Shown: positions 1 through 64,000 of the stretch, piece by piece
How positions within the stretch are numbered: position 1 is the first letter of the stretch
Layout of the letters: the number at the start of each line of letters is the position of its first letter
Source: Flavobacteriaceae bacterium
Lineage (GTDB): Bacteria; Bacteroidota; Bacteroidia; Flavobacteriales; Flavobacteriaceae
DNA length: 64,000 nucleotides
Assembly (NCBI GenBank): GCA_029934835.1
Contig: JAOZLL010000001.1
Location: 1 to 64,000, forward strand
Reading direction: 5' to 3'
Made by a program: the position numbers and the translations under genes
Notes under the pieces: model-generated
What the model saw: only the letters and a program-made list of their open reading frames with translations
Databases searched by the model: none
What the model was told of the DNA's origin: nothing

Positions 1-49
1 TTTAGTCTTTAGTCTTTAGTCTTTAGTCTTTAGTCTTTAGTCTTTAGTC
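1..49. repeat. Heptanucleotide tandem array (TTTAGTC)x7
   Basis: Seven perfect copies of TTTAGTC run from the window edge and probably continue outside it. The unit resembles two other heptamer arrays in this window, TTTAAAG at 45344 and TTAAAAG at 62067. No function is evident. Confidence 0.95.
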
Positions 50-860
50 AAAAAAGAAATAGATAAGATAAGTAGGTCCATATTTTATTATGAATCTGTA
101 TAATTTTTTAAGTCGGGTCAACTTAAGCTTTCCTACATAGATACTCCATAGATACTTCATGTTATAGCCATAGATACTTGCACTTTAATGCACTAGAGTT
201 CACTAGAGTTTAATGTTAACTTACATCGAACTCAATCCTTTAATGTGCAAAAAAGCACCTATTATCTATTTAATAACTATAGAGGTAATCAAAATTGTGA
301 TTATCTTTTTCTTTGTTCTTTTTTTGCTAAAAAAAAGAACGAAAAAAGCAGTCCTGAATGATGCTTCCATCCTAGTTTTATTTTTTAAAAAGAATATCTA
401 ATAAAAGGGGCTGATTGCCACCAATCAGAATGCAAGCACTTTTATTGATTTTCTAAATTTAAAAAATAAAACCTGCCTTTTCGCCAGCCCGCCATTCAGT
501 CGACACCCATCGCTTTAGCTTCGCCTTATTTGATGATTGTACGATTAAGGGAACTTCCCCTATTTAGGGCTTTTAGTGAAAAAGTCTTACGTCTTTTGTC
601 GAAATAATTAAAGTTTTCCTACACTAACATCTGTCATCGGTCATCCAACTTTTAGTTATATGATAGGTTAATAGGTTGTTTTTGTGTCTTGACTAGCCCG
701 TATTAAGCAAAGCAAAAAGGCTAGATATGACACAAAGTATAGCATATTTAATGATTTATTAAACCTATTAAGATAGAAGGGAATATTTAGATATTTTGAC
801 GATTTTACTCTGAGGGAAAAAAGCCTGGGCATTCTTTCGTTTAAGCTATACTTTGTTAAA
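50..860. other. Gene-poor stretch downstream of the polysaccharide locus
   Basis: I call no gene here. The stretch contains three copies of CATAGATACT (136-145, 147-156, 169-178), two adjacent copies of CACTAGAGTT (about 190-210), a small hairpin CTGATTG/CAATCAG (about 410-427), and a larger nested imperfect inverted repeat at 668-771. One open frame of 62 codons (213-401) has a hydrophobic middle but no convincing ribosome binding site or recognisable family, so I leave it uncalled. Confidence 0.5.
668..771. repeat. Nested imperfect inverted repeat
   Basis: Outer arms TTAATAGGTT (668-677) and AACCTATTAA (762-771) are perfectly complementary. Inner arms at 682-698 and 719-735 pair over 17 bases with three mismatches. 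The structure lies about 90 bp beyond the end of the last gene of the minus-strand locus, so it could be part of a transcription end or a small decayed mobile repeat. Confidence 0.55.
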
Positions 861-2255
861 TTAGTAGGCTTTCTCTTCTCCTTTGAAAATATTAGTAACT
901 GTTTTGATTATGATATTAATATCCATTATAAAACTCCAATTTTCAATATAGAATATATCATACTTTACTCGATTAATTATGTCATGATCTGTTTCGATTT
1001 CACCTCTAAGACCCTTTACTTGTGCTAGACCTGTGATACCTGGTTTAACAAAATGACGTACCATATATTTATCTACTATCTTAATGAATTTTTTAGACTG
1101 ACTAAGCATATGTGGACGTGGTCCTACAATACTCATTTCGCCTTTTAATACATTAATAAATTGGGGCAACTCATCAATACTTGTTTTTCTAATAAACCGA
1201 CCTATTTTGGTTATTCTGATGTCACCTTTAACCACTTGATCTTTATCAGAACGGTTGTTAACACCCATAGAACGATACTTGTAACAGACAAAACTATTGC
1301 CTCGCAAACCATCTCTTATTTGTTTAAAATATAAAGGTCCTTTACTTTCACGTTTAATTAAAACAAATAAAATTGGTGTCAACCAAGATAAAACAAAAAT
1401 AATAACAAACAGAGAGAAAACGATATCAAAAAGACGTTTAAAAAATTTAGCTACAGGATTATCAAAGGGTAATTTTCTAATGGAAAGCACTGGAACAAAA
1501 CCATAATATTCTAGATACATGTTTTTACTAAAAATTCCTTTATCATCAGGAATTAATTTTACTTCTATATAATTATTATCTCCAAAGTTTATAATTTTAC
1601 TGATTGTATCTTGATTTATATCTGAATTAGAACAGTAAATCTCATCAATATGATTTTTTTTTGCATATTCACAGCATTCTTCAACTTTACCTAAAAAATC
1701 AATTTTTCCATTACCATTTCGAATTAATGCTTTATTAGTTTTTTTATATTTAAGTTCTTGATTTTTATCATCAGAAAAGAAGCCCATAACTTTATATCCA
1801 AAATCAACACGATTCATCATAAAGTTTAAAACAGGTGACAGGCTTTTATTTCCACCTATAAGTATGACTTTACGAAAATTACCTCCTTCAATACGATATT
1901 TACGTAGTGCGCTAAAATAGATTGCTCTGAATAGCGTTATTGCTATAAAAATAACACCCAAAACCTTTGCTAGTTCCCTAGTGTTTAGTAAGGTATCAGT
2001 CAAAGCAAAATAGGAAATTAATATAAGTGAATAAATCACGAAATGAGATGCTAATTGTGACACAACATCTGTAATATTAATAGTTCTTTTATAGTGATAA
2101 ATTTTTGTAAAATAGGCAATTAATAGCCACGAGATATTTGTAAAAAGTAAAAATTCATAGTTATTAAAATTCAGACCCAAAAAAGCAACATTTATTATCA
2201 ATAAATGTGCTATTAATGAAATTGGTTTAATAAATATAGCGTAGTGTTTTGGCAA
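861..2255 (-). CDS. Priming undecaprenyl-phosphate sugar phosphotransferase (WbaP/WcaJ type)
   Basis: This 464-residue polyprenyl glycosylphosphotransferase would start repeat-unit assembly by moving a sugar-1-phosphate from a nucleotide sugar to undecaprenyl phosphate in the inner membrane. Four hydrophobic segments fill about residues 10-115. A Rossmann-like middle domain (about 125-250) contains ILIGGNK. A further membrane segment (about 275-300) precedes the bacterial sugar transferase domain, which carries FKQIRDGLRGN, YKYRSM, TSIDELPQFINVLKGEMS and VGPRPH. The first usable codon is TTG, because no ATG occurs before the membrane segments. It is the last gene of the minus-strand locus. 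The transferred sugar cannot be read from the sequence. Confidence 0.93.
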   Translation of the reverse strand: MPKHYAIFIKPISLIAHLLIINVAFLGLNFNNYEFLLFTNISWLLIAYFTKIYHYKRTINITDVVSQLASHFVIYSLILISYFALTDTLLNTRELAKVLGVIFIAITLFRAIYFSALRKYRIEGGNFRKVILIGGNKSLSPVLNFMMNRVDFGYKVMGFFSDDKNQELKYKKTNKALIRNGNGKIDFLGKVEECCEYAKKNHIDEIYCSNSDINQDTISKIINFGDNNYIEVKLIPDDKGIFSKNMYLEYYGFVPVLSIRKLPFDNPVAKFFKRLFDIVFSLFVIIFVLSWLTPILFVLIKRESKGPLYFKQIRDGLRGNSFVCYKYRSMGVNNRSDKDQVVKGDIRITKIGRFIRKTSIDELPQFINVLKGEMSIVGPRPHMLSQSKKFIKIVDKYMVRHFVKPGITGLAQVKGLRGEIETDHDIINRVKYDIFYIENWSFIMDINIIIKTVTNIFKGEEKAY

Positions 2256-2298
2256 ATTTTGGGTTTTCTTGTTACAAATTTACTTTAATAATTTGATT

Positions 2299-3045
2299 TT
2301 ATTGATTTTTAAATATTTTTTCTTTTAGAACTAAAAACACAAATTTTGAATTTCCTATTAAATAACGTTTCCACATTCGTTTTGGTTCTTGTAAAAAACG
2401 ATAAAACCACTCCAAACCAACCTCTTGCATCCATTTAGGAGCCCGTTTTACTTTTCCTGCAACTACATCAAAACTGCCTCCAACTCCCATAACAAAATTT
2501 ATATTCTTTAACTGTTTTTTATAATCATATAAAAAATTCTCTTTTGTAGGAGAGCTTATTGCTACAAATAATAGGTTTGCACCACTATTAGCAATATCAA
2601 TTGCTATATTTTTCTCTTCTTCTTTAGTAAAATATCCATTTCTGTAACCTGCAATAATTGAAGGGTTGTATTCTTTTGAATATACATCAACTACCTTTTT
2701 GACAATTTCCTCCTTTGCTCCAAAAAAGAAAATTTTATACTTTTTTTTATATGCTAATGCGACAAGATTTTGCATTAAATCAATACCCGCTACTCTTTCT
2801 TTCAATGGTTTTTTTAAAAATTTAGATGCCCAGACAATTGCTTGCCCATCAGCATTAATTATATCAGCTTCATTTACACTTTCTCGTAATTGTAAATCTG
2901 ATTGCATTGCCACCAACTTTCCTGCGTTAACAACGATATGATGTAGCTGTTTATTGTTATCTACACTATCCGTAATAACCTCTAAGGTTTCTTGCATATT
3001 CAAATTATCAATTTGCGTATTTAAAAAATGTACTCTTTCTATCAT
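2299..3045 (-). CDS. WecG/TagA/CpsF-family glycosyltransferase
   Basis: This 248-residue GT26-type protein probably adds the second sugar, often ManNAc or ManNAcA, to the lipid-linked first sugar at the cytoplasmic membrane face. The family core is present: NADGQAIVWASK, then RVAGIDLM, FFFGAKEE, GYFTKEEE and a C-terminal WFYRFLQEPKRMWKRYL. The length matches the family norm. The WecB/WecC pathway encoded at 18624-21030 makes a ManNAc-type donor plausible, although this is inference. A degenerate leader repeat lies just upstream at 3059-3087. Confidence 0.93.
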   Translation of the reverse strand: MIERVHFLNTQIDNLNMQETLEVITDSVDNNKQLHHIVVNAGKLVAMQSDLQLRESVNEADIINADGQAIVWASKFLKKPLKERVAGIDLMQNLVALAYKKKYKIFFFGAKEEIVKKVVDVYSKEYNPSIIAGYRNGYFTKEEEKNIAIDIANSGANLLFVAISSPTKENFLYDYKKQLKNINFVMGVGGSFDVVAGKVKRAPKWMQEVGLEWFYRFLQEPKRMWKRYLIGNSKFVFLVLKEKIFKNQ

Positions 3046-3058
3046 ATGTTTAAATTTT

Positions 3059-3087
3059 TACCGTTAAGGTACTAAAGTGCAAAAAGC
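3059..3087 (-). repeat. Degenerate CTTWGCGN leader repeat
   Basis: Read on the minus strand, this gives GCACTTTAGTACCTTAACGG followed by TAAAAATTT, ending about 13 bp before the start codon of the WecG/TagA-type gene. It is a diverged copy of the element also seen at 8884, 19830, 27669, 44541 and 60548. Confidence 0.5.
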
Positions 3088-3131
3088 TATTTATTATTCC
3101 TTTAAGTGTCAAAATTGATATGCTCGTTTTG

Positions 3132-4310
3132 TTATTCATCTTTAAGACGATAGGATAATGCATAAAACATCCATGATTGTGCCCATCGGATATAGGGAAT
3201 TTTAGTTGTGAAATATTTTTGTTTTTGATAATAAAAATAACCTTTTTGATCTTGCATATTTTGTATTGTCCAACCCAAAACCTTATCTACTAATTGTTTG
3301 TTCTGCTTATCTAAACCAAGCTTATAAAGTGTTACCACTACTTGTGCAGGTGCATGAATATCTATAGGGTATAGATGATTATTATAGTACTTGGATGCGC
3401 CGTTATCTAAAAAAAAGTTGTTTAGATAATAATTCATTCCAATTTCTATGTTTTTAGAATAAGATGTATCATCTGAATATTTTTGATATTCATAAATACA
3501 CTCTAGGTTATATCCTGTATGGAAACTGTCTATCCACTGATGAAAAGGCAAAGTTCCATAAGACCAAGATCCATCTTTTTGCTGGTGATCACAAACAAAT
3601 TGCACTGCTTTTTTAGCTTCTTTTAGTAGTGATTTATCTTTTGTAATATTATAAATTTGAGATAACAGCTTTGCCCCGAGCAATGAAGCATTAAATACTT
3701 GTGTGGAATCTTGCGGTGAATAAGAAAAAGAAAAATTTCTATTTTTATCGTAAGTTCTATTGAGATCTTTTAATACAAATTGTGCGCTTGAAATAACAAC
3801 ATCTAAAACAACTTGATCCTTTGTAATGGTATAAGCTCTCAACAAAGCTTCTACAATAAAACTTGTAGCTACTACTGTTGGTGTGTGTTTAGGCTGAAAA
3901 AAAGCACGAGCTTGCCAATCGAAATTATAGCCCCAACAGGCTCCCGAATATCCTGGAGATTGCAAATTTACTATTACTTTGCTTAAATGTTTTATTTTTT
4001 TAAGATATTCCTCTTTGGGTTGCTGCTCATAAAGATTGCAATAGCCTATTAAAAACAGCCCTAAACCCTTAGGATTATACTCTTTTTTAATACCGACAAT
4101 TTTTCTAAAATTAATGGGGTTTCTTTTAAATAGCTGTATCCAAGCTAATCTAAGAAAACGACTTTTTCTAAAAAATGGTATTGCATTAAAAAGTTTGCTA
4201 TTTAAACCATCATACGGATCGTAGCCTTTAAAACTTTCTTTTTCTACAAAATTTTTAAGGAGGTTAAAGCTATGTTGGATTTTATTCAAAAGCTGGCTTT
4301 CTTTCTGCAA
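3132..4310 (-). CDS. Alpha/alpha-toroid protein of unknown function in the polysaccharide locus
   Basis: This 392-residue protein has no signal peptide or membrane segment. Repeated helical hairpins with motifs such as GACWGYNFDWQARAFF, TPTVVATSFIVEALLRAY, DGSWSYGTLPFHQWIDS and HAPAQVVVTLYKL suggest an alpha/alpha barrel like that of prenyltransferases, terpene cyclases or glycoside hydrolases. I recall similar proteins carrying a delta-aminolevulinate dehydratase label, but I see no lysine or zinc motif of that enzyme. The start codon lies 29 bp inside the upstream polymerase gene, so translation is probably coupled. A role in modifying or cleaving the polysaccharide or its lipid intermediate is a guess from context. 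Confidence 0.8.
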   Translation of the reverse strand: MQKESQLLNKIQHSFNLLKNFVEKESFKGYDPYDGLNSKLFNAIPFFRKSRFLRLAWIQLFKRNPINFRKIVGIKKEYNPKGLGLFLIGYCNLYEQQPKEEYLKKIKHLSKVIVNLQSPGYSGACWGYNFDWQARAFFQPKHTPTVVATSFIVEALLRAYTITKDQVVLDVVISSAQFVLKDLNRTYDKNRNFSFSYSPQDSTQVFNASLLGAKLLSQIYNITKDKSLLKEAKKAVQFVCDHQQKDGSWSYGTLPFHQWIDSFHTGYNLECIYEYQKYSDDTSYSKNIEIGMNYYLNNFFLDNGASKYYNNHLYPIDIHAPAQVVVTLYKLGLDKQNKQLVDKVLGWTIQNMQDQKGYFYYQKQKYFTTKIPYIRWAQSWMFYALSYRLKDE

Positions 4311-5535
4311 TATTACAATAAAATATTAGTGTAAAAAATACGATCCAATATATAGTAGAACTGTGAGGTAATTCTAAAATAACATTAAAAAAAGACCATG
4401 CAGATAAACCGATAAATGCAGTGAACAGAAAAGCTTTTTTGGAATCTAAAAGGTTCTCTTTTTTCCACATTAAATGAATTATTGGGTAAATAAATAAGAG
4501 TATACTAATTCCGCCTAGATGATACATGATAGTAAGAAATGAATTGTGCGGTGGAGTAAGGTATTGTTCTTCCTTTAAAAAAGTAAGATTAAATCCGTTT
4601 CTTTTCATAATTTCATTCAGTTGCTGTCTTTGCTCTTCATCTATATACGTATTTCCAAATCCTTCCCCTTTAAGAAAATAATTATCTTCTGTTATTTGTT
4701 TTAAAGTATATCCCCAATAATTAAAGCGCCATTGAGAATTAACATCTTGAAAAGCAGGCATTTTGATATACAACATGATTAAAAGGCCAATAAATGATAT
4801 TGAAATTAAAATTTTAACACTCTTTCTAGAAGTAACCAATATCCATATAAATAAAACTACCAAATGACTTAAAAAAGCAGCATCATGACCCATGGTTAAA
4901 GACAAAAAAAAGGAGAACAGAAATACTATCCATTTTTTCCATCCTTTATAGAAAAAGAGGACATAGGAAGAAAAAATAATAAGACCCAGTATTGCTGCAG
5001 GTGAATAATAATACTTTAAAAAAATTGGATTATTATTTTTGATTACTAGTTGAAATACAACATATATAAACTGTACAACTAACGAAGCTTTGGCAAAATA
5101 AATGATGAAGTGGAATAAATACTCTAAAAAAACTCTATTGCTAGCTATTTTTTTAATAATTATATAACTTGTTATCATATAACCAAACAACATAAACTGT
5201 CTTATGGTTATATACAAAGCTTGAGTATCTTGGAATACATTATTATTCCATAAAGAAATTACTAAATAAAAGAGTGCCAATAATGAAAGTATCTCTATAC
5301 TAATAATTCGATTATTTCTATCAAATAAAATTGGAAGTGCTACTAAAACAGTAATGAAATTCACGAGGTCATGTAGGTAGATGTGTTGGATCAATTCAAA
5401 CTTGCTATATGCTCGACCTAAGAATAGTAACAAGATAGAATCCATAATTACAAATAGCAAAAAGAAACAAATCCACTTGTTATTTTTACAATTGGACAAT
5501 AAAATATCACTATTTATTGTATTAATACTTTTCAT
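4282..5535 (-). CDS. Wzy-like O-antigen/exopolysaccharide polymerase (copy 1)
   Basis: This 417-residue integral membrane protein has about ten hydrophobic segments and a large soluble loop around residues 240-320, as in Wzy polymerases and O-antigen ligases. The loop carries WRFNYWGYTLKQI, FLKGEGFGNTY and PPHNSFLTIMYHLGG. It is clearly related to the protein at 15921-17093: both start with a LGR-x-x-SK motif and end with a near-identical NVILELPHSS segment. It presumably joins lipid-linked repeat units in the periplasm. Its ATG touches the stop codon of the upstream gene without a gap, and the downstream gene starts inside it. Confidence 0.85.
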   Translation of the reverse strand: MKSINTINSDILLSNCKNNKWICFFLLFVIMDSILLLFLGRAYSKFELIQHIYLHDLVNFITVLVALPILFDRNNRIISIEILSLLALFYLVISLWNNNVFQDTQALYITIRQFMLFGYMITSYIIIKKIASNRVFLEYLFHFIIYFAKASLVVQFIYVVFQLVIKNNNPIFLKYYYSPAAILGLIIFSSYVLFFYKGWKKWIVFLFSFFLSLTMGHDAAFLSHLVVLFIWILVTSRKSVKILISISFIGLLIMLYIKMPAFQDVNSQWRFNYWGYTLKQITEDNYFLKGEGFGNTYIDEEQRQQLNEIMKRNGFNLTFLKEEQYLTPPHNSFLTIMYHLGGISILLFIYPIIHLMWKKENLLDSKKAFLFTAFIGLSAWSFFNVILELPHSSTIYWIVFFTLIFYCNIAERKPAFE

Positions 5536-6732
5536 TTATACCTTAAGTTGGTTAAATAATAGGGAATAAAAAAATGTAAAAAACAAGAGCCCTTGTTGTC
5601 TAACTAAAATATCATCTGTTAAGAAATAAATAGAAAGAATTGCTAAAAAAACTAAATAGAATTCTTTATTGATTACATAATTTAGTGGAATCAACAAAAC
5701 AAAAATAAAATACAAAAAACCAACAATTCCCAAGCTGGTCAGTATCAGTAAATACTGATTATGTGGCCCATATTTGTGTTCAGCAGCATATTTATAATCA
5801 TATAATTGATATTTTTTTAGCATTGCTGCTTTTACATTGGTATCTCCAACACCAAACCACGGATTTTCTTTTATTACTCGAAGCGCTGTCTCCCATTTTA
5901 CTAATCGTAAAGTCAATACATTTCGTTCCTCTTTTTTATCTGTAATAGTAAAGGCTGTATTTTTAAATTTTTCAATTTTACTCAACTTCAATGGATTAAA
6001 GATATATACCAAAACTAAGAGTCCTAAGATTAGAAATGATGGTTTTTTATAGTGTTTAAAACTAATTATAAAAAACAGAAAGAACATACAGATTAATCCT
6101 ATCATAGAATTTAATAAAAGTATGTAAGTAATTATTAGTGCTCCTAAAAATAGCTTAAGAATAAGTGAAAAATTCGCTCTTTTAACGTATAGAATATACA
6201 GCGTAAAATTTAAAAATAATGATGAAAATGTGGGATGTGAATTATCATAAATACGAACTAAACCGTAGGAAGTTACTTTGTGATATATACTCTCTGTAAT
6301 TAATATGCTCTTTTCTCCTGTACTATATATATCAATAAATCCATAAATAAGAGCAATTGTAATAAATAATAGGGATGAAACTGCAAAGGCATATAGAATT
6401 CTATCAAAAAGCTTTTTGTTTTCATTAATTCCGATAAAAAATACAGGAATGATTAACAATATAAAGTACTTCTCAATATCTTTAATATTAAAACCACTTT
6501 TAACTCTAAGTAGATAGCTAAAAACCAGAATAATAAAAAATAGAGGTAGCAAATAATCCTGAAACTTACTCAACTTTAATTTTTGCCAATCTTTTTTTAA
6601 AATCCATAATACCAAAAGTAAAGCGATAACAATCCCACTTTTATAATAAAATCCCGAGGGAATAATAAAGGCTAAAAAAATGAGTAAATAATTATAACTT
6701 TTTGTAATTATGTTTTTGTAGTTGTTTATCAA
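5536..6732 (-). CDS. O-antigen ligase/polymerase family protein
   Basis: This 398-residue polytopic membrane protein carries the Wzy_C/O-antigen ligase signature in a late periplasmic loop, with WETALRVIKENPWFGVGDTN followed by GPHNQYLLILTSLGI. It differs from the two other polymerase-like proteins in the locus and may be a ligase, or a polymerase for a different linkage. The only plausible start is a TTG directly after the TAA of the upstream gene (TAATTG), so expression probably depends on translational coupling. Distinguishing polymerase from ligase by sequence is unreliable. Confidence 0.85.
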   Translation of the reverse strand: MINNYKNIITKSYNYLLIFLAFIIPSGFYYKSGIVIALLLVLWILKKDWQKLKLSKFQDYLLPLFFIILVFSYLLRVKSGFNIKDIEKYFILLIIPVFFIGINENKKLFDRILYAFAVSSLLFITIALIYGFIDIYSTGEKSILITESIYHKVTSYGLVRIYDNSHPTFSSLFLNFTLYILYVKRANFSLILKLFLGALIITYILLLNSMIGLICMFFLFFIISFKHYKKPSFLILGLLVLVYIFNPLKLSKIEKFKNTAFTITDKKEERNVLTLRLVKWETALRVIKENPWFGVGDTNVKAAMLKKYQLYDYKYAAEHKYGPHNQYLLILTSLGIVGFLYFIFVLLIPLNYVINKEFYLVFLAILSIYFLTDDILVRQQGLLFFTFFYSLLFNQLKV

Positions 6733-8877
6733 TTATTCTAAATGCTGAGGTAGTCCCGTCTGTAAACTATCTATTATTTTAAAAGTTGTCAAGGTTGTAT
6801 CATAAATCGAATCAAAACTAATTGGTGTTTCCTTGCCTTCTTTAATACTTTCTAAAAAAGCAATAACTTCTTGTTTATGACCTTTACCATCTAACTTTAA
6901 TTTGTGCTCTTTATTGTCTTTGTGTATGCTAGCTGTTCTAAAATCATGGATTCGTCCAATTTTTCCACCTGAAAATATTTCTATCATCTCTTTGGGTAGT
7001 GATTTATCTCCATTAGCTAAATAGGTTAAATTGCCAACTGAACCATCATCAAAACTAATAATTACTGCAATATTATCATCTGATTTAATCTTTGTGTTGT
7101 TTGATTTTATGGATTCTGCATAAACTTTTACAGGCTTAGCGTCAGTGAAAAACTGCATTAAATCTATAAAATGACACATTTCACCAATAATTCTACCGCC
7201 ACCAAGGCTATCCATTTGGGTCCAATGATCTTTAGGAATAAAACCGGCATTTACACGAATGTTTACCACTTTTGGTTCGCCATTATTTGCAAATTCATTT
7301 TTAAGCGCTACTGAAACTGGTGCAAATCGTCTATTGAAACCAACCATTAATTGGTTGTTTCCTTTTTGATAGGCTTCTTTTACCGAGTCTAATTCCTCTT
7401 GATTCATAGCCACCGGCTTTTCGACAAAAACATGTTTATTCTGTTTTAATGCTTGAATCACGTACTCGGCATGTGAATTATGAGGTGTCGCAATAAAAAC
7501 AGTGTTAATCGCTTTTGACTCAAAGATATCATTTGCATTTGCTGAACTTATATTAAATCCAAATTTTTGAGCTACATTTTTTGAAGTAATTCCCTTAGAA
7601 GTAACTACTGTATCTAATGAAGCTCCAAAAGATTTTGCACTTGGTATTAAGTAACTCTGTGCAAAACTTCCTGCTCCAATAAAACCAATATTTATATCTT
7701 TTATGGGATTAGAAGTAATTTTGAATTTTGTATTGTCTTTATTATCATTTTCTGGATAATGAATTAGAATACCTATATGGGGTTCTTGAGTTTTACCTAA
7801 AACAATATCATAAGCTTTTTCTGCATCATCAATATTAAAAGTGTGTGTGATGAGTGATTTAATATTGATTTTACCTTGGGCAATTAATTCTAAAAAAGCC
7901 TCCATATTACGTTGTTCTGTCCAACGTACATAAGCATACGGATAATCAATTCCTTCTTCTTCATAACTTACATCATATCGTCCTGGTCCGTAGGAAGTTG
8001 ACATTTTTAGTTCTAACTCTTTTCGGTAAAAATCAGGATCACGTGGAATATCCATTTTTACAGCACCTACTACGATCACCTTTCCTTTTTTTCTAGTAAT
8101 GATTGCTGAAAGTTCTATAGGGTCATTACTTGGAGCGGCGGCAGTTATAATTACTTGATCAAAACCATGTCCGTTTGTAAAATTATCAATAGCCGTTAGT
8201 AAATTATCATCAGTACGTAGCATGGCGCTATCAGTATTATTATCAAGGGCTAATTTCACCAAGTTAGCAGCTAAATCAATTCCAAAAACTTTACAACCAT
8301 TTGCTTTTAATAATTGTGTTGTTAATTGTCCTAATAAACCCAAACCAATAACAGCAACTTTATCTCCCAATTTAGGATCGGCTTGTCTAACTCCTTGTAA
8401 TGCTATGGCTCCAAGTGTTGTAAAACTCGCTTCTTCAAAACTTACATTATCGGGTATTTTTGCCACTAGGTTTTGCGGGATACTCACTATTTCAGCATGT
8501 GATGCATAATCTTGTCCTGCACAAGCCACTCTGTCGCCAGGTTTAAATACATCATTGGTATCCATAGAAGCTTTTACCACTCCAGCTGTACTATATCCTA
8601 GCGCTTTTAGAGAATCTAATTTTGTTTTTACTTTATTTATAGTAGCTTTTAAACCTTCTTTTCTAACGTTTTGTAGTACTTGAGCTACCAAGTCTGGGCG
8701 TTGTTTTGCTTTACCGATTAGGCTTGCTTTTCCCACTTTAACGGTTCCTCTTTCGGTTCCTGCACTTATTAATGAATATTGGTTTTCAACTAATACCATT
8801 GCTTTACTTAATGCTGGTTTTGGTACTTCATCAATATATAAATCGCCTGTTTTGAAATTTTGGATTACTTGTTTCAT
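6733..8877 (-). CDS. Two-domain oxidoreductase: zinc-ADH-like plus Gfo/Idh/MocA
   Basis: This 714-residue cytoplasmic fusion protein has two dehydrogenase modules. Residues 1 to about 360 form a medium-chain alcohol-dehydrogenase-like domain, with FKPGDRVACAGQDYASHAEI and the nucleotide fold VIGLGLLGQL. Residues from about 390 form a Gfo/Idh/MocA dehydrogenase, with IGFIGAGSF, EKPVAMNQEEL and GFNRRFAPVS. Such fusions occur in polysaccharide loci and are thought to remodel nucleotide-sugar-linked intermediates, but the substrate is not known to me. It heads arm A and has its own promoter at 9018-9048. Its first nine codons are duplicated exactly at 13218-13245. Confidence 0.93.
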   Translation of the reverse strand: MKQVIQNFKTGDLYIDEVPKPALSKAMVLVENQYSLISAGTERGTVKVGKASLIGKAKQRPDLVAQVLQNVRKEGLKATINKVKTKLDSLKALGYSTAGVVKASMDTNDVFKPGDRVACAGQDYASHAEIVSIPQNLVAKIPDNVSFEEASFTTLGAIALQGVRQADPKLGDKVAVIGLGLLGQLTTQLLKANGCKVFGIDLAANLVKLALDNNTDSAMLRTDDNLLTAIDNFTNGHGFDQVIITAAAPSNDPIELSAIITRKKGKVIVVGAVKMDIPRDPDFYRKELELKMSTSYGPGRYDVSYEEEGIDYPYAYVRWTEQRNMEAFLELIAQGKINIKSLITHTFNIDDAEKAYDIVLGKTQEPHIGILIHYPENDNKDNTKFKITSNPIKDINIGFIGAGSFAQSYLIPSAKSFGASLDTVVTSKGITSKNVAQKFGFNISSANANDIFESKAINTVFIATPHNSHAEYVIQALKQNKHVFVEKPVAMNQEELDSVKEAYQKGNNQLMVGFNRRFAPVSVALKNEFANNGEPKVVNIRVNAGFIPKDHWTQMDSLGGGRIIGEMCHFIDLMQFFTDAKPVKVYAESIKSNNTKIKSDDNIAVIISFDDGSVGNLTYLANGDKSLPKEMIEIFSGGKIGRIHDFRTASIHKDNKEHKLKLDGKGHKQEVIAFLESIKEGKETPISFDSIYDTTLTTFKIIDSLQTGLPQHLE
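8850..8877 (-). repeat. 28-bp direct repeat, copy within the intact gene
   Basis: These bases encode the first nine codons of the two-domain oxidoreductase (MKQVIQNFK). They are identical, in the same orientation, to 13218-13245. The two copies bound about 4.4 kb that contains the transposase ruin, the glycosyltransferase stump and two plus-strand genes. Confidence 0.9.
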
Positions 8878-8883
8878 ATCTTT

Positions 8884-8920
8884 AAAATTTTACCGCTAAG
8901 ACGCGGCATCGCAAAGCTTT
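8884..8920 (-). repeat. CTTWGCGN leader repeat before the two-domain oxidoreductase
   Basis: On the minus strand the element reads GCTTTGCGATGCCGCGTCTT, then AGCGGTAAAATTTTAA, and stops 6 bp before ATG. The corresponding leader of the truncated duplicate at 13246-13280 lacks it, which suggests it is a separable insertion. Confidence 0.75.
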
Positions 8921-9017
8921 TTTAATCACTCTATTATGTGATAAGCCTTTTTTATCATGAATGTTTCCTGTGTTTTGAATATTATTTTTATGGATAAACA
9001 GCTTAAATGATAAGGTA

Positions 9018-9048
9018 CAAAGGTATACCTAATTCTTATGACGTACAA
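9018..9048 (-). promoter_or_regulatory. Bacteroidota-type promoter of arm A
   Basis: On the minus strand a -33 TTG (9046-9048) is followed after 20 bp by TACCTTTG (9018-9025), matching the TTG...TAnnTTTG promoter. Predicted transcription starts near 9011 and leaves a leader of about 134 nt before the two-domain oxidoreductase. Confidence 0.75.
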
Positions 9049-9077
9049 GATATATTTAGTTGGTTTATAAACTGGGA

Positions 9078-9112
9078 TTTAGTATTGGCTAAATCTCATT
9101 TTGAAGTACTAG
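9078..9112 (+). repeat. Outer left inverted repeat of the transposase-derived element
   Basis: About 35 bp pair imperfectly with 9856-9891 in inverted orientation. The shared core is GGCTAAATCTCATTTTGA. Together they delimit an element of about 814 bp. Confidence 0.75.
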
Positions 9113-9136
9113 GAATAATACAAGGTGTTTTATTTT

Positions 9137-9217
9137 TGGCTGAAAGCCATAGATACCTTAACTTATGGCAACGCCATAAAGGTATATGACTAATACAGGT
9201 TTTCGCCCTGAAAGGGC
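9137..9217 (+). repeat. Three REP-like palindromes, left side
   Basis: Three short palindromes occur in order: GGCTGAAAGCC (9138-9148), TTATGGCAACGCCATAA (9163-9179) and GCCCTGAAAGGGC (9205-9217). The same three types, reversed in order, occur on the other side of the broken transposase gene. This is the arrangement expected for REP sequences mobilised by a Y1 transposase. Confidence 0.85.
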
Positions 9218-9224
9218 ACTATAA

Positions 9225-9682
9225 TCAGCTCCATAAATAGCTTTCATCGTAATCAATATTGTATTCTTTAAAAAATTGTAAAACCTCTTCTTTATAAGTT
9301 TGTGTTTTATGATGTTCTTTTTGATTGGCAATATATATTGTAACAACTTTTTTCTTAGAATTACTAACAAAGAAACCAGCATATCTATCCATTTTGCCAT
9401 GCAAAGTTTTTATAGTGTAATCCTTTGCTTTTAATCCATTTGCTACTGGTTCGTTTTATGTTTTCAACATATTTTGATAAGGCAATTGTTCTAGGTAAAC
9501 TTGCAAGAATGTGAACGTGGTCAGAAACATCATTGATCATAAAAGGAATTCCTCCATTATTTTTTATTACACTTCCCATGTAAGCAAATAATTACTTTTC
9601 CACTTCTTGTTTTATAAAAGGAAATCGTTTTTTTTGTACTAAAAACTATATGTACATATAGTTGAGATAATGATTGCGCTAT
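9225..9682 (-). pseudogene. Broken REP-associated tyrosine transposase (IS200/IS605 TnpA family)
   Basis: By joining frames I can reconstruct a protein of about 150 residues. It begins AQSLSQLYVHIVFSTKK, continues RFPFIKQEVEK and NGGIPFMINDVSDHVHILAS, and ends GYAGFFVSNSKKK...YDESYLWS. DHVHIL is the HUH metal-binding motif of Y1 transposases. Four lesions are visible: the expected start codon is ATA (9680-9682); a run of eight A shifts the frame where seven would keep it (about 9628-9635); an in-frame TAA precedes LFAYMGSV; and a tandem duplication of GATA near 9387 shifts the frame after WQNG. The gene is therefore dead. It sits exactly between mirrored REP-like palindromes. Confidence 0.88.
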
Positions 9683-9695
9683 TTGATAGTATATT

Positions 9696-9777
9696 GCCCT
9701 TTCAGGGCGTTTATTTATTTGCTTAATTTTAACTTATGGCGTTGCCATAAGCTACTTTAGTAATGCCTTTCAGGCAT
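9696..9777 (-). repeat. Three REP-like palindromes, right side
   Basis: GCCCTTTCAGGGC (9696-9708), TTATGGCGTTGCCATAA (9734-9750) and ATGCCTTTCAGGCAT (9763-9777) mirror the three palindromes on the left. The loops (GAAA/TTTC and AAC/GTT) are complementary, so orientation is preserved relative to the transposase ruin. Confidence 0.85.
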
Positions 9778-9855
9778 TTTAGCAAAATAAAAAAAACTTA
9801 ATTATTGAAAAAATCTATAGAAAAGAATAAAAGAATTTAAAACTAAAAAAACTAT

Positions 9856-9891
9856 CTAGCACCTCAAAATGAGATTTAGCCTTAGTATTAG
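9856..9891 (-). repeat. Outer right inverted repeat of the transposase-derived element
   Basis: This is the imperfect inverted partner of 9078-9112, with the core TCAAAATGAGATTTAGCC. It marks the right edge of the mirrored element. Confidence 0.75.
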
Positions 9892-9908
9892 AAAATATTA
9901 TTTCTAAC

Positions 9909-10211
9909 TCAGGTCAAAAGTATTTTTTCTATAACACCTAAAAACATTTTCTCAAATGCTTTTTGTGTATAGAGTTCTTCATAACGTTTTCGTCCTTTAA
10001 CACTTAATTCAGATGCTTTATTAGGATTATTTATAAGATATTCCATCTCAGTTGCTAAAACTATATGGTCTTGCTTTGGCACAATAATCCCTGAATTATT
10101 ATCTAAAATCTCTAAAATTGCACCTTCATCTGTGGAAATAACAGGTAGTGAATATGACATTGCTTTCAATATTATTATATTATGACTTAAACTCTTTAAA
10201 TATATACTCAA
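9909..10211 (-). pseudogene. C-terminal stump of a GT4 glycosyltransferase
   Basis: About 100 codons match only the end of a group 1 glycosyltransferase: ILKAMSYSLPVISTDEGAI, then ILDNNSGIIVPKQD, LINNPNKASELSVKGRKRY and EELYTQKAFEKM. The catalytic E-x7-E region has lost its first glutamate (the expected EAMS reads KAMS). The N-terminal acceptor domain and most of the nucleotide-sugar domain are missing, and no continuing frame is visible upstream of 10211. The only start would be TTG. It is best read as the remnant of a former locus gene cut by rearrangement. Confidence 0.8.
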
Positions 10212-10600
10212 ATATTCTATTGATTGTGGATAATAATTCTCGACCTTTCAATAATTTTTAATAAAAGTACATTTTTTGAAACTAATTCTAAGATAAGAGT
10301 TGATTATAATGTGTATACTTGTTGATATGTATTAACAATAAATTATGTAAGCTATTATTATCAAACTCAGTTAAATTTATTGTTTTTAACCGAAAATAAG
10401 ATAAAATTTATTCAGATAAGGTCCTTATAATAAGGCAAATAACATTGCTAACTACATACAAGAAAAGCAACAAAACATAAATGAATTTTAGCTATTTTGT
10501 AGGAAATGAAAAAGATATAAATGAGTTCATCAAATATTCTGCTCTAAAATTAAATAGTCTGAAAATATAAAAGACATACTGTTATAAATAAATTATAATC
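10212..10600. other. AT-rich spacer without a gene
   Basis: I see no coding frame that continues the glycosyltransferase stump, and no convincing promoter or terminator. The sequence is very AT-rich. It separates the stump from the first plus-strand gene of the inserted block. Confidence 0.5.
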
Positions 10601-11296
10601 ATGAAAACAAAACTAATTACATTTCTACTCCTATTTTTATCAATAACGATTTTATATCCTCAAAATCATATTACAAATATTGGAGACGTTGGAATAGGGA
10701 CAACAAACCCTCAAGCAACCCTAGATATAATAAAAAACAACTCTAGCACAAACCCTCTATTAAACTTAAGTTATCCTTGGGATAAATTTGATTTAATCCA
10801 AATAAATAGAGGTGTCATTAGCCCTGAAAAAATGATTACTTTAGGAAATGCTGGTGGAACATTTAAAAGTGGGATTATTCAAATATTTCAAAAGGATATT
10901 TTAAATCCAAATATAAGACTATCTGGTTCTCCACTAGTTTCGACTTACTTTAATGCTGGAAATGTTGGTATTGGGACAATCAATCCTGGCAACTATAAAC
11001 TTGCTGTAGAAGGAATTATTGGTGCTAGGTCTATAGAAGTACATATGAATAGTTGGAGTGATTTTGTATTTAACCCCACTTATAAGTTAAGATCATTAAA
11101 TGAGCTAAGAGAATTTATAGAAACAAATGGTCATTTGCCTGAAATTCCAACTGAGCAAGAAGTAGTCGAGAATGGTGTTGATTTAGGGATAATGAATAAA
11201 AAATTACTACAAAAAATTGAAGAGTTAACTTTATATATTATTGAACTTAATGAACGTATCATTAAATTAGAAATTGAAGCTATGGATATAAAATAA
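10601..11296 (+). CDS. Secreted fibre-like protein with GIGTTNP motifs
   Basis: This 231-residue protein starts with a signal peptide (about residues 1-21). Two GxVGIGTxNP motifs (GDVGIGTTNP, GNVGIGTINP) are typical of Bacteroidota surface and tail-fibre-like proteins. The C-terminal part resembles the tail seen in that group: FVFNPTYKLRSLNELREFIE, then NGHLPEIPTEQEV and a final leucine-rich coiled coil (about 195-228), suggesting an oligomeric fibre. There is no T9SS C-terminal domain and no obvious S74 self-cleaving peptidase. It is 4 bp upstream of the beta-helix gene and probably co-transcribed with it, against the direction of the surrounding locus. Confidence 0.75.
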   Translation: MKTKLITFLLLFLSITILYPQNHITNIGDVGIGTTNPQATLDIIKNNSSTNPLLNLSYPWDKFDLIQINRGVISPEKMITLGNAGGTFKSGIIQIFQKDILNPNIRLSGSPLVSTYFNAGNVGIGTINPGNYKLAVEGIIGARSIEVHMNSWSDFVFNPTYKLRSLNELREFIETNGHLPEIPTEQEVVENGVDLGIMNKKLLQKIEELTLYIIELNERIIKLEIEAMDIK

Positions 11297-11300
11297 AAAC

Positions 11301-13172
11301 ATGAAAAAGCTTAGATCAATAATTCTAAAACTATTTATCATTTCCCTTTTCATCCAACATAACTCTTATTCGCAAATTTATGTTCAAGATGGTGATGATA
11401 TAATATCTATAATAAATAATATTACTCCTAATACTACCATATATGTTAGTGATGGAAACTATAACGGTGGAGTAATTACAAATAGTGGTAATATAACACT
11501 AATTGGAAGTGAGCAGTCTTTTTTTAATTCTAAAATATATATTAATGCCGATAACTTTAGAATAAAAGATTTCAAATGGCTTAATGTTAATGGTTTTTTA
11601 ATTGAAATAAGAGGAAAGAATAATTTAATTAGTAAATGTGAATTTTCAGGCTTTGGTAATATTTCTACATCAAAAGCCATTTGGATTAGAAATGAGATTA
11701 GTGTTACTGATAATCATTCAAATAATGTTATTGATAACTGTATTTTTAAAAATTGGGGGAAAACTTCTCAAACTGGATCTAATAGCTGTGTTAAGGTTGG
11801 TCAAACTAACCCATCACAAATTTTTCAAGGTACTATTATCAGGAATAATAAATTTATTGATGGACCACTACCAAATAATACTGAAAATCAAACTGCAATT
11901 CAGTTATTCTGTCCAACTTTAGTCGAGAATAATATAATAAAAAACTCTTATGATGCTATTGAAGTGAAAGGAAGTAATAATATCATTAGAAAAAATATAA
12001 TCTCTGAATGTCATGGAGCAGAAATATTAAGTAATCGATCTGGATCTAACAATATATTTGAAGGTAATATCATTCATGATAATGAAAATGAGGGTATTCA
12101 TATTTGGTCAGGAGAAAATAATATTTTCAGAAACAATATTGTATATAACTGTAAAATTATTGCTCGAATAAAAGGAGCAAAATATAATCTGGATGGCACC
12201 ATATCTGATACTGAAGCAAATAATGTATCTATTTATAATAATACCTTTTATAACAATGAGAGAGGTATTATCTGGGATCCAGGAAATGGTAACCCTTTGA
12301 ATCCTCCTCAAAATATTAAAATAGTTAATAATATCTTTTTTGGAATGGGTATCAACTCAGCAATAGAAAACACATATTTTAATCCTTCCGTTACAAAATG
12401 TTCAAACAACCTTTTTTATAATTTCTCCTCCAATTATATTCCTCAGGGGAATAGTATAATTACACAAAATCCTATGTTTAATACCAGTACAAATGATTTT
12501 CAAATTCAATCTATATCACCTTGTATTGATGCAGGACAATCTGTTCAACCTTTTGTAGAAAACGATATTAATGGAAATCATAGACCTTTAAATGGAGTAA
12601 GTAGTACTGGAATTAGAATCTTTGATATAGGTGCTCATGAATATTTTACAAATCCAAATGAATGTGAATTAATAAATTTGATTATTGAAAATCAAATAAT
12701 ATTTTCAGATAAAGAAGAATATAAGGACATATATATAAGAAATAGTTCTAATAATACTGATATTAGTTTAATTGCTTCAAACAAAATTATTATTAATCCT
12801 AATACAAATATTAATTTTAGATTAAAAGCTGAAATTGATGTACAATGTACATCTTATTTTATAAATTTAAGTTCAAATATGATTAAACCAAATCATAACA
12901 CGCTTGAAATTAATAATACAGTAAATAAAGGAAATAGAATAATAATTTCTCCAAATCCTAGTAACGGTTATTTTTCTATTACATATAGTGTTAAAAATCA
13001 GAATGGTAGAGTTCTAATATATGATAAAGAAAAGAAATTAATTTTTGAAACTGAAAATGTTTTGCTAAATACTATGAAAGTTAATATTAATGAACATCCA
13101 TCTGACATATATTATGTTAAAGTTATCACTAATAATGAAACCTTGGTTCAAAAAGTTTTAGTAAGAAATTAA
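11301..13172 (+). CDS. Secreted parallel beta-helix protein with T9SS sorting domain
   Basis: This 623-residue protein has a signal peptide (about 1-25). A long right-handed beta-helix (about 30-400) is rich in Asn ladders such as NNVIDNCIFKNWG, NTIIRKN-type turns and NNIFEGNIIHDNENEGIHIW. The region around ENDINGNHRPLNG and IGAHEYF is typical of secreted pectate-lyase-like or chondroitinase-B-like proteins. The last 75 residues form a type A T9SS sorting domain, beginning IIISPNPSNGYFSI and ending KVLVRN. It should be exported and anchored or released by the type IX system. Enzymatic activity is not assured, because I do not see the Lys/Arg pair of PL6 lyases in canonical context. Action on the locus's own polysaccharide is speculative. 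Confidence 0.85.
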   Translation: MKKLRSIILKLFIISLFIQHNSYSQIYVQDGDDIISIINNITPNTTIYVSDGNYNGGVITNSGNITLIGSEQSFFNSKIYINADNFRIKDFKWLNVNGFLIEIRGKNNLISKCEFSGFGNISTSKAIWIRNEISVTDNHSNNVIDNCIFKNWGKTSQTGSNSCVKVGQTNPSQIFQGTIIRNNKFIDGPLPNNTENQTAIQLFCPTLVENNIIKNSYDAIEVKGSNNIIRKNIISECHGAEILSNRSGSNNIFEGNIIHDNENEGIHIWSGENNIFRNNIVYNCKIIARIKGAKYNLDGTISDTEANNVSIYNNTFYNNERGIIWDPGNGNPLNPPQNIKIVNNIFFGMGINSAIENTYFNPSVTKCSNNLFYNFSSNYIPQGNSIITQNPMFNTSTNDFQIQSISPCIDAGQSVQPFVENDINGNHRPLNGVSSTGIRIFDIGAHEYFTNPNECELINLIIENQIIFSDKEEYKDIYIRNSSNNTDISLIASNKIIINPNTNINFRLKAEIDVQCTSYFINLSSNMIKPNHNTLEINNTVNKGNRIIISPNPSNGYFSITYSVKNQNGRVLIYDKEKKLIFETENVLLNTMKVNINEHPSDIYYVKVITNNETLVQKVLVRN

Positions 13173-13217
13173 GCTTATTAATCAATACTTTCAAGCTTCT
13201 TTCAAAACCTAAAGTTA

Positions 13218-13245
13218 TTTTGAAATTTTGGATTACTTGTTTCAT
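13218..13245 (-). pseudogene. 5' stump of a second two-domain oxidoreductase gene (28-bp direct repeat copy)
   Basis: An ATG (13243-13245) followed by eight more codons is identical to the start of the gene at 8877, then identity stops abruptly at 13217. The leader to the right keeps a TTAAATTTTA stretch, and a -7-like box lies at 13280-13287. This looks like a rearrangement scar in which arm B once ran directly into an oxidoreductase gene. Confidence 0.75.
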
Positions 13246-13279
13246 TATTAAATTTTATTTTTTAAACTATAATAGCATA

Positions 13280-13287
13280 CAAAGGTA
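13280..13287 (-). promoter_or_regulatory. Orphan -7 box TACCTTTG
   Basis: On the minus strand TACCTTTG matches the -7 box of the active-looking promoter at 9018-9025, and the flanking TACAAAGGTAT is shared. No -33 TTG sits at the right distance. It would read into the nine-codon stump, so it appears to be a leftover promoter. Confidence 0.45.
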
Positions 13288-13380
13288 TGTTTAATACTTG
13301 TATTTAATAAATGATTGTAGTGAAATTAGGGCAAAAATTGATAAAACTATATCTGTTACTGTTTTGTAACATCAAAGAAT

Positions 13381-14814
13381 TTATAGTTCTGAAAAATACT
13401 CCTTTACTATTTCTTCTATTCGTAAAGTGCGTATATTTTCTTTAAACATTTTTGAAATATAAAAAGTAAGTAAAGAGGTGTAAATAAGATCTTTTGTACT
13501 ATAAAATGATGACTCTTTTTCTTCATACCAATTCATGACATGCTTATACATTTTTTCATGTCCTTTTATACGTTTAAGAAAAGTTCTTGTATGTGTGTAC
13601 CCATTTTTTTTTGTAGATGAAAACTTTAAATAATCATCAATAAATAGGGTTTTATCCTTAGTCCTTATTTCTATTTTTTCTTGGACTCCACGAATTACAT
13701 TTCCTTTATCTGAAACAGAAATATTTACCAACGAGCCTTTACTATATAAAATAGCAACAGAAATTGTTTCGTCTATAGAATCTGAACTAATTACATTTAA
13801 TTCTATTGGCATTTCATCAATCCAAAAAGTTGCTAAATCTATCCAATGTGTCAGATTTCCTGTTATTCTTGTACCTTGATTATCCCAAAAATACCAATGA
13901 TTATCATTTATAAGAATTTCTTTAACTGAAATATTTATTATTACCTGCTGTCCTTTTATCTTATCTTTTATCTCTTGGTTTACAGGAATATACCTTCGGT
14001 TATAGCCAATATCTATTTTTGCATTTTTTTTGTATAGTGCTATTAAATTTTTTAAATCTAATAAAGTAACTGTTGGTGGTTTTTCAATAAATATTTTTGT
14101 ATTTGGGTTAACTTCAAAAATCTCTTTAGCTATTCTAGTATGATCTGAATGATAGGTCGCTATTATTGCTAATGGATTTTCAACTCTTTTTAAGATAGAA
14201 TATGTTTCTTGTGGTACTAGAGCAAATTTATCGTAGGAATACCTGTTTTTATAATACTCCGCTAGTTGATAGTTATAATCTGTACAACATATTTTATGCT
14301 GTTTTTTAAGAAATGCTGCTATAAAAACACGAGAGTAATCTCCTAGACCATAGATAAACACCCCTTTTTTACTTGAATGATTTTCAGGTTGTTGTGGTAT
14401 TTCATCAAGATGAATATAATTCTTATAAATACGATTATTCGTATTGCTAAATTGATTGAAAATCTCTCTTTTAGATGTGAAAATATCTATTTTATTATCA
14501 AAAGAGTTTGATTCAAAAAATATATTCTCTATCACAAAACAATCTTGCTTTTGAGAGGTTTGGATACTAAAATTTAAAAAGGTTTTTTTATTATATTTTA
14601 CAGTTAGAACTGTTAAATAGTAAGATAACTTTAGTGCCTTATTTTTCTTTGATTTAATTTTACGAAATGTTTTAACAAAACCCTCGTATCGTATAAAAAA
14701 CCATAATTTTTTTATTTTATGTGATACTTCAGGTCTATCAGAAAATTTAAACTCTTTTTGTTTTACAACAAGGCTTTCAAATTTTAAATCTTTAAGACGG
14801 TGAATTCTATACAT
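13381..14814 (-). CDS. Gfo/Idh/MocA-type oxidoreductase with an unrecognised N-terminal domain
   Basis: This protein has 477 residues. The C-terminal two thirds are a sugar dehydrogenase module: the nucleotide fold VFIYGLGDYSRV (about 150), IFIEKPPTVTLLDLKNLI (about 240), GYNRRYIPVNQEI (about 272) and GNLTHWIDLATFW. The first 145 residues, beginning MYRIHRLKDLKF, match no family I know and are not the zinc-ADH module seen in the related protein at 6733-8877. It ends arm B, 2 bp after the glycosyltransferase gene. It probably acts on the same type of nucleotide-sugar or lipid-linked intermediate as the two-domain enzyme. Confidence 0.85.
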   Translation of the reverse strand: MYRIHRLKDLKFESLVVKQKEFKFSDRPEVSHKIKKLWFFIRYEGFVKTFRKIKSKKNKALKLSYYLTVLTVKYNKKTFLNFSIQTSQKQDCFVIENIFFESNSFDNKIDIFTSKREIFNQFSNTNNRIYKNYIHLDEIPQQPENHSSKKGVFIYGLGDYSRVFIAAFLKKQHKICCTDYNYQLAEYYKNRYSYDKFALVPQETYSILKRVENPLAIIATYHSDHTRIAKEIFEVNPNTKIFIEKPPTVTLLDLKNLIALYKKNAKIDIGYNRRYIPVNQEIKDKIKGQQVIINISVKEILINDNHWYFWDNQGTRITGNLTHWIDLATFWIDEMPIELNVISSDSIDETISVAILYSKGSLVNISVSDKGNVIRGVQEKIEIRTKDKTLFIDDYLKFSSTKKNGYTHTRTFLKRIKGHEKMYKHVMNWYEEKESSFYSTKDLIYTSLLTFYISKMFKENIRTLRIEEIVKEYFSEL

Positions 14815-14816
14815 AA

Positions 14817-15917
14817 CTATGATTTTAAAATAGCATTTATTTCAGTCATAAAATTAGAAATAAATATTTCTTCTGTGTATTTGTCAACATATTCATTATG
14901 GTTATTAAGAGACATTGCTCTTACTTTATCAAAGTTTTCTACACAATACTGCATTTTAGAAGCTAAATCGTTTGGATCTTTACTCTTAACAAGAAAACCA
15001 TTCACACCATCTTTTATGATATCTGAAATAGCACCATTATCTGTAGAAATTACCGTTAAGCCTGATTGGTACGCCTCTAAAATAGTTAAAGGAAAACACT
15101 CATTTTTATAGAATGTTGGTAATACAAAAATATCTGATTCAGCTAGTTTTTGATATTTTTCTTCGCCATAAGCAGGTCCATTTATAGTAACAAATTCTTC
15201 TAGATTATACTTTTTTACTAATTTTTTCAAGTACTCTACACTAATATCAGCAGAATTTCCAACAATTATTGCTTTAAAATCAGCTGTCTTTTCTTTTAGT
15301 AATTTTAATGCTTCGACAAAAATTAGAATACCTTTACTTTCTACCAGATTAGAAAGATAAATAAATTTTGTATTAGTACCTTTATCCTTACTTTTCTGCT
15401 TCTCTATCTTAGGAATTCCATTAGGAATTATCCTAGGTTTAGTAGGACTTACATTTTCAATATCTTTATATAAAACTTTTGCGAGCATGATAACCTCTGT
15501 GTTTTTAAAGACATAACTATATAATTTCTTTTGAAAACGGCTATTAGTTGTTTTTTCTAGAATCCCTTTTCCGTGTAAATGATAAAGAATTTTCTTATTA
15601 AATAATTTGAGAACAAAAACTAACACCAAGTCTTTATAAAAAGCAAAACCTAATGGTGATAGTGTAAAATATACTAAATCATAATTGTTATTAATTAGTT
15701 TTATTACAAGTTTGGTATAACTTTTTAATGCATTGAGGATTTTCCTAAAAGAAAAACCACCCATATCTTTCATTGAATTAGCTAATTGAATTTCGATAAT
15801 ATCAACATCTAATTCTGACTGAACAATCGGGTTATCAATGATTGTTTTGTTCATCAAAGAAGCACCATGAACTGGCGGAGGAAGTTGAACTAAAAATAAC
15901 ACTTTTTGCTTTTTCAT
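14817..15917 (-). CDS. GT4-family glycosyltransferase
   Basis: This 366-residue GT-B fold enzyme probably adds one sugar of the repeat unit at the cytoplasmic membrane face. The N-terminal PPPVHGASLMNKTIIDN is typical of the family. The donor domain has FIYLSNLVESKGI, FKAIIVGNSAD and the E-x7-E type region ECFPLTILEAYQSGLTVIST. It is closely packed: 2 bp before the oxidoreductase gene and 3 bp after the polymerase gene. The donor sugar is unknown. The stump at 9909-10211 belongs to the same broad family but is not a copy of this gene. Confidence 0.92.
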   Translation of the reverse strand: MKKQKVLFLVQLPPPVHGASLMNKTIIDNPIVQSELDVDIIEIQLANSMKDMGGFSFRKILNALKSYTKLVIKLINNNYDLVYFTLSPLGFAFYKDLVLVFVLKLFNKKILYHLHGKGILEKTTNSRFQKKLYSYVFKNTEVIMLAKVLYKDIENVSPTKPRIIPNGIPKIEKQKSKDKGTNTKFIYLSNLVESKGILIFVEALKLLKEKTADFKAIIVGNSADISVEYLKKLVKKYNLEEFVTINGPAYGEEKYQKLAESDIFVLPTFYKNECFPLTILEAYQSGLTVISTDNGAISDIIKDGVNGFLVKSKDPNDLASKMQYCVENFDKVRAMSLNNHNEYVDKYTEEIFISNFMTEINAILKS

Positions 15918-15920
15918 TTA

Positions 15921-17093
15921 TTAACTTTCACTTTTTTTGTAAGAATTATTTGTCATAAATGAATGATAGGTAGTAAAATAAATCACCCAAAATAACACAC
16001 TAGAATGTGGTAATTCTAAAATAACATTTAGCGCACTCCATACACTTACCCCAAAAAGGCTTAATATCATAAATAATTGGTCAGGTGTTAGACCTTTCTC
16101 AAATATTCCTTTTGCTGCTTTGTAATAAACAGGTAGTAATAATAGTGTAATAAATCCCATATAAGAGAAAAAGGTAACAAAAGAGTTATGGAATGCCTTG
16201 ACATAGCGTTCTCCTTTTCTATCAAAATGTGCTGAATCACCAAATTTTGTAGTCATCATTGACGCTTCTTCTAAGGTCAAATAAGCTTTGCCAAAACCAT
16301 TTCCCAATCCGAAATTATGAGTCCCATTATTCATACCTATTTTCCAATAATCTATTCTCCAATTGGCATTATTGTCGTTGTATTCTTTTGAAAGCTGTGA
16401 CACTATTAATAATCCAACAATGAATATGGACAAATAGAGTAGAGTTTGCCGTAAACCAATAATATATATGATATAAATTGCACCTACAAATAGTATACTT
16501 AATACTATTGAAGAATGCCCTAAAGCGGCAGAAACACCTAGAATAAATGCATAAATAACAAACTTTTCGAATATCGATTTTTTCCCTGATAGTATATAAG
16601 CTGCTAATACGGGAAAGAGCATTATTACAACAGGAGAATAATACTCATATAAAACACTTTTATCTGGTACGACAATATGAAATCTTATCAATAGTAAAAA
16701 AACTACTTGAACTGCAACACCAACTAGGGCTAATCTCTTTAGTAACCGAATAATCGTGGTAAAGCTGCCTTTTACATTTTCAGTTATAAAATATACCAAA
16801 GCTAAATATACCACTAGCATGTAATGACGTAATATAAATATTGGTTGCCTTCCTATCAAAAATGCAATCAATAAATAACCGACTGAAATTAGTATTAGAA
16901 GTAAAACATTCGGTTGACTTAGTTTTCTATTTAGCGTAGATAATGAAAACAAAAAGACTAGTAATAGTATAAAGTCATGCAAAAAAACAGGTCCTATAAG
17001 AACTGCTTTACTAAAATGTCTACCCAAAAACAACAAAAGATACAATAGCGTAAAAAGGCTATAGATTGTAATATTTTTTTTATTTAAAATCAT
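15921..17093 (-). CDS. Wzy-like exopolysaccharide polymerase (copy 2)
   Basis: This 390-residue polytopic membrane protein is related to the polymerase at 4282-5535. Shared landmarks are an LGRHFSK N-terminus followed by FLHD, an NWRIDYWKIGMNN loop with NFGLGNGFGKAY, AFHNSFVTFFSYMG, and the C-terminal SALNVILELPHSSVLFWVIYF. It probably polymerises lipid-linked repeats in the periplasm. A gap of 223 bp separates it from the flippase gene, the largest break inside arm B, so it may have an additional promoter. Two paralogous polymerases in one locus are unusual. Confidence 0.87.
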   Translation of the reverse strand: MILNKKNITIYSLFTLLYLLLFLGRHFSKAVLIGPVFLHDFILLLVFLFSLSTLNRKLSQPNVLLLILISVGYLLIAFLIGRQPIFILRHYMLVVYLALVYFITENVKGSFTTIIRLLKRLALVGVAVQVVFLLLIRFHIVVPDKSVLYEYYSPVVIMLFPVLAAYILSGKKSIFEKFVIYAFILGVSAALGHSSIVLSILFVGAIYIIYIIGLRQTLLYLSIFIVGLLIVSQLSKEYNDNNANWRIDYWKIGMNNGTHNFGLGNGFGKAYLTLEEASMMTTKFGDSAHFDRKGERYVKAFHNSFVTFFSYMGFITLLLLPVYYKAAKGIFEKGLTPDQLFMILSLFGVSVWSALNVILELPHSSVLFWVIYFTTYHSFMTNNSYKKSES

Positions 17094-17316
17094 TTATTGC
17101 TGTCTAGATTTTCTTTATGTTTTATTTAGAAATCTATATCGTTTTTAGTATTAAAATGTCTTCTAACCTATTTTTAATGTAAGCTTTAAACTTAAAAAAA
17201 ATTTACATAAAAAACTCCCATTTTACAAAAGAACAAAAATATTCAATAATAAAACGTTTCCCTATAAAAAGTATTCCCAATACTGATATATTATTTCTCG
17301 TGTCATTTGAAATATA
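17094..17316. other. Intergenic gap within arm B
   Basis: This 223-bp AT-rich stretch contains a minus-strand TATTTTTG (17234-17241) that fits the -7 box of Bacteroidota promoters. No -33 element is visible at the expected distance. It could give polymerase copy 2 and the following genes separate expression. Confidence 0.35.
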
Positions 17317-18627
17317 CTAAACGGTTTTCATGTATTTTTTAAGATACAATAGAATTGCCAAACCAAAAATTATCATAGAACTGAACAAATTAAAAAGATT
17401 CTGTTCAAAATACATTTTAAATGGAACAAACAGAAGGGACATCAATAATATGGGATAGAAAATACTTAATCTTTTATAAATAAATCCTTTTTCATTGATT
17501 GCTATGATACTTAATATTGATAATACTGTTTCACCAATTAGTATAGATAATGCAATAAGATAAGGATGGTTTCCAAATACAAACCAAAGAATAATACCAG
17601 ATACTATTGCAATTAAAGCAGCAATTAATGGATTGGTACTATATTGCTTATCTCTTTTAAGTAATAAAAGTTTTGTCTCAGAACTAGATGATATTGATGA
17701 AACAAAACCAGCAATACCCAATAATAAAAAAGTAAGTGAATAACTACTATATCTATCATCAAAAAATAAAGAAATAACAACTTGATTGAAGAATAGTAAT
17801 GAAATTAAAAAAACAATTCCTATTATCATCGCAAATAAATCTACCTTCATAGCAATGTCATCACTAATCAATTCTTTAAAAAATGCTTGTACAATTATTC
17901 TCCTTACTCCTTTGTAGATCATATACAATTTGAGTGCTAAATAAGAAACTGCTATGGCTTCATCATTATAAAACAGAGACATTACATTTACGATACCTAT
18001 ACCTATAAAGAAAAATGAAAAACTGGCTAATCCTATTCTTATGTTGGCTAAATATTTTTTAATTAATTTGATTTTAGGTGTCACAAAATAACGTACCTCA
18101 AGAATTTTTGATACCAGTATACCTGTAAACAAATAGGCAACAACAAGACTTAAGCTATATAAAAGTACGATATGCTCTATAAAATAAAATGAACTAATAA
18201 CCAAAGTTACTGCTGGAATGATAATCCTTAAAAGTGCAATTTTTGCACCCATCACAGGTTTTCCCAATCCATAAAGTGCATAGTCTGCATTCAACGCAAA
18301 TACAGGAGCCATAAAAAAGAGGAAATTTTTAGTAAACAAAAATCCAAAAAACCCAAAGAACATAAGGAAAAGTGAAAGTGTAAACCTAGCAGATTGCGTA
18401 GAGTAATATTCTTCTTTCCAATCGTTTAGTAATGCTAATTGTCTTGTAGTAGATAATTGTAATCCAAAAGCGATTATTGATATTACCATCAATGAAAATG
18501 AATCGATTTCACCAATAAATGCAATTGTTTTATTGGCTACATTTTTTGCAATAAACTTTAAAGACATAATTGTACCTATGTGTCCTATCCCAGTTAATAT
18601 ACCTATTACAAAAAGCCTTTTTATCAT
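17317..18627 (-). CDS. Wzx-like polysaccharide flippase
   Basis: This 436-residue integral membrane protein has about twelve hydrophobic segments and begins MIKRLFVIGILTGIG. Its size and hydrophobic pattern match MATE/MOP-superfamily oligosaccharide flippases, and LNADYALYGLGKPVMGAKIA is typical of the early helices. It presumably moves the lipid-linked repeat unit across the inner membrane, between the glycosyltransferases and the Wzy-type polymerases. Its ATG overlaps the stop codon of the wecC-like gene by 4 bp. Family assignment rests on topology and context more than on sharp motifs. Confidence 0.8.
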   Translation of the reverse strand: MIKRLFVIGILTGIGHIGTIMSLKFIAKNVANKTIAFIGEIDSFSLMVISIIAFGLQLSTTRQLALLNDWKEEYYSTQSARFTLSLFLMFFGFFGFLFTKNFLFFMAPVFALNADYALYGLGKPVMGAKIALLRIIIPAVTLVISSFYFIEHIVLLYSLSLVVAYLFTGILVSKILEVRYFVTPKIKLIKKYLANIRIGLASFSFFFIGIGIVNVMSLFYNDEAIAVSYLALKLYMIYKGVRRIIVQAFFKELISDDIAMKVDLFAMIIGIVFLISLLFFNQVVISLFFDDRYSSYSLTFLLLGIAGFVSSISSSSETKLLLLKRDKQYSTNPLIAALIAIVSGIILWFVFGNHPYLIALSILIGETVLSILSIIAINEKGFIYKRLSIFYPILLMSLLFVPFKMYFEQNLFNLFSSMIIFGLAILLYLKKYMKTV

Positions 18628-19823
18628 TTTTTCTCAATAAAAGCTAACACTATTTTATGGTTTACTTCAATATTTATAAACTCTTTGTGGGCAACTAAAT
18701 AAACGATTATATCTGCTTTTTCTATGGCATCATCTATTGTATAAATCTTAATGTGCTCATGTTCTTTTATATTTGGTTCTACTGGAAAAACATCGAAACC
18801 CTGGAGAATTAAACTTTGTGTTACGTATAATGCTGGAGATTCTCTTAAATCATCAATATTAGGTTTGAAAGCTAATCCCATACAGGCAATTTTTGGTTTT
18901 TTCTTTGATTCTATCTCAAATTTAATTGCCGTATTTTTTATTTTTTCAATAACCCACTCTGTTTTATAATTATTGATTTCTCTAGCTGATCTAATAATGC
19001 GAGCTTCTTCGGGAAAACTATTGACAATAAACCAAGGATCAACGGCAATACAATGTCCACCAACTCCTGTTCCTGGTTGTAATATATTTACACGTGGGTG
19101 TTTATTTGCAAGAGTAATTAATTCCCACACATTAATATCAGCTTTATCTGCAATCATGGATAATTCATTGGCAAATGCTATTTGAACGTCTCTAGATGCA
19201 TTTTCAACCAGCTTAGTCATCTCAGCGGTTTGTGCATTTGTAGCATGTAATTCTCCCTTTACAAATAATCCATAAAAGGCTTGTGCTTTTTTAGTAGAAG
19301 CTTCATTAACACCTCCAATTGCTCTGTCATTATGTTCTAATTCATAAATAACGTTACCTGGTAAAACACGTTCTGGACAATATGCCATAAAAAAATCACC
19401 TTCTAAATCGGGTCTATTGTCATTAATAATTTGTTGCATTTTTTTGGTAGTTCCCACAGGGCTTGTTGATTCAATAATCACCAAATTTCCTTTTGCTAAA
19501 AAAGGTGTTAGACTCATAATAGCTGATTCTACATAAGATAAATCGGGTATATATTCTCCTTTAAATGGTGTTGGAACAGCTATTAGATAAACATCTGCGA
19601 CTACAGGTTTTGTTGTAGCTTGTAAATAGCCATCTTGTACTACTTTATTGACTAATTTATCTAAAGAAGGTTCTACAATATGAATCTTTCCTTGGTTAAT
19701 AGTTTTTACAACTTTTTCGCTAACATCAACTCCTATTACGTTGATCCCATTATTCGCCATTACGGCAGCTGTAGGCAAACCAATATAGCCTAAACCTATC
19801 ATTACTGTTTTTGGGTGTTTCAT
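18624..19823 (-). CDS. wecC: UDP-N-acetyl-D-mannosamine dehydrogenase
   Basis: This 399-residue enzyme oxidises UDP-ManNAc to UDP-ManNAcA using NAD+. The N-terminal Rossmann motif GLGYIGLPTAAVMA, the IAVPTPF loop, the central TKLVENASRDVQIAFANEL and the catalytic cysteine in GVGGHCIAVDPWFIV (about residue 255-268) are all present. The C-terminal domain has GLAFKPNIDDLRESPAL. It lies directly after wecB, which makes its substrate, so this pathway assignment is firm. A CTTTGCGN leader repeat sits 6 bp before its ATG. Confidence 0.95.
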   Translation of the reverse strand: MKHPKTVMIGLGYIGLPTAAVMANNGINVIGVDVSEKVVKTINQGKIHIVEPSLDKLVNKVVQDGYLQATTKPVVADVYLIAVPTPFKGEYIPDLSYVESAIMSLTPFLAKGNLVIIESTSPVGTTKKMQQIINDNRPDLEGDFFMAYCPERVLPGNVIYELEHNDRAIGGVNEASTKKAQAFYGLFVKGELHATNAQTAEMTKLVENASRDVQIAFANELSMIADKADINVWELITLANKHPRVNILQPGTGVGGHCIAVDPWFIVNSFPEEARIIRSAREINNYKTEWVIEKIKNTAIKFEIESKKKPKIACMGLAFKPNIDDLRESPALYVTQSLILQGFDVFPVEPNIKEHEHIKIYTIDDAIEKADIIVYLVAHKEFINIEVNHKIVLAFIEKK

Positions 19824-19829
19824 CTGGAT

Positions 19830-19866
19830 AAATTTTACCGCAAAGGCACAAAGACGCCAAGCTTTT
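19830..19866 (-). repeat. CTTTGCGN leader repeat before wecC
   Basis: On the minus strand this reads GGCGTCTTTGTGCCTTTGCG followed by GTAAAATTTATCCAG and the ATG. The period is about 8 bp. It fills much of the 88-bp gap between wecB and wecC. Confidence 0.75.
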
Positions 19867-19911
19867 TTTTAATTATTCTCTGATATAATAAATTTAGATC
19901 TATTTGTTTCA

Positions 19912-21030
19912 TCAATTCAATTGTTTAATAAAATCAATGATTTTTCCACAAGCATTACCATCTCCATAAGGATTGTGTAATTGGCTCATGTTTTTATACA
20001 CCTCATTATTACTTAATAGTTGTGTTGTTTCACTAACAATTTTCTTAGTATCAGTTCCAACCAAAATTACTGTTCCAGCATCTACTGCTTCGGGTCTTTC
20101 TGTAGTATCTCTCATCACTAATACAGGTTTACCAAGACTAGGTGCTTCTTCTTGAACACCGCCGCTATCAGTAATAATTAGAACAGATTGATTCATTAAC
20201 CATACGAATAGTGGATAAGACAAAGGTTCTATTAATAAAACATTTTTAACATTATCTAATATTTCATGTACTGGTTTTAGTACTTTCGGATTTAAATGTA
20301 CGGGATATACAATCTGAATATCATCATGAGATTCTGCAATTTCTTTTAATGCATTGCAAATATTGATAAAACCTTGACCGTGATTCTCTCGACGATGCCC
20401 CGTAACTAGAATAATCCTTTTGGATAAATCTAATTTATTTTTTAACTCCGTAAGTTTATCAGAATCTAAGTTCTTAACTTTTTCAGATGTGTATAATAAG
20501 GCATCTATGACTGTATTACCTGTAACAGTTATTGTAGAAGGATTAATATTTTCTTTTACTAGGTTTTGCTTTGCTTGTTTGGTTGGTGAAAAATGAAAAT
20601 CAGCAACATGTCCTGTTATTTTTCTATTAATTTCTTCAGGAAAAGGAGAGAGTTTATTATACGTTCGTAATCCAGCTTCTACATGACATACTTTCGCTCC
20701 TGCGTAAAAACCGGCAATACTCGATGCCATTGTTGTTGTTGTATCTCCGTGAACAAATACAAAATCTGGTTTAAAGTCTTCTAATATCGGCTTTAACTCC
20801 GTGATAATTGTCGCTGTTAAATTGTATAGATTTTGACCTGGTTTCATCAAGTCTAAATCATAATCTGGAGTGATTTCAAAAAAATCTAAGACCTGATCTA
20901 ACATTTCTCTATGTTGTGCTGTTACACAGATTCTTGTATCAAAATTGGAATTCTTTTTTAATAAACGAACTAAGGGAGCCATCTTTATGGCTTCAGGTCT
21001 AGTTCCAAAAATGATTAGGTTTTTTTTCAA
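19912..21030 (-). CDS. wecB: UDP-N-acetylglucosamine 2-epimerase (non-hydrolysing)
   Basis: This 372-residue enzyme interconverts UDP-GlcNAc and UDP-ManNAc. Family hallmarks are [14 protein letters not shown] at the N-terminus, [39 protein letters not shown] and [15 protein letters not shown]. It supplies the substrate of the downstream wecC-like gene. The start appears to be TTG, because no ATG precedes the FGTRPEA motif. It follows the RmlD-like gene by 8 bp. Confidence 0.95.
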
Positions 21031-21038
21031 GTTGTCTT

Positions 21039-21896
21039 TTATTTCAAATTAGTAATAAATTCTTTTAAAGCGATTTTCCAATCTCTAGTTGGGTAGTTAA
21101 TCGTTTTTAATTTCTCTAAGGAGAATGTACTATTCTTTGGCCTTATGGCAATAGTAGGATATAAATCAGAGGATATTCTATTCACCTTTATAGCTACTTT
21201 TGAATATTTAAATATTTCTATAGCAAATTCAAACCAACTCGTCTTTCCCTCATTAGTAAAATTATAGATTCCATAATTTCTATTATCTGAACCTATTAAA
21301 TATAAAATAAATTTAGCTAAATCAATTGCATTCGTTGGATTTCCTATTTGATCATCAACAACACTTATCTCCTTTTTTGTCTTAGCTAATTTCAGCATCG
21401 TTTTAACAAAATTTGTCCCTTTCTTCCCATAAAGCCATGAGGTACGAATAATAAAAAAATTGTTGTGCATCTTTTGTACTTCCTGCTCTCCAAGAAGTTT
21501 TGTTTTTCCATAGTAATTTATTGGATTTGGGATATCTCCTTCACTATATGGATTATTTGACCTTCCATTAAAGACATAATCTGTTGAAATATGGATAAGT
21601 TTTACATGGTGTTTTTTACAAGACTCTACCAAATTAGCGACTCCTATTACATTAACTTTTTTTGCTAATTCTTTTTCTTCTTCAGCTTTGTCTACATTTG
21701 TATAGGCTGCACAATTTATGCAATAATCAATTCTATTTTTATCAAAGAAATTACGAATACTCCTCTCATTTAAAACATCTAAAGATTTCCTATTTGTAAA
21801 AATAAAGTCTAAATGTAAGTTCTCCTCAACCAGTTGGTGTAATGTAGTCCCTAATAAACCATCTCTACCTGTTATAAGAACTCTAATCTTCTCCAT
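21039..21896 (-). CDS. RmlD-like sugar-nucleotide reductase (extended SDR)
   Basis: This 285-residue protein resembles dTDP-4-dehydrorhamnose reductase. It has the nucleotide-binding [33 protein letters not shown] and the YYGKTK catalytic Tyr/Lys pair. The RmlA, RmlB and RmlC partners are absent from the window, so either they lie elsewhere or the enzyme reduces a different 4-keto sugar nucleotide. It is 15 bp downstream of the Wzz-like gene and 8 bp upstream of wecB. Confidence 0.88.
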
Positions 21897-21911
21897 CCTA
21901 AGATTCCAAAT

Positions 21912-22964
21912 TTACTTATCCGATTTATATGTCTTCAAATACGTATCCAAATCTTTTATTAAGATAAAGAATATTGTCAAGAATAAGAAAATCATAGTAT
22001 ATTTAAATACTTTATTTTCAATTATTCTCACTTTGGAAATCCCTAAAGGTTTAAATGGTGTTACAATTTTGAAAACATCTTTCATTTTTTCCTTCTCAAC
22101 CAATAATGTATCCAAATTTTTATAAGCATCTTGGTAAATGTAAAAGAGTTTAATTTCGTTTTCATCTGCTTTTTTAGAATCAAAAATCTCAATTGCTGTT
22201 CCAGATACATGAGAGTTTTCAGCAAGCAATAATCCTATTTTTTTATAGGTTTCTCTTAATGAATCTATATCTTTAATACTTTGAAGTATTCGTTCTTCTT
22301 TTAACTCTAAACGTTTAATGTTATTATTTCTCTCATCAATTAAACTTTGGTTGTTTTCCAAATCTTCTATTAATTCTGGTTGAATATTATGACTGAGCTT
22401 ATTTTTTAGAGATAACATACGTACCACATATTGTTTAGCATCAAAGAAAGAGAACCCATCATCTACAAACTCATAAAAAGCTATTTTAGTAATACTCAAA
22501 GAATCTTTATCTTTAATAAACTCATCGTATGCTTCAATGATATCACGATACTCTTCTTGTCTTATAATTTCAAATTCTAATAAAGAATTAGCATCATCAA
22601 AATTTATATTAAATAACTTGGCCAATGCTAGTGAATCTTCACTCTCGATAAGACTATTATAGTATTGAATACGTTCACTTAACTGATAGACTGCTTTATA
22701 ATTTGGTTCAACTATCATATCATAATGATAGATTTCTGGTGATATGGTTTCAAACAAAACACCTACACTAGCACCCAATACAATAGCAATTCCTAGTTTG
22801 ATAATATGCTTTCTTAGAAACAATAATAAACCAATAAGAATTTTAAAAACTGATTTAAAAATATTCCCAATAAAAGCAAAAAAGCCAGTAAATAATAGTA
22901 CCATTTGCTTTAAAAGAGCTCCTAAATCTATTTCTTCAGGAGAAGTGTTTGCTTTGTTTGACAT
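21912..22964 (-). CDS. Wzz-like chain-length or polysaccharide co-polymerase protein
   Basis: This 350-residue inner membrane protein has membrane segments near residues 50-72 and 317-337. They enclose a large, charged, helix-rich periplasmic domain with coiled-coil character (about 160-260). That is the topology of Wzz/PCP proteins, although I see no sharp Wzz motif and no fused tyrosine kinase. It begins the polysaccharide run, 16 bp after the stop codon of the preceding gene, so arm B may be transcribed with that gene. Control of polymer length is inferred from topology and neighbours. Confidence 0.65.
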   Translation of the reverse strand: MSNKANTSPEEIDLGALLKQMVLLFTGFFAFIGNIFKSVFKILIGLLLFLRKHIIKLGIAIVLGASVGVLFETISPEIYHYDMIVEPNYKAVYQLSERIQYYNSLIESEDSLALAKLFNINFDDANSLLEFEIIRQEEYRDIIEAYDEFIKDKDSLSITKIAFYEFVDDGFSFFDAKQYVVRMLSLKNKLSHNIQPELIEDLENNQSLIDERNNNIKRLELKEERILQSIKDIDSLRETYKKIGLLLAENSHVSGTAIEIFDSKKADENEIKLFYIYQDAYKNLDTLLVEKEKMKDVFKIVTPFKPLGISKVRIIENKVFKYTMIFLFLTIFFILIKDLDTYLKTYKSDK

Positions 22965-22980
22965 AAATATTCTTTTAATT

Positions 22981-24648
22981 TTAGGTAAATATTTGTTTTA
23001 ATATTTTATTTGTAATGGTATAAGTTGGCTCAACACCTGTAGTTCCTAGACCTCCAGAAGCTAATGTACTTCCTGTCTGTAAAGGATTATCTGAGGCGTA
23101 ATATGCATAACGTACTTTGACACTTTTTGAAATATTACCTCGAATTTTTGAGGCAGATTGAATTGCCTTTTGGTAATGTGCTCCTTCCATTTCTAAACCA
23201 ATCACACGCCAAGTTGAATCGTGAAAGAATTGTAATATATCTTTATTTTGCAACGAAGTTCCTAAAACTGAAATCATAGCTCCTTTAATAACAGGAATGT
23301 CTGAGTCTTCAAAATCTCTTTTACGTAACTGATTCTTAAATGGATAGTTATCTGCCGTTCCTTCAAAAATATGTGCTGTAGGAATCATAATGTCTCCTTT
23401 GCCTCCATCTAAAATTCCTGCTTTACCCATTATTGAAATAGATTCTACAGGCATAAGATGTCTTTTACCATTATTGAATTCATAAGGTTTTAACAATTCA
23501 TCCATGGTTTCGTATGCTTGCTCTCCAAAAGCATAATCCATTACAATTAGAACTGGTTTATCACCTTGTGTTGTATTAAATCCTACTAAACTAACCTCTA
23601 TTTTTGCGGTATCTATTACTTGAACATTTATATTAGTTCCCGAATTATCTTTTATATAATACAATCCGTTTTTGGCAGCATGTTCTTTTACTAATTTTCG
23701 CAAATCTTCATTTGTATCATCACTTAACAAGTGAAATAAATCAAACTCTTTTGATGATTTAGCCTGTATTGGTAAGGCAGTTGGTGCATATAATGTATTC
23801 ATAACACTATGCATATTGGCACTTATAATATGTATAGGTCGGTCTAGTAAATTATTCTCAAATAAGACCTCTTTTACATTTGTTGCCCATACATCTCCAT
23901 AAATATGATGCCCTATACTGTCTCGTAAATCTGGTGAAAATTTTATAGTACGTTTTTGCCCATTTTCGTGTGATTCTTCTATGGCTAATTTACCTAACCA
24001 ATAAATAATATGAGCAAATCTATTCGGATTTTCTTCTTCTGAAAAATCTGCATAAGCTTCTTTTACTTCTTTGTATGAACGTCCTAAAATACTTCCTAAA
24101 TGTACTAATAGAATTTCTCTTTCTTTGTCACTTATCTTTTTATTATGTAGTACTATTTCTTCTAACAATTCCCATTCGTGTAGCATTTGCCTATCTTTCT
24201 GCAACCAAACTCTCCTTCTTATTTTATGAGATTCTATATATAAAAAGGTGAGATGTGTTAAAATATCATAGATCTCAGATCGACCTCTAGTCACTTCAAT
24301 ATTCATTTGATTGACATCAATACGATAGCAATTTCTACGTCTTTTTTTAGGAATAATTACCTGAAACTGACTATTCTTATAACCTTCATCTGCTGTTAAG
24401 TCTATATAAGTACATTCTTCGATTCCTGCTGGTAAACGATCTAATACATATACCAAACCTCTCAGTTCTACCTGATCACTTGCGATGCTTCCATATATCT
24501 CAGGTCTTAACAACAACAAAGAATTACGTAAAGTTTCACCCGATGCTCCCATGGGTTTATAATAACCACGACTAAACAAATGTCGCATAGCTATATAAAG
24601 CCGCTCTATGGCATTTGATGATTCTTGTGCTCGTGTTCTATTTGGCAT
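22981..24648 (-). CDS. Conserved protein with a nucleoside-phosphorylase-like C-terminal domain
   Basis: This 555-residue soluble protein has no signal peptide. The N-terminal half is basic and helical (AIERLYIAMRHLFSRGYY, then RPEIYGS) with no family I can name. The C-terminal part (about 370-555) looks like the PNP/UDP phosphorylase fold: PVLIVMDYAFGEQA, SIMGKAGILDGGKGDIMIPT, GAMISVLGTSLQNKD and VIGLEMEGAHYQKAI. The last resembles the GxEMEGA motif that binds the nucleoside ribose in that family. It may fall in an existing DUF such as DUF6909 (from memory, unchecked). Its function is unknown. It lies between an S41 protease and the polysaccharide locus. Confidence 0.75.
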   Translation of the reverse strand: MPNRTRAQESSNAIERLYIAMRHLFSRGYYKPMGASGETLRNSLLLLRPEIYGSIASDQVELRGLVYVLDRLPAGIEECTYIDLTADEGYKNSQFQVIIPKKRRRNCYRIDVNQMNIEVTRGRSEIYDILTHLTFLYIESHKIRRRVWLQKDRQMLHEWELLEEIVLHNKKISDKEREILLVHLGSILGRSYKEVKEAYADFSEEENPNRFAHIIYWLGKLAIEESHENGQKRTIKFSPDLRDSIGHHIYGDVWATNVKEVLFENNLLDRPIHIISANMHSVMNTLYAPTALPIQAKSSKEFDLFHLLSDDTNEDLRKLVKEHAAKNGLYYIKDNSGTNINVQVIDTAKIEVSLVGFNTTQGDKPVLIVMDYAFGEQAYETMDELLKPYEFNNGKRHLMPVESISIMGKAGILDGGKGDIMIPTAHIFEGTADNYPFKNQLRKRDFEDSDIPVIKGAMISVLGTSLQNKDILQFFHDSTWRVIGLEMEGAHYQKAIQSASKIRGNISKSVKVRYAYYASDNPLQTGSTLASGGLGTTGVEPTYTITNKILKQIFT

Positions 24649-24687
24649 ATATTTATATTAAAGTGCTGCGAAATTACGCATTTATCT

Positions 24688-26325
24688 TTATTTGAGTAAT
24701 TTTAAATATTTCTTTTCATTATGTAAAAGCGATGTTGCTTTTACAATGCTTGGATCAAAGGCTAATTTTTGCTGATAAACACCTTCTTCATAATAATAGC
24801 GTTTTACTATTTCTTCGGTTAAACGATCCTTTATTTCTTCTTTATTAGCATCTAATTGTGCTACTTTTTCTTGAGCAACAGCATCCATAAATAAACTGTA
24901 TTCCGCTTTTATTTTAGTGCCATAGCCATCGTCATTGGCTTTTTCTATTGCTTCATCAAATTGCTGTTCAGAAATTGTTTTAAAATCATCATTATGTGTT
25001 AATACATATTCTTTAAATGAACTATAAACCACATCTGATAATTTAAATTGACTTGGCTCAGGGATTGTTGGATTTTTATAATAATAATCGGTTACATAAT
25101 TAAATAATGCATCTGATGCAAATAGGTTTTTTGTAAGATTTAAGGTTTTAGGTTTTTCTATTTGGACATCTGGCAAGACACCACCACCATCAGTCACTTT
25201 TCTACCATTTACTGTTTTAAAAGTAGTCACTTCTCCATCTGAAAATTTTGGAATTTCATATTCTTCTCTATTGGTATAATCTAACTCTTGAATACAACGG
25301 CCACTCGGTGTGTAGTATTTTGAAATGGTCAGTTTCATTTGCGCACCATAAACTAACTTGCGATAACGTTGTACTAAACCTTTACCAAACGATCGCTCTC
25401 CCATAATCACAGCACGATCATAATCTTGCAATGACCCTGACACGATTTCTGAAGCTGAAGCAGAACGGCCATTCACTAATACAACAATAGGTATATCTAA
25501 ATCTAAGGGTTCGTTGCGGGTTTTATAGGTATTGCTCCATTTTTTTACTTTTGATTTGGTCGTAACTACAACTTTATCCTTTGGAATAAACATATTGGTT
25601 ATCGAAACAGCTTCATTTAACAATCCACCTGGATTACCACGAATATCTAAAATCAATTTTTTCATGCCATGATCTTTTAAATCATAAATGGCTTTTTTTA
25701 CTTCTTTACTTGCTTTTTTATTAAATTTCACAAAAGCGATATACCCAACTTCGGCATCAACCATACTATAAAATGGTACGGGATTCATTTCAATTTTTGA
25801 ACGTTTAACACTAATTATTCGCTCTTTACCTTGACGTAATATTTTTAATTGAACAAATGTATCGGGAGTTCCACGAAGCATCCTACCTGTATTTTCTCCT
25901 TCATAATCCTTAAGAATTATATCATCAATCTCTAAAATTTCATCTCCTGCTTTTAGACCGGCAACGGCTGCAGGAGCATCTTTATAAGGTTCTAAAATAT
26001 ACAAATGTTTGTCTTTATAGTGCGTATAGGCACCAATACCTCCATATTCACCAGAGCGTTTTATACGCACATCTTCTATGCCTTGTTCATCATAAAAATT
26101 AGTATAAGGATCTAAGCTTTTAAGCATACTTTTCATAGCAAGCTCATTGAGTTCTGCAGGATTAACCTCATCAATATAATACATATTGAGCTCTTTGAAC
26201 AATGTGGTATAAATCTCTAACTGTTTTGCAATTTCAAAAAAATTGGACTTAAAGGCTACGGTACTTCCTATAAAAAGAACCAAGAAACTAATTCCTATAT
26301 ATCTTTTAATCTTAGTCACTATCAT
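24688..26325 (-). CDS. S41-family C-terminal processing peptidase
   Basis: This 545-residue periplasmic protease is anchored by an N-terminal segment (about 8-28). A PDZ domain (about 85-165) has GGIGAYTHYKD and AAVAGLKAGDEIL. The serine protease core has ILDIRGNPGGLLNEAV and GRSASASEIVSGSLQDYD with the catalytic serine, plus the lysine in GERSFGKGLVQ. The C-terminal helical extension (about 400-545) is common in Bacteroidota members. It cleaves proteins near their C-termini; substrates are unknown. The downstream gene is 39 bp away and the upstream lipoprotein gene stops 6 bp before its ATG. Confidence 0.93.
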   Translation of the reverse strand: MIVTKIKRYIGISFLVLFIGSTVAFKSNFFEIAKQLEIYTTLFKELNMYYIDEVNPAELNELAMKSMLKSLDPYTNFYDEQGIEDVRIKRSGEYGGIGAYTHYKDKHLYILEPYKDAPAAVAGLKAGDEILEIDDIILKDYEGENTGRMLRGTPDTFVQLKILRQGKERIISVKRSKIEMNPVPFYSMVDAEVGYIAFVKFNKKASKEVKKAIYDLKDHGMKKLILDIRGNPGGLLNEAVSITNMFIPKDKVVVTTKSKVKKWSNTYKTRNEPLDLDIPIVVLVNGRSASASEIVSGSLQDYDRAVIMGERSFGKGLVQRYRKLVYGAQMKLTISKYYTPSGRCIQELDYTNREEYEIPKFSDGEVTTFKTVNGRKVTDGGGVLPDVQIEKPKTLNLTKNLFASDALFNYVTDYYYKNPTIPEPSQFKLSDVVYSSFKEYVLTHNDDFKTISEQQFDEAIEKANDDGYGTKIKAEYSLFMDAVAQEKVAQLDANKEEIKDRLTEEIVKRYYYEEGVYQQKLAFDPSIVKATSLLHNEKKYLKLLK

Positions 26326-26331
26326 TTATGA

Positions 26332-27192
26332 TTATTTTTTGGGAGTCTTTTTTGTTTCCTTTTTTCTAATGCGGTTTCTTATAAAGAATCCAATCAATAT
26401 AGCAAATAAAACAAATGGCCATAAGTAAACTACTCCAATAATAAACTCTCCTATTCCTGTAAAACCACCTTTTACTGCACGCCAAAGTCTATTAGTATAA
26501 GTTTGAGATGGTGCTTTTACTCCTTGAATAATTTCATAGAAACTAAGGTGAATTGTACTAAACGACACCTTATTTTGCAGGTAATTTAAACGCCCTTGTT
26601 TGGCTTCAATTTCTTCTCTTATATTCGAAATCTGTCGTTCAATTTCTAACATATCTTTTACAGAACGCGCTTTATCTAATAATTGTAAATAACGTTCTTC
26701 TAATTTACGTTTTGCTTTGAGACGGGCTTCTAAATCTACAAACTCTTCGGTTACATCTTTTAATTGAATATCACGACGATCAAGAGATTTAACACTATTG
26801 GTAATACTATCTACTAAGGGTTGGAAATTTTTATTTGGAATGCGAATCAATAAACTTCTGTTTATACGATCGTATTCTTTACTTGTATTATCATTTTGAA
26901 TATAACCTTCAAAAGCAACAATTCTTATCTTAATTGATTGATAAGTTTCTTCAATCGACTTCGTTTCAAAAGTTAAATAACTCGTTTTGATAAGTTTTTG
27001 CTCCTGTCTTAATTGTGGTGATGCTGGTGCATTTGATGGAACAGCTTGTTCATTAGTGTATTCCACAACATCTTCAAAAGCCACCTTTGATTTTGTATAA
27101 GCTTCTTCAGATATAAAATCACTTTGCTTATTGCCATCAGTACAGGCAAGACTTAAAACTAAAAAACTAAATAAGAGTAGAATTTTTTTCAT
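26332..27192 (-). CDS. DUF4349-type lipoprotein
   Basis: This 286-residue protein has a lipoprotein signal peptide with lipobox LSLACTDG (Cys17). A periplasmic domain carries IKTSYLTFETKSIEETY, GYIQNDNTSKEYDR and LLIRIPNKNFQPLVDSI, followed by a charged coiled coil (about 145-215) and one membrane segment (about 240-265) with a basic tail. This order is typical of DUF4349 proteins, whose function is unknown. It probably shares a transcript with the S41 protease gene 6 bp downstream. Confidence 0.85.
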   Translation of the reverse strand: MKKILLLFSFLVLSLACTDGNKQSDFISEEAYTKSKVAFEDVVEYTNEQAVPSNAPASPQLRQEQKLIKTSYLTFETKSIEETYQSIKIRIVAFEGYIQNDNTSKEYDRINRSLLIRIPNKNFQPLVDSITNSVKSLDRRDIQLKDVTEEFVDLEARLKAKRKLEERYLQLLDKARSVKDMLEIERQISNIREEIEAKQGRLNYLQNKVSFSTIHLSFYEIIQGVKAPSQTYTNRLWRAVKGGFTGIGEFIIGVVYLWPFVLFAILIGFFIRNRIRKKETKKTPKK

Positions 27193-27282
27193 GTGTCTAA
27201 ATTTTAATTTTTATAGGTGACACATGCTGTTCGCTATTATTCATTCTCTTGTGTGTCGAAATCGTACATGCTCGTTTCATCA

Positions 27283-27666
27283 TTAATTTATTTTATCTAC
27301 AAACTTTTGTAACAGGCTTTTCATTTGTATGGCAACATCTTGATACGCAAGCTTTTCATTTGATATATATATAAACATAAAAATATGCTTTTTCGTATGT
27401 TTATCATCAACTAATACTGGTAAGGAATGCCTTTCTAAACGATAGGCCTCTCGCATGATTCGTTTAATTCGATTTCTATCAACTGCTTTTTTAAAATATC
27501 TTTTGGAAACAGTAAAACTTGCTTGAATTTTAAAATCAGTATCGTGTTCCACTTGTAAATACACTAATTGCAAAGGGAAAGATTTTAATCTTTCCCCTTT
27601 TGTAAACAATTGTCCTATGAGTTTCCGGCTTTTGAGCCTTTCTCCTTTTTTAAATGTGTATTTCAT
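27283..27666 (-). CDS. rnpA: Ribonuclease P protein component
   Basis: This 127-residue basic protein binds the RNase P RNA and helps process tRNA 5' ends. The signature FTVSKRYFKKAVDRNRIKR is intact and is followed by IMREAYRL. The start MKYTFKKGERL fits the family. The usual rpmH gene for ribosomal protein L34 is not beside it, unlike in many bacteria. A leader repeat sits immediately before its ATG. Confidence 0.94.
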   Translation of the reverse strand: MKYTFKKGERLKSRKLIGQLFTKGERLKSFPLQLVYLQVEHDTDFKIQASFTVSKRYFKKAVDRNRIKRIMREAYRLERHSLPVLVDDKHTKKHIFMFIYISNEKLAYQDVAIQMKSLLQKFVDKIN

Positions 27667-27668
27667 TT

Positions 27669-27702
27669 TAAAATTCTACCGCTAAGGCGCTGAGACGCAA
27701 AG
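27669..27702 (-). repeat. CTTWGCGN leader repeat before rnpA
   Basis: On the minus strand this reads CTTTGCGTCTCAGCGCCTTA then GCGGTAGAATTTTAAA, ending at the rnpA ATG. It contains three roughly 8-bp units. Confidence 0.75.
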
Positions 27703-27719
27703 GGTACAAATACCCAATA

Positions 27720-27992
27720 CTAAAACCAACCTTTTTTCCCTACTTGGTACATTTGCACAAACTCTTCATCTGACTTTGTTAAATAGATAATACCTTCTAC
27801 TAAACCTATAATACTTCCAATACCACAGGTAACAAACGTTATAATAATTTGAATTATTCCTTCTTTTGTATAACCCAATACAAATTTATGAACTCCAAAA
27901 GCTCCTAATAAAATTGCTAGAATCCCTGCCATAACTTTTTTGTTTTCTTGTGGTGTTGCTTCTGTGTTTTTGTTTTCATCAATTACTTCCAT
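27720..27992 (-). CDS. TM2-domain membrane protein
   Basis: This small membrane protein of 90 residues has two hydrophobic segments. The TM2 motif is visible in VMAGILAILLGAFGVHKFVL and GYTKEGIIQIIITFVTCGIG. I choose the ATG at 27990-27992 (MEVIDENKN) rather than the longer frame from 28082, because a -7 box at 28018-28025 would start transcription inside the longer version. The function of bacterial TM2 proteins is unclear. Confidence 0.85.
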   Translation of the reverse strand: MEVIDENKNTEATPQENKKVMAGILAILLGAFGVHKFVLGYTKEGIIQIIITFVTCGIGSIIGLVEGIIYLTKSDEEFVQMYQVGKKGWF

Positions 27993-28017
27993 TGTGTTTG
28001 TTTTTATAGTTAAAGCA

Positions 28018-28025
28018 CAAATATA
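28018..28025 (-). promoter_or_regulatory. -7 box for the TM2 gene
   Basis: Minus-strand TATATTTG matches TAnnTTTG. A start near 28011 would leave a leader of about 19 nt before ATG 27992. No -33 TTG is visible at the standard spacing. Confidence 0.5.
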
Positions 28026-28102
28026 AGACTTTGAATTGATATTGTAGCGTTTAACATTTAACAAAAAATAAAAACTTTGCATCTTTGCGGTTAAAATAAA
28101 TC

Positions 28103-28110
28103 TAACTTTG
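28103..28110 (+). promoter_or_regulatory. -7 box for the SpoU-type methyltransferase gene
   Basis: TAACTTTG lies 10 bp before the ATG at 28120, which predicts an extremely short or absent leader. A TTTGCGG motif resembling the leader repeats precedes it at 28084-28090. Confidence 0.5.
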
Positions 28111-28119
28111 CACTAAATT

Positions 28120-28653
28120 ATGCGAAAATTAAAAAATAATGAACTCAATCGTAAGAATATTGCTGATTTTAAAGCAGCTAAAAAAACTCCTATACTTGTT
28201 ATTCTAGACAATATAAGAAGTTTAAATAATGTAGGTTCGGTCTTTCGTACTAGTGATGCTTTTTTAGTAGAAAAGATTTATCTCTGTGGTATTACGGCCA
28301 CTCCACCGCATAAAGACATTCAAAAAACAGCATTAGGAGCAACTGATTCTGTAGATTGGGAATATGTTAACGATTCGTTAAGGCTTGTGCAAAAATTACA
28401 AAAAGAAGGTATAAAAGTAATCAGTATCGAACAAGCTGAAAATAGCACTATGTTACCCGACTTTATCACTGAAACAAATCAAAAATATGCTATTATTTTT
28501 GGTAACGAGGTAAAAGGTGTGCAACAAGAGATTGTAGATACATCTGACTATTGTGTAGAAATTCCTCAATTTGGTACTAAACATTCGTTTAATATATCCG
28601 TAAGTGTTGGAATTGTTCTTTGGGATTTGTTTGGAAAACTTCAAAGACTCTAG
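28120..28653 (+). CDS. SpoU/TrmH-family RNA 2'-O-methyltransferase
   Basis: This 177-residue SPOUT enzyme methylates ribose in tRNA or rRNA using S-adenosylmethionine. The three SpoU motifs are clear: LDNIRSLNNVGSVFRTSDAF, IFGNEVKGVQQEIVD and IPQFGTKHSFNISVSVGI. The short form without an extra N-terminal domain is common in Bacteroidota. The target nucleotide cannot be inferred. It is divergent from the TM2 gene and precedes era. Confidence 0.92.
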   Translation: MRKLKNNELNRKNIADFKAAKKTPILVILDNIRSLNNVGSVFRTSDAFLVEKIYLCGITATPPHKDIQKTALGATDSVDWEYVNDSLRLVQKLQKEGIKVISIEQAENSTMLPDFITETNQKYAIIFGNEVKGVQQEIVDTSDYCVEIPQFGTKHSFNISVSVGIVLWDLFGKLQRL

Positions 28654-28726
28654 ACAAATAGATATTAGTTTTTAAACTAATTTAACTCCTATTTAAAGAG
28701 GTTGCCATCAAACTGATATTTGAAAT

Positions 28727-28757
28727 TTGCAGTGTCTCTCTTTATATCGTATTTTTG
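28727..28757 (+). promoter_or_regulatory. Promoter of era
   Basis: TTG (28727-28729) and TATTTTTG (28750-28757) are separated by 20 bp. Transcription would start near 28764, leaving a leader of about 15 nt before the era ATG at 28779. Confidence 0.75.
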
Positions 28758-28778
28758 CAGAATAATTAATATCTTTTT

Positions 28779-29654
28779 ATGCACAAAGCAGGCTTCGTAA
28801 ATATTATTGGAAACCCCAATGTTGGAAAATCTACCTTAATGAATGCTTTGGTAGGTGAACGCATTTCGATTATCACCAACAAAGCTCAGACAACTCGTCA
28901 CCGTATTTTGGGAATTGTAAATGATGATAACTATCAAATTGTTTTTTCAGATACACCAGGAATCATAAAACCGGCTTATGAGTTACAAGAATCCATGATG
29001 AGCTTTGTAAAATCTGCTTTTGAAGATGCTGATATCTTGATTTATATGGTTGAAATCGGAGAGAAAGACCTCAAAGATGAAGCTTTTTTTAAGAGAATTA
29101 ATAACGCTGAAATTCCGGTTTTGGTAGTATTAAATAAGATTGATAAATCAGAGCAAGATTATGTTTTAAAACAAGTTGGTTATTGGCAAGAAAAGCTTCC
29201 AGATGCAGAGATTTATCCTATTTCAGCACTTAAAAAGTTTAATATTCAAACTGTTTTTGATAGAATTGTAGAACTTTTACCTGAATCTCCTCCTTTTTAT
29301 CCAAAAGACCAACTCACCGACAAATCAGAACGTTTTTTTGTCAATGAAAAGATTCGTGAAAAAATCTTGATGCACTACAAAAAAGAAATTCCGTATTCGG
29401 TTGAAGTCGATACCGAAGAATTTAATGAAGAAGCAAAACTCATTCGGATTCGTGCAATTATTATGGTGGAACGTGAGACGCAAAAAGGAATTCTAATCGG
29501 ACATAAAGGTAAAGCGTTAAAACGTGTTGGAATTGAAGCTCGAAAAGATCTTGAAAAATTCTTTCACAAAAAAATATTCCTAGAAATGTATGTCAAAGTC
29601 AATAAAAATTGGCGTAGTAGCGATCAGCAACTAAAGCGATTTGGATATAATTGA
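28779..29654 (+). CDS. era: GTPase Era
   Basis: This 291-residue GTPase assists 16S rRNA maturation and 30S assembly. GTP-binding motifs are all present: GNPNVGKST (G1), TTRHR, DTPG (G3) and NKID (G4). The C-terminal KH domain with GILIGHKGKALKRVGIEARK binds the 16S rRNA 3' end. The length and end (RRFGYN-like, here KRFGYN) match the family. It has its own promoter and is followed by convergent holB-like transcription. Confidence 0.96.
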   Translation: MHKAGFVNIIGNPNVGKSTLMNALVGERISIITNKAQTTRHRILGIVNDDNYQIVFSDTPGIIKPAYELQESMMSFVKSAFEDADILIYMVEIGEKDLKDEAFFKRINNAEIPVLVVLNKIDKSEQDYVLKQVGYWQEKLPDAEIYPISALKKFNIQTVFDRIVELLPESPPFYPKDQLTDKSERFFVNEKIREKILMHYKKEIPYSVEVDTEEFNEEAKLIRIRAIIMVERETQKGILIGHKGKALKRVGIEARKDLEKFFHKKIFLEMYVKVNKNWRSSDQQLKRFGYN

Positions 29655-29657
29655 TAG

Positions 29658-29694
29658 GCAATAAGCAAAATTGGGAATATTCTATACTTATTGC
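29658..29694. terminator. Possible hairpin between era and the delta-prime gene
   Basis: Arms GCAATAAG (29658-29665) and CTTATTGC (29687-29694) flank a 21-nt loop, and an ATTTT stretch follows. It lies in the 53-bp gap between convergent genes. The loop is long, so terminator function is uncertain. Confidence 0.4.
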
Positions 29695-29707
29695 TTATTT
29701 TGGAGTG

Positions 29708-30868
29708 TTACTCTTTACTTTCTAAAGAAACCTCTTTTGCATGCAACAATCGGGTTAGTTTTATAGACAAATCCAATAAAACAATTTTAGCATTTCCATT
29801 TCTTTCAATATGGTACATGGCTGTTCCCAATTCTTCTGAGATGGGTATTATATTCCCATTATGAATAAATGGGGCAAAATTTTCAAGTTTAAAACCTTCT
29901 GTTTTGGGTTCTAGATAAACTAAGGAGTCTGCCTTATAATTTAGCAACATGGCCTGTCTAAAAACTTGTAAACAATAGGCTAGAAATTGCTTTTGGGTTT
30001 CACGACCTTTTCCTGCAATTTCGTTGCTCCAACCGATTAAATCGTTAATAACACTGGCGTTTCCTTTCGCTCTAAATGCTGCTCGTACCCATACGACGAA
30101 CCATTGTTCATAAATACGTTCATCTGATTTGTTTTGACTTAGCTTTAGTGCTTTATTATAATTTCCATCTGCCTGATGAGCAATTTTAGTCGCAGCAGCA
30201 ACCTCTATTTTTTCTCTTGAAACTAAGGCTTCTATAATCTGTTGTTCATTTAAATTGCCAAAATGTAAAACTTGACAACGTGAACGTATGGTGCTAATAA
30301 TTTGTTCTTCGTGTTCTGTTACCAATAACAGAATTGTCTTTTCTGGTGGTTCTTCAATGAGTTTGAGTAATTTATTTGATGCAGCAATATTCATTTTTTC
30401 TGGCATCCAGATGATCATAACTTGATAGGTTGCCTCATAAGGTTTTAAACGAAGTACTTTGACAATTTCTTGAGCTTCATCAACTCCTATTTGGCCTTGT
30501 TTATTTTCTACACCAATGTGTTTGTACCAATCAAATAAACTTCCGTAAGGATTTTCAGTTAAAAAAGTACGCCAATCTTTTAGAAATAAACTACTAACTG
30601 GATGCTTTTTTATATTTTCGTTTGATGCTACTGGAAAAGCAAAGTGCAAATCGGGATGTTGCAATTTTTCACATTTTGCAAGACAAATATCAGGCGTTTT
30701 ATGCTCTTTGCTTATAAGGTAACCCGCATAAGCAATGGCAATAGGCAAGGTACCACTTCCTTCATTTCCTACAAACAATTGCGCATGTGAAATACGGCCT
30801 TTATCAACCGTTTGTTTTAAATGATTTACTAAGTGTGTTTGACCTATTATCTGTTCAAAATTCAACAT
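29708..30868 (-). CDS. holB: DNA polymerase III subunit delta-prime
   Basis: This 386-residue clamp-loader subunit begins with FEQIIGQTHLVNHLKQTVDK and HAQLFVGNEGSG. The P-loop reads GNEGSGTL and lacks the lysine, as expected for delta-prime, which does not hydrolyse ATP. IGVDEAQEIVKVLRLKPYEA, IEEPPEKTILLLVTE and TIRSRCQVLHF are the AAA+ family features of this subunit. It is transcribed convergently with era and divergently from pgk, with overlapping promoter regions. Confidence 0.9.
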   Translation of the reverse strand: MLNFEQIIGQTHLVNHLKQTVDKGRISHAQLFVGNEGSGTLPIAIAYAGYLISKEHKTPDICLAKCEKLQHPDLHFAFPVASNENIKKHPVSSLFLKDWRTFLTENPYGSLFDWYKHIGVENKQGQIGVDEAQEIVKVLRLKPYEATYQVMIIWMPEKMNIAASNKLLKLIEEPPEKTILLLVTEHEEQIISTIRSRCQVLHFGNLNEQQIIEALVSREKIEVAAATKIAHQADGNYNKALKLSQNKSDERIYEQWFVVWVRAAFRAKGNASVINDLIGWSNEIAGKGRETQKQFLAYCLQVFRQAMLLNYKADSLVYLEPKTEGFKLENFAPFIHNGNIIPISEELGTAMYHIERNGNAKIVLLDLSIKLTRLLHAKEVSLESKE

Positions 30869-30889
30869 GGCTTACCGCTTCTATTTCCA

Positions 30890-30897
30890 CAAAAATA
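30890..30897 (-). promoter_or_regulatory. Possible -7 box for the delta-prime gene
   Basis: Minus-strand TATTTTTG lies 22 bp before the delta-prime ATG. It is almost back to back with the pgk -7 box. No -33 element is visible. Confidence 0.4.
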
Positions 30898-30910
30898 GGG
30901 AATATTATGT

Positions 30911-30918
30911 TACCTTTG
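30911..30918 (+). promoter_or_regulatory. -7 box of pgk
   Basis: TACCTTTG followed by TGG fits the Bacteroidota -7 box. Start would be near 30925, giving a leader of about 24 nt before the pgk ATG. No -33 TTG is found at the expected spacing. Confidence 0.5.
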
Positions 30919-30948
30919 TGGCTTCTTTATAATCTGAATTTATAACTA

Positions 30949-32133
30949 ATGAAAAATTTATCCAAATTTAATTTCAAAAACAAAAAAGCACTTATACGAG
31001 TTGATTTTAATGTTCCATTAAATGATCAATTTGAAGTAACAGATACTACACGTATTCTTGCAGCCAAACCAACTATTGAAACTATTCTTAAAGCTGGAGG
31101 AAGTGCTATTTTAATGTCACATTTAGGACGACCAAAAGGAAAAGATGCTAGTTTTTCACTAGGACACATCGCTGCAAAAGTAAGTGAAGTACTAGGTGTA
31201 CCTGTAAAATTTGTATCTGATTGTGTTGGAGATGAAGTTCGTGACGCTGTACAAAATATACAAGTTGGTGAAGTTTTATTATTAGAAAACCTTCGTTTTT
31301 ATCCTGAAGAAAAAGCAGGAGATATCACTTTTGCCAAACAACTAGCGGAATGGGGTGATATTTATGTAAATGATGCCTTTGGAACTGCACATCGTGCCCA
31401 CGCTTCAACTGCTATTATTGCTCAGTTTTTTGAAAATAATAAATGTTTTGGACTACTTCTAGAAAAAGAAATCTTAAATATTGGTAAAGTCTTAACGGAC
31501 AGTAAAAAACCAGTAACCGCTATTTTAGGTGGTGCTAAAATCTCCTCGAAAATTGGGGTCATTGAAAACATATTCGACAAAGTAGATCATATTATTATTG
31601 GTGGCGGAATGAGTTATACCTTTATCAAGGCACAAGGTGGTGACATTGGTAATTCGTTATGCGAAGATGATAAAATGGAGCTAGCCTTAGAAATTTTAGA
31701 AAAAGCTAAAGAAAAAGGAGTAAAAATACATTTACCTTTAGACACTGTAATTGCTGATGCTTTTAGTAATGATGCCAATACGGAAATTGTTCCTATAGAT
31801 GAAATTCCTGATGGATGGATGGGATTAGATATTGGTCCAAAAACCGAAATTGCCTATTCGTTTATTATCATGCAGTCTAAAACTATTTTATGGAATGGTC
31901 CGATGGGCGTTTTTGAAATGCCAAAATTTGCCAAAGGAACTATTGAATTAGGTCATGCAATCGTTGATGCAACTGCTGATGGTGCCTTTAGTTTAGTTGG
32001 TGGTGGAGATAGTGTTGCTGCTGTAAAACAATTTGGCTTTGCCGATAGAGTCAGCTATGTTTCAACTGGTGGCGGTGCTATGTTAGAAATGTTAGAAGGT
32101 AAAATATTGCCTGGTGTAGCAGCAATAGGTTAG
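30949..32133 (+). CDS. pgk: Phosphoglycerate kinase
   Basis: This 394-residue glycolytic enzyme transfers phosphate between 1,3-bisphosphoglycerate and ADP. The signature [10 protein letters not shown] at the N-terminus, [52 protein letters not shown] and the C-terminal [13 protein letters not shown] with [13 protein letters not shown] are intact. It is monocistronic between its promoter and a strong hairpin at 32185-32225. Confidence 0.97.
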
Positions 32134-32184
32134 AAGTTGTTTACAATTATCTTATATAACCCTGCTAGGGTTTTGTTATTAAAT

Positions 32185-32225
32185 ATACAACTTTGTCAAA
32201 GTTTGAAACTTTGACAAAGTTGTAT
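32185..32225. terminator. Perfect 20-bp hairpin between pgk and the macroglobulin gene
   Basis: Arms ATACAACTTTGTCAAAGTTT (32185-32204) and its exact complement (32206-32225) flank one base. The hairpin lies between convergent genes whose stop codons are at 32133 and 32234, so it can serve both. U-tracts are weak, so processing or Rho help is possible. A smaller repeat, AACCCTGCTAGGGTT, precedes it. Confidence 0.7.
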
Positions 32226-32233
32226 TTAAAAAA

Positions 32234-35200
32234 CTATTTTACTACTTCAACCCAACTTCCGCGAGAACGCACCAAATAATCATTATCATACATGGCTTCA
32301 GCTTGCACACCATAGCGGTAATATTTACCTAAATAGGCTGCATTTAACTGTACAATAAAAGTTTTGGTGACAGAATTTGATAGATTAAAATAGAAATCTA
32401 CACGATCATCACGAATATCGGTATAATCAGCTTGACTGCTACTCGGACTTCCGTATTCAGTGAAACTGGTGTTGACAATTTCCCATCCACTTGGAAAAAT
32501 CTCTGTTAAAGCTATATTTTCTACATAATTTCTAGAGGTATTAGTAATGTTAACCTTAGCTGTAAAATCAGTTCCTTGGGTTAATTTACTGACATCTAAT
32601 TTGTCACCACTAGTATCATAATATTGTACATCGATACTTAAGTTTCGTCTTACGGCAATTTCATTTCCTAAAGGTAGTTTACCTGAGTTTAAAACACGTA
32701 CAAAAACAACATTATCCAAATTATTGGTCATATTTACTGTATTCTGTCCATCACGAATATCCAAACCACGTTGTGAAACAGATTTTGGTGTTTTTATCTT
32801 GTCTTTTGTACCATTAATTATATAAGAAACATCTAAGGCTTTTCCGCCTCCTTTTTCTACCATTTTTGCCATTGCTAAGAGTGAAATAGAAGTTGTTTGT
32901 GTACTTAACCAACGTTCAGATGAGAGTGTTTTTGCAATGCTTTTGGCTAAATTTATATACTCTTTATCATTAAGCAACAACATGGTTTCCATTGCCAAAG
33001 CTCTATTTCTATGGGTATCACCATAAGTGTAATAATCGTATTTATAGGGTTTGAAATCTATATTTGCTGTATTGGCAATTTTTTGAGCGGCTTCTTTTTG
33101 ACCCGCTAAGGCATAAGCTGCAGCCAATCGCCATTTACCATTATTTGAGAGCTCTTTAAACTCTCGTAAGCGGTTCATTGCCGCTAAGTCAGGATGTCCA
33201 GCTAAAGCTAAAGTATATAGTCTATAGGCTTGTGCTAGATCAGTATTATAACTTCTGTAAGATGGTCTCCAACTTCGAGCTGCTTGTTTTTGATAACGCA
33301 ACCAGTTCGACATAAAAGTCAAAGGTAAAACATAACCTTTTTTCTCCGCTTCTATCATAAAGTGACCAGCATAACTGGTACCCCAATCATCTGAATTGGT
33401 ATAACCTCGCCAATAGCCTAATCCTCCATCAGCAGTTTGGAAATGTCCTAAACTTTTAATTCCTTCTTTAATGTTTTCTTGCATTTCGTCTTTACGCTGT
33501 GCACTAATATCAAAAATATCTCCTAAATATAATTGTGGGAAAACACTTGAAGTAGTTTGTTCCACACAACCATGAGGATAACGTATAAGATATTGCATAC
33601 GTCTGTTAAAATCCATTGGTGGTAAGGTAGAAAATTCAATATTTGCTAGATTACTACCCTTAACACCAAATGTTTCAAAAGAAAGCTCTTGTGTGGCATT
33701 TTCCTGTAATTCTATATCAACAAATTTACTGGTTATAGGATTTGGATTCACCACATCAATTTCTACTTTATAAGATGCTTTTTCTCCATTGCCATTTGCC
33801 AAAACTTCAATTGTACTAACACCTTTTGCTTCGCTGATATCTAACTCAAAATAGAGCATTTTTTCATCAGGTTTGTTAAATAATAGGTTTTGTGAGCTAT
33901 TTCCTATTACTTTAATTCCCTTACTTAATTTGAGTTCTATAGCTACATTTTTAACTTTGTCTTCCATCGCAAAAACAGTAATTGGCAAAGTCACTTTTTC
34001 ACCAGGGCTCAATTTTCTAGGTAAAGAAGCAAGTACCATCAAAGGTTTGCGGACAGGAGTTGTTTTATCATCACTACCATAAGCTGAGGTTGTATTATTA
34101 CCAGCAATTAACATCGTACGAACCGAACCCACATAATTAGGCATCCTAATTTTATGTTTGGCTGTTTTCCCTTTATCTAAACGGAAAGGTCCTAAATAGG
34201 TAACCACAGGTTTAAAACGGTTAGCTTTTTTCCCTTTTTTAGCATTTGCCTCTTCATCACCACCTATTGAAAATACTTGGTCTATTGTACCTCCATAAGC
34301 TCCAATTACATCATCAAAAATATCCCAAGTGGTTACACCTAAGGCTTGTTTTTGATAAAAATCATTCCATGCGTTGGGTGTTTTAAAACGAGTTATATCT
34401 AACAGACCTTCATCAACAACGGCTAAAGTATAGGTCATTGCTTTTCCTTGTTTTTCAGAAACTTTAACCGTAAATGATTCTTCTGGTTTTAACACATCAG
34501 GCATCTTAATTTGAGGTTCTAAGCGTGTCTCAGGATTTTCTACGAGTACTGGTATAACACCGTATAATCGTAAAGGCAAATCATTTGCTGTAGCAGCATG
34601 TGGCTGTAATAACGATATATTTATAAATACATTAGGAGCCATTTCACCCGTAATTGGGATAACAACTGTAGTTTCTCCTTTTTTTGTTTTTTCCCAACGT
34701 TGTTCTATTACTTCACTACCATTTTCTATACTTATTAAGGCACGACCTTCTGTACCCGATGGAAAAGTTATTCGTGCTGTTTCACCAACATTATATTTCT
34801 CTTTATCCGTTGAGAAAATCAACATATTAGCAGATTGTGCGTTATTTCCTTCTGGACTACGCCACCAATTCTTATAAAAATAGACAGTTCGACCCGTTGC
34901 ATGACCACTTTTTGGATCATAGATTCTGATGAGGTAGCGACCTCCTTTATTGTCTGGGATATTTAAATTGAATTCTGCTTTTCCTTGTGCATTTGTATGA
35001 ATGGTTTTATCGTATACTTTTTGATGGTATTGACTACTTGTATAGCTTGCTAAATTATCATAGGATGAACTCCACCACCAACGCCATTTAATTTTATAAA
35101 CTTTTAATTGTAAGCCTTTTCGTTGGATGGGTTTTCCTTCATCATTTACAGTGACAATGTCAAAGTTGGTATTTTCATCGGTGTTAAACGAGCCATAAGT

Positions 35201-37798
35201 ATGTGGTTTAGGTGATTGTAAACCGACAAAGGAACTATAAGGTGCTACATTTTTAGTAAAAACATCCATAGAAAAATCACCTCCATTTTCAAAAGCTCTA
35301 GTAAAAAAACTTGCTTTTAACATTCCTGGAGCTGTTTTGGTGCTTGGGAATTTTTTATTGATTTTTGCTTTTCCTTCTGTATTTACATTTGAATCAAAAA
35401 TCGTTATTTCCTCGGATTCAAACTTTCGTGTTGGATCTTGAAAAATATATTTAGGATAATCTTTAAAAGAGGTTTGTGTACTGCTAAGTTTCATTTGCAC
35501 TTCAGCTTTTACATTTTTAGCTGGTGCACCATGCAACCAATTAACAGCCAATTCGCCCTGAATACCTTCTGAAGCTTTAATCACCTCTTTTTTACCAAAA
35601 TCAATATTAATTTTTAGACGATTTGGTTTGATCGTTGCAATTTTTAAGCTTTTAGTGAAAGATGCACCACCGACTTTTACTGTAGCATTCCAGTTACCAG
35701 TTGGTGCGTCTACATCTGTTGGGATACTAAAATTATGAAAGCGTTCAGATGCATGCGAACTTATTTGTTTATGAACCAATTGACCACGAGTATCTCTTAA
35801 TTCAAAACGAATGGGATGTCCTTTCGGAATTGGATTTGCTTTATCATTTAGCACAAATGTAAGATGCAGTGTGTCACCTGGACGCCATACGCCACGTTCG
35901 CCATAAAGATATCCTTTAAGTCCTTTTTGGATTTTTTTACCCGCTACATTAAATTTACTTAAGGATAGTGAGTTCCCATCATTTAATTTAATGTACGTTT
36001 TACTAGATCCTTTTGAGATTATAGCAAAAAAAGCATTGTGATCGGTTTCGTAACTTGTCATTCCTTCCGAATCCGTTTTAAAACTAGCAATTTCTTGTTG
36101 TTGATAATTATACAGTGCTACTTGAGCTCCAGAAACAGGTTTGGTAGTCAGAATATCAGTAACGACAAAAAAGTAATTTTGATTGTTTCCTTTTTTGACA
36201 ATTACACCCAAATTTGAAGCTAATATATTTGCCGATACAATTCGATCTTCATTATAAAAAGCAGGATGACAAGGATTATTACGTTCTTTCCAATTGTATG
36301 CATATCGTTTATAACTATAAATTAAATTATCCCAATACTGTTCTTCTCGTTCATCAGCATCTTCAGCCGACTGTGTTGAATATTCGTCATAATCATCATT
36401 ATAGTAATAGTCATCATCATAATAGTCTTCATATTCATAATTATTTTCATTGACTTTATTTTCACCACATTCATAAATAGCATCCTTTATATCAAAACTC
36501 AATTCAACGCGATAAATAGCTCCTGGATCAGTTTTGATAAGATTGGCTAGGTCAATTGCGTAGGCTTTCCATTTTCCTGTATTTTTTTGTGGATTCTCTA
36601 AGAGTGTAATTTTCTTTTTAGCAATACTTCTTCCAACTTGACGAATGCGACGTTTATTGTTTCCATCTAATTGATTTTCTTGTAAAAATTGCAGGACATT
36701 ATCTTCAAATATTTTAATAATTCTTACAGTGACTGCTTGTAAATTAACCGCTTCAAAATTAAAGTTTAGGTTGTTTGAATTAGGAAGAATTACACCTTTA
36801 TTTAGTACCCGAACAGCTGGTTTTATTTGTGCAAAGGATACCATTTCAGAATAGGTATTTTTTAGTTTGTATCCATCACTACTTTTGATTCCTGCAAAAA
36901 CTTCTGTTTTTATATTTCCTACTAGCCTTCTTGATGGATAGACTTTTAATACGTTCCCATTTGCAGTAAATCTAAGTTTTCCTGCATTTTGAATGCTAAC
37001 TAAGCCTTTGAAATTCTGTTGTTTTTTAAGTGGATCAGAGAAATTAATTTTAAGGTATTGATCAGGAGATTGCACTACGCTAATACCAACAATGGCAAAA
37101 TTATTTCTACCAGGAATAGGTATGGTATTGCTTCCTTTATTATCTACACCAATTCCTTTTCCATTCCATTGTATCTTTATTTTTGTATCGGCTTCTTTTC
37201 GTTGTATGCTATCAATAGTAAATTCAAATTCTCTATTGTTAATTTCTTGCCATTTTACCCCTAAATTAGTTCCATTTTGATCTGCTGTTATAACAGTTTT
37301 ACATTCTTCTAGGGTCATCACATCAGCTGAACTTAAAGAACCATCTAAATACAGCCATTTTTTAGAATAGGATTGTAAATTTCCAGTATTGATAACAAAA
37401 TTAGGTTCTATGGTTTTAAACTGAAATTGATATTCTTTAAAATCTTTGGGAACTGCTGAAAATAATTTTTGCAGTTTAAGTTTAACGGTATACTCCGTAT
37501 CAGATTCCAGCTGTGTTTCAGGGATAAACTCAATATGTCTGTTATCTATTACAAAATATTTTCCTTTGAGTTTGGGTGAGATAATTAAAACTCCTTCATC
37601 TAAAGCTGTGTTTGCCACATATTGGGTAATATCTTTAGCAAAAGTAATTTGTATAGGATTTTGTACAGAAACAACTCCAGATGTGGTGTGGTAGATGTAT
37701 TCTTTAAACTTAAAAAGATTATCATTGTTATTTGTTGTTTTGTCTTTACAAGAAAGTAAACTAATGCTGATAATTGCAAGAATGAGCAGTTTTTTCAT
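32234..37798 (-). CDS. Bacterial alpha-2-macroglobulin-like lipoprotein
   Basis: This 1854-residue lipoprotein (lipobox LLSCKD, Cys17) is a predicted periplasmic or surface protease trap. Successive macroglobulin-type beta domains include the MG2-like GERGVWRPGDTLHLTFVLN. A bait-like middle and a thioester domain follow, with YPHGCVEQTTSS (about residue 1410), where Cys and Gln of CxEQ are preserved so a reactive thioester is possible. DGGLGYWRGY and the alpha/alpha-toroid region follow. An unusual Asp/Tyr-rich linker occupies about residues 450-475. There is no neighbouring pbpC gene, unlike in many proteobacteria. It has a -7 box upstream at 37859. Confidence 0.92.
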   Translation of the reverse strand: MKKLLILAIISISLLSCKDKTTNNNDNLFKFKEYIYHTTSGVVSVQNPIQITFAKDITQYVANTALDEGVLIISPKLKGKYFVIDNRHIEFIPETQLESDTEYTVKLKLQKLFSAVPKDFKEYQFQFKTIEPNFVINTGNLQSYSKKWLYLDGSLSSADVMTLEECKTVITADQNGTNLGVKWQEINNREFEFTIDSIQRKEADTKIKIQWNGKGIGVDNKGSNTIPIPGRNNFAIVGISVVQSPDQYLKINFSDPLKKQQNFKGLVSIQNAGKLRFTANGNVLKVYPSRRLVGNIKTEVFAGIKSSDGYKLKNTYSEMVSFAQIKPAVRVLNKGVILPNSNNLNFNFEAVNLQAVTVRIIKIFEDNVLQFLQENQLDGNNKRRIRQVGRSIAKKKITLLENPQKNTGKWKAYAIDLANLIKTDPGAIYRVELSFDIKDAIYECGENKVNENNYEYEDYYDDDYYYNDDYDEYSTQSAEDADEREEQYWDNLIYSYKRYAYNWKERNNPCHPAFYNEDRIVSANILASNLGVIVKKGNNQNYFFVVTDILTTKPVSGAQVALYNYQQQEIASFKTDSEGMTSYETDHNAFFAIISKGSSKTYIKLNDGNSLSLSKFNVAGKKIQKGLKGYLYGERGVWRPGDTLHLTFVLNDKANPIPKGHPIRFELRDTRGQLVHKQISSHASERFHNFSIPTDVDAPTGNWNATVKVGGASFTKSLKIATIKPNRLKINIDFGKKEVIKASEGIQGELAVNWLHGAPAKNVKAEVQMKLSSTQTSFKDYPKYIFQDPTRKFESEEITIFDSNVNTEGKAKINKKFPSTKTAPGMLKASFFTRAFENGGDFSMDVFTKNVAPYSSFVGLQSPKPHTYGSFNTDENTNFDIVTVNDEGKPIQRKGLQLKVYKIKWRWWWSSSYDNLASYTSSQYHQKVYDKTIHTNAQGKAEFNLNIPDNKGGRYLIRIYDPKSGHATGRTVYFYKNWWRSPEGNNAQSANMLIFSTDKEKYNVGETARITFPSGTEGRALISIENGSEVIEQRWEKTKKGETTVVIPITGEMAPNVFINISLLQPHAATANDLPLRLYGVIPVLVENPETRLEPQIKMPDVLKPEESFTVKVSEKQGKAMTYTLAVVDEGLLDITRFKTPNAWNDFYQKQALGVTTWDIFDDVIGAYGGTIDQVFSIGGDEEANAKKGKKANRFKPVVTYLGPFRLDKGKTAKHKIRMPNYVGSVRTMLIAGNNTTSAYGSDDKTTPVRKPLMVLASLPRKLSPGEKVTLPITVFAMEDKVKNVAIELKLSKGIKVIGNSSQNLLFNKPDEKMLYFELDISEAKGVSTIEVLANGNGEKASYKVEIDVVNPNPITSKFVDIELQENATQELSFETFGVKGSNLANIEFSTLPPMDFNRRMQYLIRYPHGCVEQTTSSVFPQLYLGDIFDISAQRKDEMQENIKEGIKSLGHFQTADGGLGYWRGYTNSDDWGTSYAGHFMIEAEKKGYVLPLTFMSNWLRYQKQAARSWRPSYRSYNTDLAQAYRLYTLALAGHPDLAAMNRLREFKELSNNGKWRLAAAYALAGQKEAAQKIANTANIDFKPYKYDYYTYGDTHRNRALAMETMLLLNDKEYINLAKSIAKTLSSERWLSTQTTSISLLAMAKMVEKGGGKALDVSYIINGTKDKIKTPKSVSQRGLDIRDGQNTVNMTNNLDNVVFVRVLNSGKLPLGNEIAVRRNLSIDVQYYDTSGDKLDVSKLTQGTDFTAKVNITNTSRNYVENIALTEIFPSGWEIVNTSFTEYGSPSSSQADYTDIRDDRVDFYFNLSNSVTKTFIVQLNAAYLGKYYRYGVQAEAMYDNDYLVRSRGSWVEVVK

Positions 37799-37858
37799 TG
37801 GAGAATTTATATAATAATGTTAAAAAGATAGCAAACAATCTATTATGGATAGATTTCT

Positions 37859-37866
37859 CAAAGTTA
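37859..37866 (-). promoter_or_regulatory. -7 box of the macroglobulin gene
   Basis: Minus-strand TAACTTTG fits TAnnTTTG and would give a leader of about 53 nt. It lies directly next to the terminator of the upstream gene. No -33 TTG is seen. Confidence 0.45.
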
Positions 37867-37867
37867 C

Positions 37868-37905
37868 AAAAAAAAACCGCTGATAAGATTCCTTATCAGC
37901 GGTTT
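37868..37905 (-). terminator. Rho-independent terminator of the TonB receptor/lipoprotein operon
   Basis: Arms AAACCGCTGATAAG (37874-37887) and CTTATCAGCGGTTT (37892-37905) enclose a 4-nt loop. On the minus strand the stem is followed by a U-run of nine. It lies 20 bp beyond the stop codon at 37926. Confidence 0.9.
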
Positions 37906-37925
37906 GTATGAATGTACTAATAAAT

Positions 37926-39371
37926 TTAGTTTCCTGTAACCATTACATTATCAACTTGGAAGGTTGTAGTTACACCACCATCACCACCTAGGTACTTAAA
38001 GGCAACATAAATATCACCATCTAAACATGAAATATCTACAGAACCTGAATTTGTAAAACTAGACTGATAACCATTACTTGGGCCGTTAGCAATTTCAGCA
38101 TCAACCATCATCCATTCAGCAGTAGTTACATCTCCAGTAAAATCAGTTGAAACAAATACACTTAATGCAGCTCCGTTATTATAACCTGTTTTTGTTTCAA
38201 AAGTTAATTCTTCATCTGTAGAAGCATCTAAGTTAATAGCTGGAGTTACTAACCACACTTCTAATGGTGCTTCACCACAGTTGTAGGCACTACATTGCAT
38301 ATATTGTGCACCACTATAGCTTCTTACTTGAAATAAAGTACTTCCACCATTAACATTTACATTAGTCCAACCTGCTAGATTTGTTGAATTACTTGCATAA
38401 GATTCAAAATCATCATTAAAAACTTGATTTGCACCACCTATTGGAGCACCGTTATCACAATCTAACAATACTGGATCACAACGTTCTCCTGTAAAAGAGA
38501 AATCATCAGGACTGGACACACGTAACACATAAAAATCATCACCGTAATCACGTCCTAATACTCCTTTTACACTACCTTGTAACATAGGTAATTGGGTGTC
38601 TTTAAAACTAGCAAAAGTACTTGTTTCTAGGCGTATTTGAGAGTTGTCATCGCAATTGGTAATCATACGATGAGAATCGTATAAATCAAATGGATCAACA
38701 AATGTTGCAGTATCGTCAGGATCATTTAAATCAACTAAACTCAAATCAAATTGCATGTTGTCAAATTGTACTAACATACCTAAATTAGCATCCGTTACTT
38801 CACTTGGAGAACCAATTACAACAGGAGTAATATCTACAGCTTCGCAATTTCTAAGGATATTTTCTTTTGCTCTATTTTCACGCATTTCATCAACCTGATT
38901 GTTAATCATTTCACCTAAAAACATTTCACCATGACTTTTATTTAACGCTAAATCGTGTAAATAGACATATACTTTACGCCCAATATCATATTTTGTATAC
39001 AAGCTACCTATATTAACACCTAATTTAATACTTTTAGTTGGGTTAATAGGATCATTTTGTAAGTACAATTCTTTATAAAAATTTCCTGTTCTATCATCAG
39101 AAATTACATATCCTACAATATAATTTGCATAATCTTCACCAAATTCAATTGGATTTTCAGTATCATCATAATCATCTGCATCGCCGTCACCATTAGTATC
39201 ATTTTCATTAATCCATTGTTCTAATATAACATTCATAGGTGTTACATTACCCAAAAGAGTAGGTTCGTCGCAACTTATTTGTGGCGTATCATAATCTGTG
39301 TCTTCAACACATGAATTAAGAGTGACTGCTAGTAGCAGTACACTCATTAAACTATAAATTATTTTTTTCAT
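37926..39371 (-). CDS. DUF5689-type lipoprotein partner of the TonB receptor
   Basis: This 481-residue lipoprotein has the signal MKKIIYSLMSVLLLAVTLNS followed by Cys21. The N-terminal two thirds (about 30-290) show DUF5689 features: VGYVISDDRTGNFYKELYLQ, LGVNIGSLYTKYDIGRKVYV and GVLGRDYGDDFYVLR. The C-terminal domain (about 310-481) is a jelly-roll (FNDDFESYAS, then YVAFKYLGGDGG) typical of choice-of-anchor or carbohydrate-binding modules. It lies 30 bp after the TonB-dependent receptor gene and probably takes the place of a SusD-like surface lipoprotein. The ligand is unknown. Confidence 0.87.
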   Translation of the reverse strand: MKKIIYSLMSVLLLAVTLNSCVEDTDYDTPQISCDEPTLLGNVTPMNVILEQWINENDTNGDGDADDYDDTENPIEFGEDYANYIVGYVISDDRTGNFYKELYLQNDPINPTKSIKLGVNIGSLYTKYDIGRKVYVYLHDLALNKSHGEMFLGEMINNQVDEMRENRAKENILRNCEAVDITPVVIGSPSEVTDANLGMLVQFDNMQFDLSLVDLNDPDDTATFVDPFDLYDSHRMITNCDDNSQIRLETSTFASFKDTQLPMLQGSVKGVLGRDYGDDFYVLRVSSPDDFSFTGERCDPVLLDCDNGAPIGGANQVFNDDFESYASNSTNLAGWTNVNVNGGSTLFQVRSYSGAQYMQCSAYNCGEAPLEVWLVTPAINLDASTDEELTFETKTGYNNGAALSVFVSTDFTGDVTTAEWMMVDAEIANGPSNGYQSSFTNSGSVDISCLDGDIYVAFKYLGGDGGVTTTFQVDNVMVTGN

Positions 39372-39401
39372 TTTAAATTATTTTAATTTTGTTAGTATTT
39401 T

Positions 39402-42179
39402 TTAGAATCGTACGTAAAAGTTAAGGTAGTAAGAAGTTCCTCTTCCATACCAGTATTTATTACCAAATGTAGAGGTTTCTAGAGCTTCATCTTCGGTTAA
39501 TGTTTCAAAATTTGCTTTTCTTGCTTGTTCAAAACCACCTGTTTTAAACTCTTCTCCCAGAAGGTTATTGATGCTGGCAAAAAAACCTAGATATTTATCA
39601 TTAACTTTCCAGGATTTGCCACCAACTAAATTAACCAAGAAAATACTATCAAATCTTTCTTGTACTAATAATTCATCAATTTTCTCTTGTGTTGCTTCAT
39701 TAAAAGGTACTGGACTTTCTGTGTTGCCAAAATCATCTTGGTAAAAATTGTCTTGTCTTTGAAATTCAGATACACCAATATAGTTATGAGATAATAAATT
39801 GGCATTGGTACTTACCCACCAATAATTGGGGTCTCGATAAGAAAATCCTAAAGAATAACCACGTTGAGGAGTTCCTGATTCTTTATAATTCTTTAAATAA
39901 AGATCTTTGTTATTAACTGAAATGATTTGTCTATTTTCACCAAATTCATAATCCATTTGTGGATTATTATCATAGGTATATTGCCCTAAAGCAGCTACTC
40001 CAGTAATGCTAATTGTAGGTGTAACTTGTGCTTCAATTCCAAATTCACCTCCTATATTTTTTTTATTTAAACCATATATTGCAGTTGTTAAAAAATTTGA
40101 ATTTACTGATCCTTGTCCAGATATCCCATCTACATAATAAAAAGAAACTTTACTCACATCCTTAAATGTTGTATAATATCCTGTTAAACGTGCCTTTATT
40201 CCTGAATATCTAAATATATAACTAGCATCTACAGAAGTTATTTTTTCAGTTGTTGACTTAGGAACAAATCCATCTCTAGTACGAACATTGAAATAAGTAT
40301 TTCGTAAACTTGGTGCTTTAGTCATATATCCTCCATTAACGTTTATTAAATGACGACCAGATATTTTATATGTTAAACCTGCTTTGACACCATAAGTAGG
40401 AAAGTCGATTTTTTCTCCTACTCCATAAGAATCAAAATTATTAAGTTCATACTTTCCATTATCATAAAGGCCTTCTCTTTGAAAACTAGTATTACCTAGG
40501 TTTCCCGCACAATAAAAATCTACTTTCTCAAATTTAAACTGTGCTTGAGCAAATGCATCAATAATAGAAGCATCTATTACATAATTATAACTGAACTTAT
40601 CTCCTTCTAAAACTTGTCTACCAATATTATTCAAATCATTTTCTGCATCTCTTCCAGAAGAGAACTTATCAACATCTGTTATATAAGAGGCATCTAATAA
40701 ATCCATCATAAGAGCATAATTCTCTGAAGTAATTTTCTTGTATAACACGGAACCATTAATAATAATATTATCATTAAGCTCGGTATTAATACTACTGTTT
40801 ATTCCTAAGATAGTATCATCATTTACATCTTCATATAGGTAATAAGTTGCATCCGGACCAGCTGTACGGTTAGCATCAATTAAATCATCCCATAAAATTT
40901 GACTTTCTGGTGCATCAGTCAGGAATTTTTGTGTTTTGTAATAAGCACTTCCAAAGTCTTCTGAACCTGGATAACGTAAATCATAACTTGGTAATTTTTG
41001 ATAATAAGTGGGATCTGGATTTACACCTTTATAACCCAACCTACTATTACCAATAGTTCCTAATTGATACATAACATTTGTACTCAATGTTGTTTTATCA
41101 TTAATATTCCAAAAATGGCCTAACATAAAGGTTGGCTCTTTGATTTCTTTCATACGAGAGTTGCGAATACGATCGCCTTGCCAACCCCAATAGGCATTAT
41201 ATTTTAAACCACCTAAATCAAATACTTCTTGTGTATTTGGAGAGTTTTTTCCTCTACGGTTTGGTGTATAGAATGCTGTAAAGTTTACACTGTGTTTGTC
41301 ATTTAGCACTTTTTCAACTGCTAAAAATCCACCCCAAGCATTGTAGGAACTTCCTTCCATATAACCTTCTTGCGCATAACGTCTAGAACCTAAGACAGAT
41401 AATGCCCACCCATTTTCCATTAGACCCGTATTATAGGAAGCCATGATACGACCATCATAATTTGAGTTAGTAAAAGCATAAGATGCTTTACCACCTTCAC
41501 GATATTGTGATGCTCTTGTTATAAAATTTGTCGTTCCTAAAACATTCCCAAAAGTACTTTCTGAAGCAGCAAGACCATTGGTAAATTCTTGATTACGTAA
41601 TACATCATTCAAGCCACCCCAATCACTCCACTGTGGGCGATTGTTTGATATCTTATTCATCGGCATTCCGTTAAAAGAAACCTGCCCATAACTTGAGTCA
41701 TAGCCACGTTCTTTAAACCAAACTTGACCAAAATTAAAAGCAACTGCTCTTTGATAGGTGTCTTTGGATGATTGTAAAATTCCTGCTACATTATCTGCTC
41801 CACCAGCTTCATCATCAGATAAATCATCTTCTGATAAAGAAATTAGACTATTATCTAGTGCTTGGCTTAGGTCAACATACATAAGAATATTCCCTAGATC
41901 GATGGTGTTATCCTTAATAGTAATAGGGTAGAATTGAGATTCAAAACCTATTTTTTTAAATGCTATTATTTGTTCACCATTTGGTACATTTTGTAGTTCA
42001 AAGACTCCATCAGCTCCTGTTTTTAGTGTGATGTCTGTGCCCTTTACTAAAACCTCGACATTCTCTATAGAATTTTGAGTATCAGCATCTAACACTTTAC
42101 CTTTGACTACATTTAAGGATTGTGCATTGGATAAGAATCCAATTAATAATCCAAAAACTAAGATCAAATTTTTTTGCAT
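39402..42179 (-). CDS. TonB-dependent outer membrane receptor
   Basis: This 925-residue beta-barrel receptor has a signal peptide (about 1-19). A carboxypeptidase-regulatory-like domain (about 22-100) has VKGKVLDADTQNSIENVEVL. A plug domain with VWFKERGYDSSYGQVSFNG precedes the barrel, which ends with an aromatic terminal strand (YYLNFYVRF) recognised by the BAM complex. It would import a TonB-dependent substrate together with the downstream lipoprotein. The plug is preceded by an acidic stretch, SLSEDDLSDDEAGG. Its leader is about 205 nt long and contains a MITE-like repeat. Confidence 0.93.
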   Translation of the reverse strand: MQKNLILVFGLLIGFLSNAQSLNVVKGKVLDADTQNSIENVEVLVKGTDITLKTGADGVFELQNVPNGEQIIAFKKIGFESQFYPITIKDNTIDLGNILMYVDLSQALDNSLISLSEDDLSDDEAGGADNVAGILQSSKDTYQRAVAFNFGQVWFKERGYDSSYGQVSFNGMPMNKISNNRPQWSDWGGLNDVLRNQEFTNGLAASESTFGNVLGTTNFITRASQYREGGKASYAFTNSNYDGRIMASYNTGLMENGWALSVLGSRRYAQEGYMEGSSYNAWGGFLAVEKVLNDKHSVNFTAFYTPNRRGKNSPNTQEVFDLGGLKYNAYWGWQGDRIRNSRMKEIKEPTFMLGHFWNINDKTTLSTNVMYQLGTIGNSRLGYKGVNPDPTYYQKLPSYDLRYPGSEDFGSAYYKTQKFLTDAPESQILWDDLIDANRTAGPDATYYLYEDVNDDTILGINSSINTELNDNIIINGSVLYKKITSENYALMMDLLDASYITDVDKFSSGRDAENDLNNIGRQVLEGDKFSYNYVIDASIIDAFAQAQFKFEKVDFYCAGNLGNTSFQREGLYDNGKYELNNFDSYGVGEKIDFPTYGVKAGLTYKISGRHLINVNGGYMTKAPSLRNTYFNVRTRDGFVPKSTTEKITSVDASYIFRYSGIKARLTGYYTTFKDVSKVSFYYVDGISGQGSVNSNFLTTAIYGLNKKNIGGEFGIEAQVTPTISITGVAALGQYTYDNNPQMDYEFGENRQIISVNNKDLYLKNYKESGTPQRGYSLGFSYRDPNYWWVSTNANLLSHNYIGVSEFQRQDNFYQDDFGNTESPVPFNEATQEKIDELLVQERFDSIFLVNLVGGKSWKVNDKYLGFFASINNLLGEEFKTGGFEQARKANFETLTEDEALETSTFGNKYWYGRGTSYYLNFYVRF

Positions 42180-42208
42180 AAAGTTAAATTGTAATAAGAT
42201 TAATTTTT

Positions 42209-42369
42209 ATACCAATTTAACATCAAAACACCTAATAAATACTGCATCTTTTTCCGTTTTACTTCTCTTAAAATTTTAATCGTAGCAAAGCTATGCTTAA
42301 AAATTTGAAGTTTGTAAAACAAAAAAATATTTTGAATTTATATACAGCTTTTTGATATTAAACTGGTAT
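42209..42369. repeat. MITE-like inverted-repeat element in the receptor leader
   Basis: Terminal arms of 20 bp, ATACCAATTTAACATCAAAA (42209-42228) and TTTTGATATTAAACTGGTAT (42350-42369), pair with two mismatches. The centre also folds on itself around CGTAGC-AAA-GCTATG, and the flanks TTAAAATTTTAAT and TTAAAAATTT pair partly. The whole element could form one long hairpin. It lies within the predicted 5' untranslated region of the TonB receptor gene. I recall similar sequences in other Flavobacteriaceae but cannot check. Confidence 0.75.
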
Positions 42370-42390
42370 TAGTCGTGATTTTCACGAAGG

Positions 42391-42398
42391 CAAAGGTA
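42391..42398 (-). promoter_or_regulatory. -7 box of the TonB receptor operon
   Basis: Minus-strand TACCTTTG fits TAnnTTTG. A start near 42384 gives a leader of about 205 nt that contains the inverted-repeat element. No TTG lies at the usual -33 distance. Confidence 0.55.
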
Positions 42399-42454
42399 CG
42401 ATTTTATGTAATAAGTTTAACATTATTAAATTGTTACTTATTGACATAGGAACT

Positions 42455-42490
42455 AAAAAAGGTCTTTCAATTATAATAAATTGAAAGACC
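42455..42490 (-). terminator. Rho-independent terminator of the nqr operon
   Basis: Arms GGTCTTTCAATT (42461-42472) and AATTGAAAGACC (42479-42490) enclose a 6-nt loop. Six A on the plus strand at the left give a U-run on the minus transcript. A T-run on the right means it could also stop plus-strand transcription. Confidence 0.88.
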
Positions 42491-42515
42491 TTTTTTTATA
42501 GGAGTATTTTTAATA

Positions 42516-42546
42516 GTGAGGGCTTCACTTGAAGTGAAGCCCTCAC
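42516..42546. repeat. Perfect 31-bp palindrome after nqrF
   Basis: Arms GTGAGGGCTTCACTT (42516-42530) and AAGTGAAGCCCTCAC (42532-42546) flank a single G. It lies 17 bp beyond the nqrF stop codon and could form a strong second hairpin in front of the terminator. It may also protect the transcript's 3' end. Confidence 0.85.
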
Positions 42547-42563
42547 TTAATAACGACTAAGTT

Positions 42564-43853
42564 TTATCCAAAATCATCAAAGCGTACATTTTCTGGTGGA
42601 ACACCAAAGTCATCACACATTTTTTCTACTGCTTTGTTCATTAACGGCGGTCCACAGAAATAGAATTCAATATCTTCTGGGGTATCATGTTTGGTTAGAT
42701 ATTGATCGATTACTGCTTGATGAACAAATCCTGTAAAGCCATCTCCCTTTACGTCATCAACATCAGTTTTTGGATTCCAATTATCTTCTTCTAAAGGCTC
42801 TGAAAGAACTAAGAAAAATTTAAAGTTAGGAAATTCTTTTTCTAATTCTCTAAAATGTTCTGTGTAGAATAACTCTCGTTTACTACGACCTCCATACCAA
42901 TACGTAACTTTACGACCTGTTTTTAGCGTTTTAAATAAATGATAAAGATGTGATCTCATAGGAGCCATTCCAGCTCCACCACCAACATAAAGCATTTCTG
43001 CATTGGATTCGTTGATAAAGAATTCACCATAAGGTCCAGAAACAATAACTTTGTCACCAGGTTTTCGTGAGAATATATATGACGAAGCAATACCAGGATT
43101 TACTTTCATCCAACCATTTGCATTACGATCCCAAGGTGGTGTGGCAATACGAACATTAAGCATCACGTTACGTCCTTCGGCTGGATAAGAAGCCATAGAA
43201 TAAGCTCTTTCAACGTGTTCACTATTTTTCATTACCAGTGGCCATAATCCAAATTTATCCCATTCTGTTTTGAATTTTTGTGGATCATTTGGATGTTCAA
43301 TAGGATGTGCTGTAATATCAATATCTTCGTATTTTACTTCTGTTTTTGGTATCTCAATTTGAATATATCCACCTGCTTTGTAGTTCATGTCTTCAGGTAG
43401 CTCTACAATAAACTCTTTAATAAATGAGGAAACATTATAGTTAGATACTACTGTTGCTTCCCATTTTTTGATACCAAATATCTCTTCTGGAATAGAGATT
43501 TCCATGTCATTTTTTACCTTCACTTGACAAGCAAGACGAATTCCTTCGGCTAATTGTTTACGTGTAAAGTGAGGTGTCTCTGTCGGTAGAGCTTCACCGC
43601 CACCAGAATGTACATGACATTCACATTGCAGACAAGTACCACCACCACCACAAGCTGAAGGTAAAAATATTTTTTTGCTACTTAATGTGTTTAAAAGTGT
43701 TGAACCACTTTCGACTTCAAGTTCTCTCTCACTATTAATGATAATTTTAACTTTTCCTGAAGGAAGTAATTTAGCTTTAGCTACTAAAAGTACTACAACT
43801 AGTAATAATATTACTATTAAAAAAACGATGATACTGATTACAATCGTATTCAT
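42564..43853 (-). CDS. nqrF: Na+-translocating NADH:quinone oxidoreductase subunit F
   Basis: This is the NADH-oxidising subunit of Na+-NQR, anchored by one N-terminal membrane segment. The 2Fe-2S ferredoxin domain has SACGGGGTCLQCECHV with a fourth cysteine in LACQVKV. The FAD-binding motif is RAYSMASYP and the NADH-binding part is YVGGGAGMAPMRSHL, followed by YWYGGRSKREL and FYFCGPP. I start at ATG 43853 (MNTIVISIIVF), giving 429 residues. The longer frame to 43889 would need TTG and adds a short leader before the membrane helix. It is last in the operon. Confidence 0.96.
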   Translation of the reverse strand: MNTIVISIIVFLIVILLLVVVLLVAKAKLLPSGKVKIIINSERELEVESGSTLLNTLSSKKIFLPSACGGGGTCLQCECHVHSGGGEALPTETPHFTRKQLAEGIRLACQVKVKNDMEISIPEEIFGIKKWEATVVSNYNVSSFIKEFIVELPEDMNYKAGGYIQIEIPKTEVKYEDIDITAHPIEHPNDPQKFKTEWDKFGLWPLVMKNSEHVERAYSMASYPAEGRNVMLNVRIATPPWDRNANGWMKVNPGIASSYIFSRKPGDKVIVSGPYGEFFINESNAEMLYVGGGAGMAPMRSHLYHLFKTLKTGRKVTYWYGGRSKRELFYTEHFRELEKEFPNFKFFLVLSEPLEEDNWNPKTDVDDVKGDGFTGFVHQAVIDQYLTKHDTPEDIEFYFCGPPLMNKAVEKMCDDFGVPPENVRFDDFG

Positions 43854-43918
43854 TGATATTACTGTTTTATCTATTGAGATACTATCCAAGTATCTTTATT
43901 TTTTTAAATTAACTCTTT

Positions 43919-44533
43919 CTACAATTCTATTCCTGAAAAACTCATAAATCCTATAGCCATTAGACCTGTGATAATAAAGGTGATTCCGATACCTTTTAAA
44001 GGAGCAGGAATATTAGAATAGGATATTTTTTCACGAATAGCAGCGATAGCAATAATGGCTAAAAACCACCCGATACCTGAACCTAGTCCATAAACTGCTG
44101 ATTCAGCAACATTGGCAAAATCTTTTTGTTGCATGAATAATGAACCTCCTAAAATAGCACAGTTAACCGCTATTAATGGTAAGAAAATACCTAATGCACC
44201 ATATAAAGCTGGAGCAAAACGTTCTACTAACATTTCAACCAATTGCACCATGGAAGCAATTACTGCAATAAACATGATAAAGCTTAAAAAGCTTAAATCG
44301 ATGCTTGCAAGTTCAGGATCTAACCAAGCCATTGCTCCTGGTTTTAAAATATAATTATCTAGTAAAAAATTAACAGGCACCGTAATTAACATTACAAAAA
44401 TTACTGCAGCTCCTAATCCTACCGCTGTTTTTACAGTTTTAGATACTGCCAAATAAGAACACATTCCAAAGAAATAGGCAAACACCATATTCTCTATAAA
44501 AACACTCTTGATAAATAAATTAATATATTCCAT
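43919..44533 (-). CDS. nqrE: Na+-NQR subunit E
   Basis: This 204-residue membrane subunit has six hydrophobic segments. With NqrD it forms the pseudo-symmetric pair that holds an iron centre and helps form the sodium path. Family motifs include [37 protein letters not shown] and [20 protein letters not shown], with the conserved cysteines in GMCS and NCAI. A leader repeat fills the space directly before its ATG. Confidence 0.96.
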
Positions 44534-44540
44534 ATTTTTT

Positions 44541-44668
44541 CACCGCTAAGACGCAAAAGCGCAAAGGGTTTTTTTAAGTTATTATTATATTATTCTAAAT
44601 TATTTCAAACATTCTGAAACGTATTGTTTTATTGTATAAAACTTGGCGACTTCGTGTCTTAGCGGTTA
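44541..44668. repeat. Inverted pair of CTTWGCGN leader repeats between nqrD and nqrE
   Basis: The left arm (44541-44568) reads CACCGCTAAGACGCAAAAGC then GCAAAGGG. The right arm (about 44642-44668) reads CTTGGCGACTTCGTGTCTTA then GCGGTTA, the imperfect reverse complement. Together they span almost the whole nqrD-nqrE gap of about 137 bp. The same arrangement occurs at 60442-60576. Confidence 0.75.
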
Positions 44669-44670
44669 AT

Positions 44671-45342
44671 TTATGCTTCAATTAATTTTCTATTTTTACT
44701 ACGTTGTACCCATATCACGATTCCCACAACTATTAGTGCCATTGGTGATAGTAACATAAATCCATTATTTTCATATCCATAAGCATATACACCCGATGAT
44801 TCAACAATAGTTTTAGCTTTATGCCCTAAAACTTCGTAGCCCATTAATTTTCCTGATCCTAACAATTCTCTAAAAAAGGCTACAATAACTAAGATTATGG
44901 CATAACCCGCAGAGTTCCCAAAACCATCTAAGATAGATGCCCAAGGTTTGTTTGCTAATGCAAATGCTTCAAGACGTCCCATTATGATACAGTTTGTAAT
45001 AATCAAACCAACAAATACAGATAATTGCTTACTGACATCAAATGCATAAGCTTTAAGTACTTGATCCACTATAATTACTAAAAATGCAACAATTACTAAT
45101 TGTACAATAATTCGTATACGATTTGGGATTAAGTTTCTAAGTAAGGATACAATTAGGTTACTAAACACTAATACAAAGACTACGGCTATTGCCATAACTA
45201 TGGCAGGTTTTAGCTGAACAGTGATTGCAAGAGCAGAACAAATACCCAATACTTGAACTGTCACTGGATTATTATCATTAAGCGGGTCGGTTAATAATTT
45301 TATATTCTTCTTTGAGAATAAAGCTTCATTTTCTTCAGACAT
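44671..45342 (-). CDS. nqrD: Na+-NQR subunit D
   Basis: This 223-residue membrane subunit is homologous to NqrE. It has [20 protein letters not shown] near the N-terminus and [20 protein letters not shown] in the centre. The cysteines in GICS and TNCI match the positions used for the shared iron centre. A tandem heptamer array begins 2 bp before its ATG, and the leader-repeat pair follows its stop codon. Confidence 0.96.
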
Positions 45343-45343
45343 T

Positions 45344-45378
45344 TTTAAAGTTTAAAGTTTAAAGTTCAATGTTTAAAG
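45344..45378 (-). repeat. Heptamer array directly before nqrD
   Basis: Plus-strand units are TTTAAAG x3, TTCAATG, TTTAAAG, all in register. Read with the gene, they are CTTTAAA units ending 1 bp before ATG. They occupy the space where a ribosome binding site would be expected. Confidence 0.85.
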
Positions 45379-45439
45379 TTGAACTATTATAGTGTCTATT
45401 ATTTCAATTTTACTAGTACCAATTACTTTTCCTGAAAAA

Positions 45440-46156
45440 CTAATTTTTTTCAAAGTAAGGTAGATAGCGTTGTAATCGTTCTTCTACCATGATTGATAAT
45501 TTATCAGATGTAATTGTTCCGCCAGATATGGCATCTACACCGTGTGAGTCACCTAATTTTGATCCTCCTTTTACTGTTTTGACAGAAACAAAACTATTAG
45601 CTGAAAAATCGCCTGTTGTTTTTAGGAATTGTTTTCCAATATATTGTTCTTCAAACCAAGTTTCTCTGATTTCAGCACCTAAACCTGGTGTTTCTTTAGC
45701 ATGGTCAAATACACATCCAACTATAGTATTCTCATCGGCATCTATGGCTAAATATCCCCATATCGCATCCCATAATCCTGTTCCTTGTAATGGAAGTACA
45801 TAAGTAGTTTTTCCATTAACTTCGGCTATATAAATAGGGAATCGTTGTTCAGCTACATCTTTCTTAATTTCATTTTTTAAGTTGATGTTAAATGCTTTAA
45901 CTGTTGGATTTTCATCGATTGTACCATCTGATTTTAATGTCAACTCTTGTTTGATGTAGTTGTTATATACATTTCCTGCATTATCACGGCTTTCCTCTAC
46001 TCCGATAGTCGATAGGATGCTTTGCATCTTTTCATTTCGAACGTTTTCGTCCTGTAAAGGCTTCAAACTAGTAGCTGTAAAAGCCAATAAACCGGCTACC
46101 ACTGTTACCAAAATTATGGCAAAAATAAAGGTATATGCGTTGCTATTGGTGTTCAT
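45440..46156 (-). CDS. nqrC: Na+-NQR subunit C
   Basis: This 238-residue subunit has one N-terminal membrane segment (about 8-28) and a periplasmic FMN-binding domain carrying covalent FMN. The likely attachment threonine is in DAISGGTITSDKL near the C-terminus; the common form of the motif is SGAT, so Gly replaces Ala here. Other family segments are GLWDAIWGYLAIDAD, DHAKETPGLGAEI and FVSVKTVKGGSKLG. Its ATG follows the nqrB stop by 2 bp. Confidence 0.95.
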   Translation of the reverse strand: MNTNSNAYTFIFAIILVTVVAGLLAFTATSLKPLQDENVRNEKMQSILSTIGVEESRDNAGNVYNNYIKQELTLKSDGTIDENPTVKAFNINLKNEIKKDVAEQRFPIYIAEVNGKTTYVLPLQGTGLWDAIWGYLAIDADENTIVGCVFDHAKETPGLGAEIRETWFEEQYIGKQFLKTTGDFSANSFVSVKTVKGGSKLGDSHGVDAISGGTITSDKLSIMVEERLQRYLPYFEKN

Positions 46157-46158
46157 AA

Positions 46159-47310
46159 TTATGTTGTTAGCGTTTTAAGTTTTCTTTTCTCTCTTCGTTT
46201 AATGTTGCTTTCTATAATATAATGATCAATAGTTGGAGCAAAAACATTCATCAGTAATATTGCCATCATCATTCCTTCAGGATAGGCACCATTGAAAATA
46301 CGGACAAGAATTGCAATAACCCCAATTAAGAACCCGTAAATCCATTTTCCTTTTGAAGTTTGTGCTGCTGTAACAGGATCAGTCGCCATAAAAACAGCAC
46401 CAAAAATAAATCCACCAACCATTAAGTGTTGCCACCAAGGGAAACTCATTAATGTATTTAATCCCCATAAATTAAATAGGAAAGCCGTAAAAGCACCTCC
46501 TAATATCGTAGCAAACATAATTCTCCAACTTGCCATTCCTGTAAAGAGCAGAAAAGCCGCTCCAATCAATATCATTAAAACGGAGGTTTCACCAATAGAT
46601 CCAGGCATATATCCCATAAACATATCAAAAATACTTAGGCTCGCCTCTTTTCCTGATGCTAGTGTTCCTAGGACTGTTTCACCTGAAACACCATCAGTTA
46701 TACTTGCATCTGCTACCCAAACTTTGTCTCCACTCATACTTCCAGCATAAGAAAAGAAAGCAAAAGCTCGTGCCAATAGAGCAGGATTTAATATATTCAT
46801 ACCTGTTCCTCCAAAAGCTTCTTTACCAATTACTACAGCAAAAATTACTGATATGGTCAACATCCAAAGTGGTGTGTCAATTGGCATAATAAGTGGAATT
46901 AATAATCCACTAACCAAATAGCCTTCATTTACAGCATGACCACGGAAAACGGCATAGGCAAATTCGATACCCAAACCAACTCCATAAGAGATTATTACCA
47001 TAGGTACAAAACGTACTGTCCCGAACCATAATAATTCTAAGAAAGTTTTTTCTATTCCTAATTGTGAAAAATGTTGAAATCCAATATTCCATACACCAAA
47101 AAATGTAGCTGGCACTAGGGCAAATACTACAATAATCATGACTCTTTTTAAATCAATTCCGTCACGTATGTGAGCACCAGATTTAGTAGTATGATTAGGT
47201 GTGAATAAAAACGTATCAATTCCAAACCAAGCTGGTCCGTACTTTTCGAATTTACCGCCCTTTTTGAAATGGGGTCGGTATTTTTCCATTATGTTGTTTA
47301 TAAATTGCAT
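46159..47310 (-). CDS. nqrB: Na+-NQR subunit B
   Basis: This 383-residue polytopic subunit is the core of sodium transport and binds covalent FMN plus riboflavin. Family segments include GWNIGFQ-type VWNIGFQHF, GYLVSGLLIPLIMPIDTPLW, GGTGMNILNPALLARAF and FMATDPVTAAQTSKGKWIYG. The FMN-threonine region reads DGVSGETVLG, so Glu replaces the usual Ala of SGAT. The ATG shares one base with the nqrA stop codon. Confidence 0.96.
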   Translation of the reverse strand: MQFINNIMEKYRPHFKKGGKFEKYGPAWFGIDTFLFTPNHTTKSGAHIRDGIDLKRVMIIVVFALVPATFFGVWNIGFQHFSQLGIEKTFLELLWFGTVRFVPMVIISYGVGLGIEFAYAVFRGHAVNEGYLVSGLLIPLIMPIDTPLWMLTISVIFAVVIGKEAFGGTGMNILNPALLARAFAFFSYAGSMSGDKVWVADASITDGVSGETVLGTLASGKEASLSIFDMFMGYMPGSIGETSVLMILIGAAFLLFTGMASWRIMFATILGGAFTAFLFNLWGLNTLMSFPWWQHLMVGGFIFGAVFMATDPVTAAQTSKGKWIYGFLIGVIAILVRIFNGAYPEGMMMAILLMNVFAPTIDHYIIESNIKRREKRKLKTLTT

Positions 47311-48665
47311 TAGCCTACTTCTTTTATCATTAAGTCTAATCCTTCTCTAATAATTGTTTGCGCCTCTACTTTAGACGAACTCGTATAATCAATAAGTGCA
47401 AAGTCTTCAGGTGCGACTTCGTAAATACCTAATTTTTCCATTTTTTCAATATCACTCACCAAGGTAGCTTTTAGTAGCTGCATTGGATAAATATCCATTG
47501 GGAAAACTTGTTCCATCTCACCCGTTATAACCATTGCTCTGTCTTCACCATTCATATTAGTATCTAAAGTATATTCCTTTTTAGGTGTTAACCAAGAAAA
47601 GAAAGTACGCGACATACTAAATATTCTATTTTGAGTAAAAGGCATCCAACCAAAGAAAGTGTAATAGTTCCCTTCTGGAATAACAGAAATGAGTGTATTA
47701 TAAAAACCTAAAAAATTATTTTTACGAACCCATTTTCCTGTTAAAACATCACCATTAATAATTCGCATTTCATGTGCAGAACTCATAATATATTTATCAT
47801 AAAGTTCTTCTATTTTTACGCCTTGTTTTGTTTTGACATACCTTGGGTTATCAACTTCACTACCAGCAAAGGCAACAACACGTGTTGCATCGTAGTGACC
47901 TGTTAAAAATAAACGCCCAATTAAAGCAACATCTTGAGGTTTAACTACCCAAACACGTTCTCCTTGATTAATAGGATCAATTTCAGCAATTTGAACACCA
48001 ACGTTTCCTGCAGGGTGCTTTCCGAAAATACGATGTATTTCTACATTTTCAGTAGTATCAAAAAAACTTGTTTGATTGCCATCTACTGAAAGGTGAATTT
48101 TTCCATCTGTTAGTTTTTTCAGTGCATTTATCCCAGCTTGAAAAGCTTCTTCTTGCCCTTGTAATGCAAAAGCTTCATCTGCTGCTAAAGGAACAGTTGA
48201 AAAACTTGAAATAAAAATAGCCTTAGGTATTTCACTAGGATCAACAATAATATCATAAGGTCTCTGGATCAAGAAAGGAAAACAACCTGCTTCTGATAAG
48301 TGATTAGTCATTTCTTCTCTATCCAGATTTTTAGGATCTTTTTTACCGAAGTCTTTAAAATTATCTTCTTTATCCGCTGTAATACGGATATCTAAAATAC
48401 GGCGTTTTGCACCTCTTGTAATATCGCGAATTTCGCCACTGACAGGTGCAACAAATTTCACTGTTTCATTCATCTTAGAATAAAACAGCACATCTCCAGC
48501 TTTTACCTTGTCACCTACCTTTACAGTAAGCTTTGGCACAATACCATGAAAATCAGTTGGTTTAATTGCATATACTTCAGCACGAGGTAAGTCCGAAAAA
48601 GTTTTTTCAGCTATCCCTTTAAGCTTGATATTCAAGCCTTTTTTGATACGTATATCATGAGACAT
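47310..48665 (-). CDS. nqrA: Na+-NQR subunit A
   Basis: This 451-residue peripheral subunit of Na+-NQR has been linked to quinone binding. Features include IRIKKGLNIKLKGIAEK, KPTDFHGIVPKLTVKVGDKV, an RnfC-like barrel-sandwich region VKFVAPVSGEIRDITRGAKR, and FGKHPAGNVGVQIAEIDPIN. It is first in nqrABCDEF and has its own -7 box at 48701-48708. The divergent neighbour is a ClC channel. Confidence 0.95.
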   Translation of the reverse strand: MSHDIRIKKGLNIKLKGIAEKTFSDLPRAEVYAIKPTDFHGIVPKLTVKVGDKVKAGDVLFYSKMNETVKFVAPVSGEIRDITRGAKRRILDIRITADKEDNFKDFGKKDPKNLDREEMTNHLSEAGCFPFLIQRPYDIIVDPSEIPKAIFISSFSTVPLAADEAFALQGQEEAFQAGINALKKLTDGKIHLSVDGNQTSFFDTTENVEIHRIFGKHPAGNVGVQIAEIDPINQGERVWVVKPQDVALIGRLFLTGHYDATRVVAFAGSEVDNPRYVKTKQGVKIEELYDKYIMSSAHEMRIINGDVLTGKWVRKNNFLGFYNTLISVIPEGNYYTFFGWMPFTQNRIFSMSRTFFSWLTPKKEYTLDTNMNGEDRAMVITGEMEQVFPMDIYPMQLLKATLVSDIEKMEKLGIYEVAPEDFALIDYTSSSKVEAQTIIREGLDLMIKEVG

Positions 48666-48700
48666 ATGGATGTCGATATTTAGTTATTAGTATATGAGCG

Positions 48701-48708
48701 CAAATTTA
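48701..48708 (-). promoter_or_regulatory. -7 box of the nqr operon
   Basis: Minus-strand TAAATTTG fits the -7 consensus. A start near 48693 would leave a leader of about 28 nt. The -33 box is not recognisable. Confidence 0.5.
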
Positions 48709-48773
48709 CACAAATAGAAGTTTTTTTGATGTATGTTTTATATAGTTTTTTTTATTAAAAACTAAAAATAATG

Positions 48774-48781
48774 TAATTTTG
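48774..48781 (+). promoter_or_regulatory. -7 box of the ClC channel gene
   Basis: TAATTTTG followed by CGG fits the consensus and lies 19 bp before the ATG. The upstream sequence is T-rich without a clear TTG. Confidence 0.5.
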
Positions 48782-48800
48782 CGGACTTACTTGATTATAA

Positions 48801-50603
48801 ATGCATCAAAAATTACCAAAACGATTACAACAAGTTCTAACGTTTATTCATAAATGGCGTTATAAACATGTTACTGAAGCTCAGTTTATATATATACTTG
48901 CTGTTATTGTTGGTCTGTTATCAGGTTTAGGTGCTGTTTTATTAAAAAATATTACTCATTTAATAAAAGCCTTATTAAAAGGACGAATAATCAAAGAATA
49001 TTATACCTCTTTTTATTTTATTTTCCCCATAGTTGGTATTTTCTTTGTAATACTTTTTATAAAGTATGTGGTTAAAAAACCAATAGGTCATGGTATTCCT
49101 TCTACTCTTTATGCTATTTCTAAACTAAAAGGAATAATGTCAAAACACCAAATATGGGCATCTCTTATTTCTGCGCCACTGACGGTAGGGTTTGGAGGAT
49201 CTGTAGGATTAGAAGGTCCTACTGTTGCGACAGGAGCCGCTTTAGGATCTAATTTTTCACAATTATTTCATTTAAACCAAAAGAAAAGAACACTTTTAAT
49301 AGGTGCAGCTACTGCAGGTGCCATGTCAGCTATCTTTAAAGCTCCTATTGCTGCTATTGTTTTTGCTGTTGAAATTTTTAGTTTAGATTTAACTTTGGTC
49401 TCAGTAATTCCATTATTATTGGCTTCTGTTTCGGCTATTTTGACTTCTTATTTCTTTTTAGGAGATGAAATCCTTTTACACTTTAAAGTTTCTGAAAAAT
49501 TTATTATAAAAGATGTTTTGTTTTATGCTTTACTTGGTGTTACTTCGGCGACGACATCTATATATTTTAGTAAAGTATATTTTGGTATAGCATCACTATT
49601 TAATCGTTGGAAGAATCCTTATATAAAACTTTTAATTGGTGGTTTATCAATCGGATTTATGGTATATTTCATTCCTCCACTATTTGGAGAAGGATATGAA
49701 ACAATAAATAATATTCTACGTGGAACTATATCTCCTATCTTAGAACATAATATTTTTAATATTGATAGTAGCAACACTTTAATAATTGTTATTTTTTTAA
49801 TTGGATTGGTTACATTTAAGGTAATTGCTATGTCCTTAACATTTAATGCTGGTGGGATAGGTGGTGTTTTTGCACCAACACTATTTACTGGAAGTGTATC
49901 GGGTTATATTTTTGCTATTTTAATTAATTATACGGGTTTGATTACGCATCAATTATCACCAACAAATTTTGCTATGGTAGGAATGGCGGGTTTAATGGCA
50001 GGTGTTCTGCAAGCTCCTTTAACAGCTATTTTCTTAATTGCTGAAATTACTGGAGGATATGAATTGTTTATACCTCTTATGATTGTATCAGCCCTTTCTT
50101 TTATTATTACTCGAAATTTTATTCCTCATTCCATTTATACTTCTGAACTCGCAAAAAAAGGAGAACTCATAACTCACGATAAGGATAGACACGTTATAAT
50201 GATGATGAATTTTAACAAATTAGTAGAAACTAATTTTACTTCTATAAAACCAGATTATTCATTAGGAAAAATGCTTAGAAAAGCAGTAACTAAATCTAAT
50301 AGAAATATTTTTCCAGTAGTTAATGATGATAACGAATTTTTAGGAGTGGTGCTTTTAGATGATATACGTGATATCATGTTTAAGAAAAAAATGTATAGAA
50401 AACTCCATGTTTCACATTTTATGCATGCTACAGCAGATATCATTAGCTATGAGATGGATAACGGAGACAGTGTGATGAAAAAATTTAAAGATACAGGAGC
50501 TTGGAATTTACCTGTAATAAAAAAGGGTAAATATTTTGGTTTTATTTCTCGTTCAAAAATGCTAACTGCTTATAGAAATAAATTAATAGAAGTGAGTTTA
50601 TAA
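48801..50603 (+). CDS. ClC-family chloride channel or antiporter with CBS domains
   Basis: This 600-residue membrane protein has ClC selectivity motifs: GHGIPSTLYA (related to GSGIP), GGSVGLEGPTVATGAALGS with the gating glutamate, and GGIGGVFAPTLFTGS. After the transmembrane part, two CBS domains (about 455-600) contain SHFMHATADII and GAWNLPVIKKGKYFGFISRS and probably sense nucleotides. It is transcribed alone, divergently from the nqr operon. Whether it acts as channel or H+/Cl- exchanger is not decided here. Confidence 0.94.
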   Translation: MHQKLPKRLQQVLTFIHKWRYKHVTEAQFIYILAVIVGLLSGLGAVLLKNITHLIKALLKGRIIKEYYTSFYFIFPIVGIFFVILFIKYVVKKPIGHGIPSTLYAISKLKGIMSKHQIWASLISAPLTVGFGGSVGLEGPTVATGAALGSNFSQLFHLNQKKRTLLIGAATAGAMSAIFKAPIAAIVFAVEIFSLDLTLVSVIPLLLASVSAILTSYFFLGDEILLHFKVSEKFIIKDVLFYALLGVTSATTSIYFSKVYFGIASLFNRWKNPYIKLLIGGLSIGFMVYFIPPLFGEGYETINNILRGTISPILEHNIFNIDSSNTLIIVIFLIGLVTFKVIAMSLTFNAGGIGGVFAPTLFTGSVSGYIFAILINYTGLITHQLSPTNFAMVGMAGLMAGVLQAPLTAIFLIAEITGGYELFIPLMIVSALSFIITRNFIPHSIYTSELAKKGELITHDKDRHVIMMMNFNKLVETNFTSIKPDYSLGKMLRKAVTKSNRNIFPVVNDDNEFLGVVLLDDIRDIMFKKKMYRKLHVSHFMHATADIISYEMDNGDSVMKKFKDTGAWNLPVIKKGKYFGFISRSKMLTAYRNKLIEVSL

Positions 50604-50633
50604 AAGGAATTGTTTAAAAAAAAACATTAATAT

Positions 50634-50663
50634 TTGTTTATTATTACAGTTTTCATATCTTTG
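50634..50663 (+). promoter_or_regulatory. Promoter of rho
   Basis: TTG (50634-50636) and TATCTTTG (50656-50663) are 19 bp apart, an excellent match to the Bacteroidota promoter. Start near 50670 leaves a leader of about 117 nt before the rho ATG, long enough for autoregulation. Confidence 0.8.
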
Positions 50664-50786
50664 TCCTATTACTATCATGAGTTACTCGATAGTATTAATC
50701 TCTTTCAAAAATTAAAAAGATCAAACTCTTTATAAAAAATAGACAATCTCTTGTTGTCAAAAAATTATTAATTTACATAAACATTT

Positions 50787-52454
50787 ATGTTAGAAATTTC
50801 AGAACTCAAGGCTAAAAGTCTTGCAGAATTAAAAGACCTCGCAAAAGCAATGGGGATTCCTAAGCACAGTCAGTTAAAAAAATTAGACTTAGTATATAAA
50901 ATACTAGATTTTCAAGCTGCAAACCCTGAGGTTCAGACTCCTAAAAAAGAAGAACCTAAACGTGTTGAACAAAAACCAAAATCTAATAAACCAACTCCTC
51001 GAAAAGAGGTAGAAAAGAAATTAAGAGAAAAGGCTAAAGAAAAGGAGAAAAGCGATACTTCTGAACAACCGAAGAAAAAAAGTCAACGTCTACCTAATAG
51101 TCCTGACAAAATTCAAGATAAAGAAACAGAAGTTACATCTAGTGATGTCTCAGATACATCACAACAGAAACAGCAGCCTAAAAAACAGCAGCCTAAGCCA
51201 CAACTGAAGCAACAACAAAAACCTAGACAGGAACATAAAAATCAAAAGAATCCTAATCAACAACGTTCTAAAAACCAAAATAGTAAAAACGGAAATCAAC
51301 AAGATCAACAACATAAACAGAAAGAAGTTGAATATGAATTTGATGGAATCATAGAAAGTGAAGGTGTTCTTGAAATGATGCCTGATGGTTATGGTTTTTT
51401 ACGTTCTTCAGATTATAATTACCTATCATCACCTGATGATATTTATGTATCACAATCACAAATCAAATTATTTGGTTTAAAAACAGGTGATACGGTTAAG
51501 GGAATGGTACGTCCTCCAAAATCAGGAGAAAAATATTTTCCACTTATTCGTGTTTCTAAAATAAATGGTTTAAACCCAAATGTAGTACGTGATCGTGTTG
51601 CTTTTCAACACTTAACTCCATTATTTCCAGATGAAAAATTTGATTTAGCAACAGGACAAAAAAATATTTCAAGTCGTGTGGTAGATATGTTTGCGCCTAT
51701 TGGAAAAGGACAAAGAGGTATGATCGTTGCACAACCTAAAACGGGTAAAACTATTTTACTTAAAGATATTGCTAATTCAATTGCAGCAAATCATCCAGAA
51801 GTTTATCAAATTATTTTATTAATTGATGAACGACCAGAAGAGGTTACTGATATGAAACGTAGTGTTCGTGCAGAGGTAGTTGCTTCAACTTTTGATGAGC
51901 CAGCTGACAAACATGTAAGAGTTGCTAATATTGTATTAGAAAAAGGAAAAAGGTTAGTTGAATGTGGACATGATGTAGTGATTTTATTAGATTCTATCAC
52001 GCGTTTGGCGAGAGCATATAATACTGTGGCTCCAGCCTCAGGTAAAATATTATCTGGTGGTATTGATGCTAATGCATTACACAAACCAAAACGTTTCTTT
52101 GGTGCTGCACGAAATATTGAAGGTGGCGGTTCTTTAACCATTATTGCTACAGCTTTAACTGAAACTGGTTCTAAAATGGATGAAGTTATCTTTGAAGAAT
52201 TTAAAGGTACTGGTAATATGGAACTACAACTAGATAGAAATATTTCTAATCGTAGAATTTATCCTGCAATTGATTTAATTAAATCAAGTACTCGTAGAGA
52301 TGATTTATTAATGGATCCAAAAACAGTTCAACGTATGTGGATTATGCGAAAATATTTGGCAGATATGAACCCTGTAGAGGCAATGAGCTTTATCAATGAT
52401 AAAATTAAATTCACAAATTCTAACGAAGAGTTTTTAATGTCGATGAATGGGTAA
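50787..52454 (+). CDS. rho: Transcription termination factor Rho with disordered insertion
   Basis: This 555-residue RNA helicase terminates transcription. An N-terminal SAP-like Rho_N domain (about 3-45, [14 protein letters not shown]) is followed by a strongly charged Q/K/N-rich low-complexity stretch (about 50-182). The cold-shock-like RNA-binding domain starts at [20 protein letters not shown]. The ATPase has [17 protein letters not shown] (Walker A), [16 protein letters not shown] and [16 protein letters not shown]. The insertion is the main difference from the E. coli protein and is typical of Bacteroidota. Confidence 0.97.
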
Positions 52455-52504
52455 TGAGATAATTTGAAAATGTGTCAATGAACTAATTTGACTGATAAAA
52501 ATAG

Positions 52505-52547
52505 AAAAACCGCTGTATAAAGCTTCTAACTTAATACAGCGGTTTTT
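52505..52547. terminator. Bidirectional terminator between rho and tig
   Basis: Arms AAAAACCGCTGTAT (52505-52518) and ATACAGCGGTTTTT (52534-52547) enclose a 15-nt loop. A-rich and T-rich ends suit termination from both sides. It lies 50 bp after rho and 60 bp after the stop codon of tig. Confidence 0.88.
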
Positions 52548-52606
52548 AATTTTATGATTTGAAAATTATCTTCAAATCAGTAGATTAATTCATTTCCAAA
52601 TCAACA

Positions 52607-53935
52607 CTACTTATAAGTCTCTTCAACAAATTCTTTATAAGTCACTTCTTTATTTTTATAGCTTAATTTTTCTTTATAAAAATCAAGTAGTTTTTGACTC
52701 ATCAATTGTTCTGACATACGTTTTGTTTCCTCTTGATTAGCTAAGACATTATCAACAACAGGCTTTAAGTCTTCTTCGCTTGGTGCTGGCATACCATATT
52801 GCATGTACTGAGAAGTTACCACTTCACCAGCATAAGCACGAAGATCTTCTAGGTTTACTACCAATTTATTTTCTTTAGCTATTTGCCCTTCTATAAGTTG
52901 GTAACGTAAACCTTTTTCTGAGCGCTCATACTCTGCTTTAGCTTCATCTTCGGTCAATTGTTTATCACCACTTACTTGTAACCATTTTTTAAGAAAATCA
53001 GCTGGTAAATCAAATTTGGTGTTTTCAATTAAATAATCAGTCGATGCATTTAAGAATTGTTGATCTGCTTGATTTTGAAATTGCTTTTCAGCACTTTTTT
53101 TGATTTCCTCGCGTAATTCTTTCTCTGATTTGATTTTGTCTTTTCCAAAAAGTTTATCAAATAATTCTTGGTTAAGTTCTGCTAAATCTGTTTTGTTAAC
53201 TTCTGTAATTTTAAAGTCTACATTTTCCTTAAAACCATGTGCATCATCGTGATCTAATCCTAAAGCGTTCATTAAATCATGATCGTCATTAAACAAGCCT
53301 TTGGTTTTTAATGAAACTACATCGCCTACTTTTTTTCCTAGAAATTTCTTTTGGTTGACTTTCCCTTTTATTTGATCTAAATCAACAGTAGCGTTTTTCT
53401 CCTGTGCTTCATCTTTATAGTCAAAAGTAAAATCACCAACCATTCTACCACCTTCAACTACTTCAGTTTGAGAAACGATTTTACCATATTGTTTTTTAAT
53501 ATTTTTTACTTCATCATCAATAAAAGACTTATCAGCAGTAATTTTATTTAAAGTGATTTTCTTTTTAGTATCTAAATTTATTTCAAATTTAGGAGCCATT
53601 CCCAATTCAAAATCAAAGGTAAATTTGTCATTTTCCCAAGAAAAGTTTTCATCAGGTTTTGGTAATGGATTCCCTAAGATATCTAATTTTTCCTCGATTA
53701 AAAACTTATTTAAAGCTTCTTGTAATAACTTGTTTACTTCATCAATAATTGCAGATTGCTCGTATTGTTTCTTAATCATACCCACTGGCACTTGTCCTTT
53801 ACGAAAACCGGGAATGGATGCTGTTTTACGATAATCTTTTAAAATACTATCAACTTTTGGTTGAAAATCAGTTTTGTCAATATTCACCGTAATTACAGCA
53901 TTTAATGTATCAATGTCTTTCTTTGTGATATTCAT
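52607..53935 (-). CDS. tig: Trigger factor
   Basis: This 442-residue ribosome-associated chaperone meets nascent chains. The N-terminal ribosome-binding domain carries ASIPGFRKGQVPVGMIKKQY, the family signature around GFRxGxxP. A central, diverged PPIase-like domain (about 150-240) has VVEGGRMVGDFTFDY. The C-terminal helical arms follow. The length is normal. A -7 box at 53959-53966 supports expression as a single gene. Confidence 0.94.
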   Translation of the reverse strand: MNITKKDIDTLNAVITVNIDKTDFQPKVDSILKDYRKTASIPGFRKGQVPVGMIKKQYEQSAIIDEVNKLLQEALNKFLIEEKLDILGNPLPKPDENFSWENDKFTFDFELGMAPKFEINLDTKKKITLNKITADKSFIDDEVKNIKKQYGKIVSQTEVVEGGRMVGDFTFDYKDEAQEKNATVDLDQIKGKVNQKKFLGKKVGDVVSLKTKGLFNDDHDLMNALGLDHDDAHGFKENVDFKITEVNKTDLAELNQELFDKLFGKDKIKSEKELREEIKKSAEKQFQNQADQQFLNASTDYLIENTKFDLPADFLKKWLQVSGDKQLTEDEAKAEYERSEKGLRYQLIEGQIAKENKLVVNLEDLRAYAGEVVTSQYMQYGMPAPSEEDLKPVVDNVLANQEETKRMSEQLMSQKLLDFYKEKLSYKNKEVTYKEFVEETYK

Positions 53936-54317
53936 TATTCGTCTTTTAAATCAGTGCGCAAAATTAGTTAAATAATTTGAATAGAACAGATTAGAATGCT
54001 TAAAAGATTTGTTTATCAAAAAGAGCTAGAAATAGGATAAGTTTAATTACTAGTTATAAGGATTTTTTACTGAAAGGGAAATTGAAAAAACTGTTCTTAG
54101 ACGAGTTTTGTTTATCGATTTGTGTGAGATTAGTTGTGGGAAATCAATTATGATTTCTCTCAGTATTATCCAAATCCCAAAGTGGTAAAAGAATAAGTTC
54201 AACGGCAACATTAATCAGGAAAAGAACACCAAAATTTAGAATCCATATTTTATCATTTTTTTTACAATTAATCTATTTAATTAAGTGTTTGAACTATAGT
54301 ATATAGCCTTTTTGGGT
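53936..54317. other. Spacer upstream of tig
   Basis: Apart from the tig -7 box (minus-strand TAATTTTG, 53959-53966), this stretch has no clear gene. A minus-strand frame around 54155-54265 encodes a hydrophobic stretch (FGVLFLINVAVELILLPLWD) but has no start codon and is bounded by stops. It may be a decayed membrane-protein fragment. Confidence 0.45.
53959..53966 (-). promoter_or_regulatory. -7 box of tig
   Basis: Minus-strand TAATTTTG is followed by CGCACTG and lies 24 bp before the tig ATG. No -33 TTG is at the expected spacing. Confidence 0.5.
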
Positions 54318-55409
54318 TCACCATTCAATAGTATCATCAATAAATTTTATCAAGCTATTTGCCATTATTTTATGCTCTTTAATTGAAGGATGTCCAGAAG
54401 TTTCTTTATAAGGCATAAAATGAGTATATATTTTAGCGTCATTCATTCGAATTACTGCCTTTTTAATATAATTTATCCATATAGAACCTTCTTTAGTTGC
54501 ATCCATATTTCCCAAACTACATATTATGTTTGCTTTAGGATATTCATGCCTTATTTTGCTTATGAAATCTATATATGCATCAATGATAAAATCCTCGTCG
54601 GGAGCTTGTAAACCAAATCTTATTTTGAATTCCTCGTTCTCAGGACGGTTTACCAACCAAGAATCATTCTGAAATAGATTAATCACAACAATTTCAGGAG
54701 AAAAATTTGAAAAATTCCATTTACTTAAAGAATCTGATGGAACTAATCTGTCATACATTTCAGGCATTATTAGCGGAAACCAGCTAATCATAATACCAAT
54801 ACCACTTTTACAAATACATTGGTATTTAGCATTGAAATGTCTTGCTGTAATAGCACTATAACTTAAATAGTTATTAGTAAATGTACTGTCAGGTGAGTCT
54901 TTGCCTGAAGCATCTTCAATAGCATAACCTGCAGTTATTGAATTTCCATAAAATTCAATTCTTCTTTTTTTAGCTGCAGGTTTGGGGAGCACTTTTGCAT
55001 TTTTTATAATTTCAAATCCATAAAATGCTGTTTTTCCTCTATCCCATTCTGTCCGCTTAAAAATTTCTATTTTGTGATTCCCTTTTGGTAAGTCTGAAGC
55101 AAGTTGGTAGTAGCGTTTTGTGGTATCTGGTCGTATTATGAAAAGGCTATCGTTATCGATTATAACATTATAATAATTATCACCTTTTTCATCTTCAAAT
55201 AGTGTACTTATTGATTTTCCTTTAAAATTGATTTGAATTGAAGTGCCTGACCAATATAATTCTGCAGCTTTAACTTTTGATGTATCAATTCTTCCTGAAT
55301 ATGTAATTTGCGAATTTGAATAATCCACAAATAAATGTGATTTACTTGAACAAGCCATCACAAAAAGTAGAATTGTAAAAATTAGAATATTTTGATATAA
55401 TGTTTTCAA
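54318..55409 (-). CDS. SGNH-hydrolase lipoprotein, CE2-like carbohydrate esterase
   Basis: This 363-residue lipoprotein has its lipobox at FVMACSSK (Cys20). An N-terminal jelly-roll (about 25-140; GNHKIEIFKRTEWDRG) precedes an SGNH hydrolase domain with IEFYGNSITAGYA (nucleophile Ser), VVINLFQNDSWL (Asn block) and the C-terminal SGHPSIKEH (His). This order is that of CE2 acetyl esterases that remove acetyl groups from polysaccharides. The start is TTG, because the only nearby ATG codes for a residue next to the lipobox. It lies near a GH5-like gene, hinting at shared carbohydrate work. Confidence 0.85.
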   Translation of the reverse strand: MKTLYQNILIFTILLFVMACSSKSHLFVDYSNSQITYSGRIDTSKVKAAELYWSGTSIQINFKGKSISTLFEDEKGDNYYNVIIDNDSLFIIRPDTTKRYYQLASDLPKGNHKIEIFKRTEWDRGKTAFYGFEIIKNAKVLPKPAAKKRRIEFYGNSITAGYAIEDASGKDSPDSTFTNNYLSYSAITARHFNAKYQCICKSGIGIMISWFPLIMPEMYDRLVPSDSLSKWNFSNFSPEIVVINLFQNDSWLVNRPENEEFKIRFGLQAPDEDFIIDAYIDFISKIRHEYPKANIICSLGNMDATKEGSIWINYIKKAVIRMNDAKIYTHFMPYKETSGHPSIKEHKIMANSLIKFIDDTIEW

Positions 55410-55470
55410 GAGTTTTTTGTTAAAGAGGAAATTAGAATATACTTCATTTTTTGATGTTTGCCGGAAGTTT

Positions 55471-55617
55471 CGCTTATCGTCTAGTGTATGATTTCGTAAG
55501 GGATTTCGGGCTTCAGACCTGTCAATTTACCCACCAAAATTGATGTGGGTGATACCGCTCTAAAATCTCTGAAACCCTTATGAATTATACACATTGTTGT
55601 ACCCCGTTTATCGTAAG
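55471..55617. repeat. Imperfect inverted repeat between the esterase and GH5-like genes
   Basis: Left sequence around 55483-55507 (TGTATGATTTCGTAAGGG) pairs imperfectly with the right sequence around 55571-55592 (CCCTTATGAATTATACACA). Inside is a second small repeat, ACCCACC/GGTGGG-like (about 55529-55549). This could be a small non-autonomous element or a structured intergenic RNA. Confidence 0.5.
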
Positions 55618-55630
55618 TTATTCTCAATGA

Positions 55631-56707
55631 TTATCTTTTGTCTTTCAATATTTCCTTAAACATGTTAAATATATTAGTGTCTAGTTTGTATTCACCAGTT
55701 TTAGTTCGTTCATATATTCCCCGATTTCCATTTGAGTTCCTGAAATTCCAATATGTCCAGTGAAGGTTTTTAGATTCAAAGTACTCAATGATTTCTCGAT
55801 TATAATCAACGTATCCATCTGCTAGAAAAGAAGCTCCAAATTGATCGACCCACACAGGAACATTATATTTTTCTCTAAATTCTAACGGCTTTATATAATA
55901 TGTTTCTAGGGTTTTTTTGTTTAGTTCAATAGATGGATAACCATAAGAAGCAATTCCTTTAACATATTTTTTTGGCCACAGCATATTGGCAGTATAAATA
56001 ATTTGATAATCCTTAAGGTAGTAGTCTTTAGTAAGATTTTTAGCTTTGTAATAATTCATTGGTCCAATTACATAAGGAATTTCTCCATTAGTGACAGTAG
56101 AAATTGTATCCGCCATTTTTTTGTAAAATTGTCCTAGCTGAGCATGGGTAACATTTCGCTTATACTTATCAAAACGGGGTTCAGCAAGAATTTCGAATGC
56201 ACCAATGTATGGAGTGTCTTTATAACGATTTGCAAGAAACAACCATAGTTCTATAAATTCTTTTTCCAATGTAGGTGTATTGAGAAAATGCCTTTCGTTG
56301 GCTCCACTACCTTGATCTGAGTTTACAAAAAGTATCGTCCAGATACCAGCTTTAGCATTCCAAGTTATTGTAGAATCTAGTTTTTTGAGGTACTCTGGCT
56401 TAATGTGTCCTGGAGCTGAACTATCTCTCGCATTGCTAATATTTGATGAATCACGTTTACCCCAGTAGTGCCACCTCAGACAAGTACGCATTACATTACC
56501 ACCTAATTGATTTTTGATGATAGAGGCATCTTCTTTTTTTACTTCTCCCCATCTACTATGATTAAATCCCCTTAATTTAATTAAGGAATCATTTTGATCG
56601 TATATGTTTTTTCCTTCAATATGTAACCTTGGTAATTGCCCATAAGTAGATATAATCGATGAGCAAATGATATAGCTCAGTATTCCAATTTTAAGTATTA
56701 ATTTCAT
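55631..56707 (-). CDS. GH5-like secreted protein with altered catalytic positions
   Basis: I start at ATG 56707 (MKLILKIGILSYIICSS), which gives a signal peptide and 358 residues. The longer frame from 56806 adds 33 residues without support. The fold looks like a GH5/clan A barrel: LIKLRGFNHSRWGEV, NVMRTCLRWHYWG, GAFEILAEPRF, PVWVDQFGASF and NLHWTYWNFRN. In canonical GH5 the fourth strand ends NEP and the seventh carries a Glu nucleophile (GEFG); here these read AEP and DQFG. The His of strand six appears as Asn (TANMLWP). It may be a non-catalytic binder or use another mechanism. Confidence 0.8.
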   Translation of the reverse strand: MKLILKIGILSYIICSSIISTYGQLPRLHIEGKNIYDQNDSLIKLRGFNHSRWGEVKKEDASIIKNQLGGNVMRTCLRWHYWGKRDSSNISNARDSSAPGHIKPEYLKKLDSTITWNAKAGIWTILFVNSDQGSGANERHFLNTPTLEKEFIELWLFLANRYKDTPYIGAFEILAEPRFDKYKRNVTHAQLGQFYKKMADTISTVTNGEIPYVIGPMNYYKAKNLTKDYYLKDYQIIYTANMLWPKKYVKGIASYGYPSIELNKKTLETYYIKPLEFREKYNVPVWVDQFGASFLADGYVDYNREIIEYFESKNLHWTYWNFRNSNGNRGIYERTKTGEYKLDTNIFNMFKEILKDKR

Positions 56708-56885
56708 AATAAAATTCTTATGGTGTACAACGTTAAGATAAAACTTTATTAAAATAAGCATTATCGCGTAATAAGCGAAGTTCGGTGAAAAAACCGAGAA
56801 AGTCAATAGTATAAATGATTAATAGAGCTTTTTTATATTTAAACATAGAAAAAATAGAGGTGTTTAGATGTATAGAATATTTAAA

Positions 56886-56893
56886 TAACTTTG
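56886..56893 (+). promoter_or_regulatory. -7 box of uvrC
   Basis: TAACTTTG followed by CGACTTGCG lies 19 bp before the chosen ATG (56913). The -33 region is T-rich without TTG. The predicted start near 56900 excludes the longer TTG-initiated frame from 56898. Confidence 0.55.
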
Positions 56894-56912
56894 CGACTTG
56901 CGAGAGATTACT

Positions 56913-58715
56913 ATGCCAAACTTAAGTTTACAAACCACTATAAAATCTTTACCACACCAACCAGGTGTGTATCAGTATTTTGATAAAGATGATAAAATCT
57001 TATATGTCGGTAAAGCAAAAGACATTAAAAAAAGGGTTTCCTCCTATTTTAATAAAACTCAAGAAAATGGTAAGACACGTGTTTTAGTTAAAAAAATAAG
57101 TAGTATCAAGCATATTGTTGTCAAAACAGAAACAGATGCCTTATTGCTTGAAAATAGTCTGATCAAAAAATTACAACCACGTTATAATATCATGCTTAAG
57201 GATGATAAAACCTATCCATGGATCTGTATAAAAAAAGAACGTTTCCCTCGTATATTTCTTACACGTAACGTCATCAAAGATGGCTCAGAATATTTTGGAC
57301 CTTATACGTCAGTTCGAACAGCAAGAGCTTTATTAGGATTGATAAAAGAGGTGTATCCGTTAAGAACCTGCAAGCATAATCTGAGTGCAGAAAATATTGC
57401 TGATAAAAAATATAAAATCTGTCTAGATTATCATATTGGCACCTGTAAAGGTGCATGTGAGGGTTTTCAAGAAGCAATTGATTATCAGAATGATATAGAT
57501 GAAATAAGACAAATTATCAAAGGGAATTTTAAAACAGCCATGCAGCAATTTGAAAAACTTATGCAGGGTTTTGCGGCTAAAATGGAGTTTGAAGAAGCGC
57601 AAAAAATTAAAGAGAAAATTGATCTACTTTCTAATTATCAAGTGAAATCAACGGTTGTAAATTCAAGTATATCTAATGTAGATGTATTTAGTGTCATTTC
57701 AGATGAAAGTTATGCCTATGTCAATTTTTTTAAGATAATGAATGGTGCTATTATCCAATCACACACTTCTGAAATAAAGAAAAAATTAGCTGAAACCGAT
57801 AAAGAGATCTTAGAGTTGAGCATTGTAGAAATACGCCAACGCTATCATTCACAATCCAATGAAATATATGTGCCTTTTTCAGTAGAAGTTGGTGAAGAAC
57901 TCAAAGTAACGATACCAAAAATTGGCGATAAAAAACATATTGTCGATCTATCTATACGTAATGCCAAATACTTCAGGCAAGAACGTTTTAAACAAGAAAA
58001 GATACTAGATCCTGAGCGTCATAGTAAACGAATTATGGCGCAGATGCAAAAAGATTTGCGTTTACCAAGACCACCTGTTCATATTGAATGTTTTGATAAT
58101 TCTAATATTCAAGGTACACATCCAGTTGCCGCTTGTGTGGTTTTTAAGAACGGAAAACCCAGTAAAAGAGAATACCGAAAATTCAACATAAAAACCGTTG
58201 AAGGTCCCGATGATTTTGCTTCGATGGAAGAAGTGGTCTTTCGGCGTTATAAACGTTTGGTAAATGAAGACCAAGACTTACCACAACTTATAGTCATCGA
58301 TGGTGGAAAAGGGCAATTGAGTTCTGCTTTAAAAAGTTTAGATATTTTAGGTTTGCGAGATAAGATAGCCATTATTGGCATTGCTAAACGCCTGGAGGAA
58401 ATTTATTATCCAGATGACCCGATACCATTATATTTAGACAAGTCATCTGAAACCTTAAAAATCATACAACAATTACGAAATGAAGCACACCGTTTTGGCA
58501 TCACTTTTCATAGACAAAAACGAAGTAAATCTGCTATTCAAACAGAATTAGAAGGAATTACAGGAATTGGTGAGCAAACCGTAGTTGCTTTACTCAAACA
58601 TTTTAAATCAGCAAAACGGGTTAGTGAAGTTTCTTTAAAAGACATGACAAAAATTATTGGGAAATCGAGAGCTGAAAAAATATTAAATTTTTATAAAATG
58701 CGAATTGATAAATAA
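56913..58715 (+). CDS. uvrC: Excinuclease ABC subunit C
   Basis: This 600-residue nuclease makes both incisions in nucleotide excision repair. The N-terminal GIY-YIG domain has PGVYQYFDKDDKILYVGKAK. A cysteine-containing region CLDYHIGTCKGACEGF follows, then a UVR motif (FEEAQKIKEKIDLL, about 225-240), the RNase H-like endonuclease part with HIECFDNSNIQGTHPVAACV and IVIDGGKGQL, and a C-terminal helix-hairpin-helix with ELEGITGIGEQTVVALLKHF. The ATG at 56913 is preferred over TTG at 56898 because of the promoter position. Confidence 0.97.
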   Translation: MPNLSLQTTIKSLPHQPGVYQYFDKDDKILYVGKAKDIKKRVSSYFNKTQENGKTRVLVKKISSIKHIVVKTETDALLLENSLIKKLQPRYNIMLKDDKTYPWICIKKERFPRIFLTRNVIKDGSEYFGPYTSVRTARALLGLIKEVYPLRTCKHNLSAENIADKKYKICLDYHIGTCKGACEGFQEAIDYQNDIDEIRQIIKGNFKTAMQQFEKLMQGFAAKMEFEEAQKIKEKIDLLSNYQVKSTVVNSSISNVDVFSVISDESYAYVNFFKIMNGAIIQSHTSEIKKKLAETDKEILELSIVEIRQRYHSQSNEIYVPFSVEVGEELKVTIPKIGDKKHIVDLSIRNAKYFRQERFKQEKILDPERHSKRIMAQMQKDLRLPRPPVHIECFDNSNIQGTHPVAACVVFKNGKPSKREYRKFNIKTVEGPDDFASMEEVVFRRYKRLVNEDQDLPQLIVIDGGKGQLSSALKSLDILGLRDKIAIIGIAKRLEEIYYPDDPIPLYLDKSSETLKIIQQLRNEAHRFGITFHRQKRSKSAIQTELEGITGIGEQTVVALLKHFKSAKRVSEVSLKDMTKIIGKSRAEKILNFYKMRIDK

Positions 58716-58900
58716 CATTTTTATTATATTTGAAATCTTTTAAACTACAATCATTATATTTTAGTGATGGAGTGGTATAAAAAAATTGTATTGAAATTTC
58801 TCTGTTTTTTGAAATATATTTTGTGTGGTGCTAACAATTGCATTACTGAATATAGATTTTAGAATAAAGAATTAAATAGTAACCTTGAAATAAATATAAA

Positions 58901-59314
58901 ATGAGAAAAATTAAAAATGTATTATTAATGGTTGTTCTGATTTTGGCAGTAACACTAACTTCTTGTGAAAAGGATAATGATTCATTAACAAAAACAGAAA
59001 TGATGACAGATGGTCTATGGATATTAGAGAAAACTCAAGTATATGAGAATGGGTCATTAGGAGAAACACAAATACATTCTGATTCTTCATTTAATTTTAA
59101 AACTAATTTTACTCTTGACGTTATTATTGAAGGTGTAGACCAAGGAACTTACGACTGGTATTTCAATGAAGAAGAAACTTCTATTTATATTGAGGGAAAT
59201 GGTATAGAGACCTTTCTTTATGACATTGATACCTTAACAAGTACAAATTTGGTGTTATCCGTAATAGTTACAGAATTAAATGTGGATTTTATTTTTACTT
59301 TTAGTCGTGACTAG
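58901..59314 (+). CDS. Small lipocalin-like lipoprotein
   Basis: This 137-residue protein has a lipoprotein signal (AVTLTSCEKD, Cys23). The mature part has a short beta-barrel pattern with MTDGLWILEKTQVYENG near the start and TYDWYFNEEETSIYI in the middle, as in lipocalin-like Bacteroidota lipoproteins. Its function is unknown. A hairpin terminator follows 25 bp after the stop. Confidence 0.8.
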   Translation: MRKIKNVLLMVVLILAVTLTSCEKDNDSLTKTEMMTDGLWILEKTQVYENGSLGETQIHSDSSFNFKTNFTLDVIIEGVDQGTYDWYFNEEETSIYIEGNGIETFLYDIDTLTSTNLVLSVIVTELNVDFIFTFSRD

Positions 59315-59339
59315 AACTTGTTTTAAAAAATTATAAGAA

Positions 59340-59379
59340 AAGTCGTTTAAAAAGTATTTTCTAGACGACTTCTTTTTTT
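59340..59379 (+). terminator. Terminator after the small lipoprotein gene
   Basis: Outer arms AAGTCGT (59340-59346) and ACGACTT (59365-59371), plus inner A/T pairs, are followed by a run of seven T. The last T-run base begins the -7 box of the next gene, so the terminator and promoter touch. Confidence 0.8.
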
Positions 59380-59386
59380 ATCTTTG
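59379..59386 (+). promoter_or_regulatory. -7 box of the arsenite exporter gene
   Basis: TATCTTTG lies 24 bp before the ATG at 59411, directly after the T-run of the preceding terminator. The -33 position falls in the terminator stem and shows no TTG. Confidence 0.5.
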
Positions 59387-59410
59387 TTTGTGTAAATAGA
59401 CCTTTTTTTA

Positions 59411-60439
59411 ATGAAATCTAGACTAAAACTACTCGATCGTTACCTCACACTTTGGATATTCCTCGCTATGGCAATAGGTGTTGGTTTAGGATACTTTTTT
59501 CCAAACATTTCAAATGTCACAGATTCATTATCTGTTGGAACAACTAACATTCCGTTAGCCATTGGATTGATACTGATGATGTATCCACCATTAGCAAAAG
59601 TAGATTACAAACTCTTGCCAAAAGCTTTTAAAGACACCAAGTTAATGAGCCTATCTTTGGTTTTAAATTGGATTATTGGACCGTTTTTAATGTTCTTTTT
59701 AGCCATCATTTTTCTACAAGATTATCCAGGATATATGGCTGGTGTTATTCTTATTGGTTTAGCCAGATGTATTGCTATGGTGATCGTATGGAATGATTTA
59801 GCAGGCGGTAGTAGAGAATATGGTGCGACCTTGATTGCTTTAAACAGTATTTTTCAAGTCCTTACTTATAGTTTTTATGCCTGGTTATTTATCACGGTTT
59901 TACCCAAATATTTTGGATTAGAAACCTACGAAGTAAACATTTCAATTACTGAAGTAGCAAAAAGTGTTTTAATTTATTTAGGAATTCCATTTTTGGCCGG
60001 TTTTTTAAGTCGAAAGTATTTAACCAAATTCAAAGGAGAAAACTGGTATAAAAGAAAATTTATTCCCTTTATTTCACCCATTACTTTAATAGCTCTATTA
60101 GCAACAATCGTATTAATGTTTAGCTTAAAAGGCGATATGATTTTAGAATTACCGATGGATGTAGTACGAATTGCCATTCCATTGGTTATTTATTTTATTA
60201 TCATGTTTTTGGTGAGTTTCTTTATCGGAAAATCAATGAATGTACCCTATGACAAAAATGCTTCAGTGGCTTTTACGGCTACAGGTAATAACTTTGAATT
60301 GGCCATTGCTGTTGCTATTGCTGTTTTTGGGATCAATTCACCTCAAGCTTTTACGGGTGTTATTGGTCCTTTGGTGGAAGTTCCTGTATTAATATTGTTG
60401 GTTAGTGTATCTTTGTATTTTAAAAAGAAGTTTTACTAG
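59411..60439 (+). CDS. Acr3-family arsenite efflux permease
   Basis: This 342-residue membrane protein has ten hydrophobic segments. Acr3 (bile/arsenite/riboflavin transporter family) motifs include [47 protein letters not shown] with the cysteine required for arsenite transport, and [20 protein letters not shown]. It exports As(III), the product of the arsenate reductase encoded next door. No ArsR-type regulator gene is in the vicinity. Confidence 0.93.
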
Positions 60440-60441
60440 TT

Positions 60442-60576
60442 TTTCACCGCTAAGGCGCAAAGACGCAAAATAATTTAAAAGGAAATATTTTGAATACGAA
60501 CCTCAAAAAAAAAGAAAATATACATTTAAACATCTAATTTAAAACAGCTTTGTGCCTTAGCGCCTTAGCGGTGAAA
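60442..60576. repeat. Inverted pair of CTTWGCGN leader repeats between the two arsenic genes
   Basis: The left arm (60442-60468) reads TTTCACCGCTAAGGCGCAAA then GACGCAA. The right arm (60548-60576) reads CTTTGTGCCTTAGCGCCTTA then GCGGTGAAA, ending 4 bp before the ATG of the ArsC-type gene. The arms are complementary over about 25 bp with a few mismatches, and enclose about 80 bp of A-rich DNA. Confidence 0.85.
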
Positions 60577-60580
60577 TAAA

Positions 60581-60997
60581 ATGAAAATCCTAATCCTCTG
60601 TACCGGAAACTCTTGTCGTAGCCAAATGGCTGAAGGCTTTTTAAAATCTTTTAGTGCTAATTTAGAAGTCTATTCTGCCGGAACAAATCCATCAGCTGAA
60701 GTACATCCAAGAGCTATTGAAGTAATGAAAGAAATTGGTGTAGATATCAGCAAGAGCAAACCAGAATCGGTAGATATCTTTATTAAAAAGTCATTTGATT
60801 ATGTCATAACCGTTTGTGGTGATGCCAAAGAAACTTGTCCTGTTTTTGAGGGAAAAGTCAAAAACCAATTGCATATAGGTTTTGATGATCCTGCTAATGC
60901 TACTGGAACAGAAGCCGAAATTTTAGCTGTTTTTAAACGTGTTCGTAATGAAATTCTAGTTGATTTCTTTGCTTTCTATCGTACAGAATTACAATAA
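60581..60997 (+). CDS. Arsenate reductase-type low-molecular-weight phosphatase
   Basis: This 138-residue protein is of the LMW tyrosine phosphatase fold used by thioredoxin-coupled ArsC enzymes. The N-terminal active-site loop is CTGNSCRSQMAEGF with the catalytic cysteine and arginine. YVITVCGDAKETCPVF carries two more cysteines (VCGD, TCPV) that fit the disulfide relay, followed by HIGFDDPANATG. Next to an arsenite exporter, reduction of arsenate is more likely than protein phosphatase activity. Confidence 0.9.
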   Translation: MKILILCTGNSCRSQMAEGFLKSFSANLEVYSAGTNPSAEVHPRAIEVMKEIGVDISKSKPESVDIFIKKSFDYVITVCGDAKETCPVFEGKVKNQLHIGFDDPANATGTEAEILAVFKRVRNEILVDFFAFYRTELQ

Positions 60998-61029
60998 AGT
61001 AAAATATCAATATTTTGATTTCCAATTTT

Positions 61030-61076
61030 TAACCACAGAGTTTCTCTGAGTTTTACACAGAGTCTCACAGATTGTT
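61030..61076. repeat. CACAGAG short repeats between convergent genes
   Basis: Copies of ACCACAGAG, CTCTGAG, CACAGAG and CTCACAG lie in the gap between the ArsC-type gene and trpS. They can pair weakly (CTCTG/CAGAG). This resembles widespread short intergenic repeats. Confidence 0.5.
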
Positions 61077-61090
61077 CGTTTGCTTCTTTT

Positions 61091-62059
61091 TTAATACCCA
61101 ATTTTACTTCGTACTCTTTTTAAAACATCGATTGCTACAATACGTGCCTTTTTTGCACCAATTTCTAAGGCATCATCAATCTCAGATTTGTTTTGTATAA
61201 AATAATGGTAGCGTTCTCTTATGATAGTATATTTTTTTATAATTAACTCATAAAAAGCTTGTTTTGCATGCCCATAACCATAGCCACCTTTCTCGTAATT
61301 TTTACGCATTTCGTCTGTTTGTTCGGGAGTTGCTAACAACTTATAGAGCGCAAAAAGATTACAGGTATCCGGATTTTTAGGATCCTCTAAAGGAGTACTA
61401 TCGGTTTGAATTTTCATTATTTGCTTGCGCAATTGTTTATCTGGCAAAAAGATATTGATGATATTTCCTTTAGATTTACTCATCTTTTCACCATCCGTTC
61501 CAGGAACATACATCGTGTCATCTTGTAATTTTGCTTGTGGTGGGACCAATACTTCACCAACTTTACTATTTACGCGATTGGCAACATCACGTGTGATCTC
61601 AAGATGTTGTAGCTGGTCTTTTCCAACAGGTACGATATCAGCATCATATAATAAAATATCAGCTGCCATCAACATCGGATAATTAAACAAACCGGCATTT
61701 ACATCGCTTAACCTATCTGCTTTATCCTTAAATGAATGGGCTAACGTTAATCTTTGGTAGGGAAAAAAACAACTTAAATACCACGCAAGCTCAGTTACTT
61801 CTGGAACATCACTTTGACGATAAAAAACAGATTTTGATATGTCTAATCCACAAGCTAACCAAGTAGCTGCTGTACTATAGGTGTTTTCTCGTAATGCATC
61901 TCCATCCTTTATTTGAGTTAAAGAATGCATATCAGCAATAAAGAGAAAAGAATCATTATTGGGCTCATTTGCCAATTTTACAGCTGGTATAATTGCACCT
62001 AATAAATTTCCTAAATGTGGTGTTCCTGTACTTTGTACACCTGTAAGTATTCTTGCCAT
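61091..62059 (-). CDS. trpS: Tryptophanyl-tRNA synthetase
   Basis: This 322-residue class I enzyme charges tRNA-Trp. The HIGH-type motif is TGTPHLGNLLGA and the KMSKS motif is intact in GEKMSKSKGN. MAADILLYDADIVPVGKDQ and HLEITRDVANRVN are typical of the family. A heptamer array precedes its start codon by about 7 bp. A minus-strand -7 box lies at 62153-62160. Confidence 0.96.
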   Translation of the reverse strand: MARILTGVQSTGTPHLGNLLGAIIPAVKLANEPNNDSFLFIADMHSLTQIKDGDALRENTYSTAATWLACGLDISKSVFYRQSDVPEVTELAWYLSCFFPYQRLTLAHSFKDKADRLSDVNAGLFNYPMLMAADILLYDADIVPVGKDQLQHLEITRDVANRVNSKVGEVLVPPQAKLQDDTMYVPGTDGEKMSKSKGNIINIFLPDKQLRKQIMKIQTDSTPLEDPKNPDTCNLFALYKLLATPEQTDEMRKNYEKGGYGYGHAKQAFYELIIKKYTIIRERYHYFIQNKSEIDDALEIGAKKARIVAIDVLKRVRSKIGY

Positions 62060-62066
62060 AAACTGG

Positions 62067-62094
62067 TTAAAAATTAAAAGTTAAAAGTTAAAAG
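62067..62094 (-). repeat. Heptamer array before trpS
   Basis: Units are TTAAAAA then TTAAAAG x3 on the plus strand, read as CTTTTAA with the gene. The array lies 8-35 bp before the trpS ATG, in the leader of the predicted transcript. Confidence 0.85.
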
Positions 62095-62152
62095 TTTGTG
62101 ATGAAACGTACATTTAACCAATAATCATGAGATTTTATCCCAAATAAAAAAA

Positions 62153-62160
62153 CAAAAATA
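62153..62160 (-). promoter_or_regulatory. -7 box of trpS
   Basis: Minus-strand TATTTTTG fits the consensus and would leave a leader of about 87 nt that includes the heptamer array. The -33 TTG is not at the standard spacing. Confidence 0.45.
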
Positions 62161-62184
62161 CAGTTTTGTATTCAAAAAGTTAGT

Positions 62185-62424
62185 TTATTTCTTTTTAAAC
62201 AATCCAACGATAAATAAAATAACTAAAGCTCCAATAAGACCTTGAGCTAAATCACCAACCATACCTTCAAATAAGGGTAAATTAAATTTAGTGAACAACC
62301 AGCCACCAACAAAACCACCAAAAATTCCTAAAAGAATATTTTTAAAGGCGCCAAAACCACCACCTTTCATAATTTTTCCTGCTAGAAAACCAGCTAATGC
62401 ACCAATTAATATTGTGTATAACAT
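62185..62424 (-). CDS. GlsB/YeaQ/YmgE-family membrane protein
   Basis: This 79-residue hydrophobic protein has about three membrane segments and glycine-rich motifs typical of transglycosylase-associated/YeaQ proteins: IGALAGFLAGKIMKGGGFG, NILLGIFGGFVGGWLF and GLIGALVILFIVGLFKKK. The family is linked to stress, but its mechanism is unclear. It lies between trpS and the divergent plsC-type gene. Confidence 0.9.
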   Translation of the reverse strand: MLYTILIGALAGFLAGKIMKGGGFGAFKNILLGIFGGFVGGWLFTKFNLPLFEGMVGDLAQGLIGALVILFIVGLFKKK

Positions 62425-62516
62425 AATTTATAAGATTTATTAAAAAGTAAAAATAGGAAAATATATTTACTCATTTTATCAAAAAAATAAATTTATGCTA
62501 AAACCGTACATTTTAG

Positions 62517-62524
62517 TACTTTTG
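62517..62524 (+). promoter_or_regulatory. -7 box of the PlsC-type gene, implying a leaderless mRNA
   Basis: TACTTTTG ends only 7 bp before the ATG at 62532. With the usual spacing to the start point, transcription would begin at or next to the start codon. No TTG is visible at the -33 position. Confidence 0.5.
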
Positions 62525-62531
62525 ACCCTTG

Positions 62532-63284
62532 ATGAAATTAATTAGATATCCACTAATACTTCTTTGGAGAATATGGTTTTATTTGGTTGTAGTACTAAGC
62601 TTAATACCTATACTTCCTGTAGTAATTGTCCTAACTTCAAAAGATAAATATTATCCTGCATTTTGTAAAATTGCCAATACTTGGGGTAAATTTATTCTGT
62701 TTGCTATGGGATTTAATACTGAGGTAACCTACGAAGAAAAGCTTACACAAGGCAAAAGCTATATGTTATCTGGCAATCATACTTCAATGATCGATATTAT
62801 GATGATGTTTGCTATTATGAAAGGAAACCCTTTTGTTTTTGTTGGAAAAGCAGAACTTGCCAAACTTCCAATTTTAGGTTACATATACAAAAGAACTATG
62901 ATTTTGGTAGATCGTAATAATTCAACAAGTAGAAAAGCTGTTTTTGAGCAAGCAAATAAACGTATTCAAGAAGGTCATAGTGTGTGTATTTTCCCCGAAG
63001 GAATGGTTCCGGCAGATGAAAGTTTGATACTGACAGATTTTAAAAGTGGTGCCTTTATTCTAGCCATTGAACACCAAATACCTATTGTTCCTATTAGTTT
63101 TTATGATAATAAAAAGCATTTTTCATATACCTTTTTTAGTGGAAAACCTGGTAAGTTACGGGTAAAATTTCATAAGCCAATTTCTACAAAAGGTATGAAT
63201 GTTGAAAAGCACAAAAGACCATTAAAAGAAATAGTCTACAAACTTCTTTATGACGATTTAGTAGCAGATTCAAAAATAATTTGA
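62532..63284 (+). CDS. plsC: 1-acyl-sn-glycerol-3-phosphate acyltransferase (PlsC family)
   Basis: This 250-residue membrane-associated enzyme acylates lysophosphatidic acid. An N-terminal hydrophobic segment (about 8-32) precedes the HX4D motif in GNHTSMIDIMMM and the substrate motif FPEGMVPADES. VGKAELAKLPILGYIYKRTM and IPIVPISFYDNKK are other family blocks. I use ATG 62532, because the alternative TTG one codon earlier would lie upstream of the predicted transcription start. Confidence 0.9.
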   Translation: MKLIRYPLILLWRIWFYLVVVLSLIPILPVVIVLTSKDKYYPAFCKIANTWGKFILFAMGFNTEVTYEEKLTQGKSYMLSGNHTSMIDIMMMFAIMKGNPFVFVGKAELAKLPILGYIYKRTMILVDRNNSTSRKAVFEQANKRIQEGHSVCIFPEGMVPADESLILTDFKSGAFILAIEHQIPIVPISFYDNKKHFSYTFFSGKPGKLRVKFHKPISTKGMNVEKHKRPLKEIVYKLLYDDLVADSKII

Positions 63285-63334
63285 TATTTGGTATTGATTT
63301 TGTTACTAACATCATGCGAATTCAATAAAAAAAC

Positions 63335-63342
63335 TATCTTTG
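63335..63342 (+). promoter_or_regulatory. -7 box of the last gene
   Basis: TATCTTTG lies 23 bp before the ATG at 63366. A -33 TTG is not visible at the correct distance. Confidence 0.5.
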
Positions 63343-63365
63343 AGTAACCCTAAAATTATTAAATC

Positions 63366-64000
63366 ATGACTAAATTTACCCTTCTAACTTTCCTATTATG
63401 CAGTTTTATTGGTTTTTCTCAACAAAACACTATAGATTTAAAATCTAAAAACTTAAAAGGAAAGATTCAATCTTTCGAAAAGACAACTTATCTTGTTGAT
63501 AAGACAAGTAAAAATCTAACACAAAAATACAAAGAGAATTATGTTTTTAACGCTACTGGATCACTCATAAGTATTGAGAGTTTTGGTGATGATAGCCAAC
63601 TTGATTCAAAGGAAACCTACTCTTATAATCAAGCCAAACTAAGTTTACATTCTGTATTCAGTTCAACAGGAAAAATTGATAAAACTACTCAGTATGAGTA
63701 TGATGAAATCGGTCAATTAATCACACAAAAAAAGTATAATAAAAGTGAGAAACTACAGTATGAAACCTCTTTTATATACAACCAAAAAGGCTTACTAAGT
63801 GCAAAACATAAATTGATTCCGAGTATTAATTATACCATGAAACAGCATTATAAATATGATGTAAAAGATCAACTCATTGAGATTTCTAAAATTGCACGAA
63901 TTGGGACAACAAAAGAAACCTTTGAATATAATGACAAAGGACTTCAGTCAAAAAAATCAGAATACAATGCTATGGATGAATTGTATAGCTATATCAACTA
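63366..64000 (+). CDS. Secreted protein with YD-like repeats, cut by the window end
   Basis: The frame is open from ATG 63366 to the last base, giving at least 211 residues. A signal peptide, TKFTLLTFLLCSFIGFS, is followed by repeated short beta-hairpin units with Y-x-Y/N-D-x-x-G patterns: YSYNQAKL, YEYDEIGQL, FIYNQKGLL, YKYDVKDQL and FEYNDKGLQ. These resemble the YD/RHS-type or antitoxin-like wall repeats of secreted proteins. The C-terminus and any sorting signal lie outside the window. Confidence 0.75.
   Translation, partial: MTKFTLLTFLLCSFIGFSQQNTIDLKSKNLKGKIQSFEKTTYLVDKTSKNLTQKYKENYVFNATGSLISIESFGDDSQLDSKETYSYNQAKLSLHSVFSSTGKIDKTTQYEYDEIGQLITQKKYNKSEKLQYETSFIYNQKGLLSAKHKLIPSINYTMKQHYKYDVKDQLIEISKIARIGTTKETFEYNDKGLQSKKSEYNAMDELYSYIN

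Follow-up and report, generated by a model that had tools for sequence, protein, structure and literature searches.

In a surface-polysaccharide locus of a Flavobacteriaceae bacterium, the first 28 bp of a gene for a two-domain oxidoreductase (BIDOM in the following) are found twice, and the pair is probably, in our judgement, the scar of a past and untidy replacement of the central module of the locus, in which incoming and resident DNA were joined illegitimately at codon 9/10 of BIDOM. The window, i.e. the whole stretch of DNA that was analysed, takes up the initial 64 kb of a 107-kb contig that belongs to a draft genome of 2.47 Mb (179 contigs, 88% complete). The Wzx/Wzy-type locus spans positions 861-22964 on the minus strand. 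Its arm B encodes, in the order of transcription, Wzz-like and RmlD-like proteins, WecB, WecC, a flippase, a Wzy-like protein, a GT4 glycosyltransferase and the oxidoreductase GFO477; after the block between the repeat copies, arm A continues with BIDOM, Wzy_C, a second Wzy-like protein, a GH88/GH127-like protein, WecG and a sugar transferase. The features are as follows.

861-6732, minus strand: remainder of arm A (O-antigen ligase/Wzy_C, Wzy-like protein, GH88/GH127-like protein of 392 aa, WecG/TagA/CpsF, undecaprenyl-phosphate sugar transferase)
6733-8877, minus strand: BIDOM, 714 aa, intact, with a zinc-alcohol-dehydrogenase-like N-terminal half and a GFO/IDH/MocA C-terminal half (PF00107, PF01408)
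8850-8877, minus strand: copy A of the 28-bp repeat, codons 1-9 of the intact BIDOM (exact repeat, orthologue alignment)
8878-9086, minus strand: leader of copy A, with the dispersed 5' element CTTAGCGGTAAAATTTTAAAGAT just before the ATG and a promoter-like TTG-N-TACCTTTG (about 9018-9048)
9087-9881, no strand assigned: 795-bp element with 26-bp terminal inverted repeats and an 8-bp target duplication, TTAGTATT, at 9079-9086 and 9882-9889
9909-10211, minus strand: C-terminal stump of a GT4 glycosyltransferase, 100 aa (PF00534)
10601-11296, plus strand: secreted fibre-like protein, 231 aa, with GIGTTNPQ and GIGTINPG motifs (open reading frame)
11301-13172, plus strand: right-handed beta-helix protein, 623 aa, with a type IX secretion (T9SS) tail (PF13229, PF18962, TIGR04183)
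13217/13218, no strand assigned: junction at which the BIDOM stub meets the sequence behind the beta-helix gene (sequence comparison)
13218-13245, minus strand: copy B of the 28-bp repeat, a BIDOM start reduced to a stub and linked to arm B (exact repeat)
13280-13287, minus strand: −7-like box TACCTTTG upstream of copy B, with no TTG at −33
13381-14814, minus strand: GFO477, a GFO/IDH/MocA oxidoreductase of 477 aa and the last complete gene of arm B (PF01408)
14817-22964, minus strand: remainder of arm B (GT4 glycosyltransferase, Wzy-like protein, flippase, UDP-ManNAc dehydrogenase WecC, WecB, RmlD-like protein, Wzz-like protein)

The original prediction of an exact, same-orientation repeat of the first nine codons was borne out, at the positions given, by a repeat search of the 64-kb window (8850-8877 and 13218-13245). 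On the minus strand the repeated sequence is ATGAAACAAGTAATCCAAAATTTCAAAA, which corresponds to codons 1-9 of BIDOM (MKQVIQNFK) plus one base, and in both copies the first identical base is the A of the BIDOM ATG. Only these two sites for the 28-mer are present in the source genome, even when three mismatches are allowed. The other exact direct repeats of at least 20 bp in the window are a 7-bp tandem array and one 20-mer, so that the 28-bp pair is the sole dispersed exact direct repeat longer than 20 bp. The array, seven copies of TTTAGTC, occupies the very start of the contig (1-49), where it possibly marks an assembly break at a simple repeat; the 20-mer is shared, at 4367 and 16009, by the two Wzy-like polymerase genes (4282-5535 and 15921-17093).

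The abrupt stop of the second copy, also noticed earlier, was confirmed. Copy B breaks off at codon 9/10, the reading frame beyond it ends at approximately residue 38, and sequence comparison across the 13217/13218 join revealed no related sequence beyond that codon. The MKQVIQNFK peptide is kept at the start of three out of three aligned orthologues, with minor changes in a wider set. At the nucleotide level the two window copies have no mismatch in their first 28 nt, whereas 63 related loci differ from the window at 2-7 positions, which indicates that the stub derives from a very close allele. Upstream of the ATG, a local alignment of the 150-bp regions preceding the two copies scored 15 versus a mean of 14.6 for shuffled sequences; similarity at the shuffled level, followed by identity from the ATG onwards, points to a single coding start preceded by two independent 5' regions.

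The related box upstream of the second copy had been taken for an orphan promoter. The box is indeed present at 13280-13287, but the window has roughly one TAnnTTTG per kb on each strand and the −33 TTG is lacking at this site, so that the case for a promoter at copy B is weak; at copy A, by comparison, the upstream box (9018-9025) is accompanied by a TTG at −33. The leader that immediately precedes copy A has a wider distribution, with a sequence close to CTTTGCGnCTTTGCGTCTTAGCGGTAAAATTTTAAACAC found in the window at 8878-8923 and 19824-19868 and at approximately 20 further sites in the source genome, where it precedes the ATGAA of otherwise unrelated genes (leuS-like, pheT-like, exonuclease III-like, WecC and BIDOM copy A). 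The pattern CTTNGCGGTAAA-N2-12-ATGAA was counted 22 times in this genome versus 0 for the reversed pattern, and elsewhere six times in congener G001, three times in G005 and 0-1 times in four other congeners. A regulatory role in 5' regions is possible, as is a mobile repeat that preferentially targets the starts of genes; a literature search yielded no description of it.

Open reading frames and domain matches confirmed that a dead transposase, a glycosyltransferase stump and two genes on the opposite strand lie between the copies. The stump is homologous to glycosyltransferases at the equivalent position of related loci, with best matches of 35-41% to those of L110, L111, L153, L106 and L107. 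The 231-aa fibre-like protein has no family match, and a 42% local match to genes of the BIDOM locus L132, in which a distant relative of the beta-helix protein (28-31%) lies directly upstream of BIDOM. By open reading frame and domain searches, no integrase and no intact transposase or recombinase was found in the block. Its GC content (about 0.21-0.30) shows no contrast with that of the flanking genes and spacers (0.20-0.34). Rfam and tRNA scans of the window gave no hits; with no tRNA there is no integration site of the tRNA type.

The only mobile element recognizable in the block, at 9087-9881, has matching inverted ends and is flanked by an 8-bp target duplication. It contains the disrupted Y1 transposase, of which a 64-aa piece (9385-9579) matches PF01797. 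When block and flanks were searched against the genus, the family and the order, no close copy of the block was found, and of its contents the inverted-repeat element alone recurs, in G001, at 96-97% identity. Three complete copies are available (in the window, in G001 and on the source genome's own contig C37), each with a perfect 8-bp duplication (TTAGTATT, ACAAATGT and CATTTATT). Since each has a duplication of its own, the element inserted separately, and it does not explain the 28-bp repeat. Sites recorded for the element, next to 9087-9881, are L098 (5338-6439) and L244. Its assignment as an IS200/IS605 (Y1) insertion sequence was considered and rejected on the basis of the broken transposase frame and the flanking 8-bp duplications; target duplications are not known to result from Y1 activity. 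The REP-type Y1 gene may instead be a passenger of the inverted-repeat element.

The position of the break acquires meaning from the comparison with related loci. In a genome scan, BIDOM relatives turned up in 80 loci, mostly from Bacteroidota, and the nearest among those with named organisms are from Flavobacteriaceae; viral contigs gave no BIDOM relative. The conserved right half of the locus, arm A, begins with BIDOM, whose orthologues in Bacteroidota loci match at 59-78%. By grouping the neighbouring genes at 40% identity, the nearest upstream neighbours fell into 37 families in 61 loci (the largest with 7 members) and the nearest downstream ones into 21 families in 64 loci (the largest with 29), so that the same genes recur across loci behind BIDOM, with wide variation before it. 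Gene order thus supports the view that, across Bacteroidota, variable modules meet conserved ones at the BIDOM start. A second BIDOM start or stub was present in none of the 63 loci in which the gene start was available (528 kb of upstream DNA). In six loci a homologue of GFO477 (49-55%) is found just before BIDOM or in its vicinity: 14 bp upstream of it in Arenibacter (L114), and no more than about 2.4 kb away in L101, L102, L108, L111 and L115. Since GFO477 adjoins BIDOM in relatives, the block-free order is an ordinary one, and copy B is best read as the BIDOM stub of arm B; the idea that removal of the block would place arm B directly before arm A agrees with the Arenibacter arrangement. 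Opposite-strand or unrelated genes just before BIDOM are likewise not unique to the window, being found in Aequorivita (a methyltransferase in L101, L102 and L115) and in L124 (a secreted protein with a T9SS-like tail). Closer to the source organism, orthologues of BIDOM and GFO477 were absent from the six congeners searched, and among 397 genomes of the family GFO477 (E <= 1e-30) and the beta-helix protein (E <= 1e-25) were detected in the source genome only.

By taking these observations into account, the following course of events can be proposed. The incoming DNA would have consisted of arm B, with its polymerase, glycosyltransferase and GFO477 genes, and of 28 bp from the start of its own BIDOM, and would have been joined to the resident locus. 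On the far side, pairing with conserved genes such as wecB/wecC may have taken place. The join at the BIDOM end would have been illegitimate and immediately behind the resident beta-helix gene, so that older resident remnants (the genes for secreted proteins, the glycosyltransferase stump and the BIDOM leader) stayed between the stub and the intact BIDOM. The inverted-repeat element would have entered this remnant region independently. We infer the order of events, the direction of transfer and the mechanism of joining; the junction carries no independent signature of an illegitimate join. Nevertheless, an untidy replacement explains at once the unlike 5' regions, the abrupt end of the stub, the old glycosyltransferase remnant and the intact BIDOM, and the contents of the block fit with module exchange, its glycosyltransferase remnant being of the same locus family. 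As to the source of DNA, a dprA homologue is present in the genome and Ku was not detected in it, which at most leaves room for DNA uptake. It is also conceivable, if rather doubtful, that the BIDOM start is a recurrent joint of exchange, at which the highly conserved first codons and the conserved genes behind them anchor swaps of the central module from strain to strain, one of which would here be half-finished. The original proposal of a module-swapping site holds in so far as the BIDOM start bounds variable and conserved modules; a dedicated swapping site is not favoured by a single repeat pair, a block devoid of recombinase genes and the lack of stubs in the related loci.

Duplication and deletion within the lineage would give an identical picture, with two complete BIDOM genes in tandem locus alleles, one of which was then lost except for its first 28 bp. 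The identical coding start under two different 5' regions would be consistent with such a sequence of events, as would the glycosyltransferase stump, which attests to the presence, now or formerly, of parts of a second allele; with no second BIDOM start in any of the 63 related loci, it is nevertheless considered unlikely. Insertion of the whole 4.34-kb block as a unit at codon 9/10, with a 28-bp target duplication that happened to restore the gene, is less likely still. Formally the block is an insert between direct repeats, and its removal gives an order known in relatives, but the lack of an intact recombinase and a repeat that starts exactly at the ATG, which a random target duplication is not expected to do, make a mobile unit improbable. 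Moreover, the sole recognizable mobile element is delimited by ends and an 8-bp duplication of its own, a leader found before many genes of the source genome would be an unexpected end for an insert, and no matching inverted terminal repeats were found at the block ends, 8878 and 13217.

A deletion-prone or phase-variable segment that switches the surface coat, as had been suggested, would require recombination between the copies, by which a population would alternate between two states of the locus. The in-frame direct repeats, and the fact that without the block arm B would be followed at once by an intact BIDOM, in the order seen in relatives, speak for it. However, recombination between 28-bp repeats 4.4 kb apart would be expected only rarely, and the locus has neither an invertase or recombinase nor inverted or multiple sites, but one direct pair, with arms 4.34 kb apart, no further copies in the genome and no recurrence in the 63 loci. 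BIDOM is, furthermore, intact in the present state, so that neither its loss nor its gain is expected from switching. We regard a switch as very improbable, and even more so an assembly artefact, in which alleles of two strains would have been joined at a 28-bp overlap. The draft state of the genome leaves room for such an error; on the other hand, assemblers normally require overlaps longer than 28 bp, and the junction between the stub and the beta-helix side lies at the end of the repeat rather than across a shared overlap.

In Wzx/Wzy polysaccharide loci a variable central region, with polymerase, flippase and glycosyltransferase genes, lies between conserved genes. The present locus conforms to this pattern, in that these genes vary between shared flanks, but it differs from typical examples in that the constant side opens with a two-domain oxidoreductase and in that the join is untidy. 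In the capsule loci of Bacteroides, phase variation is based on invertible promoters and requires inverted repeats and an invertase; both cases concern surface polysaccharides of Bacteroidota, but here the repeats are direct and there is no recombinase. A closer parallel is offered by the T6SS loci of Vibrio cholerae, for which displacement of modules with retention of remnants has been proposed to occur via homology-facilitated illegitimate recombination (PMC5361080), which was originally described in bacteria with natural competence (PMC3240628). As in V. cholerae (PMC5361080), a conserved stretch lies beside a variable module, the displaced module leaves orphan remnants and there is no integrase; a remnant of the displaced allele, as looked for in scars of this type, is retained in the glycosyltransferase stump of the same locus family. 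In contrast, whole immunity genes stay behind in V. cholerae, whereas a 28-bp gene start and a glycosyltransferase stump are left here, and most intermediate forms are known there from other strains, whereas an intermediate strain is not known for the present locus. A literature search returned no description of polysaccharide-locus remnants in Bacteroidota.

Thus, the locus is most likely a further instance of an already known type of recombination scar and a product of ordinary genome evolution, in which one step in the rebuilding of the surface-polysaccharide loci of Bacteroidota has remained visible. The BIDOM start would name the gene boundary between their variable and constant parts, and as such it could be used for locus typing and for finding more swap scars.
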